A stretch of 64,000 bases of DNA from positions 67,828,212 through 67,892,211 of the forward strand of contig CM069870.1 of NCBI GenBank assembly GCA_036172665.1. The letters run 5' to 3'. The stretch is from Prosopocoilus inquinatus. Lineage: Eukaryota > Arthropoda > Insecta > Coleoptera > Lucanidae. This document shows positions 1 to 64,000 of this stretch, piece after piece. The notes under the pieces were generated by a model. It searched no databases. It was not told the origin of the DNA and saw only the letters and a program-made list of their open reading frames with translations. Position 1 is the first letter of the stretch; each line of letters opens with the position of its first letter. Made by a program: the position numbers and the translations under genes.

Positions 1-1886
1 TCTTTATCGAATTGGAATGCGATGCCCGGAGGCTAAGACGTTTACCTTCAGCGCCTGTTGCGGTCAGGGAAGCGAGAAAGAAAGAAAGAAAGGAAATTGG
101 GAATAAGAGACCTATCCCGAGAATGCATAAACTCCGTCCTCAGATAGTATCGTTTGTCTATAATATTTAAACAAACAGAAATCTAGCCAACAGTTGATAA
201 TTTTTTTTTAATCTAAAGAAACAATGATAAATTTTCTTCTGCCATCTACCGTGGTGAACTTCAAGTTTCATTTTTAAAGAAACATTCGACAAGAGATGGC
301 GCTGAATTTAATTTGTAAATATTTTTTAAAGTAAAGATTATTCAGTGAGTACCTCAAGACAGCCTCTTGGACCTTCCTAGTTTATGATGTATTTCGTATT
401 GTTGTAGCCCATTTTTATAGCAGTTTTCCCACTTCGAGTTTCCTCTTCATTTAATATTTTAATATCTTTCTTTGCTGACTCTCTCAATTTGTTCTTTGGT
501 TTCTCCATTTTGATTTTTTTGAGCAGCGCAGGTACACTTCTGCTATAAAGTTTTCGGAGTACGAGACATGCCACTGGCAGTAAGAAATTTTATGCTTTGC
601 AATTATGAACCTTATAGCTTTTACAACCGTACCTGCTACCCCGATAATAAAACCGGTCATCGCAAACACAGCGATTTAACACAGATGCGAACTTATTCAA
701 CCAACTTGAATAATCTGCTAGAAAGACTTTCATTGTAGTTGGATGGATAAGAAATTTAACAAAATTTATTTTCTAAATATTATAACGTATGTAGTAAATA
801 ATGTGTGCATTATGAAATTAAAATTTCTGAAACTTTGGCAATTTAAATTAAATAAGTCAATAAAATAAAATCTGTTATTTTTCGTTAATTAAATTTAACT
901 TTCTAGTTTCATTAAATACACATATGTTTTGCAACTAATTAATAGCTTTGTTGAGCAGAACTTCTTAGCATTTATATTATTATAATAAGAAACAAATTTA
1001 AATAATCTAGCTCATTCTATATATTTTTTCAAATACTCAAAAATCATTCACATATTTTCACAAAATAAATGTTATACGATTTAATCATTTTCTCTTAACT
1101 TCTAGATTAATGAAAACATGCCAAACTTTGTGGATGAACTTTTCAACTTATTTTACTGATGTCAGATTTGAAAAGAAACTAAAAAGAAGAATATTATTTT
1201 TTCCTCTGTGGCGTAGAATGAAATATGTATATTATTTTTAACGCAAGGATTGCATTTTTTAACTATTACACATATCATTCTATATTCTAGGAGTTTAATA
1301 CTATATTTGTTAAGTTTCCTAAATTTGTATGATTCTGAATAATTTTAATGAGTTAATTATTCGATCAATAAGTATCATCAGTAAACTTATTATTTAAATG
1401 AAATTAAGTTATTTTAAATTTATTTCACTGTAAATTCTTACAATATTATATGATACCGTATAAAAAAGAATAACATACACTGGAAAAAGTATTCAAGACT
1501 TTATTATTGAGAACAACGAAAAACTTATTACAATTAAAAACAAAACTAAAGTAAAAATTAACAAAACAATAATTCAAGTATATATTTACAACAAAAAAAA
1601 CCTGCCCAATAGTACCGTGACACATTTCTCAATACAAACAAAACAAACAAAAGGGTATCATAAAACAGAGGTTCGGTAAAATGAAACATAATTTTTCTTG
1701 ATGTCGAAAATATTTTACATGAATAGGTTTCTTGACATGTGAATAAGACGTGTATGATAAAATTGAATTGAAAATATCAATATATTAACATTTATAAAAT
1801 AAGGATGACGTGAAAAAATGTAAAATATAGCGGAAATGCTTAAATAGCATAATAGAAACCGCTTAAATAGCGACATCCTGCGATCA

Positions 1887-1933
1887 CTTCTGCTGACGAA
1901 GCCCCAAATAGGACTGAAACAGCTGTACAGAGG
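1887..1933 (+). ncRNA. hammerhead ribozyme motif, type I, short stem III
   Basis: The parts in order are: stem I 5' strand CTTCTG, core CTGACGA (1893-1899), stem II AGCCC/GGACT with loop CAAATA and one C-A mismatch, core GAAA (1916-1919), a two-base-pair stem III closed over AGCT, cleavage triplet GTA (after 1927), and stem I 3' strand CAGAGG pairing with CTTCTG. All invariant core bases (CUGANGA, GAAA, UH) are present. The stem II mismatch may weaken it. The motif shares its stem III and downstream CAGAGG with the copies at 19.6 and 44.5 kb. Confidence 0.75.
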
Positions 1934-3376
1934 AACGGGACAAAGTAACTAGAATCAAAATTGTGAGGTCTTCTATTTACTTAAAAATAAATAAAATCGA
2001 ACATATGTCCTAATTGTTATTATTTTCTTAAAATTATGTGAGCTTTCCGTATGGCAAAGCTTGTCGGTGAGCTAATAAATCACCCTGTATTTCATATTTA
2101 CTAAAAATCTATTTATGTATTTCTCGTAATGAAAATTTTAGAATCCACAGAAAAACATACACAAACTACAAACGAATAAAATTTTTGTGAAGTCAAACAA
2201 ACCAGAAGTGTATAAAGGCAGAAATTTGGTATAATTATAATTTTTCAGATTAGTTAACATCGTCGATCCTTTATAGCAATTTAACATTTATATGTCTTTA
2301 TAATATGATCTGAAATCCTGTTTTTTAACAATATAAAATATTCTAATTAAAAAAAAAAAAAAACATTTTTGTTCAATTTTTAAGTTAAAGCGAAAGAGAA
2401 CAAACAAATTCGCCACCGCGTCCGCGTTCGCAACCGCGCGTCGCCTCAATAAATACTCGGAACCAAATACTGGCAACGAAATTCAACAAACCATAAACAT
2501 CTGCACCGGCCGGGGTTTAATAGGACCTAAGTAAACAACCCTCCTATCGGGGTGCGGAGAAAGTGTCTCTGTTCCTTAAGGTTCGAAATATATTAGGCCC
2601 GTTTCAATAAGGTTCAAATTCGAATGGTTTCATTGCTTTTCATTTCGAAACTTTTAAGCATAAGTGTACATCCTCAGCATTTGTCAGTAAGTTCTTGTTT
2701 CAGTCGTTCGCCAGTTTACGCTTGCGATCACGACAATAAAAATGAATCAATTACTGTTTGGGTCGCCTCTTAACGTCGCTATATAAAAATCTATAATTTG
2801 CTTAGATAACGACATCAATTACGTAATCACGTGGGCTTTAAAAACGAAGTGTTATCGGACTGTATTGGAGGAAAATCGTGAGACTTCAGTCGGCAATTAA
2901 CAGGTCTGCGTCGACCGTTAACAACGGATTTTACGGTCGTCCGTAAATGTCATTTTATTCTTCTTCGTTTCGTCTTGGAGCTAACAGCGATGCTTGTATT
3001 TAATCAACGCCATCTCACAAAGCGGCTGACTAGAGCCTCGTCTGTTTGCTTCTCGCAGAAGGAAAAAAGCAGAAGAAGCTAAGGAAGGAAAGTCATTAAT
3101 AATTTCGTTGTTGACGCACATTGATTTCTCTAAAATGTGGTCAGGATGATTAAGTAAGGGCTGCGGGAAAAATGTCTTTCATTTCCATCGTGCTTAAAAA
3201 CAGAATCGTTTTTAATTTGTGTTTGAAATCTTACTTGACTTTGGGGAACTACCTAACGATATTGTTACAGCAGCGACTTTTAGTACGAGTCATCCCAACT
3301 TGCGTCACAGAATGTTATCGCAATTTCTCATTGATTCACGATTATTTCAGCAAAATTCCAGAAAACAGGAAGCTAC

Positions 3377-3411
3377 TATAAAAACCGTACCGGCCCGCCA
3401 GTTGATCAGTC
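3377..3411 (+). promoter_or_regulatory. TATA-box plus initiator core-promoter-like site
   Basis: TATAAAA at 3377-3383 is followed by the arthropod initiator consensus TCAGTC at 3406-3411. The Inr A (3408) is 31 bp from the first T of the TATA box, the canonical spacing. A second TATAAAA (3756-3762), with TCAGAC 20 bp downstream, has poorer spacing. No gene recognised in the window clearly starts here. It could belong to an unseen or non-coding transcript, to an LTR remnant, or be chance. Confidence 0.3.
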
Positions 3412-4079
3412 GTACCTCGAATAGTAGAAACTTACAAAGAAAGTGCGTGGCCCAATGAAGGCCAACAATTATGACATAACTCTCGGAATATCACAAAATA
3501 AACTTAAAGATCAGTACTGCTCGCGCAGGTGATCTTTTGTCGCAAAGGACGATATGATATTTAAGTTTTATGTAAACTAAATAATGCTTGCGCTCTTCTT
3601 AATTTATGCACTGCGTCGTACCAATAATGTTTGCGAATAAATGGACGAAAGTAGGAGAAAAAGTATCCGTTACAGGATATGAGCAGCTACTGTTCTGTCA
3701 TGGAATTCAAAGGTCCGTTGGCGGTCTCTCTGCGTCGCGTTGCTATCAGAGTCTGTATAAAAACGCAGTCAGCAGTCAGACATAATTCGGCAGGAAATGG
3801 GTTCAATAAACCTCAATAAACGCAGCCTCAGTCAAAAATATGTTCCAACCAAAAGCATCTCCACTTAAAAGCAGCTTGACTTAAAAACGAATCTACCGAA
3901 AGAGAGAAACGATAATATCACGTATCGCTAATACTTACCGGTTAAACATACCTGTTTGGAATTAAACAGTTTGTTGGATTGAGATGCAATTTAACGCTTC
4001 AGCTGACACGAGGATTCAAACAGCTTCCAGAAAAACCGTAATGCTTGAATTTTGCAACTGCAATTGCACACATTGTGAC

Positions 4080-7000
4080 TGCCTTTTAAATATCGATAAC
4101 ATTAATCATGATTTGCGAGAAACAAACTTCTAGAACGCCATCTGTTGTGATCTTGGGTCTCAAGAACGTCAATAGCGAGTCAACAGCGACGGGGCGCCAT
4201 CTATCGATCTATCGGCTAGTAGTAGATCTGCGTTGAAATATTTTTTAAATAAATTAAAAGAGCAATGGAGAAAGAGCATCTACCCCTCAGATCTACAACG
4301 ACGAAGTTGTCAATTAATTAAAAATGATAAAAAGTAAAATTGATTATCCTTTTTAAAACGGAAAACGGAAACAGCAAAACGAAAATATAAAAACGAAATA
4401 AAATCCGAGCAATAATAATTTAATTGACGTCACTCACTTTTCAGAAGGTTGACAGAGGTACCATCTGTGAATCGCTTTAATTACAAACTTTACAAACAAT
4501 TTCTTTTAATAGAATTTTTGATTGTCTCCTTCGATACGGGAAACACGATAACGTGGTAAACTTTAATTTCATTTTTAAAGAAATACTCGATAGTAGATGG
4601 CGCTGAACTTCATTTGTGAACATTTTTAGAAGTTATACAAACTGTAGTAACACGCACGCAAATCCAATGAATGAGAAAAAAATATAGGAAGCAGCAAATT
4701 TTCGATTTGATTTCACTTAAAAACACACGCGACAAAAAGGCGCCATCTGTTGACGAACGGTAACTCTTCGTAAAATATTTTTCATTTGGCGATCTCATTT
4801 GACGCAGAAAGAAAACGAAACGAGCGCCATCTATCGAGAGGTAATGAATCTATTTTCGTGAATCGAAACTTTTCTTTTTAGAAATTGTAAAGTTATTGAC
4901 TTGAACGAGTTAATTAATTTTTAATATGAACAAATGAAATAATGAATTTTTAAGCGCCATCTACCGTGATAAACTTCAAATTTCATTAAAAGAAAAAATA
5001 CTCGTGGATAGATGGAGCTGAACTATTAAAAGTTAATTTGAAAAGATGTTTAGAAGCTGTCAAGAAGTATCAACATTTCCAATTTAACTGAAATACTTCA
5101 TTGTTCAACATCCATAAAAGCGCGCCATCTCTTGATGAATAGTGGCAGTTGGTTACATCGTTTTTAGTTGGTGATCTCATCTGACGCAGAAAGAAAACGA
5201 GCAGCGCAGAATTTAAATAAGAAAAGCGAATTTGAAAACGCAAAGGAATTTGGAAAGAAATAACAATAAGACGCAAGTGGCTTTTAAATATCGCCTTATC
5301 GAAAACAAACTTCTAGACTGCCATCTACCGACAAATGATGAATCGATTCGGAAGTTGTAAAATCGGTGTAAAAGAGTTAATTGATTTTAATACAAACAAA
5401 TGATGATTAATAAATCACAATCTACCGTGGTAAACTTAAAAATATTTTTTTAAAGGAAATACTCGACTGTAGATGGCGCTGAACTTAATTTGTAAACATT
5501 TTTAGAAGTTGTAAAAACCGTAGTAATACGCACGCAAATCCAATCAAAGGAAAAAAAAATATAAGACGCAGCCAATTTTCGATTTAATTTCACTTAAAAA
5601 CACATGCGACAAAAAGGCGCCATCTATTGACGAATAGTAGATCTTCGTAAAATATTTTTTAATTAGCGATCTTATTTGACGCAGAAAGAAAACGAGACGA
5701 GCGCCATCTATCGACAAATAATGAATCTATTTTTACGAACCGAAACTTTTTTTTAGAAATTGATTGATTTAAACGAGTTAATTATTTTTTAATATAAACA
5801 AATGAAAGAATGAATTTTTAAGCGCCATCTACCGTAGTAAGGGAGCTGAACTATTAAAAGTTAATTTGTAAAAGATGTTTACAAGCTGTCAAAACATATC
5901 AACATTTCCAATTTAATTGAAATACTTCATTGCGAAACGTCCATAAAAGCGCGCCATCTCTTGATGAATAGTCGCAGTTGGTTACATCGTTTTTCGTTGG
6001 TGATCTCATCTGACGCAGAAAGAAGACGAGAAGCGCAGAATTTAAATAAGAAAAACGAATTTGAAAACGCAAAGGAATTTGGAAAGAAATAGCAATAAAA
6101 CGCAAGTGACTTTTAAGTTTTATCGAACACAAACTTTTAGACTGCCATCTACCGACAAATGATGAATCGAAACTATTCGGAAGTTGTAAAATCGGTGTAA
6201 AAGAATTAATTGATTTTAATACAAACAAATGATGATTAATAAATCACAATCTACCGTGGTAAACTTAAAAATATTTTTTTAAAGGAAATACTCGACTGTA
6301 GATGGCGCTGAACTTAATTTGTAAACATTTTTAGGAGTTGTACAAACTGTAGTAACACACACGCAAATCCAATGAAGGAGAAAAATATAAGAAGCAGCGA
6401 ATTTATCGATTTAATTTCACTTAAAAAAAGGCGAAAAAGGCGCCATCTATTGAGGAATAGTAGATCTTCGTAAAATATTTTTTAATTAGCAATCTTATTT
6501 GACGCAGAAAGAAAACGAAACGAGCGCCATCTATCGACAAATAATGAATCTATTTTTACGAACCGAAACTTTTTTTTAGAAATTGTAAATGTATGGGTTT
6601 AAACGAGTTAATAAATTTTTAATATAAACAAATGAAAGAATGAATTTTTAAGCGCCATCTACCGTGGTAAACTTCAAATTTAATTTAAAAAAATACTACT
6701 AAATGCTGAACAATTAAAAGTTAATTTGTAAAAAAATGTTTAGAAGCTACCAAGAAGCATCAACGTTACCGATTTAATTGAATTACGTAGTTTACCTTTC
6801 ATTTGAAAACGATGATAAAAGCGCGTCTTCTATTGGCGGACAGTGGCAGTTCGTAATTTAGTTTTCAGATTTTTCAGATGAAAAACGAAAACGAAAAATG
6901 AAAAATTTGGAAAAGAATTAAAAAGAAATAACAATAAAACACAACTGGCTTTTAAATACGGCTTTGTCGAAAAGAAACTTCTAGAGTGCCATCTAGCGAC

Positions 7001-7190
7001 AAATGATGAATTGAAACTATTTGGAAGTTGTAAAATTGGTATAAACGAGTTAATTGATTTTAATTTAAACAAATGATGATGATTAATAAATCACCATCTA
7101 CCGTGGTAAACTTCAAACTTAATTTGTTTAAGGAAATACTCGACTGTAGATGGCGCTGAACTTAGTTTGTGAACATTTTCAAAGTAAAAA
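4080..7190. repeat. ~850-bp tandem repeat array rich in AGATGGCGC
   Basis: Three near-full copies and partial ends of a ~836-864-bp unit. The phrase TAGATGGCGCTGAAC recurs at about 4594, 5472, 6298 and 7145. Each unit also holds several GCGCCATCT motifs in the opposite sense and a recurring GACGCAGAAAGAAAACGA segment. A related stretch occurs at 240-340. Short open frames here are not conserved between copies. Confidence 0.9.
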
Positions 7191-8199
7191 TCAGAGTAAT
7201 GTGAATTTTGTTCGGTTCCTCGATTAAACTGCTTTGTAAACAGTGTCTTGGTAAAATGCATGTTATATCTGATCTAAATTTCATAATTTGCCTTTTCTTC
7301 AAGTCTTAATGAAACATTCGGTATCGGTTTGACCTGAACCTGAGGCTTTACGAAACCAATTAAATTCATTCCTGGTCGTCGATCATTACTGTAATAATCG
7401 GTTATGATGAGTAACTGCATTCAAAGAATGCCGAAAAATTCTGTCATGGCGTTGGTATTTCAAGAGAAATACCTGAGCGAAAAATCTACCAAAAAAAAAC
7501 AAGTCCCCGGACCTCATTCCTCCTTATCAATTTGAAATTAAAATTACAAGAAACACATTAATTAGTCGCAGACTTGCGTCCGTCGAATTAGGCCAGATCT
7601 GGCCTTCGAGTTTTCGAGACGAGACGGAATGGTCAATGGGCGAGCGTAACCGGGAACTTATTTTATTTTTCCTTTTAAATCGTGACCGTAGCAAGTTTTC
7701 GGAATTATTTAAATCGCGTGCTTTCAGTCGAAGAACATGCGACGACGAAATTTCGGGTCACGTGCGCGGTAATTGCGGTAGATTACGGCGAAGAGTAATT
7801 TCGTCGTGCGGTAATGGCCAGAAGAAGCGAAAACCAGGCTGACGCAACACGAACGTCCGTGAACTCACCCTGAAACGACGACCAAACAAACGCCGCCGAT
7901 AGTTAACCAAATCGATTTCTAGGGCCTCACCTTTTTAAGGTTTTATGAACACAAAAAGACATTGAAAATTTACTCAGTGTTAAGTCAGACGAATAAAAAA
8001 CATTGGGGTGTAATGATCGGGGTTCCCAACGGGGTCGATATGGACCTCCAGTGGATCGATGAAGATTTGCGACTTGTAGGACTCGGTTGGGATTAGTGGT
8101 CAATTAAAAATGTTCACATTCTATTATTCCATTTCATTATGCAAAGAAAATTAGGATAAAGTCAGAACACAAAGCCTCTGATTAGAACGTCAGCCATAA

Positions 8200-11100
8200 A
8201 ATATTATTTAAAATTCTATTAAAATAGTTTTCCCCTTTGGCCAAGAGATGGCGCTTTAAACAAATCGCCGGTTATTCGCTACGACGCATTCGTTTGGTTT
8301 TCCTTAAAATAAATGCAGACGCAAAGCGCGCAATTATTGCTTAGGGCTTAGGATGTTAACGTCAATACGATATCTTGCTGTCTAAAATCAGAATTGAAAT
8401 AGTTTTCATTTTGGTCAAGAGATCGCGCTTTTTAGATTCTAAATTTAATTTTGAACTAAATATAGTTGCAGACCAGAACGCTAGTTAAGTTATTGCTTAG
8501 AATGTAATAAACGTGAAAACGATATGTTCTTGCCGTCAAAATCAGAATTAAAATAGCTCTTTTTTTTGTCAAGAGATAGCGCTCCGCGTACTTCCCGTCG
8601 TGCCTTTTAGATTTTCGATTTGTTTTCGAAATAAAAACCATTGCGTTACAACTCGGGGTTTCGTTGAGAACGTCGGCGAAAAAACGAAATGCTGTTAGAG
8701 AAATTTCAGGTCAAAATCGTCTAAAATTAGAGTTAAAATAGCTCTCGGTTTTGGTCAAGAGATGGCGCTCCAAGTAATACCCGTCGCTGCTTTTAAATTT
8801 AAATTAGATTTCGAAATAAAAACTGTTGCGCTTGAGAACGTTGCGTCGGCGACAAAATGAAATGCAATTACAGAAATTACAGTAAAGATAGCTTCCGGTT
8901 TTGGTCAAGAGATGGCACTCCAAGTAATACCCGTCGCTGATTTTAAATTTATATTAGATTTCGAAATAAAAACTGTTGCGCTTGAGAACGTCGCGTCGGC
9001 GACAAAATGAAATGCAATTACAGAAATTACAGTAAAAATAGCTTCCGGTTTTGGTCAAGAGATGGCACTCCAAGTAATACCCGTCGCTGATTTTAAATTT
9101 ATATTAGATTTCGAAATAAAAACTGTTGCGCTTGAGAACGTCGCGTCGGCGACAAAATGAAATGCAATTACAGAAATTACAGTAAAAATAGCTTCCGGTT
9201 TTGGTCAAGAGATGGCACTCCAAGTAATACCCGTCGCTGATTTTAAATTTATATTAGATTTCGAAATAAAAACTGTTGCGCTTGAGAACGTCGCGTCGGC
9301 GACAAAATGAAATGCAATTACAGAAATTACAGTAAAAATAGCTTCCGGTTTTGGTCAAGAGATGGCACTCCAAGTAATACCCGTCGCTGATTTTAAATTT
9401 ATATTAGATTTCGAAATAAAAACTGTTGCGCTTGAGAAAGTCGCGTCGGCGACAAAATGAAATGCAATTACAGAAATTACAGTAAAAATAGCTTCCGGTT
9501 TTGGTCAAGAGATGGCGCTCCAAGTAATTCCCGTCGGGGGTTTTAGATTTAAATTAGATTTCGAAATAAAAACTGTTGCGCTTGAGAACGTCGCGTAGGC
9601 GACAAAATGAAATGCAATTACAGAAATTACAGTAAAAATAGCTCTCGGTTTTGGTCAAGAGATGGCGCTCCAAGTAATTCCCGTCGCGGCTTTTAGATTT
9701 AAATTTGATTTCGAAATAAACTATTGCGCTTTTGGTTGAGAACGTCGGTGACAAAACAAAATGCCGTTACAGATATGTCAGGTCAAAATCGTCCAAAATC
9801 ACAGTTAAAATAACTTTCGGTTTTGATCAAGAGATGGAGCTCCGAGTGATTCCCGTCACGGAGTTTAGATTTTCAATTTGATTTCGAAATAAAAATCATT
9901 GCGTTACAACTCGAGCTTTGGTTTAGAACGTCGGCGACCAAACGAAATGCCGTTAGAGAAATTTCAGGTCAAAATCGTCTAAAATCACAGTTAAAATAGC
10001 TTTCAGTTTTAGTCAAGAGATGGCGTTGGTGAGTAATTTCCATCGCGTCTTTTAAATTTTCAATTTGATTTTCAAGTAAAAATCGTTGCGAATTTGCGAC
10101 ACGGGGTTTAATTGAGAACGCCGGCGTGAAAACGAAATGCTGCTACGAGAATTTCAATTAAAATAGTTTCCTCTTTCGGCCGAGAGACAGCGCTTTAAAT
10201 AATTTGCTATTTGTTTGGTACGGCGCGGCGCGTTTGGTTCTAACTGTCGATATCCTTAAAATAAACGTACACTCAGAGCTCGAAGTTATCCCTTAGAATG
10301 TCAATACGAATACGATATGTTGCTGTCGAAAATCAGAATTGGTTTCTTGTCAAAAGATGGCGCCTTCAATAATTCCCACCGGGCCTTTTAGATGTGCAAC
10401 TTAATTTTGAAAAAAATATCAATGCGAAGTTACAAGATTGGGTTTGTTTGAGCGAGAAAATCAAGTTTTGTTGCAGAAATTTTAATAAAAATAGTTTTTC
10501 GTTTAGGCCAAGAGATGGCGCTTTAAATAATTCGCTGAATATTCATCGTAACGCTGTTGATTTCCTTAAAATAAATGCAAACACGGAACGCGAAGTTATT
10601 GCTTAAAATGTCAATCTTGCCGTCTGAAATCAGAATTGAAATAGCTTTCACATTTGGGCAAGAGATGGCGCTTGCTTTCAATGATTCCCACCGCACTTTT
10701 TAGATTTGCAACTTTTTAAATAAAAATCAATGCGAAGTTACAATATTGGGTTGGGTTGAGCGAGAAAATAAAAAGTAGTTACAGAAATTTCAATTAAAAT
10801 AGTTTTCCGTTTAGGCCAAGAGATGACGCTTTAAATAATTCGCTCTATACTCATCACATCATGACACTTGCGATTCTTTTTAAATAAATGCAAACGCAGA
10901 CCGCGAAGTTATTACTTAGATTGTCAATCTTGCTGTCTAAAATCAGAATTGAAATAGTTTCCACATTTGAGCAAGAGATGGCGCTTACTCTCAATGATTC
11001 CCAACGCGCCTTTTAGATTTGCAACTTAATTTTTAAATAAAAATCAATGCGAAGTTACAATATTGGGTTGGGTTGAGCGAGAAAATAAAAAGCAGTTACA

Positions 11101-11215
11101 GAAATTTCAATTCAAATAGTTTTCCGTTTAGGCCAAGAGATGACGCTTTAAATAATTCGCTCTATACTCATCGTATCATGACACTTTCGATCTTTTTTTT
11201 TAAATAAATGCAAAT
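8200..11215. repeat. 150-bp satellite with diverged flanking units
   Basis: From about 8790 to 9700 the unit is exactly 150 bp (the phrase AAATTAGATTTCGAAATAAA and its variants recur every 150 bp). The four central copies are nearly identical and the outer ones diverge. Further out, two alternating unit types (GGTCAAGAGATGGCGCTCC and GGCCAAGAGATGGCGCTTT) give a ~310-bp spacing up to about 11215. Identity is highest in the centre, typical of satellite homogenisation. Confidence 0.93.
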
Positions 11216-12789
11216 GCAGAACGCGTACCGTTTCTGCATTGAAGGCCGTGACTTCTTTCACGACCTTGAAACGGGTGTAACAGCAGTTCAGTTTCTTGAC
11301 TACAATCGACATGTAAACAACCCCAGACAGCTGACTGAGTAATGTACCCCGCATGCTATTTTATTTCGTTTTGTTACATAGGCACATTTTTGTGCATTAT
11401 ATTAAAGTACATATTACCGTGACTTTAAATTTAAATTTAAATTGGTTTAAAATTAAAAATTGGTTTTAACGTTTTGCAACTTCGACTCGATTTTGAAGGA
11501 GAAAGACATAGAGAAGATGAAAATCAGCAAAATATTAATTTGCTCTTAAGTGGGCGAAATAATTTGAAATATTTCGCATGCCACTACGTAGAGAATTAAA
11601 CGTTACGCCTTTCTACAAGAAAATATACAGGATGTTCCATTGAAAATAACTGTGGCTGGTTGCCACCAGCTTAGGGAACAACCTGTAGGTACGAGTCAAA
11701 ATAATTTTGGATTACAATACTGTTACGACTTCAGGGTTCGTAAATAATACTCATCGACTAATTTTAAACACTTTAATTTAAAAAAAAAAAACCCTTATAT
11801 TGACAAATCACACTTCTATTATTTCGTCGTTTATAGCTCCTTCGTGTTTAAATAAGAACTATCTCGGCAGCACGCCGATGCCCTTTTATAGTTAACACAT
11901 CTGTTTCTATACGGGTATGGAAACGTCCAGAGCATTTCCGGTCCCACTAGATTGCTCTCCAGCTTTCCCGAAGGTACCTGCAATATCGCGAGCGAAACAG
12001 TACTACATTTTGTTGGTTGGATTGGACTGCCCTCAACGAAATTTAAAAATCACAGCGCCACTTGCCATCAGATATCATAAATAACCAGGAGAGCAACGTA
12101 ATAATAGTAAAGTGGTAGCGTTTGTACTCGAACGGAGGTTTAAATTGATCATAGTTTTAAAAGTCAATGACAAAAATTTTTGCTTCCAACTTTTTTTGTC
12201 AGTTTTTCTATTCTAAAGGTACGACGTAGACTAAATATCAATTTCGATGCATCCAAGTGAGTACATTCGTAACTCTATTTGATTTCCTTCTTCACAAATT
12301 CTCTCCAGATGTGTAGGGAGAAGTTAATATGAAAACAAGAACGGGCAGCAATTCTACAAGGAAATTAAAATTAAAAAGTCACAGATATTTTATGTAAATA
12401 ACCACCGGCAAGAAAAGTCCTGCAAGTTCGCTGAAGTGGAACGCTAGCAACTATTATTCTGTTAATTGTAACATTCATTAATTTATTTATTTGAATTGCA
12501 AGATGTTTCAAATACAGTTTTTTTTTTCTGTCGTGGAACTGAATGAACGTCGTTGTGCTTGTGTTTGTTGTTCCAGCATTCCAGAAAAATAATGAAGCCA
12601 CTCCAATTGACGGGCAGTGTACTTCACGATTTAAACGCCCGTAATGAGTAGTTGCCTTAATTTTCTATTTTTAATTGAATTCCTTTCATTGTTTTGGTTA
12701 AATGTTGAAAGCATCCGGAAGTAATTTTGTTTCCGTTAATTCAGCTGGGTTTCTTGATTGGTATCAATTAATTTGATAAATTAAACTGT

Positions 12790-15700
12790 TTAGAAGTAAA
12801 TCACCAGTTTTTTTTTTTTTTTTTGATAAATTAACCTTGATTTTGATTTATTATTCCCTTTTGTTGATATTAAAAATCTAATTTCTTTTGCATTCACTAG
12901 GGAACGGAATTATATATTTTGTTCGATTAAAAACGAACGACGCGGCAAACTTATAACGCTGTAGCGACGTGAGAGTACACACACGTTCGTTGCCGCCTCG
13001 TTCAAAATAAACCGCACAAAATATATAATTCCGTCCTGTAACAATCACACATCCCTCCGTGAAGCTCTCTTTAAATGCATTCGTAAATTTTCGAATGTAT
13101 ATAACTTTTATTCCACTTTTATTTTACAGAATAATTATTTTTTTTTTAATACAGCAGCGATGTGATTAAATTTGTTCCATCTTTCTTCGCAATTTTTTGA
13201 GCTTTCGACTTTACACATTCTGGAAGCTTCTTCTCACACTTTTCTACGTATGTATTTTGTTCTTAGGTCGTCCTGCCAAGATAATATTTTCTTCTGATAG
13301 TTTGGTATAAGTTAAATTTTTTTACTGATTCTTTTTGAAATATCTTGAAACTGAGCGAATAAAAAATCCTCAAATTTCACAGACAGATTCCTCTTAAAAA
13401 GTTCTTTAAGAAACCTGAACGGAATTTTGCAGTAAAATAATTAGGGAAGCCAATATTCGAGCACCTTTAAATTAAGACAGGGTTTCCTATGTTTCGTTTC
13501 AAATTGCAGCACCTTGTATAGTGAATCATAACGCGTACAAGGTCAGAATGAATGAGTTATCCGCATTTCTTGGAACTGAGATGCACACGGCACGACTATA
13601 ACCAGGAACACCGAGATCGAGATTACGGTAGCTGCGATATTACCCCTAATTTATGCACTCAATTGACGATATTTTTGCACACAAATGCAACATCCGATAT
13701 TCCCCACTGGTGCAACAATCAAGAGTGTTTAGAAGTAACTCATCAGGTTTTTTTTTAATATAAATTAACCTTGATTTTGATTTATCAAATTTATTGCCTT
13801 CTGTTGATATTAAAAATCTAATTTCTTTTGCAATCACACATCCCTCCATGAAGCTCTCTTTAAAGGCATTCGTAAATTTTCGAGTGTATATAACTTTCAT
13901 TCCACTTCTTAAATTTGTTTTTTTTTTACAGAATAATTATTTTTTTATACAGCAGCGATGTGATTAAATTTGTTCCATCTTTCTTGGCAACTTTTTGAGC
14001 TTCCGATTTTACACATTCTGAAAGCTTCTTCTCACACTTATCCACGTATGTATTTTGTTCTTAGGTCGTCCTGCCAAGAAAATATTTTCTTCTGATAGTT
14101 TGGTATAAATTGAATTTTGTTACCGAATCTTTTTGAAATATCTTGAAACTGAGCGAATAAGAAATCCTCAAATTTCACAGACAGATTCCTCTTAAAAAGT
14201 TATTTAAAAAACCTGAACGGAATTTTGCTGTAAAATAATTAGGGAAGCCATTATTCGAGCACCTTTAAAGTAACATAGGGTTTCCTATGTTGCGTTTCAA
14301 ATTGCAGTACCTTGTATAATGAATCATAACGCGTACAAGGTCAGAATGAATGAGTTATCCGCATTTCTTGGAACTGAGATGCACACGGCACGACTATAAC
14401 CGGGAACACCGAGATCGAGATTACGGCAGCTGCGATATTACCCCGTAATTTATGCACTCAATTAACGATATTTTTGCACACAAATGCAACATCCGATATT
14501 CCCCACTGGTGCAACAATCAAGAGTGCTTAGAAGTAACTCATCAGGTTTTTTTTTTATATAAATTAACCTTGATTTTGATTTATTAAAATTTATTGCCTT
14601 ATGTTGATATTAAAAATCTAATTTCTTTTGCAATCACACATCCCTCCATGAAGCTCTCTTTAAAGGCATTCGTAAATTTTCGAGTGTATATAACTTTCAT
14701 TCCACTTCTTAAATTTGTTTTTTTTTTACAGAATAATTATTTTTTTATACAGCAGCGATGTGATTAAATTTGTTCCATCTTTCTTGGCAACTTTTTGAGC
14801 TTTCGATTTTACACATTCTGAAAGCTTCTTCTCACACTTATCCACGTATGTATTTTGTTCTTAGGTCGTCCTGCGAAGAAAATATTTTCTTCTGATAGTT
14901 TGGTATAAATTGAATTTTGTTACCGAATCTTTTTGAAATATCTTGAAACTGAGCGAGTAAAAAATTCTCAAATTTCACAGACAAATTTCTCTTAAAAAGT
15001 TCTTTAAGAAACCTCAATGGAATTTTGCTGTAAAATAATTAGGGAAGCCAATATTCGAGCACCTTTAAATTAAGATAGGATTTCCTATGTTGCATTTCAA
15101 ATTGCAGCACCTTGTATAGTGAATCATAACGCGTACAAGGTCAGAATGAATGAGTTGGCCGCATTTATTGGAGCTGAGATGCACACGGCACGACTATAAC
15201 CGGGAACAACGAGATCGAGATTACGGCAGCTGCGATATTACCCCGTAATTTATGCACTCAATTGACGATATTTTTGCACACAAATGCAACGATGTTCCCC
15301 ACTTGTGCAATAATCAAGAGTGTTTAGAAGTCACTCATCAGTTTTTTTTTTTGATAAATTAACCTTGATTTTGATTTATCAAATTTATTCCCTTTTGTTG
15401 ATACTAAAAATGTAATTTCTTTTGCAGTCACACATACCTCCGTGAAGCTCTCTTTAAATGCATTCGTAAATTTTCGAGTGTATATAACTTTTATTCCACT
15501 TTTAAATTTGTTTTTTTTTTACAGAATAATTATTTTTTTTATACAGCAGCGATGTGATTAAATTTGTTCCATCATTCTTGGCAACTTTTTGAGCTTTCGA
15601 TTTTACACATTCTGAAAGCTTCTTCTCACACTTATCTATGTATGTATTTTGTTCTTAGGTCGTCCTGCCAAGAAAATATTTTCTTCTGATAGTTTGGTAT

Positions 15701-16122
15701 AAATTGGATTTTGTTACCGAATCTTTTTGAAATATCTTGAAACTGAGCGAATAAAAAATCCTCAAATTTCACAGACAGATTCCTCTTAAAAAGTTCTTTA
15801 AAAAACCTGAACGGAATTTTGCTGTAAAATAATTAGAGAAGCCATTATTCGAGCACCTTTAAAGTAACATAGGGTTTCCTATGTTGCGTTTCAAATTGCA
15901 GTACCTTGTATAATGAATCATAACGCGTACAAGGTCAGAATGAATGAGTTGGCCGCATTTCTTGGAACTGAGATGCACACGGCACGATTATAACCAGGAA
16001 CACCGAGATCGAGATTACAGTAGCTGCGATATTACCCCGTAATTTATGCACTCAATTAACGATATTTTTGCACACAAATGCAACATCCGATATTCGCCAC
16101 TTGTGTAACAATCAAGAGTGAG
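12790..16122. repeat. ~797-bp tandem repeat, four copies
   Basis: Landmark GAATCATAACGCGTACAAGG recurs at about 13523, 14321, 15120 and 15914. Starts are near 12792, 13728, 14527 and 15325. The first copy is longer because of a 149-bp insertion. Minus-strand reading frames inside the unit are described under findings. No complete gene is present. Confidence 0.93.
12893..13041. mobile_element. MITE inserted in the first 797-bp repeat copy
   Basis: The arms ACGGAATTATATATTTTGT at the left and its reverse complement at the right form inverted ends of about 45 bp. The other three copies of the host repeat read straight through TTTGCAATCACAC at this point, so the insertion is bounded precisely and appears to duplicate CA. 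Confidence 0.8.
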
Positions 16123-17329
16123 AGAAGTGCATAAAAAGCGCCAGCAGCATTCTGATGCAGTTTACTCTTGATCTACCGGTTTATTTTTATTATTTTGTTT
16201 TTAGAAACACATAAAATTTTCAAAACTAAAAAAAAAAAATTGATCCGACGCGACGCTTTGGTCTTTTAACGATTCCAGCCCGAAGCATTGCGTCACAAGT
16301 TCATTGATTTTTTTTTCACATTTCTAGCTCGTCCATCATTACTCCATTTCAGCCTCATGAATAATTCAGGAGAAATGCAATTGCGCCAAGAAATTGGTTT
16401 TGATTGAAGAACGCGAGACGTCGACGAGTATTTTTATTTTCGGACTTGGCGACAATCGAGTTCCGGGCGGGGGAGGGATTCACGCACATCCAGGATTTAC
16501 TTATTTATTTATTTAGCGAAAGCAATTAGTGAAGGATTAAGCCCGACAATAGAGATTTCACGCGGAATTACACGCGCGTAATCCCTGACCTGATTTATTA
16601 TTGCAAAATAAAACCGAGTGATATCGGTAAGGAAGTATCAGGGGGCGATAAAAGTGGGTTTTATTACGGATTTCTTATCGTGCGTCGATGTGTTTTATTA
16701 AGCGGGTTTATCCTGGTTTGCTTTGTTATTGCTAAAGTCCGGGCAATATAATTAGCCTCATTGTACCATTTTTTACGTCATATCAATTTATTGTTGTAAT
16801 AACAACAACAACAACGTCAGTCATGTCATCTGTAACGCGTGTGGCACGTACAAAAATATGTCAAATTCATTTTCTTTCATTTTGGTAAAATTAAAAAAAT
16901 AAAATAATAAGTAATGAGATACATATACCATAAGTTTCACTCTGAGTTGAAAACGTAGGCGCGTATTTTGCACGGCTTTGTCTTGAATTCGTCGATTTTT
17001 GTGTGAATCTTGTATCTAGAGCAGGGGTCGATGAAGACCTGAAGGGGAACGAAGAGGTCCGCTGGGAGTCGATGAACCTCTTTGGGGGTCGATGAATATC
17101 AGTGGTCCCAGTATATTCTAGCTTGTGTACCACAAACATATTATTATTTTTTATTTAACCTACACATTATTCGCAATTTGTATGTTTTAAAAACTTTGGT
17201 TTTCGTTGTTGCAATACAATAAATTTTATTATTGAAATATTTTATATTTTATATTATAAAGTAAACTGACTAAAATATCAAATCGTGTATGACGTATGGC
17301 AATTATTCTGAATTTATTGATAATAAAAT

Positions 17330-18790
17330 CGAATATTGTGTCGAAAACTGAAAAAAGAAACAAAAAAAATGGGTGTATATAATATCAAAAAAGAAAGGAA
17401 GAGAAAAGAAAAATCAACCGCTGATACTCTTTTGTTTCTCGTTCGTTTTATTCTATTCGCAATTCCGTTAAAAATTTCTATCCTTTTTGTCTTTGGTGTC
17501 GTACTTAATTTTTTAATTTGATTTATGTTTTAATTATTATTAATTCTTCGACGACTTGATTTCATAATTAAGAAAATAATAAAAGCCAAGGATATTTAGA
17601 GTTTAACATCCTTAAATAACATCGAGATTATTTAACGCCATCTACGCAAGACTCGTCGAACTGCGCACCTAGCGGGAGAAATTTAAAATTTTTATTTGTG
17701 CAACCGTAGTCATCGTTTCTTTCATCGCTTCGAAGACGAAAAATCGTCGAAGTTCTTTTGTTTCTCGCCGATATCGATTTAAGACGTTTATTAAACGAAA
17801 TGATGGAATCGCAATTAAGTAGCGCCATCTGTGTGATGCTTGCGGGACTAAGTTGTTTTGGCGCAAAATTTGTAATTAACTGCATCGCGTCGGTTAGTTG
17901 GTCTAAAATTGTTTTCTCTTTCGTTTTTACTGAGTTTATATTTCAAAGAGAGGAAGAAGACGACGAAGATGAAACGTACGAAGATTCCTTGATGCTCTCT
18001 TATTTCTCGCGTTCGTTTATCGAGTTAATACCACTATTAAAAAAAAATAATTAACCGAAATTAGGCGGCGCCATTTTGCGTAAATTCGCCGAAGTATTTC
18101 TTGACGTGCAATCTAAAATTAATAAATATAGTTTGGTTTGTTTAAATTGAAGAAAGAAGAAAAATCAATTGTTGATACTCTTTTGTTTGTCGTTCGTTTT
18201 ATTCGATTCGCAATTCCGTTAAAATTGTCCATTCTTTCTGTCTTTCGTGTCGTACTTAATTTTTTAATTTGATTTATGTTTTAATTATTATTAATTCTTC
18301 GACGACATAATTTCATAATTAAGAAAATAATAAAAGCCAAGGATATTTAGAGTTTAACGTCCTTGAATAAAATCGAGATTATTTAGCGCCATCTACGCAA
18401 GTCTCGTCGAACTACGCACCTAGAGGGAGAAATTTGAAATTTTAGTACGTGTAATCGTAGACATCGTTTCTTTCATCGTTTCGAACACGAAACATCGTCG
18501 ATGTTCTTTTGTTTCTCATTAATAGTGTTTTAAGATGTTTATTAAACAAAGTAATCGACGCGAAAGTAAGCGACGCCATCTACGTGAAGCTTGCGTGACT
18601 AACTTGTTTTGGCGCGAAATTTGTAATTATTACGTACGCCGCCTATTTTGGTTGCTCTAAAATAGTTTTTGTTTTTCGTTTTTACTGAGTTTATATTTCA
18701 TAGAGAAGAAGAAAATAAAACGTACGTTGATGCTCTCTTATACCTCGCGTTCGTTTGTCGTATTAATACCATCATTAATGCAAGAATTCC
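17330..18790. repeat. ~750-bp tandem duplication
   Basis: Two diverged copies are visible, for example GAGTTTAACATCCTTAAATA at ~17600 against GAGTTTAACGTCCTTGAATA at ~18350, and CTTTTGTTTCTCGTTCG at ~17430 against ~18180. Both carry CGCCATCT motifs like those of the 4-11 kb arrays. The 98-residue and shorter open frames are not shared between copies. Confidence 0.8.
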
Positions 18791-19543
18791 CACCCCCTTT
18801 AACTTTTTCATTTTTGAATTGAGGCAGACGTGCTTATTACAAAACTTATACAGACTAATTCAAAGTTTTCTCTGATGGTTACAGGAAAACAAACGAACAT
18901 CGCATAACTGAGACATAAATTGACGTTTTATTATTTTGCTTTAATGAAACAATTGATATTTTTATACATATTTAAAATTTGTTTAATTAAATCCTCACAT
19001 TTTGTCTGAGAGACAATTATTCATATTTTGTACTAGAGGTTTCCAACGAGGTTGAGTTGGGTTGGGTTGGTTTCCCTTGGGGGTTAACGAAGACTTGAAA
19101 GGGGTCGATGAAACCTTAGGGGTTGGCTGGGGGTCGATGAACCTCTAGGGGTATTTTTAGGGGCTTGGAGTAGTTAAGTCTTGTTTAATGATCTGTCTGA
19201 ATAGTTTATAATAGTAGTCCAAGATTCATAAATAATATTAAATAAATAAATACATGTATAGATATCATTTGTTCCAATAAAAATATTATCATTATTATTA
19301 AATTTGAATTAGCTCGAATAAAAGAAAGAACAAAAAGCTTCAATTGATGATCAAAAAAAATACGTCTAAAATGCAGTCAAGTCGAATAAAACAAAAACAA
19401 ACGATGATCGTCAAACAAGACGAAAATAAAAAAAACTTTTGTAAAACTCAGTAAGCTAAATCGACATAAAAAATTGCTGTTGTCCGAACCAAAAATTTAA
19501 TTTACTTTAATAATTAAAAAATAAAATAAATTACCAAATTAAA

Positions 19544-19799
19544 AAATTTTTTTTTTTGTGCAAATCGTTTTTGATTGCAGTGAGAACCTCGAGCAGCCTC
19601 TGGACAGCTGTTTCAGCCCTGCTTGGGGCTTCTTCAGCAGAAACGTAGCTCGACATTCCCACTGCAGACCAAAAACTTTGACAGCAAGCATGGCCGCCTT
19701 GCATGGGGGACTCATTAGGAGCAAATCCCGCTTCAATTTGTCTATCCTACTGCAATGTTAGGTCAAAAAGCGATAGTAAGATGTCGCTATTTTATATGT
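19544..19799 (-). mobile_element. hammerhead-bearing retroelement copy with 13-bp target duplication
   Basis: The insertion is flanked by TTACCAAATTAAA at 19531-19543 and 19800-19812. Read on the minus strand it starts near AAATAGCGACATCTTAC, passes a hammerhead ribozyme and ends in a TTTGCACAAAA..-type A-rich tail. It is homologous to the element at 44249-44552. Confidence 0.85.
19596..19644 (-). ncRNA. hammerhead ribozyme motif, type I
   Basis: On the minus strand: stem I GTTTCTG, core CTGAAGA, stem II AGCCC-CAAGCA-GGGCT (perfect), core GAAA, stem III with loop AGCT, cleavage triplet GTC, stem I CAGAGGC. It differs from the 44.5-kb copy by one base in stem I, which turns a C-G pair into U-G and so preserves pairing. 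Confidence 0.88.
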
Positions 19800-21315
19800 T
19801 TACCAAATTAAAGTCAAAGAGCCAGAAACGTCGATCAATTGGCTGGATTAAAATGTAAAATAATATAAACTTGTAAATCGTATGAAAAGAAAAACAAAAG
19901 ACGATGATCAATTGATAATAAAAAAAAATCGTGTCAAATAAAAAAAAGAGGAAAGAAAAAAGATTAGGAGGCAATTTAAAAGTAAAAATAAAATAAATGA
20001 AATCAATTAAAAGAAAAAACAAATATCCATCAAGTGATTATATTAAAAATTAAATTAAAAAAAGTCAAATGAGGAATAAAAAGAAATAAAGGATGTTGAT
20101 AAAGTTAGGACCGAAATAAAAATTATATAAAATGTCAAATTGATTTAGAAATTGACCAATTTTGTTACGACCTAAAGAATAATCTGTATATATTTAAGAA
20201 ACAGGGCGATCAATTAATAATTAAAAAATAAAATTAAATCAAATCGAATAAAAGAGGAAACAAAATGGCGATAAATCGTCGGGATTAAATTGTAAAATAA
20301 ACTCAGACTGAGTAATAAAAAAAAAAAAAACAAAAGACAATCAATTGATATTTAAAAATAAAGCAAAGTCAAATAAAATCAAACAAATAACAATAAACAA
20401 ACGAAATCTATTTAAAAAAAACAAAGCTTGATCAATTGATTATCAATTGATTATATTGAAAATTAACTGAAATACAGGCGAATGAGGAATTAAAAAAAAC
20501 AAAAGATGATAGTTGACGAAGATGAGATTAAATAAAAACAGAAGACAATCAATTGATAATTAAAAATAAAGCAAAGTCAAATAAAATCAAACAAATGACA
20601 ATAAACAAACAAAATCTATTTAAATAAATAAACAAAGCTTGATCAATTTATTATATTGAGAATTAAATGAAAAACAGACGTATGAGCAATTAAAAAAAAA
20701 CAAAAGATGATAGTTGACGAAGATGAGATTAAATAAAAACAAAAGACAATCAATTGATAATTAAAAATAAAGCAAACTCAAATAAAATAAAACAAATGAC
20801 AATAAACAAACGAAATCTATTTAAAAAGAAACAAAGCTCGATCAATTGATTATATTGAAAATTAAATAAAATACAGACGAATGAGGAATTAAAAAAAAAA
20901 AAAACAAAAGATGATCGTTGACGTAGATGAGATTAAAATAAAAGTTCTATAAAATTATCATAAAATCAAATCGAATCAAGAGCATTGGCTCCTTTTTTTA
21001 ACTGAATTTTTAATTTAAAGTTTCAATAAATGAGAATCAAACCGATAAGGATATAAAATAAAGTCAAATCGAATCAAGAAAAGAATAAAAATAAAATAAA
21101 GCCAAACAGAATAACAGATTGTCACAATTTAACAAAATTTTAAACCTACATGAAATATTATTAGTATATCTACATCTGCTGTTTTTTTTTTTCCAAATAT
21201 TAATTAAATTTGAATGGGGGTTGATGCGGATTTTTATTTTCTTGTAAGGGGGCGATGGTTAAAAAAGGTTGGGAACCCCTACTTTATACGCATGTGTCAG
21301 AACTTATGCTATTAA

Positions 21316-21443
21316 GGCCCGATTTCTTCACCTACGGATAAATTTATCTGCCAGGTAGTATCTTCGAAAACTATTGTCGATACTATGGTTTCCAAGAATA
21401 ATACCTGGCAGATAAATTTATCAGGAGGTGAAGAAATCGGGCA
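21316..21443. mobile_element. MITE with GGCCCGATTTC ends and TAA target duplication
   Basis: Inverted arms of about 40 bp (GGCCCGATTTCTTCACCT outward, GATAAATTTATCTGCCAGGT inward), flanked by TAA on both sides. The 3-bp TWA duplication fits PIF/Harbinger-type MITEs. Confidence 0.75.
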
Positions 21444-21663
21444 TAATACAAATATCTCGAAAACTACTTGTTTAACATAAAAGTTATTTAGAGAAATTGT
21501 CATCAGAATTTAATTTGGAATCCAAATATGTGCAAATACACCGGGTGTACCATTTAAGAAAACAAAATGACAGTTTACATCTAGGTTATTCGATTGCGTT
21601 TGTTATTCGGTAAACGTCAATAAAAACTTTGAATTAGTGAATTTTTGCATCAAAGATTTCTTC

Positions 21664-21854
21664 ATTGAAGTTTGTTCTTGTCCGATGAAAATTGTAAGTA
21701 CAAAGTTTTTTTCATCTCAAACCGGACAGAAAAATGAAGGGAAACACACTCACCGTTTCGCTATAAATGACGAAGCTATAAATCTATAGCGAAACGTTGA
21801 GTGTGTTTCCCTTCATTTTTCTGTCCGGTTTGAGATTAAAAAAACTTTGTACTT
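21664..21854. mobile_element. palindromic retroelement-like insertion with 12-bp target duplication
   Basis: Flanked by AAAGATTTCTTC at 21652-21663 and 21855-21866. Most of the 191 bp is an inverted duplication with arms of about 70 bp (AACCGGACAGAAAAATGAAG on one side). Near the centre is TGACGAAGC..GCGAAAC, which resembles part of a hammerhead core. Confidence 0.7.
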
Positions 21855-22809
21855 AAAGATTTCTTCCTAAGTTCAAAAGTAAAAAAGTAAAAGGGGGTGG
21901 GAATTCTTGCGTAGTCACTTTGTGCGTAAAGGAAACGAGCTTTTTCTCTTTTCTATCGTAAGGACCTAAAGGATTAATTATCTACAGATGTAAAGCCAAA
22001 TCCTTTGTTCCTGTCAAGTTTAAAACTCAGGTGTGCATATGTATAAGTTGTACATTTTCGAACTGAACAAAACACAAACGTGCGACTTCTCAGAAAAGCC
22101 ATGATTCATTTGTTTTTACCACATCGTCGGACGTGGACGGCGTCGTCTACCTGTTCTTTGCCCATCAGGTATTGCGTCAGATTTTATGCAAAAGTCGACG
22201 GTTTTTACGCGAACGCCTCCGGGCCAGTTCCAATATAATTTGTTTACCGTTGGTGAAAATCGAATCCTTTACGAACGACCGCCGCACCGCTCCTCCTCAT
22301 CGATCGCAGGAAACCTGAGTTTACGGTAGATTGCGAAACCCGCCTTCTGGAATTCAATCCGTTTCAGGCGTTGCGTGACGTTTTACGGTCCGCAAAGTGG
22401 GACGACGTCATTAGGCTGAATGGAACCCTTCTTTTTTTGACGTATTTTTATTTTTTTTTTTGCAAAGAGGAACGATTGTTTCAGAAGCGTTCAAGGTCTC
22501 TCGAAATTACTTTTACTATTTTTTGTTTTATTTTAGTTATTTATGATGGGACACGACATCTTTTCAAATAATCCCGTTCTTGTTTACGGTTGACGTAAGC
22601 GCGCTTGAATGAGTTTGCGTTTCGATCTGCGACATGAAACTACCTGTATCTCGTGACACGACAAAAAAAAATGGTATTTGGACTAGGCCACGGCAAATAC
22701 TTTCAGTTTGCCGCACTAATTGTCGATAAAGTCAAGTTCAACATGTCACTCACAGTCACAATCGGTGATGTTGGACAATCTAATGTATTGAATTACCTTT
22801 TTCAATTTG

Positions 22810-25800
22810 CACTGAGAAGAACAATTTGGAAAATATGTGACAGTTCCGGAGAGTTGTTGCATCCATTTGGACATTTCTGCTTTTTGTGTCATCTTCAATT
22901 TTCTCATCGCTTTTAGTTTTCATGTCAAACTTAATAGGTTTCCAATGTACAGGATCTTCATTTTTTTCCATTTCTGGCGAGATTTATGACGTACGTCACC
23001 AACTATCAACCTCTGACTTCCCCTGATGGGGAGAAATTGGAAAGGGCGACGGTTCTGGAGAGTTGCATCAATTTGGACATCGCTTCTTGTTCTGTCGTCT
23101 TTAATTTTCTCATTGCTTTTGGTTTTCAAGTCAAACTTAATAGGTTTTCAGTATACAGGATCTTCATTTTTTTCCATTTCTGGCGAGATTTATGACGAAC
23201 GTCACCAACTATCAACCTCTGACTTCCCCTGATGGGGAGAAATTGGAAAAGGCGACGGTTCTGGAAAGTTGAATCAATTTGGACATCTCTTCTTGTTCTG
23301 ACGTCTTCAATTTTCTCATCGCTTTTAGTTTTCATGTCAAACTTAATAGGTTTCCAATGTACAGGATCTTCATCTTTTTCCATTTCTGGCGAGATTTATG
23401 ACGTACGTCACCAACTATCAACCTCTGACTTCCCCTAACGGGTAGAAATTGGAAAGGGCGACGGTTCTGGAGAGTTGCATCAATTCGGACATCTCTTCTT
23501 GTTCTGTCGTCTTTAATTTTCTCATTGCTTTTGGTTTTCAAGTCACACTTAACAGGTTTCCAGTAAACAGGATCTTCATTTATTCCATTTCTGGCGTGAT
23601 TTATGGCGTACGTCACCAACTATCAACCTCTAACTTCCCCTGATGGGGAAAAATTGGAAAGGGCGACGGTTCTGGAGAGTTGCATCAATTTGGACATCTC
23701 TTCTTCTTCTGACGTCTTTAATTTTCTCAATGCTTTTGGTTTTCAAGTCAAACTTAATAGGTTTTCAGTGTACAGGATGTTCATTTTTTTCCATTTCTGA
23801 CGTGATTTATGACGTACGTCACCAACTATCAATCTCGGACTTCCCCTGATGGGGAGAAATTGGAAAAGGCGACGGTTCTGGAAAGTTGAATCAATTTGGA
23901 CATCTCTTCTTGTTCTGACGTCTTCAATTTTCTCATCGCTTTTAGTTTTCATGTCAAACTTAATAGGTTTCCAATGTACAGGATCTTCATTTTTTTCCAT
24001 TTCTGGCGAGATTTATGACGTACGTCACCAACTATCAACCTCTGACTTCCCCTGATGGGGAGAAATTGGAAAGGGCGACGGTTTTGGAGAGTTGCATCAA
24101 TTTGGGCATCGCTTCTTGTTCTGTCGTCTTTAATTTTCTCATTGCTTTTGGTTTTCAAGTCAAACTTAATAGGTTTTCAGTATACAGGATCTTCATTTTT
24201 TTCCATTTCTGGCGAGATTTATGACGAACGTCACCAACTATCAACCTCTGACTTCCCCTGATGGGGAGAAATTGGAAAAGGCGACGGTTCTGGAAAGTTG
24301 AATCAATTTGGACATCTCTTCTTGTTCTGACGTCTTCAATTTTCTCATTGCTTTTGGTTTTCAAGTCAAACTTAATTGGTTTTCAATATACAGGATCTTC
24401 ATTTTTTTCCATTTCTGGCGAGATTTATGACGTACGTCACCAACTATCAACCTCTGACTTCCCCTAACGGGTAGAAATTGGAAAGGGCGACGGTTCTGGA
24501 GAGTTGCATCAATTCGGACATCTCTTCTTGTTCTGTCGTCTTTAATTTTCTCATTGCTTTTGGTTTTCAAGTCACACTTAACAGGTTTCCAGTAAACAGG
24601 ATCTTCATTTATTCCATTTCTGGCGTGATTTATGGCGTACGTCACCAACTATCAACCTCTAACTTCCCCTGATGGGGAAAAATTGGAAAGGGCGACGGTT
24701 CTGGAGAGTTGCATCAATTTGGACATCTCTTCTTGTTCTGACGTCTTTAATTTTCTCAATGCTTTTGGTTTTCAAGTCAAACTTAATTGGTTTTCAGTGT
24801 ACAGGATGTTCATTTTTTTCCATTTCTGACGTGATTTATGACGTACGTCACCAACTATCAATCTCGGACTTCCCCTGATGGGGAGAAATTGGAAAAGGCG
24901 ACGGTTCTGGAAAGTTGAATCAATTTGGACATCTCTTCTTGTTCTGACGTCTTCAATTTTCTCATTGCTTTTGGTTTTCAAGTCAAACTTAATTGGTTTT
25001 CAGTGTACAGGATGTTCATTTTTTTCCATTTCTGACGTGATTTATGACGTACGTCACCAACTATCAATCTCGGACTTCCCCTGATGGGGAGAAATTGGAA
25101 AAGGCGACGGTTCTGGAAAGTTGAATCAATTTGGACATCTCTTCTTGTTCTGACGTCTTCAATTTTCTCATCGCTTTTAGTTTTCATGTCAAACTTAATA
25201 GGTTTCCAATGTACAGGATCTTCATTTTTTTCCATTTCTGGCGAGATTTATGACGTACGTCACCAACTATCAACCTCTGACTTCCCCTGATGGGGAGAAA
25301 TTGGAAAGGGCGACGGTTCTGGAGAGTTGCATCAATTTGGACATCGCTTCTTGTTCTGTCGTCTTTAATTTTCTCATTGCTTTTGGTTTTCAAGTCAAAC
25401 TTAATAGGTTTTCAGTATACAGGATCTTCATTTTTTTCCATTTCTGGCGAGATTTATGACGAACGTCACCAACTATCAACCTCTGACTTCCCCTGATGGG
25501 GAGAAATTGGAAAAGGCGACGGTTCTGGAAAGTTGAATCAATTTGGACATCTCTTCTTGTTCTGACGTCTTTAATTTTCTCATCGCTTTTGGTTTTCAAG
25601 TCAAACTTAATAGGTTTTCAGTGTACAGGATGTTCATTTTTTTCCATTTCTGACGTGATTTATGACGTACGTCACCAACTATTAATCTCTGACTTCCCCT
25701 GATGGGGAGAAATTGGAAAAGGTGACGGTTCTGGAGAGTTGCATCAATTTGGACAACTCTTCTTGTTCTGTCGTCTTTAATTTTCTCATCGCTTTTGGTT

Positions 25801-26370
25801 TTCAAGTCAAACTTAATAGGTTTTCAGTGTACAGTGTTTTTTTCCATTTCTGACGTGATTTATGACGTACGTCACCAACTATCAAACTCAGGTTTCCTGT
25901 ATACAGGGTCTTGATTTATTTCTGTCTGGTGTGATTTATGACGTACGTCACCAACTATCAATCTCTGACTTCCCCTTACGGGGAGAAATTGGAAAAGGCG
26001 AAGGTTCTGAAGAGTTGCATCAATTTGGATATCTCATCTTGTTCTGACGTCTTCTATTTTCTCTTCGCTTTTGGTTTTGTCAACCTTAGTAGGTTTCCAG
26101 TATACAGGAATTTGGACATCTTTCCTTGCTGTGTCATCTTCAATTTTCTTATCGTCAACATTAATAGTTTTCCTATGTCTAATAGTTTTCCAATATACAG
26201 GGTCTTCATTTATTCCTATATCAGGGGTAATCTGATGAGGATAAATTGGAAAAAGCGACATTACGAGTCGTGTCATCTTTATTTTTTTCCTTCGCTTTTG
26301 GTTTTGATGTTAACCTTAAAAGTTTCCCAATTTACCGGGTCTTCAACAGTAACGAACGTAATAAAGATGT
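22810..26370. repeat. 206-bp satellite array with higher-order structure
   Basis: About 17 monomers of 205-206 bp (landmark GACTTCCCCTGATGGGGAGA about every 206 bp from 23020 to 25700). Edge monomers are strongly diverged. Blocks repeat at 1029 bp (five monomers) and 617 bp (three monomers). Most monomers contain the perfect palindrome TGACGTACGTCA. Open frames of 60-95 codons on both strands follow from low stop-codon density and repetition. Confidence 0.95.
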
Positions 26371-27733
26371 AGTTTACATCATACTGTATCATGTAGACAA
26401 CGTAAACTATGCAGACAGCGTAAACAATTGCTTTTTTTCTTACGTATCTAACGTAAAACTATGGACTTTTTAGCAATAATATTTACCCGGTGACGTAAAA
26501 CTGGGAGTTGCAGGGGTTGCAAAGCAATCCGGCGCTAAGACACATCCATTCATTCCAATTTTCACGTTCGTGGCCAGCTGCTGCGTTACATCCTCCGACA
26601 ACAAAGTGGCCAGTGGTCCTAAATTGTAAATTTTCATTAAATGTTAATAAAACTATACCAAATTTCATTAAGCACGTGTATCACATTTTGAAAAACGGAG
26701 GGAACTGGATTGTTTACGGCTTGACAGTGACGGCTGTCATATGAAAGCATCACTGAGAAGGATCATTTGGCTTTCAAATTCCAGTTCGAACGCTGGATAT
26801 TTCTAATTAAATTTATTTTTACGGTACAATACAATATTTTATTCGGATTTAATAGTTTAATGCACAGTCAAACTGTAATCACATAACTCTTGACGTTACG
26901 TCAAACAAATGTCAAATAATTAAAACGAACAGAATACAGCGGTGTTGCAAATAGCCGAATAAAAAATGCTCTTCATTGTGTTGGCAATTAATATTTGATA
27001 ATCTTGTAGTATCATCGAATTGTAATTTTACTGACTACACCAGAGTAATTCAGTTCTATTAACTGACTTCGACAAAGAGATACAGCAGCGAACATTTAAA
27101 TCCGGGAAAGTTATTTCTCCAATTTTAATCTTACTTTAACATTTTTGAAGTTAAGTAAGTTTAGTCATCAGTTTTTTACTGTTCATATTATTTCGTAAGA
27201 GCATTTCAGCTAAACTCGATTCATAGAATTATTAGTTTTTAGTCAAACGAGATTTTTGCTTGATATTCGCTTAAAAAAATAGGTATGTTTGCATCGAAAT
27301 GTTTAAATTTGCATAATACTGAAAGACCGGCCTTATCAAACGAAATACATGGAACGAACGAATTCGTGAATTCGTAAACAGCTGCTTGCATTCCTCATCC
27401 AAACGAGCACGAAAACAACAACCTATTTAAAATTTTTTATGATTAAGAATGAAAGAAATTACGCGATGAGTCCTCAACGAAGCATAAGATAAGAACCAGT
27501 ACTTCCTCATTTATGAAATAAAATCAAATTCCCTTCTTGTTTTGATTTCTCTTATCTGTGAGCTGCTGCATTTTATGCAATTTGACTATCAGGATAAATG
27601 CACCAGAAGTATGCTTGTTTTGGCCACCTAAGAACAAGTCAATGTCAAATTATTTGCTATGTACTTAGGTTCAAAGCTGGAGGCAACTAATTTGCATTTA
27701 AGTTTACAAGGTTTTGTAATCCCTCACAAGTTA
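26370..27733. other. stretch without recognisable gene
   Basis: AT-rich single-copy-looking DNA. A segment near 26505-26525 (GGGAGTTGCAGGGGTTGCAA) resembles the right end of the hAT element at 33.5 kb and may be a fragment of a relative. Nothing coding was recognised. Confidence 0.5.
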
Positions 27734-27878
27734 GGCCCGGTTTCATAATCGAACTAAAGGAAACTTTAAAACAAAAGTCACATTCTGATTATAAATAATT
27801 ACATTTTCGCTTCTTTTTGGACATATGACTGTGACTTTTATTTTAAAGTATCCTTTACTTCGATTATGAAATCGGGCA
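27734..27878. mobile_element. MITE with GGCCCGGTTTCATAATCGAA ends, TTA duplication
   Basis: Inverted arms of about 50 bp continue through CTTTAAAA.AAAAGTCACA, flanked by TTA at 27731-27733 and 27879-27881. PIF/Harbinger-like by target duplication. Confidence 0.8.
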
Positions 27879-28824
27879 TTAGTCTTTAGATTAAAGGGTG
27901 TTGCGAAAGTTGCTGTTTTTTTTGCACAAAGTAAATCTGATAACATTCTAAGAAAAATATAGATGGTGCTGAACAACTGAAAAAGTGCATAAAATTTCAG
28001 AAAATCAGAAATGCTCTAACTAATCAAGACGAGTGAATTCTTGTCATTGTAGTTGTTTAGTCGAAGAATCGAAGGTTGGTCTACTTAGTATTCACTAGAT
28101 GACGTTAGAAATAAAACAAGAACGCAACAGACAAAAGTAATTGTGTGGTTGTATTAAAATTTAGTCCGGAATTCGAAAATGTAAAAATATATAGTGTTTT
28201 CCATTTAAAATAACGAAGTAACATAACGCCCAGACCTAGTGGTGCCAAAACTTGCGCGGGGTAGAGGGGCAAGCACTTATAATCATTATAAAGGAGGTGA
28301 GTTGAAAATAGAAAAAAATGTATTGTCACAACCATAAATTTCAATCGTCATTGATTCTCAAAGATTCGTACCTGCCATATTTTATTAAAAATATGGAGAT
28401 TAATATATTTCTTTTAGATACTGAAAAATCTGGGGGTCAATTGCCTCCTAAATCGCCGCCACTGCCCAGATCAAACGGAACACCCTATATACACCAAACT
28501 AATTTTAAAATATTCTCCACATGATACGAGGTAACTATTTAAGTAATTTCATTTCGAACATTTTTTCTTTATAAAATGACTAACTAAAGAGATACGAAGA
28601 AAGCCATCTTAAGTGAAATACTTTGTATACTGAAGACTAAGAACATATTTTTTAATAAAAAATATAATAAATTTGTTTAGGTTTTGCTGAGCTTATGCTA
28701 TTTTTGTAATCTCTTTTTAACGCATAAAATAATTTTCCATTGGAAAACAAATTTATATTTTTAGCAAATGTACGGTAGCGAAAAATAAAATCCGGACAGA
28801 AATTTGACACACAGTGAGTTACGT

Positions 28825-29552
28825 CAGCGTTTTCCAAACAGTGGGGCGCGCCCCGTTGGAGAGGCGCATAAGTCTTCAAAGGGGGGCGCAGCAGAATAAA
28901 TTTTAAGAAATGAACACAAATTTATTAATTTATTATGGTCGCCATTAATTATATCAATATATATATATTATATTAAAACTGAGGAGATTAGTGAGATTTG
29001 AATGCTAGGAATAGTAATAAATGAAATTGGCGTCCTGTTTATTAAATTTTGAAAAACGTGGTAGTTAATCGGGTTTTTAGGACAAAAAAAGATTCTAAAT
29101 CATTCATTAAAAAAAGATTTTTTTTAATTCTCTTTTTTAGGCTCTGAGGAAGGTTTTAAAATAAAACCGACACTAGTCAGCTGAATGATTTAGAATCTTT
29201 TTTTTGTCCTAAAAACTCGATCAACTACCACGTTTTTCAAAAGCTAGGAATAGTCTCTTAAATATTTAATTTATTTTGACACCTTCGTGGTAAAACACAA
29301 ATGAACATTTCTAATTGCTGGAATTAAAACTGATGTTTTGATTGACAGTGACGACTAAAATTTAAAGCTCAGGGCTGTACATATACTTCCAGTTTTCTTT
29401 TTTTACTTTGGACATGCAAACACTGTGAAAGCATTTGATAATCGTTTAGCGTCAGTGTTCAAGTTCAAGATTGGACTAAATGCGGGGGTGGGGGGTGAAT
29501 CATAACACAGCTCGTAAGGGGTTCGCGAAATCTAAAAGTTTGGGAAACGTTG
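28825..29552. mobile_element. non-autonomous hAT-like element
   Basis: Ends CAGCGTTTTCCAAAC and GTTTGGGAAACGTTG form terminal inverted repeats, flanked by the near-identical 8-mers AGTTACGT and GGTTACGT. GC-rich GGGGCGCGCCCC and GGGGGGCGC phrases follow the left end, as in many hAT relatives. There is no transposase frame. A 227-bp retroelement is nested inside (29016-29242). A truncated relative is at 43650-43730. Confidence 0.75.
29016..29242 (+). mobile_element. palindromic retroelement-like insertion with hammerhead-like centre, 12-bp target duplication
   Basis: Flanked by GCTAGGAATAGT at 29004-29015 and 29243-29254. Arms of about 60 bp (GAAAAACGTGGTAGTT.., AGATTCTAAATCATTCA) are inverted around a spacer holding CTGAGGA (29144-29150), a GGTTTT/AAAACC stem, GACA, the palindrome ACTAGT and triplet GTC. 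That is a hammerhead layout with GAAA changed to GACA. Confidence 0.7.
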
Positions 29553-30631
29553 GGTTACGTTTTTGTCAAAAAAAAGAAAGATTTGAAATGTCAAACTTAG
29601 AAACTGTAATCTCGGAGCAACTCTTCCTTCTGCCCAAACTTCAAATAGCAAACTCGACCCTCAATTTTCTAACCGGAATTTAAAACAGGTTTCTTGTCAA
29701 AATGCACGACCATTTTTAAATTGTACTCACCGGGTGTTTGTGAAATAAGCGCAGCAATTTAAACCTATATTACATCATCACCATAAATCGGAACAATTAA
29801 ACTTACATGTCTTTAACAAAAGTTATACACAATTTGAGAAAATCGCAGTTGAAAATCGGGCAAGGAATATTCGTACGTCTATGTCTTTGAGGTGGGTCAA
29901 GAAAAGGAAATTTTATTGGAACAGAAAACAGAAGTGCAATCGAGCAACCGAGTGACCTTTGTCGAAGTCGAGAGGCCAATAAAATCGTTTTTTTTTAACG
30001 TCGCAATATGTCATATTACAGCTGAGCGAAAGAATTTGCTTCATTTTTTATGATCGTGACAAGCAATTTATTGCTCCGTATTCTTTGGGATCAACAGTTT
30101 AGTTTGTGAAAAGTGATTGAACGAGTTACAGCTAAATACGATTAGTACCTACATAGTATTATTACTTATTAAAATGCCGCAATTCACGAACGGCGAGAGA
30201 GCAGCATTTCAGAGGAGTGTATTCATAATGCCGTCGACAGCATTTACCGCTAATCCTGACATGCACACGAACACAAGAATCACTTTTTCGCCGAGCTCGT
30301 TTGTGTGTCGCTAATGATGATAAACGTCAAACAAATGACTTGCCTGGATTTTATTGTTCTCCATCGCACAGAAATAATATTTACTATATCAGTTTTCGCT
30401 TATGGGTTTATCCAAATTATTATAGACTTAATCACGGTTACCATAACATTTTCTAAAGTGGCTGCGAACTCCAACCCAACCCAATCCAATTCAAACCCCT
30501 TCTTTCATGTTTTCCTTTGCTTTGAGATCATTAAATCACAACATTTTTGATCTGTTTTAACGCATAAAGTCTTCAGCTCGTAGCAGATGAAGCACAAACT
30601 CATTTATTTGATATAATTTATTTTTTTACAG

Positions 30632-30878
30632 GTCGGGGCCTATTGTTACGCAGAACTGGGCACGATGATCCGAAAAAGCGGTGCGGACTACGCGTACATC
30701 ATGGAGACTTTCGGCCCCCTTCTGGCCTTCATCCGACTCTGGATAGAATGCATGATAGTAAGGCCGTGCTCGCAGGCGATAGTCGCCCTCACGTTCAGCG
30801 TCTACGTCATGAAGCCGTTCTTCCCCGCCTGCCAACCACCCGAAGACGCCGCAAGATTACTCGCAGTTTGCTGTATAT
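30632..30878 (+). CDS. SLC7 transporter exon a (TM3 to TM4 start)
   Basis: The acceptor is a T-rich tract ending in acag and the donor is gtaagt at 30879. The exon encodes residues 1-82 of the visible protein, starting [10 protein letters not shown] and ending LLAVCCI. It includes the loop cysteine of FFPAC (residue 67). It ends in phase 1, and the split Cys codon is completed at 33763. Codon use is GC-richer than the flanking introns. Confidence 0.95.
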
Positions 30879-33800
30879 GTAAGTGCGGCACTCTTACTTG
30901 CCTACTCAAAAGAAGGAGCAAACCCAGAAGCAGCAACGAAAGGCAATTGTCGTTAATTGCCTGCCCCCCGGAATGGAATGCTTCCCGGCAGTGGCGTAAC
31001 CAGAAGTTAAACCCCCGGTTTGCAAAATTTTTACCGGCGCCTTTTATTATTAAGAAAGTAAAACCGAAACAGTTGCGCTAAGCAAATCAAAGACTGCTCA
31101 ATAATTGCTTTCGGATTATCGTATTTCTAAAAGGTGACGAGAGTTGTGATAGTTTTAGGTTAGAAAAGCTCCCGAAAACTTAGCGCCAAACGGAAGACGC
31201 TTAAATTGTTTTGTTTTTCTCACAGGGAAAATATTTTCAGCCAAACTAATTGAAAAGAGCAAAATTCATTGCGGTTACTGATTCAGAGATGGCGGTGCTC
31301 GTGTTTGGAACTTTCGTGTTTTTAACTAATTTTGTCCAAATTGTTTTCCTACAAATAAAGGGCTTATGGTAACAGTTGGCACCTCAAATGAATATTATTC
31401 AAAGCTGTTTTGAAAAAAAAACATTGTTCTGAACGTTTTTCCAGTTGTTTTCCGGTAAATAAACTGCATAAGGTTATTGCGCTACGTAACAGATGACACC
31501 ACAAATGCTAGTAAATATTTTTTTCGCTTTAACTGCCTGTGCTTAAAATTGTATTTATTCGAAGTTGTTTTCAGAACATTATTTCTGAACGTACTTAGCG
31601 TTTTTCAGTTCCGGAAATATTTTTCTGGCAAATTACAAATTCATGGCGGGAGGTGGATGAAACTGTAGATAAGTCTTTTAGGGGGTCGGAGTTATAATGG
31701 ATCCTTACCTGAATAATTTATTAAAAAGAAGTAGAAGATTTATTACCAAGATTAAATAAATTTGAAGTAAACATTATACAATGACGAATAAAATAAACGG
31801 AACACTATTTTTTTTCCTAAATAGCTCCTACCACTCTTTAATTTCCAGTCCTGCGTTTAGGTTATAAAGTCATAATAATCGAACTTCTAACACAAAATAA
31901 AATACAGTGAAATCGAATAAATCAAAAACAAATGAGGAATGTCGCTGAAAATGAGACGAAAATAAAAATCGTGTACGGGTTAATAAGTCAGACCTGACGA
32001 ATTTTAAACATAATCGAAAACGTAATTTTAAATATGAATGAAGTAGACGATCAGGTAATCAGAAATTAAAACAAAGTCAAATGGAAAAAAAGAGAAAACA
32101 AAAAAGCGATCAATCGATAGGATTAAGGTGTAAAATATATTAAACTCGTATCAAGTACAAGAAAAACAAAACAAAAGACGATCAATAGATAATCAAAAAT
32201 CAAATCATTCAAAGGAAATAAAAAACAAAAGATGCAATGGAATAAAAGTGAAAACAACGATCAATCAATTGATTACATTAAGAATTTGAATTAAATACGT
32301 ATAGACAAATAAGGAATTAAAAAAAATTAAGACCAAGTCAAATCGAATCAAGAGCATTGATGAATATTTAAATTTAAACAAAACTTCGAACAAAAGAAAA
32401 AAAAGAGGTTATGTTCTCTATGCGGTATGCAGGTGCAATAAGTTTTCTAAGGAAAACAACCGCGAGAATCAAACTAATAACTCGAATATAAAGTAAAGTC
32501 AAATCAAATCAAGAAAGACAAAAGACGATCGGTGTATAATTAAAAAAAAAGAAAGTAAATGAAGACTAATAGAATCACAGATTATCTTAATTTAACAAAA
32601 TTTAAATTCGGGTAGTCAATGGAATTCATAATTAGAGGAGGCTGCGAGTGGTTGGATATGATGAGAAATAAATAATAAGTTGACATTGGTCATATTTTAG
32701 GTTATGCTCGTGCTTTATACAATCTTTATTTTGTATGGATGCTGGTTAAACCCTTTTTTAGAATATTAGGGGGGAGGTTCCACAAGGCATATCCGTTTAT
32801 TATTATTATTTAAAAAAATAAATGTGACAATTCTGACATTTAAAACTTTTACTTTCAAATTGTTAGCCTGTGTTACCAACTTTTTGGGAAAATATGACAG
32901 CCTGCTCTTATTATAAATTTCGTTGATCGCACGGTATAAATATCTACACATACATTTGAAAGGGGGCCGAAGGAAATTTTTAATTTCTTGTAAAGAGTCG
33001 ATGCTTCAAAAAGGTTGGGAATTCTTAGATTAAAGTGTCTGCCAAAATAATGCGAACAGAAAAACACGAATTCGTTCTTAATTCTCAGTTACTTTATTTG
33101 GTTCGGAGTGTGATTATTTCAATGCGTTTCGAAACTTTGTGCTTTCTTGTAGCATTCATCATTTATACATTAATGATTGCCACCGCTTAATGTTCTTTTT
33201 TAAAATCATTTCTAAATCAAAATCTTTCATGTGGAATCTGTTTAAAGAAAGTTCGATAAAAAATCCCGTTTGTAGCACAATTTTTGAAAGACACTGTACA
33301 TGCAATCAGAATTTGAAAATATATATTTATCGGAGATCTTTGAAGATTGAAGTGTGTCTTACAAATAAGTTTTGATATTTTCCGCACTTGTGAATGTTTC
33401 TCGACATCAAGAAAAATGCAATATTTATCTCTATATTTGCTTGCTGACAATTTAAATTTTTACTTTAAGCTTCGAACATGCATTTTAACGCTGGGTGCTT
33501 TGCAATCTCTGCAACCCCTGTAGCTACGCCACTGCTTCCCGGATTCGTAGCCGGCGTCGTCGCGAACTGAATTGATTTCTCCGGGGAGCGACTTATCGTC
33601 TTCGCAAAAAGCGGTTGGTTTTGTTCCTCGGGATTTATCACGGACGAGCTTAATAAAATTGTATTTTATTATTTTACATTAAAAATATAGAAACCTGAAA
33701 GATGTACAACCACAATCAAAAATAATGTCACCGTCACGTTTTTTTATTTATTTTTTTTTCAGGCGTTTTGACTTTCGTTAACTGCTACGACGTAAAGTGG

Positions 33801-36800
33801 GCCACCAGAGTGCAAGACATTTTCACGTACGCAAAATTACTCGCTTTATTTATTATAATTGCGGCGGGAGTCTATCAACTGGTTAATGGTACGTATTGAT
33901 TGATATGTGCATGGCCAGATATCTTCAAGAGACTAAGACCCTTCTACTATATAACTCCTACTAACAAGCTACTAGGCACTAGCGATTTTGGTACATTTAT
34001 ATTTGGTAGTTAAATAGTGGAAGTGTCAACCAAAAAAAAAAAAAATTAAAAAAAATCTAGTTGTGTGTATGTATGTGTATGTACAACATGTAAGACGACA
34101 GCTGCGAGTTTTGCAATGATTGCAGGACACACGGAGCACTTTTCATTCATCAACACAAAGACCGAGGTTACTTCACTGGCATTATCATTCTATTCAGGGC
34201 TGTTCGCCTACAATGGCTGGTGAGAAGAAGAGAGCCACGGATGAATAGAGCGCAAGAAATTTGAATGGCCGAGCGCGCGTTGATTACTCTGATGGTCGAC
34301 ACCATGACGACAGCCATTCAAAGTTCTTCCTCACTTTATCTCTGTGGTCTTTAACTAATAACATTTTTTATTATTATTGTTATTACATGTGTGAATGAGG
34401 TTGTGATGAAAGGTGTATGATGGTAAAAGTGGCGTAATTCTAACTGCTTGGCAAAATTTTATCCCAAGGGTTTTGGCATCCTTCACCTTCCCACGTGTAA
34501 GACGGTCGCAGCCGCAATGAGTGATAGTACATGAGTAGTTAGTCCCCGATTACATGCAGAAAAAAAAGGAAACAATAATAAGTTCTGGTGTCTTGAAGAA
34601 CTTTTGTTTACCAGAGTGACTTAAGTTGTCTACCTCTCCTTGTCCGGGCGCTTTCCAACATTCCTCACGCTTCGAGGATTCCTTAACAATTAAAACGTCA
34701 ATAGCATCCTGGTAGTCTTTTTCTTTTGGGTTTCCTTTTCCGTCAACTAAGTTTCCCTTTTTTTGTTAAATTAAATCACCTTCCAGAGTTTTGGGAAATG
34801 TGAAGGCGTATGTCAAGTAGGAAAATCTTTTGCCAAATTGATACATTTAATTCACTTAATTGGAGTCTATTGATCACCAATTACAGTACATTACATTACA
34901 TTACAAAAGGAGAAAACAAGAAAAAGACTGTAAGGCCTAGAAGCCTATAAAGTTGAAATTTTTGAGCATTTATAATTCGCCTCAACGTTAAATTTGTACA
35001 AGTTTGGATCTAGACATTTGGGCGCGGCCAAATGGGTACCGCTAGTAGGGCGCGTCGAGGCTAAAGCGCATCCCCTACAGCGCAAAGAAGTTACGGCGCG
35101 AATTTGTTTGGAAACTCATTGTTGTCAATTATCCCATGATTACGTAGATCCCATTGTGGCCTTAAAAGTCCGTACGATTCAGTTTTTCGTTGTAAGTAAC
35201 TTTTATTTTTCTATTAAATTCTGTAATTTCAGTTCAAATACCTTTTCTACTGTAGTTAAAATATAACCAGATCATCTGAAAACCAAGTGACTCTTCGACT
35301 TTATGTCATTCCTGTCAAATTTCTGTCATTTTTGCATACTTTTGCACTCACGATTGTTGAGTACTTCTTTGTGATCAGTAATTTTGAGCGATGTGAATGA
35401 AAGAACACTGGTCGCATTCACATTTCAGAAGGTATGATTGTTAAAGAAATCTACAATCATTCAACACAGTGTACACCTGCTGTATCGTGTAACGGGTCAT
35501 TTTAAAAATTTTTATTTGGAGTAAGCCATGATTTTGATAAAGGCTGTTGGCAATTCTGATAAGACAACTGAAATTTTAATTTAAATCATCAGATTGTCAG
35601 ATAATTCAAATTGAATTAATTAAGGTCTAGTTCATTTATTAGTAGCTTACTCCAATTAAAAATTAAAAAAAATTATAGAAGTATGTTAATTAAATAAAAA
35701 TCAGAGGTATACATTATTATGTTATTTTCATTTGATTTCGGCGCCCTAGTGTATTCGCGCCCTAGTGTTTTCACACCTTAGTGTCGGGCGCTCAATCAGT
35801 TGCGCCCTATCGGCTGTGGTCGACTGGTCGCGCCCTTTTGTCCGTGACCGAAAGAGAATAAACAAACAAAATCAAATCATACAGCGAGCGCAATGGTGAA
35901 CAAAAAAACAAAACGTCCGCATTTTTCGGCGGACTGTAAAAAGAAACAAAAAAGGACAAACACACATACAATATCGAAACATGACGCACACGTTGAACAA
36001 AAAACAAAAGAATTTCCCCGGGAATGTAAAAATAATTAAATAACAAAAATAAACACAAAAAATAAGCGAATAGGGAAAAACAAATGAAAAATCGATGAAA
36101 ATTCAATCAAAAGAACTTGGCATTTTATTTTAATTAATTTGAACAAAAGCAACCAAAGAAAATAAACAAAATCAAAAGATTATGACCTGCTATGTTAATT
36201 AAAAAAAAATTACAGGTATACATTATTAAGTTTTCATTTTCATTTGATTTCGGCGCCCTAGTGTCTTCGTGCCCTAGTGGTTTCACGCTTTAGTGTCACG
36301 CGCCCAATCAGTTGCGCCCTATCCGCCGTGGCCTACTGGTCGCGCCCTATTCTCCGTAACCGAAAGAGAACAAAGAAACAAAATCAAATCATACAGCGAG
36401 CGCAATGGTGAACAAAAAAAAACCAAACGTCCGCATTTTTCGGCGGAATGTAAAAAGAAACAAAAGAGGACAAACAAACATAAAAAATAAAAATATCGAA
36501 ACATGAAGCATACGTTGAACAAAAAGCAAAAGAGTTTCTTTGGGAATGTGGAAATAATAACAAAAATAAACACAAAAATAAGCGAGTAAGGAAAAACAAA
36601 TGAAAAATCGATGAAAATTCAATCAAAAGAACTTGGCATTTTATTTTAATTAATTCGAACAAAAGCAACCAAAGAAAATCAATCAAAGGATTATGACCTG
36701 TTATGTTATTTAAATAAAAATTATAGGTACACATTATTATGTTTTCATTTTCATTTGATTTCGGCGCCCTAGTGTCCTCGCGCCCTAGTGTTTTCACGCC

Positions 36801-39800
36801 TTAGTCTCGCGCGCCCAATCAGTTGCGCCCTATCGATCGTGACCTACTGGTCGCGCCCGTAACCGATAATACAACGTCTCTCTCTTCAATTGACTAGCCC
36901 TTGTTTTGAACAAGAAAACGAAAAAGAAAACTATTGCCTATTATCTCCTTTTATTTACCCTTTTACCTTCCTGTTTTTTTTTTTATTTTTCCCCCTTTAG
37001 CTACTCTTGCGCCGCGTATTCAACTTTTTCTTTTGGTTTATTTGTTGATCTGATTTTCTTTCTGCGTGGCCTTGCATTAGAAATTCATTGGATTTTAAGA
37101 TGAGCAAGACTACCTTCGAGAACCGAAATGCAAGAACGCAGAAGAGAGCGAGAAGATTTCTAAGAAATAAGAATTTTTTTTAATGAAAAAGAATAAGAAG
37201 AAGAGAAACTCAATTCAAAAAGATCGAAAAACCAGTCATCGTCGAAACTTTATTTCTGAAATGAACGAGAATCGAAAGAAAACAGAGAAGAAAGGCTTGT
37301 TTCCTTTTTGTTCCTCAATTAGCTAATCTTTTCTGTTTTTCTTGCCTATAACTCATCTTTTGTTTAGCTTTTTGCCTTTCCCGTGCTTCTATCTCGTTGG
37401 TTTTCGTTAATTTTCCTCGTTTTCATTTCTTATTTCTTCCTTTGTTGGACTTCTCTCTTTTTCTCGTTCCTCTATTTGCCTAATCTCTTGTTCTTATGTC
37501 AAAGTTTCATCTTCCTACATTCCATCATTTTAGCTGCAAGCTCTCCTTTGTATTCTTTGGGTCATTCCATCATTTTAGCTGCAAGCTCTCCTTTGTATTC
37601 CTTGGGTCATTCTACATTTCTTCTTCCCCCCCCCCTTTGCCAGGATTCCCTTCTACTGGTTCTTTCTTTTCTTCTTGCGTCAAACTTTCTTTTCCCTGCG
37701 TTCCACGATTTTAACTGCAAAGTGCATTCCGTGTTCCTTCCTTTTCTTGGCCCATTCTTCATTTTTCTTCCTTCCGCTGGATTCCCCTTCTTTTCGTTCC
37801 TCTATTTGCCTAAACTTATCTTCTTGCCTCAAACTTTTTTCTTTTTGCGATCCATCATTATAGTTGCAAGCTGGGCTGCGCGTTCCATCTTTTCTTTGGC
37901 CTATTCTTCTTCATTTTCCGGCAAACGTCTGATGCCTTGATAACATATTTTCTCACGAAGAGGCGTGCCATTTCTAAAGGGGCTCATGGACCAACGAAAG
38001 CCAATCCCATATGAAATTGCCATGGCCATATCCATTAGAATTATTGTCATTTATTTTTCTAAGGCTGGATTTGTTTTTATCTAAAGCAGGTCTCTGACAT
38101 TCTTAGTTTACGATTGTCATTTGTTCTCAGGTTTACGGCTGTCATTTCGTAGTTTCGATGTTCATTTGTTCGTTGTTTTTTTTTTTGTTTGTCATAAAGC
38201 GCAGTTTTCGTTTTGCTCTTATAGTTGACAATTTCCAATTGTTTCTTGAGGAGGAATTTGTTTATCTAAATTCTGTCACATTCTAATGTACGATTGTCAT
38301 TTGTTTCCAGGTTTACGGCCGTCATTTGTTCGCAGCTACCTGATTTTCATGTGTTCTCACGATTTTCATTTGTTTTAGAGTAATTTATTTATTTAAGCCG
38401 CACACATTCTAATTTTTATGATTGCTATTCATTCCCAGATTTACGATCGTAATTTGTTCGTCGCTTTACGATTGCCATTTTTTCATATAGCGCACGATTT
38501 TAATTTGTTCTTATAGTTCACGATTTTCGTTTGTTTTTTGAGGAGGAATTTTGTTATCTAAAACCTTTAAAAATTTGGGTTTACGCTTGTCATTTGTTCC
38601 CAGACTCACGATTACCATTTGAATGTGAAATAATTAAATAACAAAAATAAACACAAAAAATAAATGAGTAAGGAAAATCAAATGAAAAATCCATGAAAAT
38701 TTAATCAGAAGATTATATTTTAATTAATTTGAATAAAGGATCAAAATCAAAGGATTATGACCTGTTATGTTAATTAAATAAAAATTATAGGTATATATTA
38801 TTATGTTTTCATTTTCATTTGATGGTCGGCGCCCTAGCGTCTTCACACCCTAGTGTTTTCACGCCTTAGTGTCGGGCGCCCAATCAGTTGCGCCCTATCG
38901 GCCGTGGCCTACTGGTCGCGCCCTATTGTCCGACGAAGAGGATAAACAAACGTACAAAATCGAAACGTGAAGCATATGTTGAACAAAAAACAAAAGAGTT
39001 TCCTTGGGAATGTGAAAATAAATACAAAAAACAAGCGAGTAAGGAAAATCAAATGAAAAATCCATGAAAATTCAATCAAAAGATTATATTTTTATTAATT
39101 CGAACGAAAGAAAATCGATAATATCAAAGGATTATGACCTGTTATGTTAATTAAATAAAAATTATTTTATCTCTTCTTTATTGTTTCTCCTTCTTGTTCT
39201 TCGTTTACCATCCTGAGGTTATCTTCCTGATTTTAAATTTCTAGGACCAAAATGAAATACATAACACCAGAAGTGGAGCAAACCACGATCTTTCTATGGG
39301 GTATCGGAAAAAAAGAAATCAAGGAAACCAAAATGAAATAGGTGACGCTAAAGACAGGAGAAGCCAAGATCGCAAAGTAGAAGAAACCATGATCCAATGA
39401 CTTCCTTTACTTCCAGTATTTTAGATCCCAAAGCAGAAGAAACATGATCCCATGGCTTCCTCTACTTCTAATGTTGTCTATTTCAATTTTCTCTTTTATT
39501 GGCTATTCAAGTTTTTTTCCCTCCCGTGTTCTTCCTCTTCGCAATACATTCCACGGCTTCTTCTATTTATTCTCCACACCAGATTTGGATTTGATTTTGC
39601 TTTTCTGTCGACCTTTTACGTTGCTTTTTCTTTTCCGGCCATTCAAAATTTTCCATAAATTAAATTATCTTCAGAATTTCATTGCCAAGGTATCGAGTGA
39701 CTCTTGTCTTCAATTGATGCCAAAAATCCAAGAAGATTGCGGCTGACTGTTTAAAGGAACCCGTCTTTCGTTTTAAAAATATTTTTCCCTTTCTTCTTCT

Positions 39801-42800
39801 TGGGAAGAAATTGTTAATTGCGACGGAATCAAACAATTTAAGAGTTTGTTTGCCTAGCCTGACGATTTTTGAAACTCTAAGAATTAATCAAACTTCACTT
39901 CCTATCTTTTTTCACTTCAATAATTACATCGCCCAGCCAAATCGAAATTAAATTTCTTTCGTTATGACGCAAAGCCCTTTTATCTTCCCAGCTGCAGAGT
40001 GCTCCCTTTTTTTTGGGGGGCGAAAAACTTGATCGTATTACGTCCAGAGCAATTCTCTCTAATTTCCTGTCGCTTTTACGATGACGCAAGAAATTAAAGA
40101 GTTTTTGACGAAATCCCACCTCGTCAATTCGATGCAGGAATGCGCTTTCGATTTTCCACTTCGGCGACTTCCAAGACGAAGAAGTAATTAAAGCCTTTCG
40201 TTAGTTGCCTCGATTCAATTTTAACGCCTTAAATGTCAAGCGAAATTACGCCACTGAAAAGAAAAAAAAAAACAAATCCCTCACTTAAGTATGCTTTCCT
40301 TCTTTTTACCAGAACACTTCCTTTAATCGTTTAAAGTATAAATTAAAAAGAGGCAAAGCAGACTTGGGAAACGACCCCGTCCCCCATGACATTAATTGCA
40401 CGCTAATTAAAATACTCGCTTTCTTTTTCAGGAACTACCTGAATTTCATCATTGAAGAACTGAAAGATCCAGTTAGGTATTACTATTCCTTAATTTCACG
40501 CTGAAACGTAAGAGTTGCCGCAAGGCAACTGACCCCCCAAGGGCGTTTCTGTAATTGGCACTGACCATCTAACGTTTGATTGCAGAAATCTTCCTCTGGC
40601 AATCGCGTTCTCGTGCACTTTGGTGACGGTGGTGTACGTCTTGACGAACGTCGCCTTTTACACGACTTTATCTCCGGCGGAGGTCTTGGGCTCGGAGGCG
40701 GTCGCCGTCTCTTTCGCCAATCGACTCTTCGGGTCCTTGGCGTGGTGCATTCCCGTTTTTGTGGCCCTCTCCACGTTTGGGGCCGTTAATGGAATTTTAC
40801 TTACCTCGTCCAGGCTCTTTTATACTGGGGCACTCCACGGACAGATGCCGGAAATTCTGACCATGATACAAGCCAAGAGGTTAACACCTACACCAGCAGT
40901 TTTAATTATGGTAAGTATAAGAATAATCGATTTTGATTTCGTTTCTATTGGAATTTAGTTTGACGGAATAAATTTCAATAAAAGTCGGAACAAAGTTATT
41001 TGGGGTGTCCTAAATAGCGTTTAGAGACGCCGTTGTAGATGCTACCAATAAGGCAACTTAATTCACAATATGCCAATATGTTATTTGGGTTGCTTATACA
41101 TCTAATAGCTGAATTATATTACAATCGCAAAACTATCTATCCAATTTGTTCAGACAATCTATTTGGATAAATAGGGAACATATCTTCGCGTTAGCTTTGC
41201 TACTTTTACGTCAGCAAACGTCTCATGCTTAATGGAAGAGCTTCAAAAACGCCTCAATTATATTATATTATATGCGGGGTAACCATCTTAAATCGCAAAT
41301 GGGCAGGCAACCCATCAATCAAATCAGAAATAACTTCCAGTTGTTATGGCGTACTTAAAGCCACTAAAGTAAGATGGGTTGCCTAGCTCCAGTTTTCAAG
41401 GCATAAAGAGAAAGATTTTTAATTTGTTGCCATAAAGTGCGATATAAGTTTTGACTAATTAAACGTATCAGTTTTTTTTTCATTTGTATACAATATTTAC
41501 ATTGTATGTTCAAAGTAAAAAAACTCACGGTATATGTACAGTCGCGAGTATTAAATTTTGGTCGTCACTGTCACAATTTATTGCTTGCGACTGTATATAC
41601 AGGCTGACTACGCGAGAATATCCACCCCTTCAAGTTTTTTTTTTATCAGAAAGAAACTTTTCATACAAAACTTATAGAGACTGATTAAAAGCTTTTACGG
41701 ATGTTTACCGAATAACAAATACACATCGAATAACCGAGATATAAACTGACATTTTATTTTCTGAAGTGGTATATCTGTAAACATTTGGATCCCAAATTAA
41801 ATTCTAAATTTTTATTTCCCTAAATAATTTTTAAATAAAACGAAAAGTTTTCGAGACATTCGTATTTAATAGGATAAGTTCTGACACGTGCGTATAAAGC
41901 AGAGGTTCTTTTTAAACCATCAACCCTTACAAAAAAATAAAAATTTCCGTTGACTCCAGATTTAAATATTAAAAAAAAAATAGCAAGTGTAGATATAATA
42001 TAAAATTTTGTTCAATCGTGACAATTTATTATTCTATTTGTCTTTATTTTATTTTATTTTTTTAGTAATACTATCATCTTTTTTCTTTTCTTGATTCGAT
42101 TTCAGTTTGATTCTCTTTTAATCAAACTCAATTAAAAATTCGTCAGTGTCAATATCAATTTGATTGTATGTTAACTTTATAGAATTTTTCTTTTGATCTC
42201 ATCTTCGTCAACGATCATCTTTTTTTAATTCCTTATTCGAATTTATTTCATTTAATTTTCATTATGAATAACTGATCGAGTTTTGTTTTTTTTATATATA
42301 TATGTTATTCGTTTTGTTTTTACTTTTTAACTACCATTTACCATTATTTTTTCGCTGATTTCTTTTAGTTTTCGTTTATTGAGTGTGAATTTATTTTACA
42401 CTTTAATCCCGTTGATTTTATTTTGTCTTTTATTCGATTTGACTTTGTTTTGTTTTTAAATTATTCACTGATCGCCCTGTTTCGTTAAAATTTACAGATT
42501 ATTCTTTGGATCGTGACAAAATTTGTCAATTTTTAAATCAATTTGACTTATTGCTAGTTTTAATTTTAGTTTTGATCCTAACTTCATCATCAGCTTTTAT
42601 TTTTATACAATCCTCATTTGATTCTATTTTTATTTACCTTTGAATATAGTCAATTGACGGACCTTTGTTTTTTTTTTAATCAAATTCATTTTTTACTTTT
42701 AAATTAACAACTAACCATATTGCTTTTTGTTTTCTCTAAGGTTTGATTTTATTTGATATCACTTTTGGTTTTCTTAGTTATCAATTGAACGTCTTTTGTT

Positions 42801-45800
42801 TTTTACACGATTTAAGATTATTTTATTTTATATTTTAATTCCCGATTGATGATCGTCATTTTTGGTGAATTTATTTTATTTATTTTTTAATTATTAAATT
42901 GATTGTTCTGATGAAAGTCAGTTTATGTCGATTTGACTTAATGAGTTCCACACAGTTTTTTATTATTGTCCAGTCTTGTTTGACGATCGTCTTTTGTTTT
43001 TGTTTTATTCGATTTTATTCGTATTTTAGGAGTGTTTTGATTTTGTTAATCAATTGGACGTCTTTTTTTTCTCTTTTATTCGAGCTAATTCAAATTCACT
43101 TATTATTACATGTAAAATTGTTACTTTTTTTATAAACTATTCAGCAAGACCTTTAATAGAGAAGACACAACAACTCCGGCCTGAACTAAAAGACCCCTAA
43201 CGGACCCATAATAAAGGTTCATCGATCCCTTTCAAGTCTTCATCGACCTCCAAGGGGTCGATACAGGTCCCGTTGAAAATGTTGAATAATCGTCTCTTAG
43301 ACAAAATGTAAGGTTTTAATTAAAAGAAGTTTTTAAAAAAGAAGAAAAAGAGAGGCGATTACTATTTCAAATTTCAAATAAGTATGAAAATACCAAGTGT
43401 TCCGTTTAAAAAATTGAAATTTCAGCTTATATCTCAGTTATGCGACGTTCGCCTGTTTTCCTGTAAACATCAGCAAAAACTTTGATTCATTCTATATAAG
43501 TTTTATGATAAAGACTTCTTTCTAAAATCAAAAATAAAGAAGTTAAAAGGAGTTCTCGCGTAATTACACTGTATCATTTCTTGTAAAAAAAAAAAACAAG
43601 ATAATGAATTAGTTGCAATTTGCGTTCAATTTTTTTATATTTATTTTGCTGCGCCCCCCTTTGAAGACTTATGCGCCCACCACAGGGGTGTGCGCCCCAC
43701 AGTTTGGGAAACGCTGCGTTAACCTGTTCCGTATACTAATACGTTAATGAGAATTTCATCAAAAACAGAAGCGGTGACGGAATACATCCTTGGCACATAC
43801 CTGTCCAATTGTAAAGGTTTCTTATGTGAAACCCCGCCCTTGCAGTCTTGTTAGCTTTCATTTGTCATATGTATGTAGGTATTACGGTATAATAAACTGT
43901 CTCTATTGCCCTTTATTGTAAAGATAAAAATAAGTTTGCAAGTAGTCTTGCACTTCAGTCGGAAATTACAAAAATACCCTTAAAGGATTTACTCGTACAT
44001 AAACGAAGAAGCGAGCAAACCACGTCTATTAAGCTAGCCCCCCCACCAACGGAAAAAAGGTTTTTATTTTTTTTTAAATAAGGTGCTAATTAGGTGCTAA
44101 GAAGGTGCTTATTTGAAAAATTTAGTGCTCGAACCGTTTGGCAGAAAAAAATTTTATTTTTGGGTGGGGCTAGCTTAACGTTAAGATAGCCCCCTCCAAC
44201 AAAAAAAAACAAAATTAATGCATAAACAAAAAAAAACAATAACAGTAGATGAACAGATAAAACAGCGACATCTTACTATCGCTTTTTGACCTGACATTGC
44301 AGTAGGATCTTCAATTTGTCTATCCTACTGCAATGTCAGGTCAAAAAGCGATAGTAAGATGTCGCTGTTTTATCTGTTCATCATTCTTACATCGCAATTC
44401 CGAATAAATTGGGCAAGTCGTTTTTGGTCTGCGGTGGGAATGTCGAGCTACGTCTCTGCTGAAGAAGCCCCAAGCAGGGCTGAAACAGCTGTCCAGAGGC
44501 TGCTCGAGGTTTTCACTGCAATCAAAAACGATTTGCACAAAATTTTTCTAAAAACAGTAGAATTAGGTGCTAATTAGGTGCTCTAAGAAATGATGAAAAT
44601 ATTTCCAAAATATGCATATTAAAGAACTTAGAATTAGATGCCAATCGAACGGACGGCACGCGAGGTCAGAACACGAGAGAATTTACCTTACAAAATTAGG
44701 TGCTCCGGCGAATTTGGTCTTAAAATGTTTCTTTTTTAATATCAGTTAAAGCTACATAGTCCCCGAATTAGGTGCTCGTTGTTTTTGACAAGAATTCGTA
44801 CTTCGTCGCTCGCGCGGTCAACTTACATGAGAGAAGTCTCCTTAAAAAATTAGGTGCTCTGGCGAATTTGGTCTTAAAATGTTTCTTTTATTATTATTTA
44901 GGCGGCGTTCGCACGAGCGTTTTGTAAAACTTTCAAACGCTCGCTTATTTCATGTCATGAATAGAACTTATCGGTTTCAAAATGTAAATGCGTTCGCACT
45001 AAAGCGCTTTTTTGACCACCGCTGCAGTGTGAACACAATTATTAAATCTGGTATGTTCTATTCACGGCGTTAGAAAAAACGAGCGCTTGAACGTTTTCGA
45101 AAACGCTCGTGCTAACGCAGCCTTACAGTTACATAGGGTAAAGTTGGAACATATGCCACACCTAAGTAAGAATCGATGAAGAAATGTTAATCTAAGTAGG
45201 TAAATATCGAAATTTTGTAGGCGAGTGATTTACTTTCCCTTTTCGAAAAATCTGTTCAAAATATTGCTCGATAGCAACAATAAATAATAAAATAAATGCT
45301 TCTAAAACTTTATCTGCAATTGGCCATATATCCCACACTGTATTGGATTTATGCCCCATACGTATGGTATATATGCCCCATTAATATTTTATTGGAATAA
45401 TTGGCCCAGTATTGTATATATTTAAATGAAATACAATTATTTTTTAACAAAAAAATAAAACTAAACAAAAATCATTCACTGGGTAATATTTGTGCTGTAA
45501 ATATGTTTTCAATGTGAATTTAATAGTTACCGCTTCATAACTTTCTTTCTTATTTATTTCGCATCCATATAAACTGTATCCATGATTTGAGTTCACAATA
45601 GGAAAAACATTTTTAGTTTTGAGTTTTAGAAGAAAAAAATCACACTTTATAAAAGGTTTGCCAATAACAACAGGTATAGTATGCCATAAATCCCTTTTAG
45701 ATGAGATAAACGTCCCAGCTAAAATTTCCGTTATTATGTGTCCAAGTTACAATTTCAGGATCAGAAGTGCTGGTTAGAACATTTAACTGGTAGAATATGT

Positions 45801-47078
45801 TAAAACAATTAGCTTAGTAACAATGCCCTAGATCTGAAAGCTTATTTATAACAATCAAATTCCGCCATTTTCAATAGAAATCGAAAGCCTTTTCTTTTAA
45901 AATGAAATTATAGTAATAATAAAAGATACAAACCTATTGCTTCTTATTGATTTTAGTTTACTATTAGTTTAGTTTAACATATTAGTCGAATTATGTCGTC
46001 AATTGCAGTCAGATTTCATAACATTACAAAGTGGCATATATCCCACAGGGGCATATATCCCAATTTTACCCTAGTCCCCGAATTAGATGAAAGTAATATT
46101 TTATTAATTTCTTGTTTTATTCTAATGAAATTGAAATGTAATGCAAAAGCTTGTAGCTTTAACTGATATTAAAAAAGAATCATTTTAAGACCAAATTTGC
46201 CGGAGCACCTAATTTTGTAAAGTAAATTCTCTCGTGTTCTGACCTCACGTGCCGTCCGCTCGATTGGCATCTAATTCTAAGTTCCCTAATATACATATTT
46301 TGGAAATATTTTCATCATTTCTTAGAGCACCTAATTAGCACCTAATTCTACTGTTATTGTTTTTTTTTTGTTTATGCATTAATTTTGTTTTTTTGTTGGA
46401 GGGGGCTACCTTAACGTTAAGGTAGCCCCACCCAAAAAAAAAAATTTTTTTCTGCCAAACGGTTCGAGCACTAAATTGTTCAATTAAGCACCTTATTAGC
46501 ACCTAATTAGCACCTTATTTAGAAAAAAATAAAAACCTTTTTTCCGTTGGCGTGGGGGGGGGGGCAGCTTAATAGACGTGAGCAAACCTTCTCCTAACAT
46601 TTGCTTACGTGTTGCAGGCCGTGCTTTCAATGCTGTACTTAACCGTGTCGGACATATTCGCCCTCATCAACTATGTCGGGTTTGCGACTTGGGTAAGCTT
46701 TAAGTCTAAAATCCTGCAGTCATTTATTACTATTATTATTATTATTTTAAATTTTAGTTAAGCATTGGCGTCTCCGTGCTCTGTCTCCCTTGGCTGAGGT
46801 GGACGCAACCCGATCTAGAGAGACCCATCAAGGTCAACCTAATTTGGCCCATCCTGTATCTGCTCGCGACGGTTTTCGTGACGGCGGTCCCGATGATAGC
46901 CAGCCCAGTAGAAACGGGGATCGGTCTCCTCATGATCCTCACGGCCATCCCCGTCTACGCCGTCTTCATAATGTGGAAGGAAAAACCGGCGTGGTTCCAG
47001 AAGGGGACTGCTGGGGCCACCGTGACGCTCCAGCGCCTCCTCGTCGTCGTTGGCAAGGCGAAGACGGCGAAATTGTGA
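30632..47078 (+). CDS. SLC7-family (LAT-type) amino-acid transporter light chain, 3' seven exons
   Basis: This gene encodes the light (catalytic) subunit of a heteromeric amino-acid exchanger of the plasma membrane. Exons are 30632-30878, 33763-33888, 34126-34219, 40432-40476, 40586-40910, 46618-46692 and 46758-47078. All have GT..AG borders and compatible phases, and they join into 410 residues plus TGA. The match to human LAT1/LAT2 and insect LAT-like proteins is clear throughout: [18 protein letters not shown] near the start, the [16 protein letters not shown] core (residues ~146-161), [12 protein letters not shown], and ERPIKVNL (~325-332). Cys67 in FFPAC sits where LATs form the disulfide to the SLC3A2/CD98hc heavy chain. 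Human LAT1 is about 507 residues, so roughly the first 95 (cytoplasmic N-terminus, TM1-2) are missing. I searched for the GSIIGSGIF-type exon upstream and did not find it. Among Drosophila light chains it most resembles the CG1607/minidiscs type from memory, so substrate preference is left open. Confidence 0.95.
30989..33534. mobile_element. 2.5-kb hAT element with exact 8-bp target duplication, in a transporter intron
   Basis: CTTCCCGG occurs at 30981-30988 and 33535-33542. The ends CAGTGGCGTAACC and CTACGCCACTG are inverted and match the common hAT terminus CAGTGGCGTAR. The interior is A-rich, with a piece of the GGTCGATG/GATCAAT-type repeat, and has no intact transposase. Without it the intron would be about 330 bp. 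Confidence 0.85.
33763..33888 (+). CDS. SLC7 transporter exon b
   Basis: The acceptor is a T-run followed by cag and the donor is gtacgt. The exon encodes residues 83-125 ([20 protein letters not shown] and a following hydrophobic helix [15 protein letters not shown]). The VNCY and RVQD motifs match LAT family TM4-TM5. The exon ends in phase 1 within a Gly codon. Confidence 0.95.
34126..34219 (+). CDS. SLC7 transporter exon c
   Basis: The acceptor is tgcag and the donor is gtgaga. The exon encodes residues 125-156, ending [12 protein letters not shown], the conserved TM6 segment involved in substrate binding in LATs. The preceding intron is short (237 bp). The next intron is 6.2 kb and repeat-filled. 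Confidence 0.95.
34985..39180. repeat. GCGCCCTAGTG-phrase tandem array and T/C-rich tract in transporter intron
   Basis: A ~507-bp unit starts near 35740, 36247 and 36759, and again near 38823. Each begins with short phrases on the theme GGCGCCCTAGTGT, TTGCGCCCTATCG and TGGTCGCGCCC, followed by A-rich DNA. Between the third and fourth copies are a pyrimidine-rich tract (37300-37950, with a 45-bp exact-type duplication at 37518/37563) and recurring GATTGTCATTTGTTC phrases (38050-38620). A looser GCGC-rich stretch lies at 34985-35110. Confidence 0.8.
40432..40476 (+). CDS. SLC7 transporter exon d (45-bp micro-exon)
   Basis: This is a very small exon encoding [15 protein letters not shown] (residues 157-171). 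It completes the Trp codon of the previous exon and leaves two bases of an Arg codon. The acceptor is ttcag and the donor is gtatta. It is easily missed by gene finders, but the sequence NYLNF-EEL-DP is diagnostic of LAT light chains and both phases fit. Confidence 0.93.
40586..40910 (+). CDS. SLC7 transporter exon e
   Basis: The acceptor is tgcag and the donor is gtaagt. The exon encodes residues 171-279, covering [19 protein letters not shown], the SEAVAVSFA motif, [17 protein letters not shown], the QMPEILTMI loop and TPTPAVLIM, i.e. TM7 to TM9. It is separated from the micro-exon by 109 bp and ends in phase 0. Confidence 0.96.
41539..41593. mobile_element. 55-bp TA-flanked hairpin MITE
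   Basis: Begins CAGTCGCGAGTATTAAATT and ends with its imperfect reverse complement, with TA on each side. Its ends resemble those of the MITE at 47618-47723. Confidence 0.6.
41607..43566. mobile_element. long-inverted-repeat element, copy B
   Basis: The ends TACGCGAGAATATCCACCCC and ..GGAGTTCTCGCGTA mirror each other and match copy A at 18780-21910, including the GACTGATT..AAGCTTTTACGGATGTTTACC type subterminal stretch. The interior is T-rich, i.e. copy A's interior in inverted orientation. No transposase frame. Confidence 0.7.
44249..44552 (+). mobile_element. 304-bp hammerhead-bearing retroelement with 8-bp target duplication
   Basis: Flanked by AACAGTAG at 44241-44248 and 44553-44560. 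The opposite arm of the host foldback element preserves the uninterrupted target (AACAATAACAGTAGAATTAG). The first 133 bp are a perfect inverted duplication: 60-bp arms 44249-44308 and 44322-44381 around a 13-base loop. Then come the ribozyme and a tail ending TTTGCACAAAATTTTTCTA. Confidence 0.9.
44452..44500 (+). ncRNA. hammerhead ribozyme motif, type I, perfect core
   Basis: Stem I GTCTCTG (44452-44458), core CTGAAGA (44459-44465), stem II AGCCC/GGGCT with loop CAAGCA, core GAAA (44482-44485), a 2-bp stem III over loop AGCT, cleavage after C44493 (triplet GTC), stem I CAGAGGC (44494-44500). Stem I forms 7 pairs including one G-U. Every invariant nucleotide is present. The stem III region ACAGCTGT is self-complementary, so two transcripts could form a longer shared stem. 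Confidence 0.9.
44901..45122. mobile_element. 222-bp MITE with TTA target duplication
   Basis: Left end GGCGGCGTTCGCACGAGCGT and right end inverted (GGCTGCGTTAGCACGAGCGT), arms of about 45 bp, flanked by TTA at 44898-44900 and 45123-45125. PIF/Harbinger-like. Confidence 0.8.
45136..46071. mobile_element. 936-bp TA-flanked element
   Basis: Ends GGGTAAAGTTGGAACATATG and the inverted GGGTAAAATTGGGATATATG, flanked by TA, with several subterminal CATATATCCCAC/TATGCCCC phrases. The host foldback repeats show the uninterrupted site ACATAGTCCCCGAATTAG. Probably a non-autonomous Tc1/mariner-type element. No transposase frame. Confidence 0.75.
46618..46692 (+). CDS. SLC7 transporter exon f
   Basis: The acceptor is ttgcag and the donor is gtaagc. 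The exon is 25 codons, [20 protein letters not shown] then GFATW, matching LAT TM9-TM10. It lies only 37 bp downstream of the end of a 2.56-kb foldback transposon, so its polypyrimidine/branch region is almost all that is left of the original flank. Confidence 0.95.
46758..47078 (+). CDS. SLC7 transporter terminal exon
   Basis: The acceptor is a T-rich tract ending in tttag. The exon encodes residues 305-410 with [18 protein letters not shown], two hydrophobic helices (TM11-12), [16 protein letters not shown] and a basic C-terminus, ending in TGA at 47076. The only intron before it is 65 bp. Confidence 0.96.
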   Translation, partial: LSIGVSVLCLPWLRWTQPDLERPIKVNLIWPILYLLATVFVTAVPMIASPVETGIGLLMILTAIPVYAVFIMWKEKPAWFQKGTAGATVTLQRLLVVVGKAKTAKL

Positions 47079-47396
47079 ATCTGATTTTGTTGTTGTTGTT
47101 GTACAGTCTTTTGTATAAGTTTTCGTTTGGGCGGGGGCCGGCAGGGAAATGATGTTTTACTGTTGATGATATTGGTGGTAACGGCTGTGACTACGTCGGT
47201 GTTTGGTGGCGCCCCCCTCCTCTCGGAAACGATGGTTGTAGACGACAGTATTACTCTCCCAAAAAAACAAAATAATAATTTGCTTGTTATCATTCCAGTA
47301 TTAAATAATTGTGCAGGAAGAGGGGGGCGCTTCGACTTCTTGCGGAATTCGCCAGAAACTCGTACAAAAGACCTGTAGCTTCAAGCCTACGTCGAC

Positions 47397-47402
47397 AATA
47401 AA
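47397..47402 (+). terminator. candidate polyadenylation signal of the SLC7 transporter gene
   Basis: AATAAA lies 319 bp past the transporter stop codon, in the 3' flank and before the opposing NAGK gene. It is the first canonical hexamer I noticed after the stop on this strand. Transcript evidence would be needed to confirm use. Confidence 0.5.
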
Positions 47403-47617
47403 ATATCACCTTTGTATAGAATGTGTTACAAAGTACAGACTCCGTTATGAGGAATGAAGTTGTTGGTTTTTTTTTTTTGGTAATGCAACAGGAGGAAAAA
47501 TTATCAAATTAAATTAAAAAAAAAAGAGTGACCGTCTCGTTTTTTCTTTCATCAAAGTATCAAACAGGCACAAGTTTTATTTTATTTATCAAAAAATTTC
47601 TGCATACACCAAATGTA

Positions 47618-47723
47618 CAGTCACAGCGCGAAGTAATGAAAGTCCGGAGGGCTAAACGGCCACCCGACTTCGCCCGGCCGAGAGATAACCCCTCCAGACT
47701 TTTATTACTTTGCGCTGTCACTG
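47618..47723. mobile_element. TA-flanked hairpin MITE (Tc1/mariner-like ends)
   Basis: The 106-bp sequence begins CAGTCACAGCGCGAAGTAAT and ends with its imperfect reverse complement, with arms of about 35 bp, and is flanked by TA on both sides. It lies between the two convergent stop codons. Its right arm contains TTTATT (47701-47706), which reads AATAAA on the minus strand about 190 bp past the NAGK stop. Confidence 0.75.
47701..47706 (-). terminator. candidate NAGK polyadenylation signal
   Basis: AATAAA on the minus strand, inside the MITE at 47618-47723. Further candidates lie at 47576-47586. The choice between them cannot be made from sequence. Confidence 0.35.
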
Positions 47724-47893
47724 TACAAACATGCAATCCTTCAATTATTATTATTAACACTAATATTTTACATCCTAGGCAATAAAAATATATACACAAA
47801 CTAATTTCTTTTTAACGCCTAAAGCACACGTAGGAATTTCTTTTTTCATAAATGCTTCTTCTTCTTCTTCTTTTTCTTCCTTCCGCCCCCCTC

Positions 47894-48450
47894 TTAGTAA
47901 TCTTGCCTTCTAAATCGAAACAGAACTTCGTAATTCTTCTTGTAATCCCTCGGCAAGTTGATGTTTAATTTGTCGACGGCCATGTACACGGCGCCTATGG
48001 CCGTCGTCGTCGACAACCTAATCAAGGTCAGCTCTTCGATTTCCGTGTTGCTGAGAATGTGGTCGATGAACCCCGGCTTCAGCAAAGCCCAGCTCAGCCA
48101 GACCGAGCCCACGCATAAAATGTGAATCCCGCCCTCCCTCTTGGTCAATTCCTCGGAGGCGTTCCTCAGGACGGACGAAAGCGCCCTGGATAAATGAGAG
48201 CCAGCCGTGGCGAAGAGGTGCTTCGCGAACGCGTCCCCTTCGTTCGCGCACACCGCCACCTTCTTGCACAGACTAGCAATAAACGCCTTATCAAAGTTCG
48301 TGTAAAAATACTTAAGAATGTCCTCTTTACTTTGCACGTTAAAGTGTTCCTTCACCAGCGACCAGACGCCCTTGATCGGGTAGGGCGCCGGGGCGAAGCC
48401 GTCCAGGTCGTCGAAGCAAGACTTCACCGCACTGAACGCGATCTTCCATG
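47894..48450 (-). CDS. NAGK: NAGK terminal exon
   Basis: The minus-strand acceptor is gattttgatttcag. The exon encodes residues 147-331 (AWKIAFSAVKSCFDDLDGF to RFRRQDY) followed by TAA at 47896-47894. It matches the NAGK C-terminal lobe, including FDKAFIASLCKKVA, ILCVGSVWLSW and LIRLSTTTAIGAVYMA. The 109-bp intron before it contains a ~43-bp imperfect tandem duplication. Confidence 0.96.
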
Positions 48451-51400
48451 CTGAAATCAAAATCAAGGGGGTGGGTAATCTCGGAGGATGTCATGTAAAT
48501 CAAAATCAAGAGGGTAGGCACTCTCCAAGGGTGTCATGAGCCTTTTGACTTGTACTTACCACTTCCTTCGTCGCCTAGGAGGTACCCCCAGCCTCCGCAT
48601 TGGTATTTGCTACCGTCGGGGTTGATGAGGAGGGTGTTGGAGCCGGTCCCGGCTATACAGCAGACGCCCCCGTTTCTTGAAGTCGCCGCCACTGATCCAT
48701 CCGTGTCGCTTCCGATGGCGTAACGCTCGCTCAAATTGGGGTAGGTTTCTAGGAGCCCCCGGATGATCTCCTGGTTCGATTCTTCTTGCTCACATCCGCT
48801 CAAGCTTAGACCCTGAAGATAATAAATAAAAATAAAAAAATATATACCTACATGGTATATCAAAAATGAATTCGTTATACGGCCAATTAAAATTAAAAAA
48901 AAAAAAACGAGTTTTCATTTAATTTTAATTCTGTATCGCATGTGATCTGCGATGGTCATAAAAACCAAACAAATATACCTAACTCTTGGACAAATTTACA
49001 AAAACCCTTGACAATCTATACAGGGTGATTCATAATAAGTGTCCGACCCGTTAGGTTAAGGTCACGCAAGTCCCAAATTGCAAGAAGAAAAAATATCGGA
49101 GACGTTTCGAAAATCAATGTCTTTTGTGCCCCGAATGGAAACTGCTTGAATACCACTGATGACTACTGTCACACCAATGTGCTTTTAAAATCGGGCTGAC
49201 TAACTGTTTGTGTCTTAGAGACTGTGTCACCGTGTCAACAAAAAGTAAATGCTTTGTGATGTAACTTACTGTTTTTGTAACAGAATTCGATGTGATCTTC
49301 TTGTTATGCGCCTAATTACATGATTTATGAATAGACCGCTACACACAACGCGTCTTAGGTCTAATTTATTGGTCAAATGTAATTTATTAAAACTGCAGTT
49401 ACTTCTAGATGCACGTTTTGTCTCGCGTACTTGAACCGCAAGATTTTTCTTTGTTGCACGAATAAGTCTGTGAGCCGAGTATACTACCACCCAAGAGCGT
49501 TCAAAAGTTCTGTGTGGATGTCAGCCTAATGAATCACGTACGTCGGGCAGTGATTTGCACTGCTTTGATTTCTTTTGTCATAGTAAAAACGCAAGTCTGT
49601 CTGCCAAGTATTCTACCACCCAAGATCGTTGAAAAGTTCTGTGTGCATGTCAGCCTAATGAATTACGTACGCCGGGCAGTTATTTGCACTGCTTTGATTT
49701 CTTTTGTTCCAGCAAAAACGCAAGTCTGTCTGCCAAGTATTTTACCACCCAAGATCGTTGAAAAGTTCTGTGTGGATGTCAGCCTAATGAATCACGTACG
49801 CCGGGCAGTAATTTGCACTGTTTTGATTTCTTTTGTCATAGTAAAAACGCAAGTCTGTCTGCCAAGTATTCTACCACCCAAGATCGTTGAAAAGTTCTCT
49901 GTGCATGTCAGCCTAATGAATCACGTACGCCGGGCAGTAATTTGCATTGTTTTGATTTCTTCTGCTTCAGCAAAAACGCCTCCTCAATCGTGTTAATGGA
50001 GTTTTCATAAACTGAATTTTTCATTTGTAATAATTAATTGATTGATTACTAGTGATTACTATTATTACTAAATTTCGTAATTATTAATTATTACTTTACT
50101 CTACCGGATGTTTTTGGATTAACAGTAAACACATTCGGAAGTTCTAGTTATATGTATAGATTTTTCACTGGCATCTGGTAACACTGTTAAAAGATTGAAG
50201 GATTCTGGATTTGAAATTTACTTAATTTTACTTATTGTTTTAAATTAGACGTATAGTATAATACGCTTGGTGGCCTAATAATAATACATACATTACATCT
50301 CAACTAATTACTATTATAAAAGGGTGTTCTTGCATTTTTATTTAAAAAATCCTTTTGTTGTCGCATCGTACGCAGAAAAATTCCCAAAGCAGGATTTTCC
50401 TTCACACTTGGCAACACTGCCAAAGCTCACTTTCATTACCACATTTTTATTATTTTTCCAAGCTGACTTTCATTATTATGTTTTTATTATTGTTCCAAGC
50501 TAGCTTTCATTATTATATTTTTATCATTTTTTTTTTGAATTTTTTGAAATTTTAATTATTCTTGTGTATTTATAATTATCAAAATTTTGTCTGTTTTATT
50601 TATCTCTATACAGGTTGACCCTGCACATTCTTTTAAAAATCTTTTTTGTCATCGCGTTGGTTTCCGAAAATCTCCCCCAAAGAGGGATACTTCCCTCGCA
50701 TTTGGGGCAACACTGCCAAATATTACAAATCTGAAGCTTATTTTTTCATTATTATTGTTTTTCAAAATTGTTGCTCTACAGTGTGTGTCTAGAGTAACCG
50801 TAAACAATTTAGAAATTTCTCACATTATTTTAAACTTTTTAAAAAATTGTTAATTATTTTAATTTTAATCATCTTTTTAATCTTTTTAAAGATTATTATA
50901 TTAATTATTTTAATTTCAATTATTTTTTAAAACATTTAAAGAAATTTTAATCATTTTTAAAGAAATTTTGATTATTACTTTCTACGGGGTGTTTCCGGAG
51001 AAATAACAAATAATTTGAGGACCACTTCCAGTCTTAAATTACTCCAATATTCGTAAATCTTAATTATTATTATTATTACATAATATTCAATAATTTAATT
51101 ATTTTCGAATTTTTACCTGTATTAACAGAGAAATTTATCGAGTGACCTTCAGAAATTATAAACAATTAAATTTTTTACAACAAAAAAAAGTAGGCAACTC
51201 AATAAACACAGTAGCGTGCGTGGTTCGCTATACTGAAGACGGTAAGAACATTTTATTTTTATTTACGCTAATGTTATTCACAATTCACCAAGATTACGCA
51301 ATTCTCCTAATTTTTTTTATAATCAAAGCAATTTCCCATTTTTCCCTAATTTAAGAAAATAAATTCGTTTTTTAGTAGATGTACTTACAATTGTTATTAT

Positions 51401-54400
51401 TTAAGGAAAGTCGCCTACGTACACCTACCTAATTCAGAAAATTATTAAATTACTTACAAAATAATTAATAATAAATGAAGTATTAAAATAAAATTAATTA
51501 ATTTAAAGGAAATATTAAAAATAATAGTCGGACACAACAAAATAATACCTACATCAAATTTTCAGTTCCTCAATTAGTTTCATAGACTTTTGCATTAAAA
51601 ATTTTCTGTTCTTTTCCTTGATGTTACGAACCTTTTCTCAATTCTCCGACTTTTCTCCGTTTTCCAGATTTCCTCCGTGCGTGGGACAAGAGCAAATAAA
51701 AGGTTAATGAAATTGTAAAAAAAAACGAAGAAACAAAATCAAGAAGATACTAAATACAACACTACATAAACAAATAAACAAAAAATAAATAAATATTTAT
51801 AAATTAAATTGAACTCTAGCGTTACGTTCAAATCGAATTAAGAAGCCTATACGCATGAGAAATAATTTATTAATAAATATATATGTATTATACTTCATGA
51901 ACTCATGGTAAAATCTCTGAATTATTTTGGACAGTTTCATTTGCTGCCACAATCAGAATTTATCACCCTATACATCCAAAACGAAGAATTTCAGGCCACA
52001 CGTTTGCAGGATATTTTTGTTTTTATTTTTTCTTCCACATTCTACATTCTATAGCAATTAACTAGAATATTATGTTTTGTAAGTGCTTAACTGGAATTAA
52101 CAATAATGACATTGATAACAAATCGATTTCCCACAATTAATTTCTTATTGGAAAAAGTGTGAGCAATATAAAGTTTAAATACAGGAGAAAAAATAAAGCG
52201 ATACAGTTATCAAGGGTTCGAAGAAAGCCTGCTGAACGATCCTGCAGTTGTGATGTAAATATTCCATAAATGTTTAAACAACGACTGAATAGAAGTTTAA
52301 AAACAACGACTGAATAGAAGTTTTTTTTTGTCTTTCAATCCGTTATACGATATGTTTCTTTTTATTTACAGTTTAGAATTGTTTTCTTTCATTTCACGTT
52401 TCACTGTTTTCTTGTTTTTCTTTCTTTACTACTGAAGCTCATCGTAGCACCACCAACAAAAAGTAAGAAGTTCATTTATATTACTTACAATAATTTTATA
52501 TGAAAGGGGTTCGCTCATTCTGGCCATGGTCTGACCAGTTATAAACTCGGAATCTTATTGGTTCAGTCACGGATTGATTCCCTTTCGACCTCAGCCCGTG
52601 TGCTGCCGCGAAACTCAGTCATAGGCTTTTAAGACTGCGCAGCTTCAAAATGATCTGTTTAGACTTCGGTTCGATGATTTCAGTGGTTTACACTATGTCA
52701 GAGCAATTTTTAGTCGAGTCGCTTATTAGTTGCTATTAACGAACGCCTCCTGCTGTTAAAAGCTTGAAACGCATATATTTCAAGAGAGGATGAATGGGCT
52801 TAATTAAAGTCAACCGGAAACACTCGCTTTAGATTGTTTTAATACTGAAGAAGCACAAAGAAGATAAGTGGGAATTCGGCATGAATGATAGATAACGAAC
52901 ACGCAAATAAAATACAGAAAATCGTGTTTATTTCGTTTGTAAATAAATAACGCAGACCTTCCGACTCATTATTTGTAAATAACGTATTAGAGCCTGCAAT
53001 ATTTTTGACGATGGCACAGATGATAACAGCAACAATTTTTTTTTATATAACTGTTTAATTAGCACTCGAACATTTATGTCACGAGTTATTTACGGATCTG
53101 CGCGTTTAGATTTAGATTTTTTTATGGAGAGTTTTACGTAAAACCAAACGAAAAAAAAAACAGCATGGTTTGGTACGATCACAGTCCGGTATATTCCAAG
53201 CATTCGTATGATTTTGAGTGCTTGAGTGCACACGTTAAATTAAACAAAATATACACGTTTTCGGTCGAATGGTCGAATTTTGTCGACTTTTATGATTACT
53301 AGTAACGGCATTCAACAGAAAGAGCGAGACTGCGGCCTGCAATCAAAGGAAATTTACGAGATTTATTGCCGAGCGAGCGAATCATAAAAACGTAAAAATA
53401 AAATCGACTTCAAAACTGTTTCGATGAGCGTCGCATGGGGAAATACCGAATAGGTTCATGCATTTTACGCTAAATTCATCAGTGTTAATTAATTTAAAAA
53501 AAATTAAAAAAACAAATTCAAATGTCACAGTTTAAACAAATAGGAATATTCCATTGGAATTTACCACTCCTCTGCACTTCACTTTGCAGCAATTGGAAAG
53601 TGTGACTCGATCAAGGTTGGTAGAGCTGGACTGTGTATTAGAGGGTTGCCTTGATCAGAGAAGGAACCAGAGGGTGCGTATCTCGTGACGTCCCGTCACG
53701 TGAGTGATAAATTCCATTGGTCATATTAACGAGATTTTTGCGTTATTCGATCAATAGGACCATTGAATTGATTCCCTTTTTAGTGGATTAGATTATGCTT
53801 TAGGAAACAGATTAAAACCCACTCTATTTACTTCACTGTGACGGATAGAAGTTTCGTATGACGTCATGAGTTATTTTTGCGGGGAGGAAATTTCAAACCG
53901 CATATTAAATGGGAACGAGGCAACCTTCTAGATGCAATATCAGTTTTACCAATTTTTACCAGTTTTACGCGATTACTCGTAGCGCCATCTCTTGACAAAA
54001 AATGAAGGCCATTTGATTCTAATTTCAAACGGCAGATATCGCATTTATTATTTAACTGAAACAGAGGTTCAAGAGAGGGGAACAAGAGCAAAGAGAGGTA
54101 GGGAGGCGATTAAAGAGATGCAAGGGGAAAGAGAAAGAGACAAATAAAAAAAAATAGAAACAGGTGAGCGGATAGGGATGATGAGAAGAGAGATAACGCA
54201 GGTGGACACAGAAAGGGCGGGAAAAAGAGGGAAAAATAGGGAAAAAATGAAATTACAAACGAAAGAATAACTATTCAAGACAAAAAAAAATAATAAGCTG
54301 GGTGAGATAGAAAGAGGAAGAAAGAATTAATAAATGATGGAAGATAAAATAAAGAAATAAAAATAATAAGAGAGAATGAAGTCGTTAGTGACAGAGGGAA

Positions 54401-57400
54401 TGACATATAAAGAGGGAGACAAAAAAGACATTGATAAACACAGAAGAAAAGAGAAAATAGCCGCAATGAGAAAAGAAGGGAGGGTTGAACGATAAAAACA
54501 GAGAAGTAGTTCAAGTAAATGCAAAAAAGAAGAGGATACGAAAAGAGAGTGTGAGATACAGACAAAGAGATAGAGAGAAAAAGAAGGGAGGGTTGAACGA
54601 TAAAAACAAAGAAGTAGTTCAAGTAAATGCAAAAAGGAAGAGGATACGAAAAGAGTGTGTGAGATACAGACAAAGAGATAGAGAGAGAAAGAAACGTGAA
54701 ACTAAAATACAGAAGAAAAGAGAGGAAGAACAAGGAAAATGCGGTAAAATTAAGAGAAAAGAAAAGAGATAACGAAAACGTAAAAGTGAGATAAAGAAAA
54801 ATACAAAGAAAGGATGGTGGTACTGGTGAAGAGGAAATGGAGAAAAAAGATAAAATAAACGAGAACATAAAATACAAGAGGAAGAAAACGCAGAGAGTAA
54901 GAGAACAGACGAAAGGAAAAGAAAAAGGAAAATGTAATGGAGAGAGAAAATAGATAGAAAGGGTGTGAGTGTGTTTGTGTGCGTGTGTGAGAGAGAGAGA
55001 GAGCGAGAGAAAGACGCAAAATTTCGACATATTAAAGAAAACACATAAGGGTCGTCAAATTGCGTTGAGTTAATAGCAAAGAATTTTAAATTCGCCTGGA
55101 AAATGTTTTCCGGCGCACTCAATTCCGGCAGGGTTGTAAAAACAAAAACTTTTACACAATCTATAAGAAATTCTCGCAATAATAGCGCACATTACCAAAA
55201 AACCTAATAAAAAATGACGCCAAACCCAGCGTAACAATCCAAACTTTTTATTTCTTCGACAAAATAAATTATTAATTGTTCCGTTCACGAAATAAAAAAA
55301 AAATACTTTTCATATCGAAACCTTATTAAATGCTACGCAAGCCGCAAGCCATGGGTAAACAAGCCATTATTTTACGTGAGATTTTTTTTTCGTTTTCGTA
55401 GTTTCCAGAAAAAAAGATGTAAGTGTTAGAATTTACTGTCGAGCGTGTTAAGATAAGGCACGTTTGGTTCATGGGTAGATTTATTGAATGCGTTGTTAGC
55501 AGAGGAAATGTTGATTGGAGAAAAAAGAGGCAAGGAGTTTCAGCTTGGAAACCAAGAAACAGCTACGAAAATAAATTGAAACTTTAAAATTTTAAGATTA
55601 TTGACAATGATCTAACGATCGTGTGTTTTTTCACGTTTATTTTTAGTACACAATTCGCTTGTTATTTTACTAAAAAAAAAAAATATGTCAATAACGTCAT
55701 TGTTAAGTTAGATTTTCCAGCACGGTATGTATGTACGTTTGAAAGAATCTTCAAAAGGAAGGTGAGGCGTTTAAAAGTTTCGGTTTCGATTGCATTGTCT
55801 AGCACTGTAAAACCAATTTCGTGGTGTCTAAAAAATATTCTTCAGTCACGTTTTACGTTATTACGTCGGGCACTGTATGTCGCCTAAAATAATTATACGT
55901 TCTTTTAAATTTCTAGGCGGTAACACCTTATTAATACTATCAATAAACTTGAAGACGACCTATTTTAAGTACTATGTGATTTAAGCGTCGAAACAATTCG
56001 CACAAGGTCACTGTACACATTTGTTAAAACGTAGTCCATTAGGATGTGTCAGTAACGTCACTATTAAGTTGAATTTTCCTATCCGGTAGGCCCGCTAATG
56101 ATCCCAAGTGCGCGCAGATGCCTCAAATAGAAAATGAAATCTGAGATTCAGCAAAGAGAAACAAAAACAGCATTGCACATACATAAATACATATAAGAGT
56201 GAAATTTGGGAAATAAAAAGCAAAAGCAAGTGTAACTGCTGAGTGTCCCAATCAGTGGCGGCTCGTCGGGGTGTGCCCACCCTGTCCTATGAAGTTGCAC
56301 GTTCCTATTTCTCCTCCGGGCAGTCCCGAAAAATAAATTTGTTTGGAAAATGAACCCACTTTCCCTTTTGCAGTTATCGATTCGTCGATTGTTTTTTTGA
56401 TCAAAGGCTTTGGAAAGCTGAGAAAAAAACTCTGTAAATCCCCCACTTAAATACAATTCAAAAAATACAACCGTGATCGCGAGGAGAGGGTGAGACGTTC
56501 ATTTAATTGAGCAAATAAAAAACGCGTCGCTTTGGGATTTTGATTGTCACCCAAAAATGCGTTCGTCGATTGTTTTTTTGGAAAAAGGCGTTGAAAAGTT
56601 GAGAAAACGTTCAGTAAATTCCGCGCTTCGAATTCGAAAAATACAAGCGCGATCGCGAAGGGAGGGAGAGACGATCAGTCAATTGAGCAAAAACGCGTCA
56701 CTTTTGTATTTTGAATGTAACTCGAGAACGCGTTTGTTGATTGTCTTTTGGTAAAAGGCGTTGGAAAGCTGAGAGAAAGCTCTGTAAATCCCCCATTTAA
56801 ATTGAATTCAAAAATTACAAGCGCTATCGCGAGGAGAGGGTGAGACGTTCATTTAATTGAGCAAATAAAAAACGCGTCGCTTTGAGATTTTGATTGTCAT
56901 CCAAGAATGCGTTCGTCGATTGTTTTTTTTTTTGGTAAAAGGCGTTGGAAAGCTGAGAAAAATCTCGATAAATCCCGCGCCTAAATTTAATTCAAAAATT
57001 AAAAGCGCGATTGCGAGGGGAGGGAGAGACGTTCAGTTAATTGAGTAGATAACAAACGTGTTGCTTTTAAATTTTGATTGTAACTGAAGAAAGCGTTCAT
57101 CGATTGTTTTTTTGGTAAAAGGCGTTGGAAAGCTGAGAAAAAGCTCAGTAAATTCCGTGCTTAAATTGAATTCGAAAAATACAAGCGGGATCGCGAAGGG
57201 AGGGAGAGACGTTCAGTCAGTTGAGCAAATACGCGTCACTTTTGTATTTTGATTGTAATTCGAGAACGCGTTTGTCGATTGTTTTTTGGTAAAAGGTGTT
57301 GGAAAGTCGAGAGAAAGCCCAGTAAATTTCACGCTTAAATTTAATTCAAAAATTACAAGCCCCGAGAAACAAATTTATTTGGAAAAGGCATCCACTTTTC

Positions 57401-60279
57401 CTTTTGCAGTTGTTGCCCACCTGCAGGAAATCATCACGAGCTGCCACTGGTCATAATTTCAACTTAAAACACACGAGAAGAGGGTCAACATATTCGAATT
57501 TGTAAACCAAGAAACTCCAACGGACAGGGTTTACGAAAATAAATTTGAAATTATTTAAGAATGACGCTGGACAGGTAACTGTAGCCGTTCCTGACTGCCC
57601 CGAAATCAATTTATTTTATTGTTATTATATTTTACTAAAGGAAATATATATCAATAACGTAATTTTCAAGTTAGATTTTTCAGTTTTGGTTTCGATTGCA
57701 TTGTCTACCACTGTAAAACCAATTTTGTGTTGTCTAAAATGTATTCTTTAGTCACTTGGAGACAACCTATTTTGATTTAAGTGTCGAAAAATTCACACAA
57801 GGTCACTGTACACATTTTTCTAAAATGTAATCCATTGGGATGTGTCAGTAACGTCACATTAAGTTGAATTTTCCTGTCCGGTAGGTCCGTTAATGATCCC
57901 AAGTGCGCGCAGATGCCTCAAATAGAAAATGAAATCTGAGATTCAGCAAAGAGAAACAAAAACAGCATTGCACATACATAAATACATATAAGAGTGAAAT
58001 TTGGGAAATCAAAAGCAAGTGTAACGGCTGAAGAGTCACAATCAGTGGCGGTTCGTCGGGGTGGACAAGGCGGGCAGTGCCCACCCTGTCCTATGAAGTT
58101 GCACGTTCCGATTTCTAGTCTGGGAAGTCCCGAAAAACAAATTTGTTTGGAAAATGCACCCACTTTCCTTTTTGCAGTTGTCGATTCGTCGATTGTTTTT
58201 TTGGTGAAACGCTTTGGAAAGCTGAGAAAAAACTCTGTAAATCCTCCACTTAAATAGAATTCAAAAATTACAAGCGTGATCGCGAGGAGAGGGTGAGACG
58301 TTCATTTAATTGAGCAAATAAAAAACGCGTCGCTTTGGGATTTTGATTGTCGCTCAAGAATGCGTTCGTCGATTGTTTTTTGGTATTAGGCGTTGGAAAG
58401 CTGAGAACAAGCTCAGTAAATTCCGCGCTTAAACTGAATTCGAAAAATACAAGCGCGATCGTGAGGGGAGGGAGAGACGTTCAGTCAATTGAGCAAAAAC
58501 GCGTCATTTTTGTATTTTGATTGTAACTCGAGAACGCGTTTGTGGATTGTTTTTCGGTGAAAGGCGTTGGAAAGTCTAGAGAAAGCTCTGTAAATTCCGC
58601 ACTTAAATTGAATTCGAAAAATTCAAGCGCGATCGCGAGGGTAGGGTGAGACGTTCGGTTGATTGAGCAAATAGAAAAACCGAGCTTTTGAATTTTGATA
58701 TTAATTTAAGAACGCGTCCGTCGATTGTTTTTTTTTTTTGGTAAAAATCGAGAGAAAACCCAGTAAATTTCACGCTTAAATTTAGTTCAAAAATTACAAG
58801 CCCCGAGAAACAAATTTATTTTGGAAAATGCATCCACTTTTCCTTCTGCAGTTGTTGCCCACCCGCAGGAAATCATCACGAGCCGCCACTGGTCACAATT
58901 ATAACGTAAAACATACGAAGAAGAGGGTCAACATATTCCAACTTGTAAACTAAGAAACTCCAACGGACAGCGCTTACGAAAATAAATTTGAAATTATTTA
59001 AGAATGACGCTGGACATCTTGTAACTGTAGCCGTTCCTGACTGCCCCGAAACCAATTTATTTTATTGTATATCTTCACGGGAATGGCCAATTTGTTAAAT
59101 GCGTCATTATCAGAGAAGAAGAGGGTCAACATATTCCAACTTGTAAACTAAGAAACTCCAACGGACAGCGCTTACGAAAATAAATTTGAAATTATTTAAG
59201 AATGACGCTGGACATCTTGTAACTGTAGCCGTTCCTGACTGCCCCGAAACCAATTTATTTTATTGTATATCTTCACGGGAATGGCCAATTTGTTAAATGC
59301 GTCATTATCAGAGGAAACGTTAGTATAAGAAAAAGGGACGAAACTAAATTCACGTGAAAGTCTCGATCATGTCACGTAGCTGTGCGGAGGCTTCGATTTG
59401 CTACGCTTTTTTTGTTTTCAGAGCGTCAGGGGTTTTTAGCGGCGTAGCGTTACGGTGTGAAAACCGCTTTTGGAAACGACCAGTAAATTCAGTTCGATGC
59501 TTATTGCGACATCTTGCGATGGGGTTGCAGTTTAAACAAACAGGAAAATTTCATAGGAATTTGACCGTCTGGAATGTTCCTAGCTTTGGTCGTTGCGTCA
59601 CTATTACCGTCATCCAATGGTGACATTGGCCATTAAAAAAAAATATTCACGGAAGACAAGTCGAGTCTTTAAGTAAAAGTAATAATACGTCGGCATCGCC
59701 CAAATTATTCAATTCAATTAGCCTTGACGACGGGCGACGTATGTACACAACCAACCAACGGAAGTCGTAGCGTTAACCGAAATGAATAAATTATAATTAT
59801 GAAGCTGGAAGAGTGAAGGAATGAATTATAATTAATTAGGAAGAGGATGCTCTTTCAACGACGATTTACTTAAATAAAAATACGCGCGGGTTTATCTTGA
59901 CGGAACGAACGAAAACAGAATTATCATCTCGGTCTAATTACAATGACATTATTATTATTAATAACTTCTTTTATTTTTATTTTTGTTTGTTTTATTTTAT
60001 TTTTTTCATTGTAAGCGCGTTACGAAACTCGACGCGGCGGCAATAAACTCGCGTTAAACATTGACGTTGAGCGGTTTTTTTCCGCGTGCACTTACGAGGG
60101 CGGTCAAAGGAGTGTCCTCGGGTATGTTCAGTTCTTTTTTCGCAGAGTTTACCATTTCCGCTATCCTCCGTCTGCATTCCGGCATGCCGAGCAGGAAGTG
60201 GTTCGTTCCGGGACCGGTCGTCTTGTTGATGATTTCACCCTGGGTGTTCACCAGCACCAAAGTCGAATGTGTTCCACCT
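47894..60279 (-). CDS. NAGK: N-acetyl-D-glucosamine kinase (NAGK), all but the first exon
   Basis: NAGK phosphorylates GlcNAc at O6 in the cytosol with ATP, salvaging amino sugars for UDP-GlcNAc synthesis. Minus-strand exons are 60279-60096, 48812-48560 and 48450-47894. Joined, they give 331 residues plus TAA, against 344 in the human enzyme. Visible ASKHA-fold landmarks are the start GGGTHS (phosphate loop), GTNHFLLG with Asn27, GSDTDGS with Asp98, AGTGSN (~116-121, nucleotide site), QCGGWGYLLGDEGS with Cys134 and Asp143, and ILCVGSVWLSW near the C-terminus. From family knowledge these line up with human Asn36, Asp107, Cys143 and Asp152, a constant offset of 9. So only about 9 residues (initiator Met to GGIEG) are missing, in an upstream exon I could not locate between 60280 and 64000. 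Confidence 0.96.
48560..48812 (-). CDS. NAGK: NAGK exon (catalytic core)
   Basis: The minus-strand acceptor is ttatcttcag and the donor is gtaagtacaag. The exon encodes residues 63-146, GLSLSGCEQEE through DEGS. It includes the catalytic-type Asp in GSDTDGS, the AGTGSN ATP motif and the CGGWG motif. It begins in phase 0 after an 11.3-kb intron and ends in phase 1. Confidence 0.96.
49510..49990 (+). repeat. 129-bp minisatellite, in-frame, in NAGK intron
   Basis: Nearly four copies of a 129-bp unit (43 codons) keep one uninterrupted 160-codon frame from ATG 49514 to TAA 49994. The translated unit includes SLMNHVRRAVIC and VCLPSILPPKIVEKFCV. Differences between units are mixed synonymous and non-synonymous, and no homologue is recognised. 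An older partial unit precedes it at ~49430-49510. It is on the strand opposite NAGK. Confidence 0.85.
50000..53860. other. NAGK intron stretch without recognisable gene
   Basis: Mostly AT-rich unique-looking DNA. A TATAAAC..TTCAGTC pair near 52533-52560 resembles a weak core promoter on the plus strand but has no associated gene. No conserved coding frame was recognised. Confidence 0.5.
54060..55020. repeat. purine-rich low-complexity tract with a ~107-bp duplication
   Basis: The plus strand is almost entirely A/G, ending in a GT/GA microsatellite at 54960-55015. A ~107-bp unit (GGGAGGGTTGAACGATAAAA..) is duplicated at 54479 and 54586. Long minus-strand open frames here are only Ser/Leu/Phe-rich translations of the tract. 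Confidence 0.9.
56253..57449. mobile_element. hAT-like element, copy 1, with internal ~190-bp tandem array
   Basis: Ends CAGTGGCGGCTCGTCGGGGT and ..CATCACGAGCTGCCACTG are inverted, with degenerate 8-mers GTCCCAAT and GTCATAAT flanking. The interior is about five tandem units of ~190 bp with TCGTCGATTGTTTTTTTGG and GAGAGACGTTCAGTCAATTG phrases. No transposase frame. Confidence 0.8.
58043..58891. mobile_element. hAT-like element, copy 2
   Basis: Same ends as copy 1, flanked by exact 8-mers GTCACAAT at 58035-58042 and 58892-58899. About three internal ~190-bp units. Shared flanking DNA shows it arose by duplication of the region, not by a second transposition. Confidence 0.85.
58917..59305. repeat. 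~192-bp direct tandem duplication
   Basis: AGAAGAGGGTCAACATATTC through AATGCGTCATTATCAG occurs twice in a row and appears identical over nearly the whole ~192-bp unit. An older relative is at 57477-57610. Confidence 0.9.
59306..60095. other. intron stretch next to NAGK exon, no gene recognised
   Basis: Single-copy-looking DNA. An 89-codon plus-strand open frame (59354-59623) has no recognisable domain. Part of its sequence (CAGTTTAAACAAACAGGAAAAT) recurs near 53530 in a non-coding setting. Confidence 0.5.
60096..60279 (-). CDS. NAGK: NAGK exon (N-terminal part)
   Basis: Read on the minus strand, the acceptor is ggtattttcag and the donor is gtaagtgcac. The first base completes a Gly codon of the GGGT phosphate loop. 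The exon encodes residues 1-62, including GTNHFLLG and ending NIPEDTPLTAL. An internal Met is not the start, because the conserved GGGTHSTLVL upstream of it is in frame. Confidence 0.95.
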
Positions 60280-60482
60280 CTGAAAATACCAAAGAATTAA
60301 GTGTAATTTTGCGTTGAGGGGAATCCCCTTTTTATAATTCTTTATTTCTTCAATGTAAATACAAGATTTGTTTCGATTTCCATTTGGAACAAATAAAAGT
60401 TTTGGACTATCTCTTCTATTTGACATATTTACATATCATTGTACCTTGCATTGGTGATGAATAGACTGCGGAAGTTTACAGG

Positions 60483-62038
60483 AATATACAGGGTGTCCCG
60501 GAGCTCCGTAAAAGTTCCATAACTTTCTTGCTATTACAGGTATCGATTCAAATTTTCTTTTTTTTGTATAATAGAAGCGCTTCCACTGCATATTTTAAAA
60601 TTACTTTCGTTTATATACAGGATGTCCAAGCATTATAAAAATATTAAAGTTACGTTCTTTTAAATTGAAATACCCCATTTTGACTTCAATTTTGGATTCT
60701 ACAATAAATTTTGCGTTAAAATTATTTGAGTCATTTTCACGTATCAATCATAATTTTTGATGTGAGTCAATTTTTTCTTGAAAATTCCCGGATGCAAGGT
60801 TCCATTCAAAAATTCGTAACTTCTAAACCACTAAGGATAATGCAACTGATTTTTCTTCTTTTTTTTAGTCAATGCCAAGACTGTGGCCAATCATTCGAGA
60901 TCAAACCAAATCGTGAAGGGATGTTCCAAGGATTAATACGATTTTTTGAAGATGAATAATTATAAATAACAACTCCATTTTTTCAAATAGAACACCCTGT
61001 ATATTTTCACACCATTCCATAGCGTTTTTGATGAGCTTTTCAATGATATACAGTTTGTAGGGTCCAATTCTGATATTCGACGAGTTATTGAGAAAATAGT
61101 AATATTAGATGTAAATATTTAATAAACAACTGAAAGTTTCTAGTAGTTTGGTGCCAAAATGAAAAGCGATTCATATGTTAAAACAACGTCGCATTAGATA
61201 CGGATATATTGTGTCAAAAAGTGCGAATTACATTAGTTTAATATTTTATTCGCTGTGCATGATTATCCGCGATGGATCAGTAGGACTGCGGCTTTAATTT
61301 CAAATTTATCCTTCCGGTTCGCGTGAATTAGAAGTTCTATTGATGATTCATGAAAATTCAAACTTGAGTACTCAGAAAATCTCAAGAGAAACTGATTTGT
61401 ATGTCACTTTCAAATTTTAACTTGAGTACTCGGGAAATCTCTAAAGAAACTCACCTGTATATCAGTTTCTCCCGAGTACTCAAGTTAGAATTTTCATGAA
61501 TCATCAAGAGAATGGTGAAAATATACAGGGTGTTCTATTTGAAAAAATGGAGTTTTTGTTATTTATAATTATTCATCTTCAAAAAATCGTAGTAAGCCTT
61601 GGAACATCCCTTCAAAATTTAGTTTGATCTCGAATGATTGGCCACAGTCTTGGCTTTGATTGAAAAAAAATCGGTTGCGCGTTATCTTCAGTGGTTTAGA
61701 AGTTACGAATTTTTGAATGGAACCTTGCATCCGGGAATTTTCAGGAAAAAATTGACTCACATCAAAAAGTATGATTGATACGTGAAAATGATTCAAATAA
61801 ATTTAACGCAAAATTTATTGTAGAATCCAAAAATGAAGTCAAAATGGGGTATTTCAATTTAAAAAAAAAGTAACTCTAATATTTTTATAATGCTTGTACA
61901 TATTGTATATAAACGAAAATAATTTTAAAACATGCAATGGAAGCGCTGCTATTATACAAAAAAAAAATTGAAACGATACCTGGAATAGCAAGAAAATTAT
62001 GGAACTTTTACGGAGCTCTGGGACATCCTGTATATAGG
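60483..62038. repeat. long inverted repeat (~530-bp arms, ~500-bp spacer)
   Basis: Left arm 60483-61018 (ATACAGGGTGTCCCGGAGCT to AACACCCTGTATATTTTCAC) is the approximate reverse complement of right arm 61513-62038. The spacer holds a smaller inverted repeat (~61335-61510, CTTGAGTACTC..GAGTACTCAAG). Termini with ACAGGGTGT phrases suggest a foldback transposon. It lies upstream of the first recognised NAGK exon and would be inside a primary NAGK transcript if the first exon is further upstream. Confidence 0.85.
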
Positions 62039-62593
62039 AATAGGCACAAAGAAAGTATAAATAGTCTTCATAATATTTATATATCAGAATTCATCACAAT
62101 GAAAAAAAATCAAGTAAATTACAAAGATATTTTTATCATTCGTCTTAAATATCCTTTTCGAATTGTTGACTCCGAAAGAACTGATCTTTTCCATAAACTG
62201 GCTGAGTGGGGATTGTATGAACTGATCGTTATTTCTTTTAATATTACATTAATGCAATACAATTTTAATCCATTCTGAAATTAAAGCACGTATTTATCCG
62301 TTTCTTGCGACGTTATCTGTTTAGAATCATTTAAACAATTAAATAATATAGATACATTTTTGACATTTGACACGGATTCCCCTACGAAATTCCTTCTATT
62401 ATACGTTCGTTTGCGTACGTTCCTTGACCTAAGAGACTTGATCCGCAATGCAAGAAAACGTCACGTCGGGTCGCGTCGGTCAATCCATATCAAACCCTCG
62501 TAAATAACCGCACCTGTGAAATGCAACCGACAATTTTTGTCTAAAACACGCGTGTTGAATTTTGTGTAAAAACCAAAAAGTGAAACTTACTTT

Positions 62594-62736
62594 TGGCCAG
62601 TTGCACCGAGCAGTTAAGCCGACCTTAAATTTAAGTATTGCTTACAATGTGACATTTGAAGTTACATAACATTAATGTAATTCACATTCTAAAAGGCATT
62701 TAAAGTTCATCTTAAACGTTTTGGTACAACTGGACA
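62594..62736. mobile_element. MITE with TGGCCAGTTGCACC ends
   Basis: Left TGGCCAGTTGCACCGAGC and right inverted TGTCCAGTTGTACC ends. Homology runs about 40 bp inward through a GTTTAAG-like and CTTTAAAT segment. The target duplication is not clear. Confidence 0.6.
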
Positions 62737-62872
62737 TTATTGTTTAATTTATTGCTCTACTGGTGTAGACCAGGGGTTCCCAATGGGGTCGAATCGAACC
62801 CTTGGTGTCAATAAAGACTAGAGAGAGGTCGATGAACCCGGAGGGCTGAACTGGGGGCCGATGAACCTCTAA

Positions 62873-63000
62873 GGTCCAGTTTTACAAATGGGGCTCAACT
62901 TTGAGCTGAGGCATAAACCCTTAGCAACGATTATTTCAACAATTGTTGTGAAGGATTTAAGCTTCCGTTCAAAGTTAAACCGTCAGTGTAAAACTGGGCC
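62873..63000. mobile_element. 128-bp MITE with GGCCCAGTTTTACA ends, TAA duplication
   Basis: Left GGTCCAGTTTTACA and right inverted GGCCCAGTTTTACA ends, flanked by TAA at 62870-62872 and 63001-63003. It sits inside the GGTCGATGAACC-type A-rich repeat. Confidence 0.75.
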
Positions 63001-63003
63001 TAA

Positions 63004-64000
63004 GTGTCTCTTACGGGGTCGGATTTAGTTATGAAGTCTAGCACAAGCCTGTCTGAATAGTTCATTAAAAGAAAAGCAGAAGAATTACGAATTATCGTAC
63101 GTGAATTAAACATTTTACAGGGTGTTAACTCGTCTAAAAGAAGAACAAGAAGAAGAATAAATAGAAGATCTATTGATTATTAAAATAAAAATGAAATACA
63201 GTCAAGACGAACGAAAAGAAAAACAAAAGTCGATCGTTGATGTGGCGAGGAAGAAAATAAAATATTGCGCTAAAACCAACGACAGGTCAAATCAATGTTA
63301 AAATAGTGACGAACGCAATCAAAAATTTAGTCTGCGAAATATTAGGCAACAGTTAAAATAATAGAAAATAAATAAATAAAAAAATAAAGTTAAATCGTAT
63401 AACAGAGAAAGGAAAGGAAAGAAGGAATTAAAATGTAAAATAAAATGAACTCCAATCTAGTAAAAGAAAATACAATAAAAAAAAAGACGATCGAATGATA
63501 GTTAAAACGAAAATAAAATCGCGTCAAATAAAATTTAAACAACAAGAGAAAACGAGAACAAAAGATGATGAATCAACGAATCGAATGAAATCGATCGATC
63601 AAGGAGAGAAAAGAAAACAAAGTTAGGTCAATTGATTAAATTAAATATTGAATTAAGTCAAATAGAATCATTGATTGCAAACTAACAATTAATTCGTTAA
63701 TAATAAAAAAATAAATAAAGGCAAACCGAATAACAGAGAAAGAAAACAAAATCGGCGATCAATCGACGGAATTAAAGTGTCAAAATTTAAACCAAACAAA
63801 AGGCGATCGACTGCCATTTAAAAAAACAAAACAAAAGGTGACCGACTGCTAGTTAAAAAAAAAAACAAAAATCGGGGATGAAAGTAGAGACACTTGCTTT
63901 TACTTTCTTTTTGTTAAAAGCGTCTGGATTCAACCTTTATACCAACGACGATAGGTCAAATCGATGTTAAAAAAATGACGAACGCATTCAAAAATTTAGT
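63004..64000. repeat. A-rich dispersed repeat (third or fourth copy)
   Basis: Same character as the interiors at 19.9-21.1 kb and 31.9-32.6 kb: AAAAACAAAAG..GATCAAT phrases and long A runs, preceded by the GGGGTCGATGAACC-like block at 62770-62870. It runs off the window. No coding frame. Confidence 0.7.

Follow-up and report, generated by a model that had tools for sequence, protein, structure and literature searches.

A type I hammerhead ribozyme motif in short insertions of probable Penelope-like origin in the beetle Prosopocoilus inquinatus

Does the transporter gene of this beetle harbour a genuine hammerhead ribozyme and, if so, what kind of mobile element brought it there? Both questions arise from an initial annotation of the window, by which we mean the whole 64-kb stretch of DNA analysed here. 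We addressed them by comparing the motif, its relatives in the window, their ends and their predicted folds with known ribozyme-bearing elements. The features are collected in Table 1.

Table 1. Position, strand and basis of the features discussed (numbered from the first base of the window).
Feature	Position	Strand	Basis or remark
Type I hammerhead ribozyme motif, copy 1	44452..44500	+	Rfam RF00163 match, descriptor scan
Entire insertion of copy 1, 303 bp (304 with 8-bp target duplication)	44250..44552	+	empty site, target duplication
Left target-site duplication AACAGTAG(A)	44241..44249	.	present once in empty paralogous site
Right target-site duplication AACAGTAG(A)	44553..44561	.	empty-site comparison
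Left arm of perfect inverted duplication, partial direct 5' head	44248..44308	+	94.6% identity to copy 2 head, 56 bp
Second head segment of copy 1	44309..44382	-	95.7% identity to copy 2 head, 69 bp
Copy 1 spacer	44383..44419	+	no counterpart in copy 2
Conserved ribozyme and tail module, copy 1	44420..44541	+	3 differences from copy 2 in 122 nt
Paralogous empty site, host repeat without insertion	46288..46394	-	sequence comparison
Copy 2, 256-bp insertion: direct (non-inverted) head, own spacer, ribozyme, tail	19544..19799	-	
Copy 2 with perfect 13-bp target duplications TTTAATTTGGTAA (19800-19812, 19531-19543)	19531..19812	-	
Copy 2 hammerhead, same core as copy 1	19597..19643	-	RF00163 23.8 bits, descriptor scan
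Copy 3, decayed relative	1857..1963	+	RF00163 25.0 bits
Amino-acid permease coding stretch	30617-31078		Pfam
Amino-acid permease coding stretch	40533-40955	+	Pfam
Transporter coding stretch	46758-47075	+	no Pfam family; related to LAT-type transporters
N-acetylglucosamine kinase open frames beside transporter gene	47894-48914	-	protein search
Tandem arrays, units ~129-317 bp	22856-25889, 8724-9731, 10365-11225, 49464-49961, 56381-57360, 58185-58733, 58917-59313		

We confirmed a complete type I hammerhead motif of predicted self-cleaving activity at 44452-44500 (+). Stem I (7 bp) is formed by GUCUCUG (44452-44458) and CAGAGGC (44494-44500) and leads into the core sequence CUGAAGA (44459-44465), a 5-bp stem II (AGCCC/GGGCU, loop CAAGCA) and GAAA. 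Stem III is the self-complementary ACAGCUGU, pairing as AC-AGCU-GU; alone, this sequence can form a short stem at most (2 bp with a 4-nt loop), or else it can pair with a second copy of itself. Cleavage is predicted after C44493 of the GUC triplet, between 44493 and 44494. The defining CUGANGA ... GAAA ... UH core with three stems was recovered both by the descriptor scan and in the RF00163 alignments, and every element that the initial annotation had named, from the CUGANGA core, 5-bp stem II and GAAA to the minimal stem III, 7-bp stem I and GUC site, is in place.

The Infernal/Rfam comparison that had been suggested as a check gave a match below threshold: the model RF00163 (Hammerhead_1) aligns to copy 1 at full model length with 25.8 bits, which lies under the curated gathering cut-off of 34 bits. 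The corresponding E-value is 1.6e-4 (178 bases against all 4227 Rfam families), or ~1e-5 by arithmetic for one family and 64 kb. None of the three copies that we describe here reaches the cut-off (25.8, 23.8 and 25.0 bits for copies 1, 2 and 3), and because copy 1 scores below it, an Rfam search of the whole window at gathering thresholds listed nothing. The only hammerhead model to appear in a 2-kb Rfam search around copy 1 was HH9 (16.6 bits), which was also the only one listed in a longer search of the copy 2 stretch (14.5 bits). A descriptor scan of the window that tolerated one core mismatch and asked for stems of at least 4/3/2 bp gave two matches, copy 1 and copy 2 (19603-19637, -); these two members of a single family have 7/5/4-bp stems and no core mismatch. 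Dinucleotide shuffling (100 shuffles) never produced an exact core with stems of at least 5/4/2 bp and produced four with stems of at least 4/3/2 bp. By itself, without the stems, the core pattern carries no weight (15 matches versus 13 expected).

The window contains three copies of the ribozyme element, two of which (copies 2 and 3) were absent from the initial annotation. All three match RF00163, with the core and the three stems aligned over the entire model, and they largely preserve the core and adjoining bases. They depart from the model in the sequences of stems II and III, and copies 1 and 2 carry A at the free core position. Copy 3, which the descriptor scan missed, has C at that position, a GUA site, a stem I of 6 bp and a single mismatch within stem II (core 1893-1927, +). 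The core bases, whose loss in other copies had been named as grounds for doubting the ribozyme, are identical in copy 2 and intact in the diverged copy 3. A profile built from the three copies found nothing else in the window below E 0.5 except the antisense of copy 1 (E 0.0033). Core-plus-stems patterns of the ribozyme, two run against viral contigs and one against genome contigs, had no match in these viral or prokaryotic collections, a result that says little about beetles.

Copy 2 consists of a head of ~70 bp, a spacer of ~54 bp, a conserved module of ~123 bp that includes the ribozyme, and an A/T tract. Copy 1 shares the module, has a different spacer (whose strongest match elsewhere in the window is poor, 20 bp, E 0.20) and contains the head in both inverted and direct orientation. 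The arms of its inverted duplication, which had been described as perfect, are indeed 100% complementary over 61 bp with a 13-bp loop between them; the first one or two bases of the left arm fall within the target duplication. Matches of microRNA families to this 61-bp inverted repeat lie far under the cut-offs and were dismissed as a generic response of hairpin models. The 5' starts of the heads of copies 1 and 2 coincide to within ~3 nt, and both insertions end 59 nt beyond the predicted cut, 49 nt of which run to the end of GCACAAAA. The GC content is 44.5 and 42.2% for the 256- and 303-bp copies. In copy 3, head-like sequence directly precedes the ribozyme and resembles the head of copy 2 (25 bp, 84%, E 0.045). 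As regards tandem or partial-tandem pseudo-LTRs (pLTRs), this likeness means that the heads could be remnants of a 5' pLTR; no second ribozyme accompanies them.

Copy 1 is a real insertion, since an empty paralogous site is present nearby (Table 1). The host repeat into which it was inserted has an inverted paralogue, spanning ~46152-46580, that lacks the ribozyme insertion; joining the flanks of copy 1 by script recreates this empty site and leaves AACAGTAG(A) duplicated. The target duplication is therefore 8 bp long, or 9 bp if the following A is included, and the insert measures 304 or 303 bp (44249/44250-44552). The empty site thus bears out the 8-bp duplication and the 304-bp element of the initial annotation, whose reading of the element as a recent, short, non-autonomous retroelement insertion is likewise supported. 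For copy 3, comparison of the flanks 1600-1868 and 1934-2080 gave no target duplication of 8-14 bp. The host repeats form an inverted pair (44021-44756 and 46152-46580), the 44-kb member being rich in the direct-repeat motif AATTAGGTGCT.

By in silico folding, the module of both copy 1 and copy 2 is predicted to form a single long hairpin that carries the ribozyme close to its tip (copy 1, 44383-44552, z = -7.53; copy 2, z = -7.09). Only these whole-module folds stand out against shuffles: the shorter stretch 44440-44515 of copy 1 gave z = -2.34, with 6 of 200 shuffles equally good, and copy 3 folded no better than its shuffles (z = 0.00). Helices in the distal part of stem I were discarded as support, the 5-bp helix of copy 3 being reached by 342 of 5000 shuffles and the longest uninterrupted helix of copy 1 (6 bp) by 1036 of 5000. 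The three positions at which the 122-nt modules of copies 1 and 2 differ all belong to predicted pairs, and pairing is preserved at each, by a standard or a G-U pair; this is suggestive, but three such differences are few and would not be unusual by chance. The best predicted fold of the monomer is inactive, with GCUG at the start of the core paired to the CAGC in stem III; a fold constrained to the hammerhead is less stable by 6.0 kcal/mol in copies 1 and 2 and by 5.3 kcal/mol in copy 3. As a duplex of two strands, the palindromic stem III is predicted to be worth -11.1 kcal/mol, and for this reason a dimer seems more plausible than a monomer as the active form of the ribozyme.

What mobilized these sequences? 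We consider it probable that the copies are short, non-autonomous elements derived from, or mobilized by, a Penelope-like element (PLE). Six features resemble PLEs: the minimal ribozyme, the fixed 3' end, the target duplications, the inverted head, the palindrome and the differing spacers. Reviews characterize the hammerheads of PLEs as minimal variants of type I that lack helix III (PMC7761336, PMC6155905, in the parts available), and the AC-AGCU-GU stem of the beetle motif conforms to this. In the anole element, reverse transcription starts inside the RNA, at an AC-rich stem loop at +111-118, and the ribozyme cleaves at a point 26 bp inside the ORF; a tail of 30-40 bp, present in some cases, matches the stretch that separates two start sites (PMC11167929, available text). 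By arithmetic from these figures, the inner start lies 45-62 nt beyond the cut, a range that includes the 59 nt at which copies 1 and 2 both end. In the accessible portion of the rotifer study (PMC3846280), the pLTR takes in the beginning of the ORF, inverted pLTRs, which have palindromic junctions, occur in abundance and are attributed to self-priming, target duplications measure 8, 9 or 10 bp and are missing from some copies, and unrelated sequence lies between solo pLTRs in a few cases. Excerpts of a curation guide also list inverted pLTRs and 3' extensions as peculiarities of PLEs (PMC8969392). The beetle insertions share the short target duplications (copies 1 and 2), the 3' end shortly after the hammerhead, the inverted head with its palindromic junction (copy 1 only) and, in their spacers, something like the unrelated sequence between pLTR parts. 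The nearest likeness is to the Penelope/Poseidon clade (PAc of Anolis, PMC11167929), where the available text describes a pLTR with a minimal type I hammerhead, and to the Pen families of Adineta vaga, for which the available part of PMC3846280 mentions no hammerhead.

A model in keeping with these features takes copies 1 and 2 as a pLTR head of ~70 bp followed by a spacer that differs from copy to copy and by the conserved ribozyme-tail module of ~123 bp. A PLE protein would bind the transcript and nick AT-rich DNA, and reverse transcription would start within the RNA just 3' of the hammerhead, giving the copies their common 3' end. The cDNA end may then fold back and prime its own copying, which would yield the inverted head repeat of copy 1, and repair would leave target duplications of 8-13 bp. 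RNA cleavage by the hammerhead would follow GUC and would be easier for a dimer joined through stem III, or with the aid of protein, than for a monomer.

Several features set the beetle copies apart from published PLEs. They have one ribozyme each, whereas PLE pLTRs are usually tandem, and copies 1 and 2 share a 5' end, unlike the typical outcome of truncation, although only two copies are involved; both points count against this reading, as do the inactive best fold of all three copies and the failure of copy 3 to fold better than shuffles. The target duplication of copy 2 measures 13 bp, and the predicted stem I is very long and also holds the presumed start region of reverse transcription. 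Moreover, the copies carry no gene for a reverse transcriptase (RT) with GIY-YIG endonuclease, the ORF that characterizes a PLE, and at 256 and 303 bp are too short for one. A scan of 306 open frames of at least 55 aa in the window for RT and GIY-YIG motifs yielded nothing convincing: one frame, of 55 aa, contained a loose FLDD match, and six full frames gave five loose GIY-YIG-like or xDD matches, all judged by eye not to be real. None of ten further open frames had a Pfam match, nor did the frame that runs from 44290 through the ribozyme. Because no enzyme gene was found, we class the copies as PLE-derived or PLE-mobilized and non-autonomous, and not as a PLE proper. The PLE inference of the initial annotation accordingly gains the fixed 3' end, the minimal stem III, the inverted head and the variable target duplications, and lacks a sequence link to a PLE protein.

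Two frames are open through the module in both copy 1 and copy 2, and since neither has a protein relative, we make no coding claim for them. One begins at the ATG at 44440, present in both copies, and is interrupted by a stop in copy 3; it was considered as a PLE-type ORF start overlapping the hammerhead and rejected, the protein search returning four candidates, none at E ≤ 10, and no Pfam match. Its phase to the cut is 0, whereas the phase computed for the anole ORF is 2. The second frame does have phase 2, as in the anole element, and was also rejected as coding, with no candidate from the protein search. The insertion ends at +113 from the ATG at 44440, close to the anole figure of +111-118; we regard this likeness as accidental, since start codon and cut are not equally far apart in the two elements (54 versus 26).

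Within the Penelope-like reading, a narrower question is whether the copies are plain 5'-truncated or internally deleted products of one autonomous PLE, with no short family that propagates as such. The two readings overlap, and this second one is possible, though we would not expect it to be correct. It accounts for the same PLE features, and the differing spacers and the rearrangement of copy 1 are what repeated template jumps might leave; copy 1 may even descend from a source like copy 2. The 5' ends of the two insertions, however, agree within ~3 nt, which would be rare under random truncation and, for two copies only, favours a defined short family. Of the two alternatives in the initial annotation, a truncated PLE or a SINE-like family, the shared 5' end speaks for the defined short family, and the tRNA-derived kind of SINE is unsupported (see below).

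More speculatively, the copies might represent a distinct PLE-dependent class, in effect a SINE of Penelope elements, in which the head and the hairpin of ribozyme and RT start suffice for mobilization in trans, with an arbitrary spacer between them; we regard this as rather unlikely on present evidence. If it were so, folding or cutting of the ribozyme and initiation of reverse transcription would be mutually coupled, because the presumed RT start is paired into the predicted extended stem I. A literature search by titles and the openings of abstracts, with weak coverage, found no description of a beetle element of this kind. The two short copies, one with its empty site demonstrated, indicate that the head and the module joining the ribozyme to the presumed RT start travel together. 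Should the layout recur genome-wide, it would offer a natural minimal substrate for testing the role of the ribozyme. That role is unsettled in PLEs: according to the available text of PMC11167929, the anole ribozyme cut in vitro only with the PLE protein and ribozyme mutants still inserted, whereas earlier work cited there reported self-cleavage at 3-25 mM magnesium.

We think it improbable that the copies are animal non-LTR retrozymes, whose multimeric transcripts would be cut to monomers, circularized and copied back via a helper. These small repeats carry type I hammerheads, yield circular RNAs and are described as tandem; they are reported from insects among others (PMC7229834, available sections). 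Shortness, lack of coding sequence, the type I hammerhead and likely mobilization in trans are all shared with the beetle copies, and the insertions of 256 and 303 bp, their GC content and their target duplications fit the published values (RNAs of ~170-400 nt, GC below 50%, duplications longer than 4 bp). The reading fails, however, because the tandem structure is missing: none of the three copies contains a tandem ribozyme unit. Both insertions also stop 59 nt past the cut, whereas on a circular template an RT is not bound to one starting position, and the minimal stem III is of the PLE type, while a stable helix III is possible for most type I hammerheads of invertebrate retrozymes (PMC7761336, available part). 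PMC7936874 was set aside as a comparison, the part available dealing with termite and fly hammerheads of type III.

A SINE with its own Pol III promoter that acquired a ribozyme would be short, with common 5' and 3' ends, an A/T-rich 3' end and variable target duplications, much as observed. We nevertheless give it very little credence: no tRNA genes were found in the window, none of copies 1, 2 and 3 has a B-box-like site, and the 32 loose B-box matches in the window are about what chance predicts. As for heads of the 5S or 7SL type, the Rfam search of the window at gathering thresholds lists nothing. Finally, that the motif is a chance resemblance with no ribozyme behind it, as the sub-threshold Rfam score and the inactive monomer fold might suggest, is scarcely credible given the absence of strict descriptor matches from 100 shuffled windows and the intact core and 6-bp stem I of the diverged copy 3.

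The insertion at 44 kb also bears on its host gene. Copy 1 has the sense orientation and is located between coding parts of an amino-acid permease gene; its placement in a transporter intron is borne out to the extent that open frames can tell, with permease stretches on both sides and on the same strand. Because of this orientation, the ribozyme of copy 1, if active, could cut the pre-mRNA there. Intronic hammerheads of amniotes (HH9, HH10) likewise lie in the sense strand, and copy 1 is a weak match to HH9, as noted above; the beetle element differs from them in being mobile and repeated.

Among the best 120 of 288 relatives of the neighbouring N-acetylglucosamine kinase, Trypoxylus dichotomus comes first (74%), with Onthophagus taurus (67%) and Popillia japonica (72%) ranked next, which points to a beetle host that is probably a near relation of the scarabs. 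The two kinase frames meet at a 43-bp tandem duplication (48454-48538). Among the tandem arrays of Table 1, 22856-25889 holds 14.8 copies of 206 bp and 58917-59313 two identical 198-bp units. Short arrays with units of ~16 bp that contain CCCTAGTGT occur at 35741-35784, 36764-36816 and 38832-38873, within 3.1 kb of one another.
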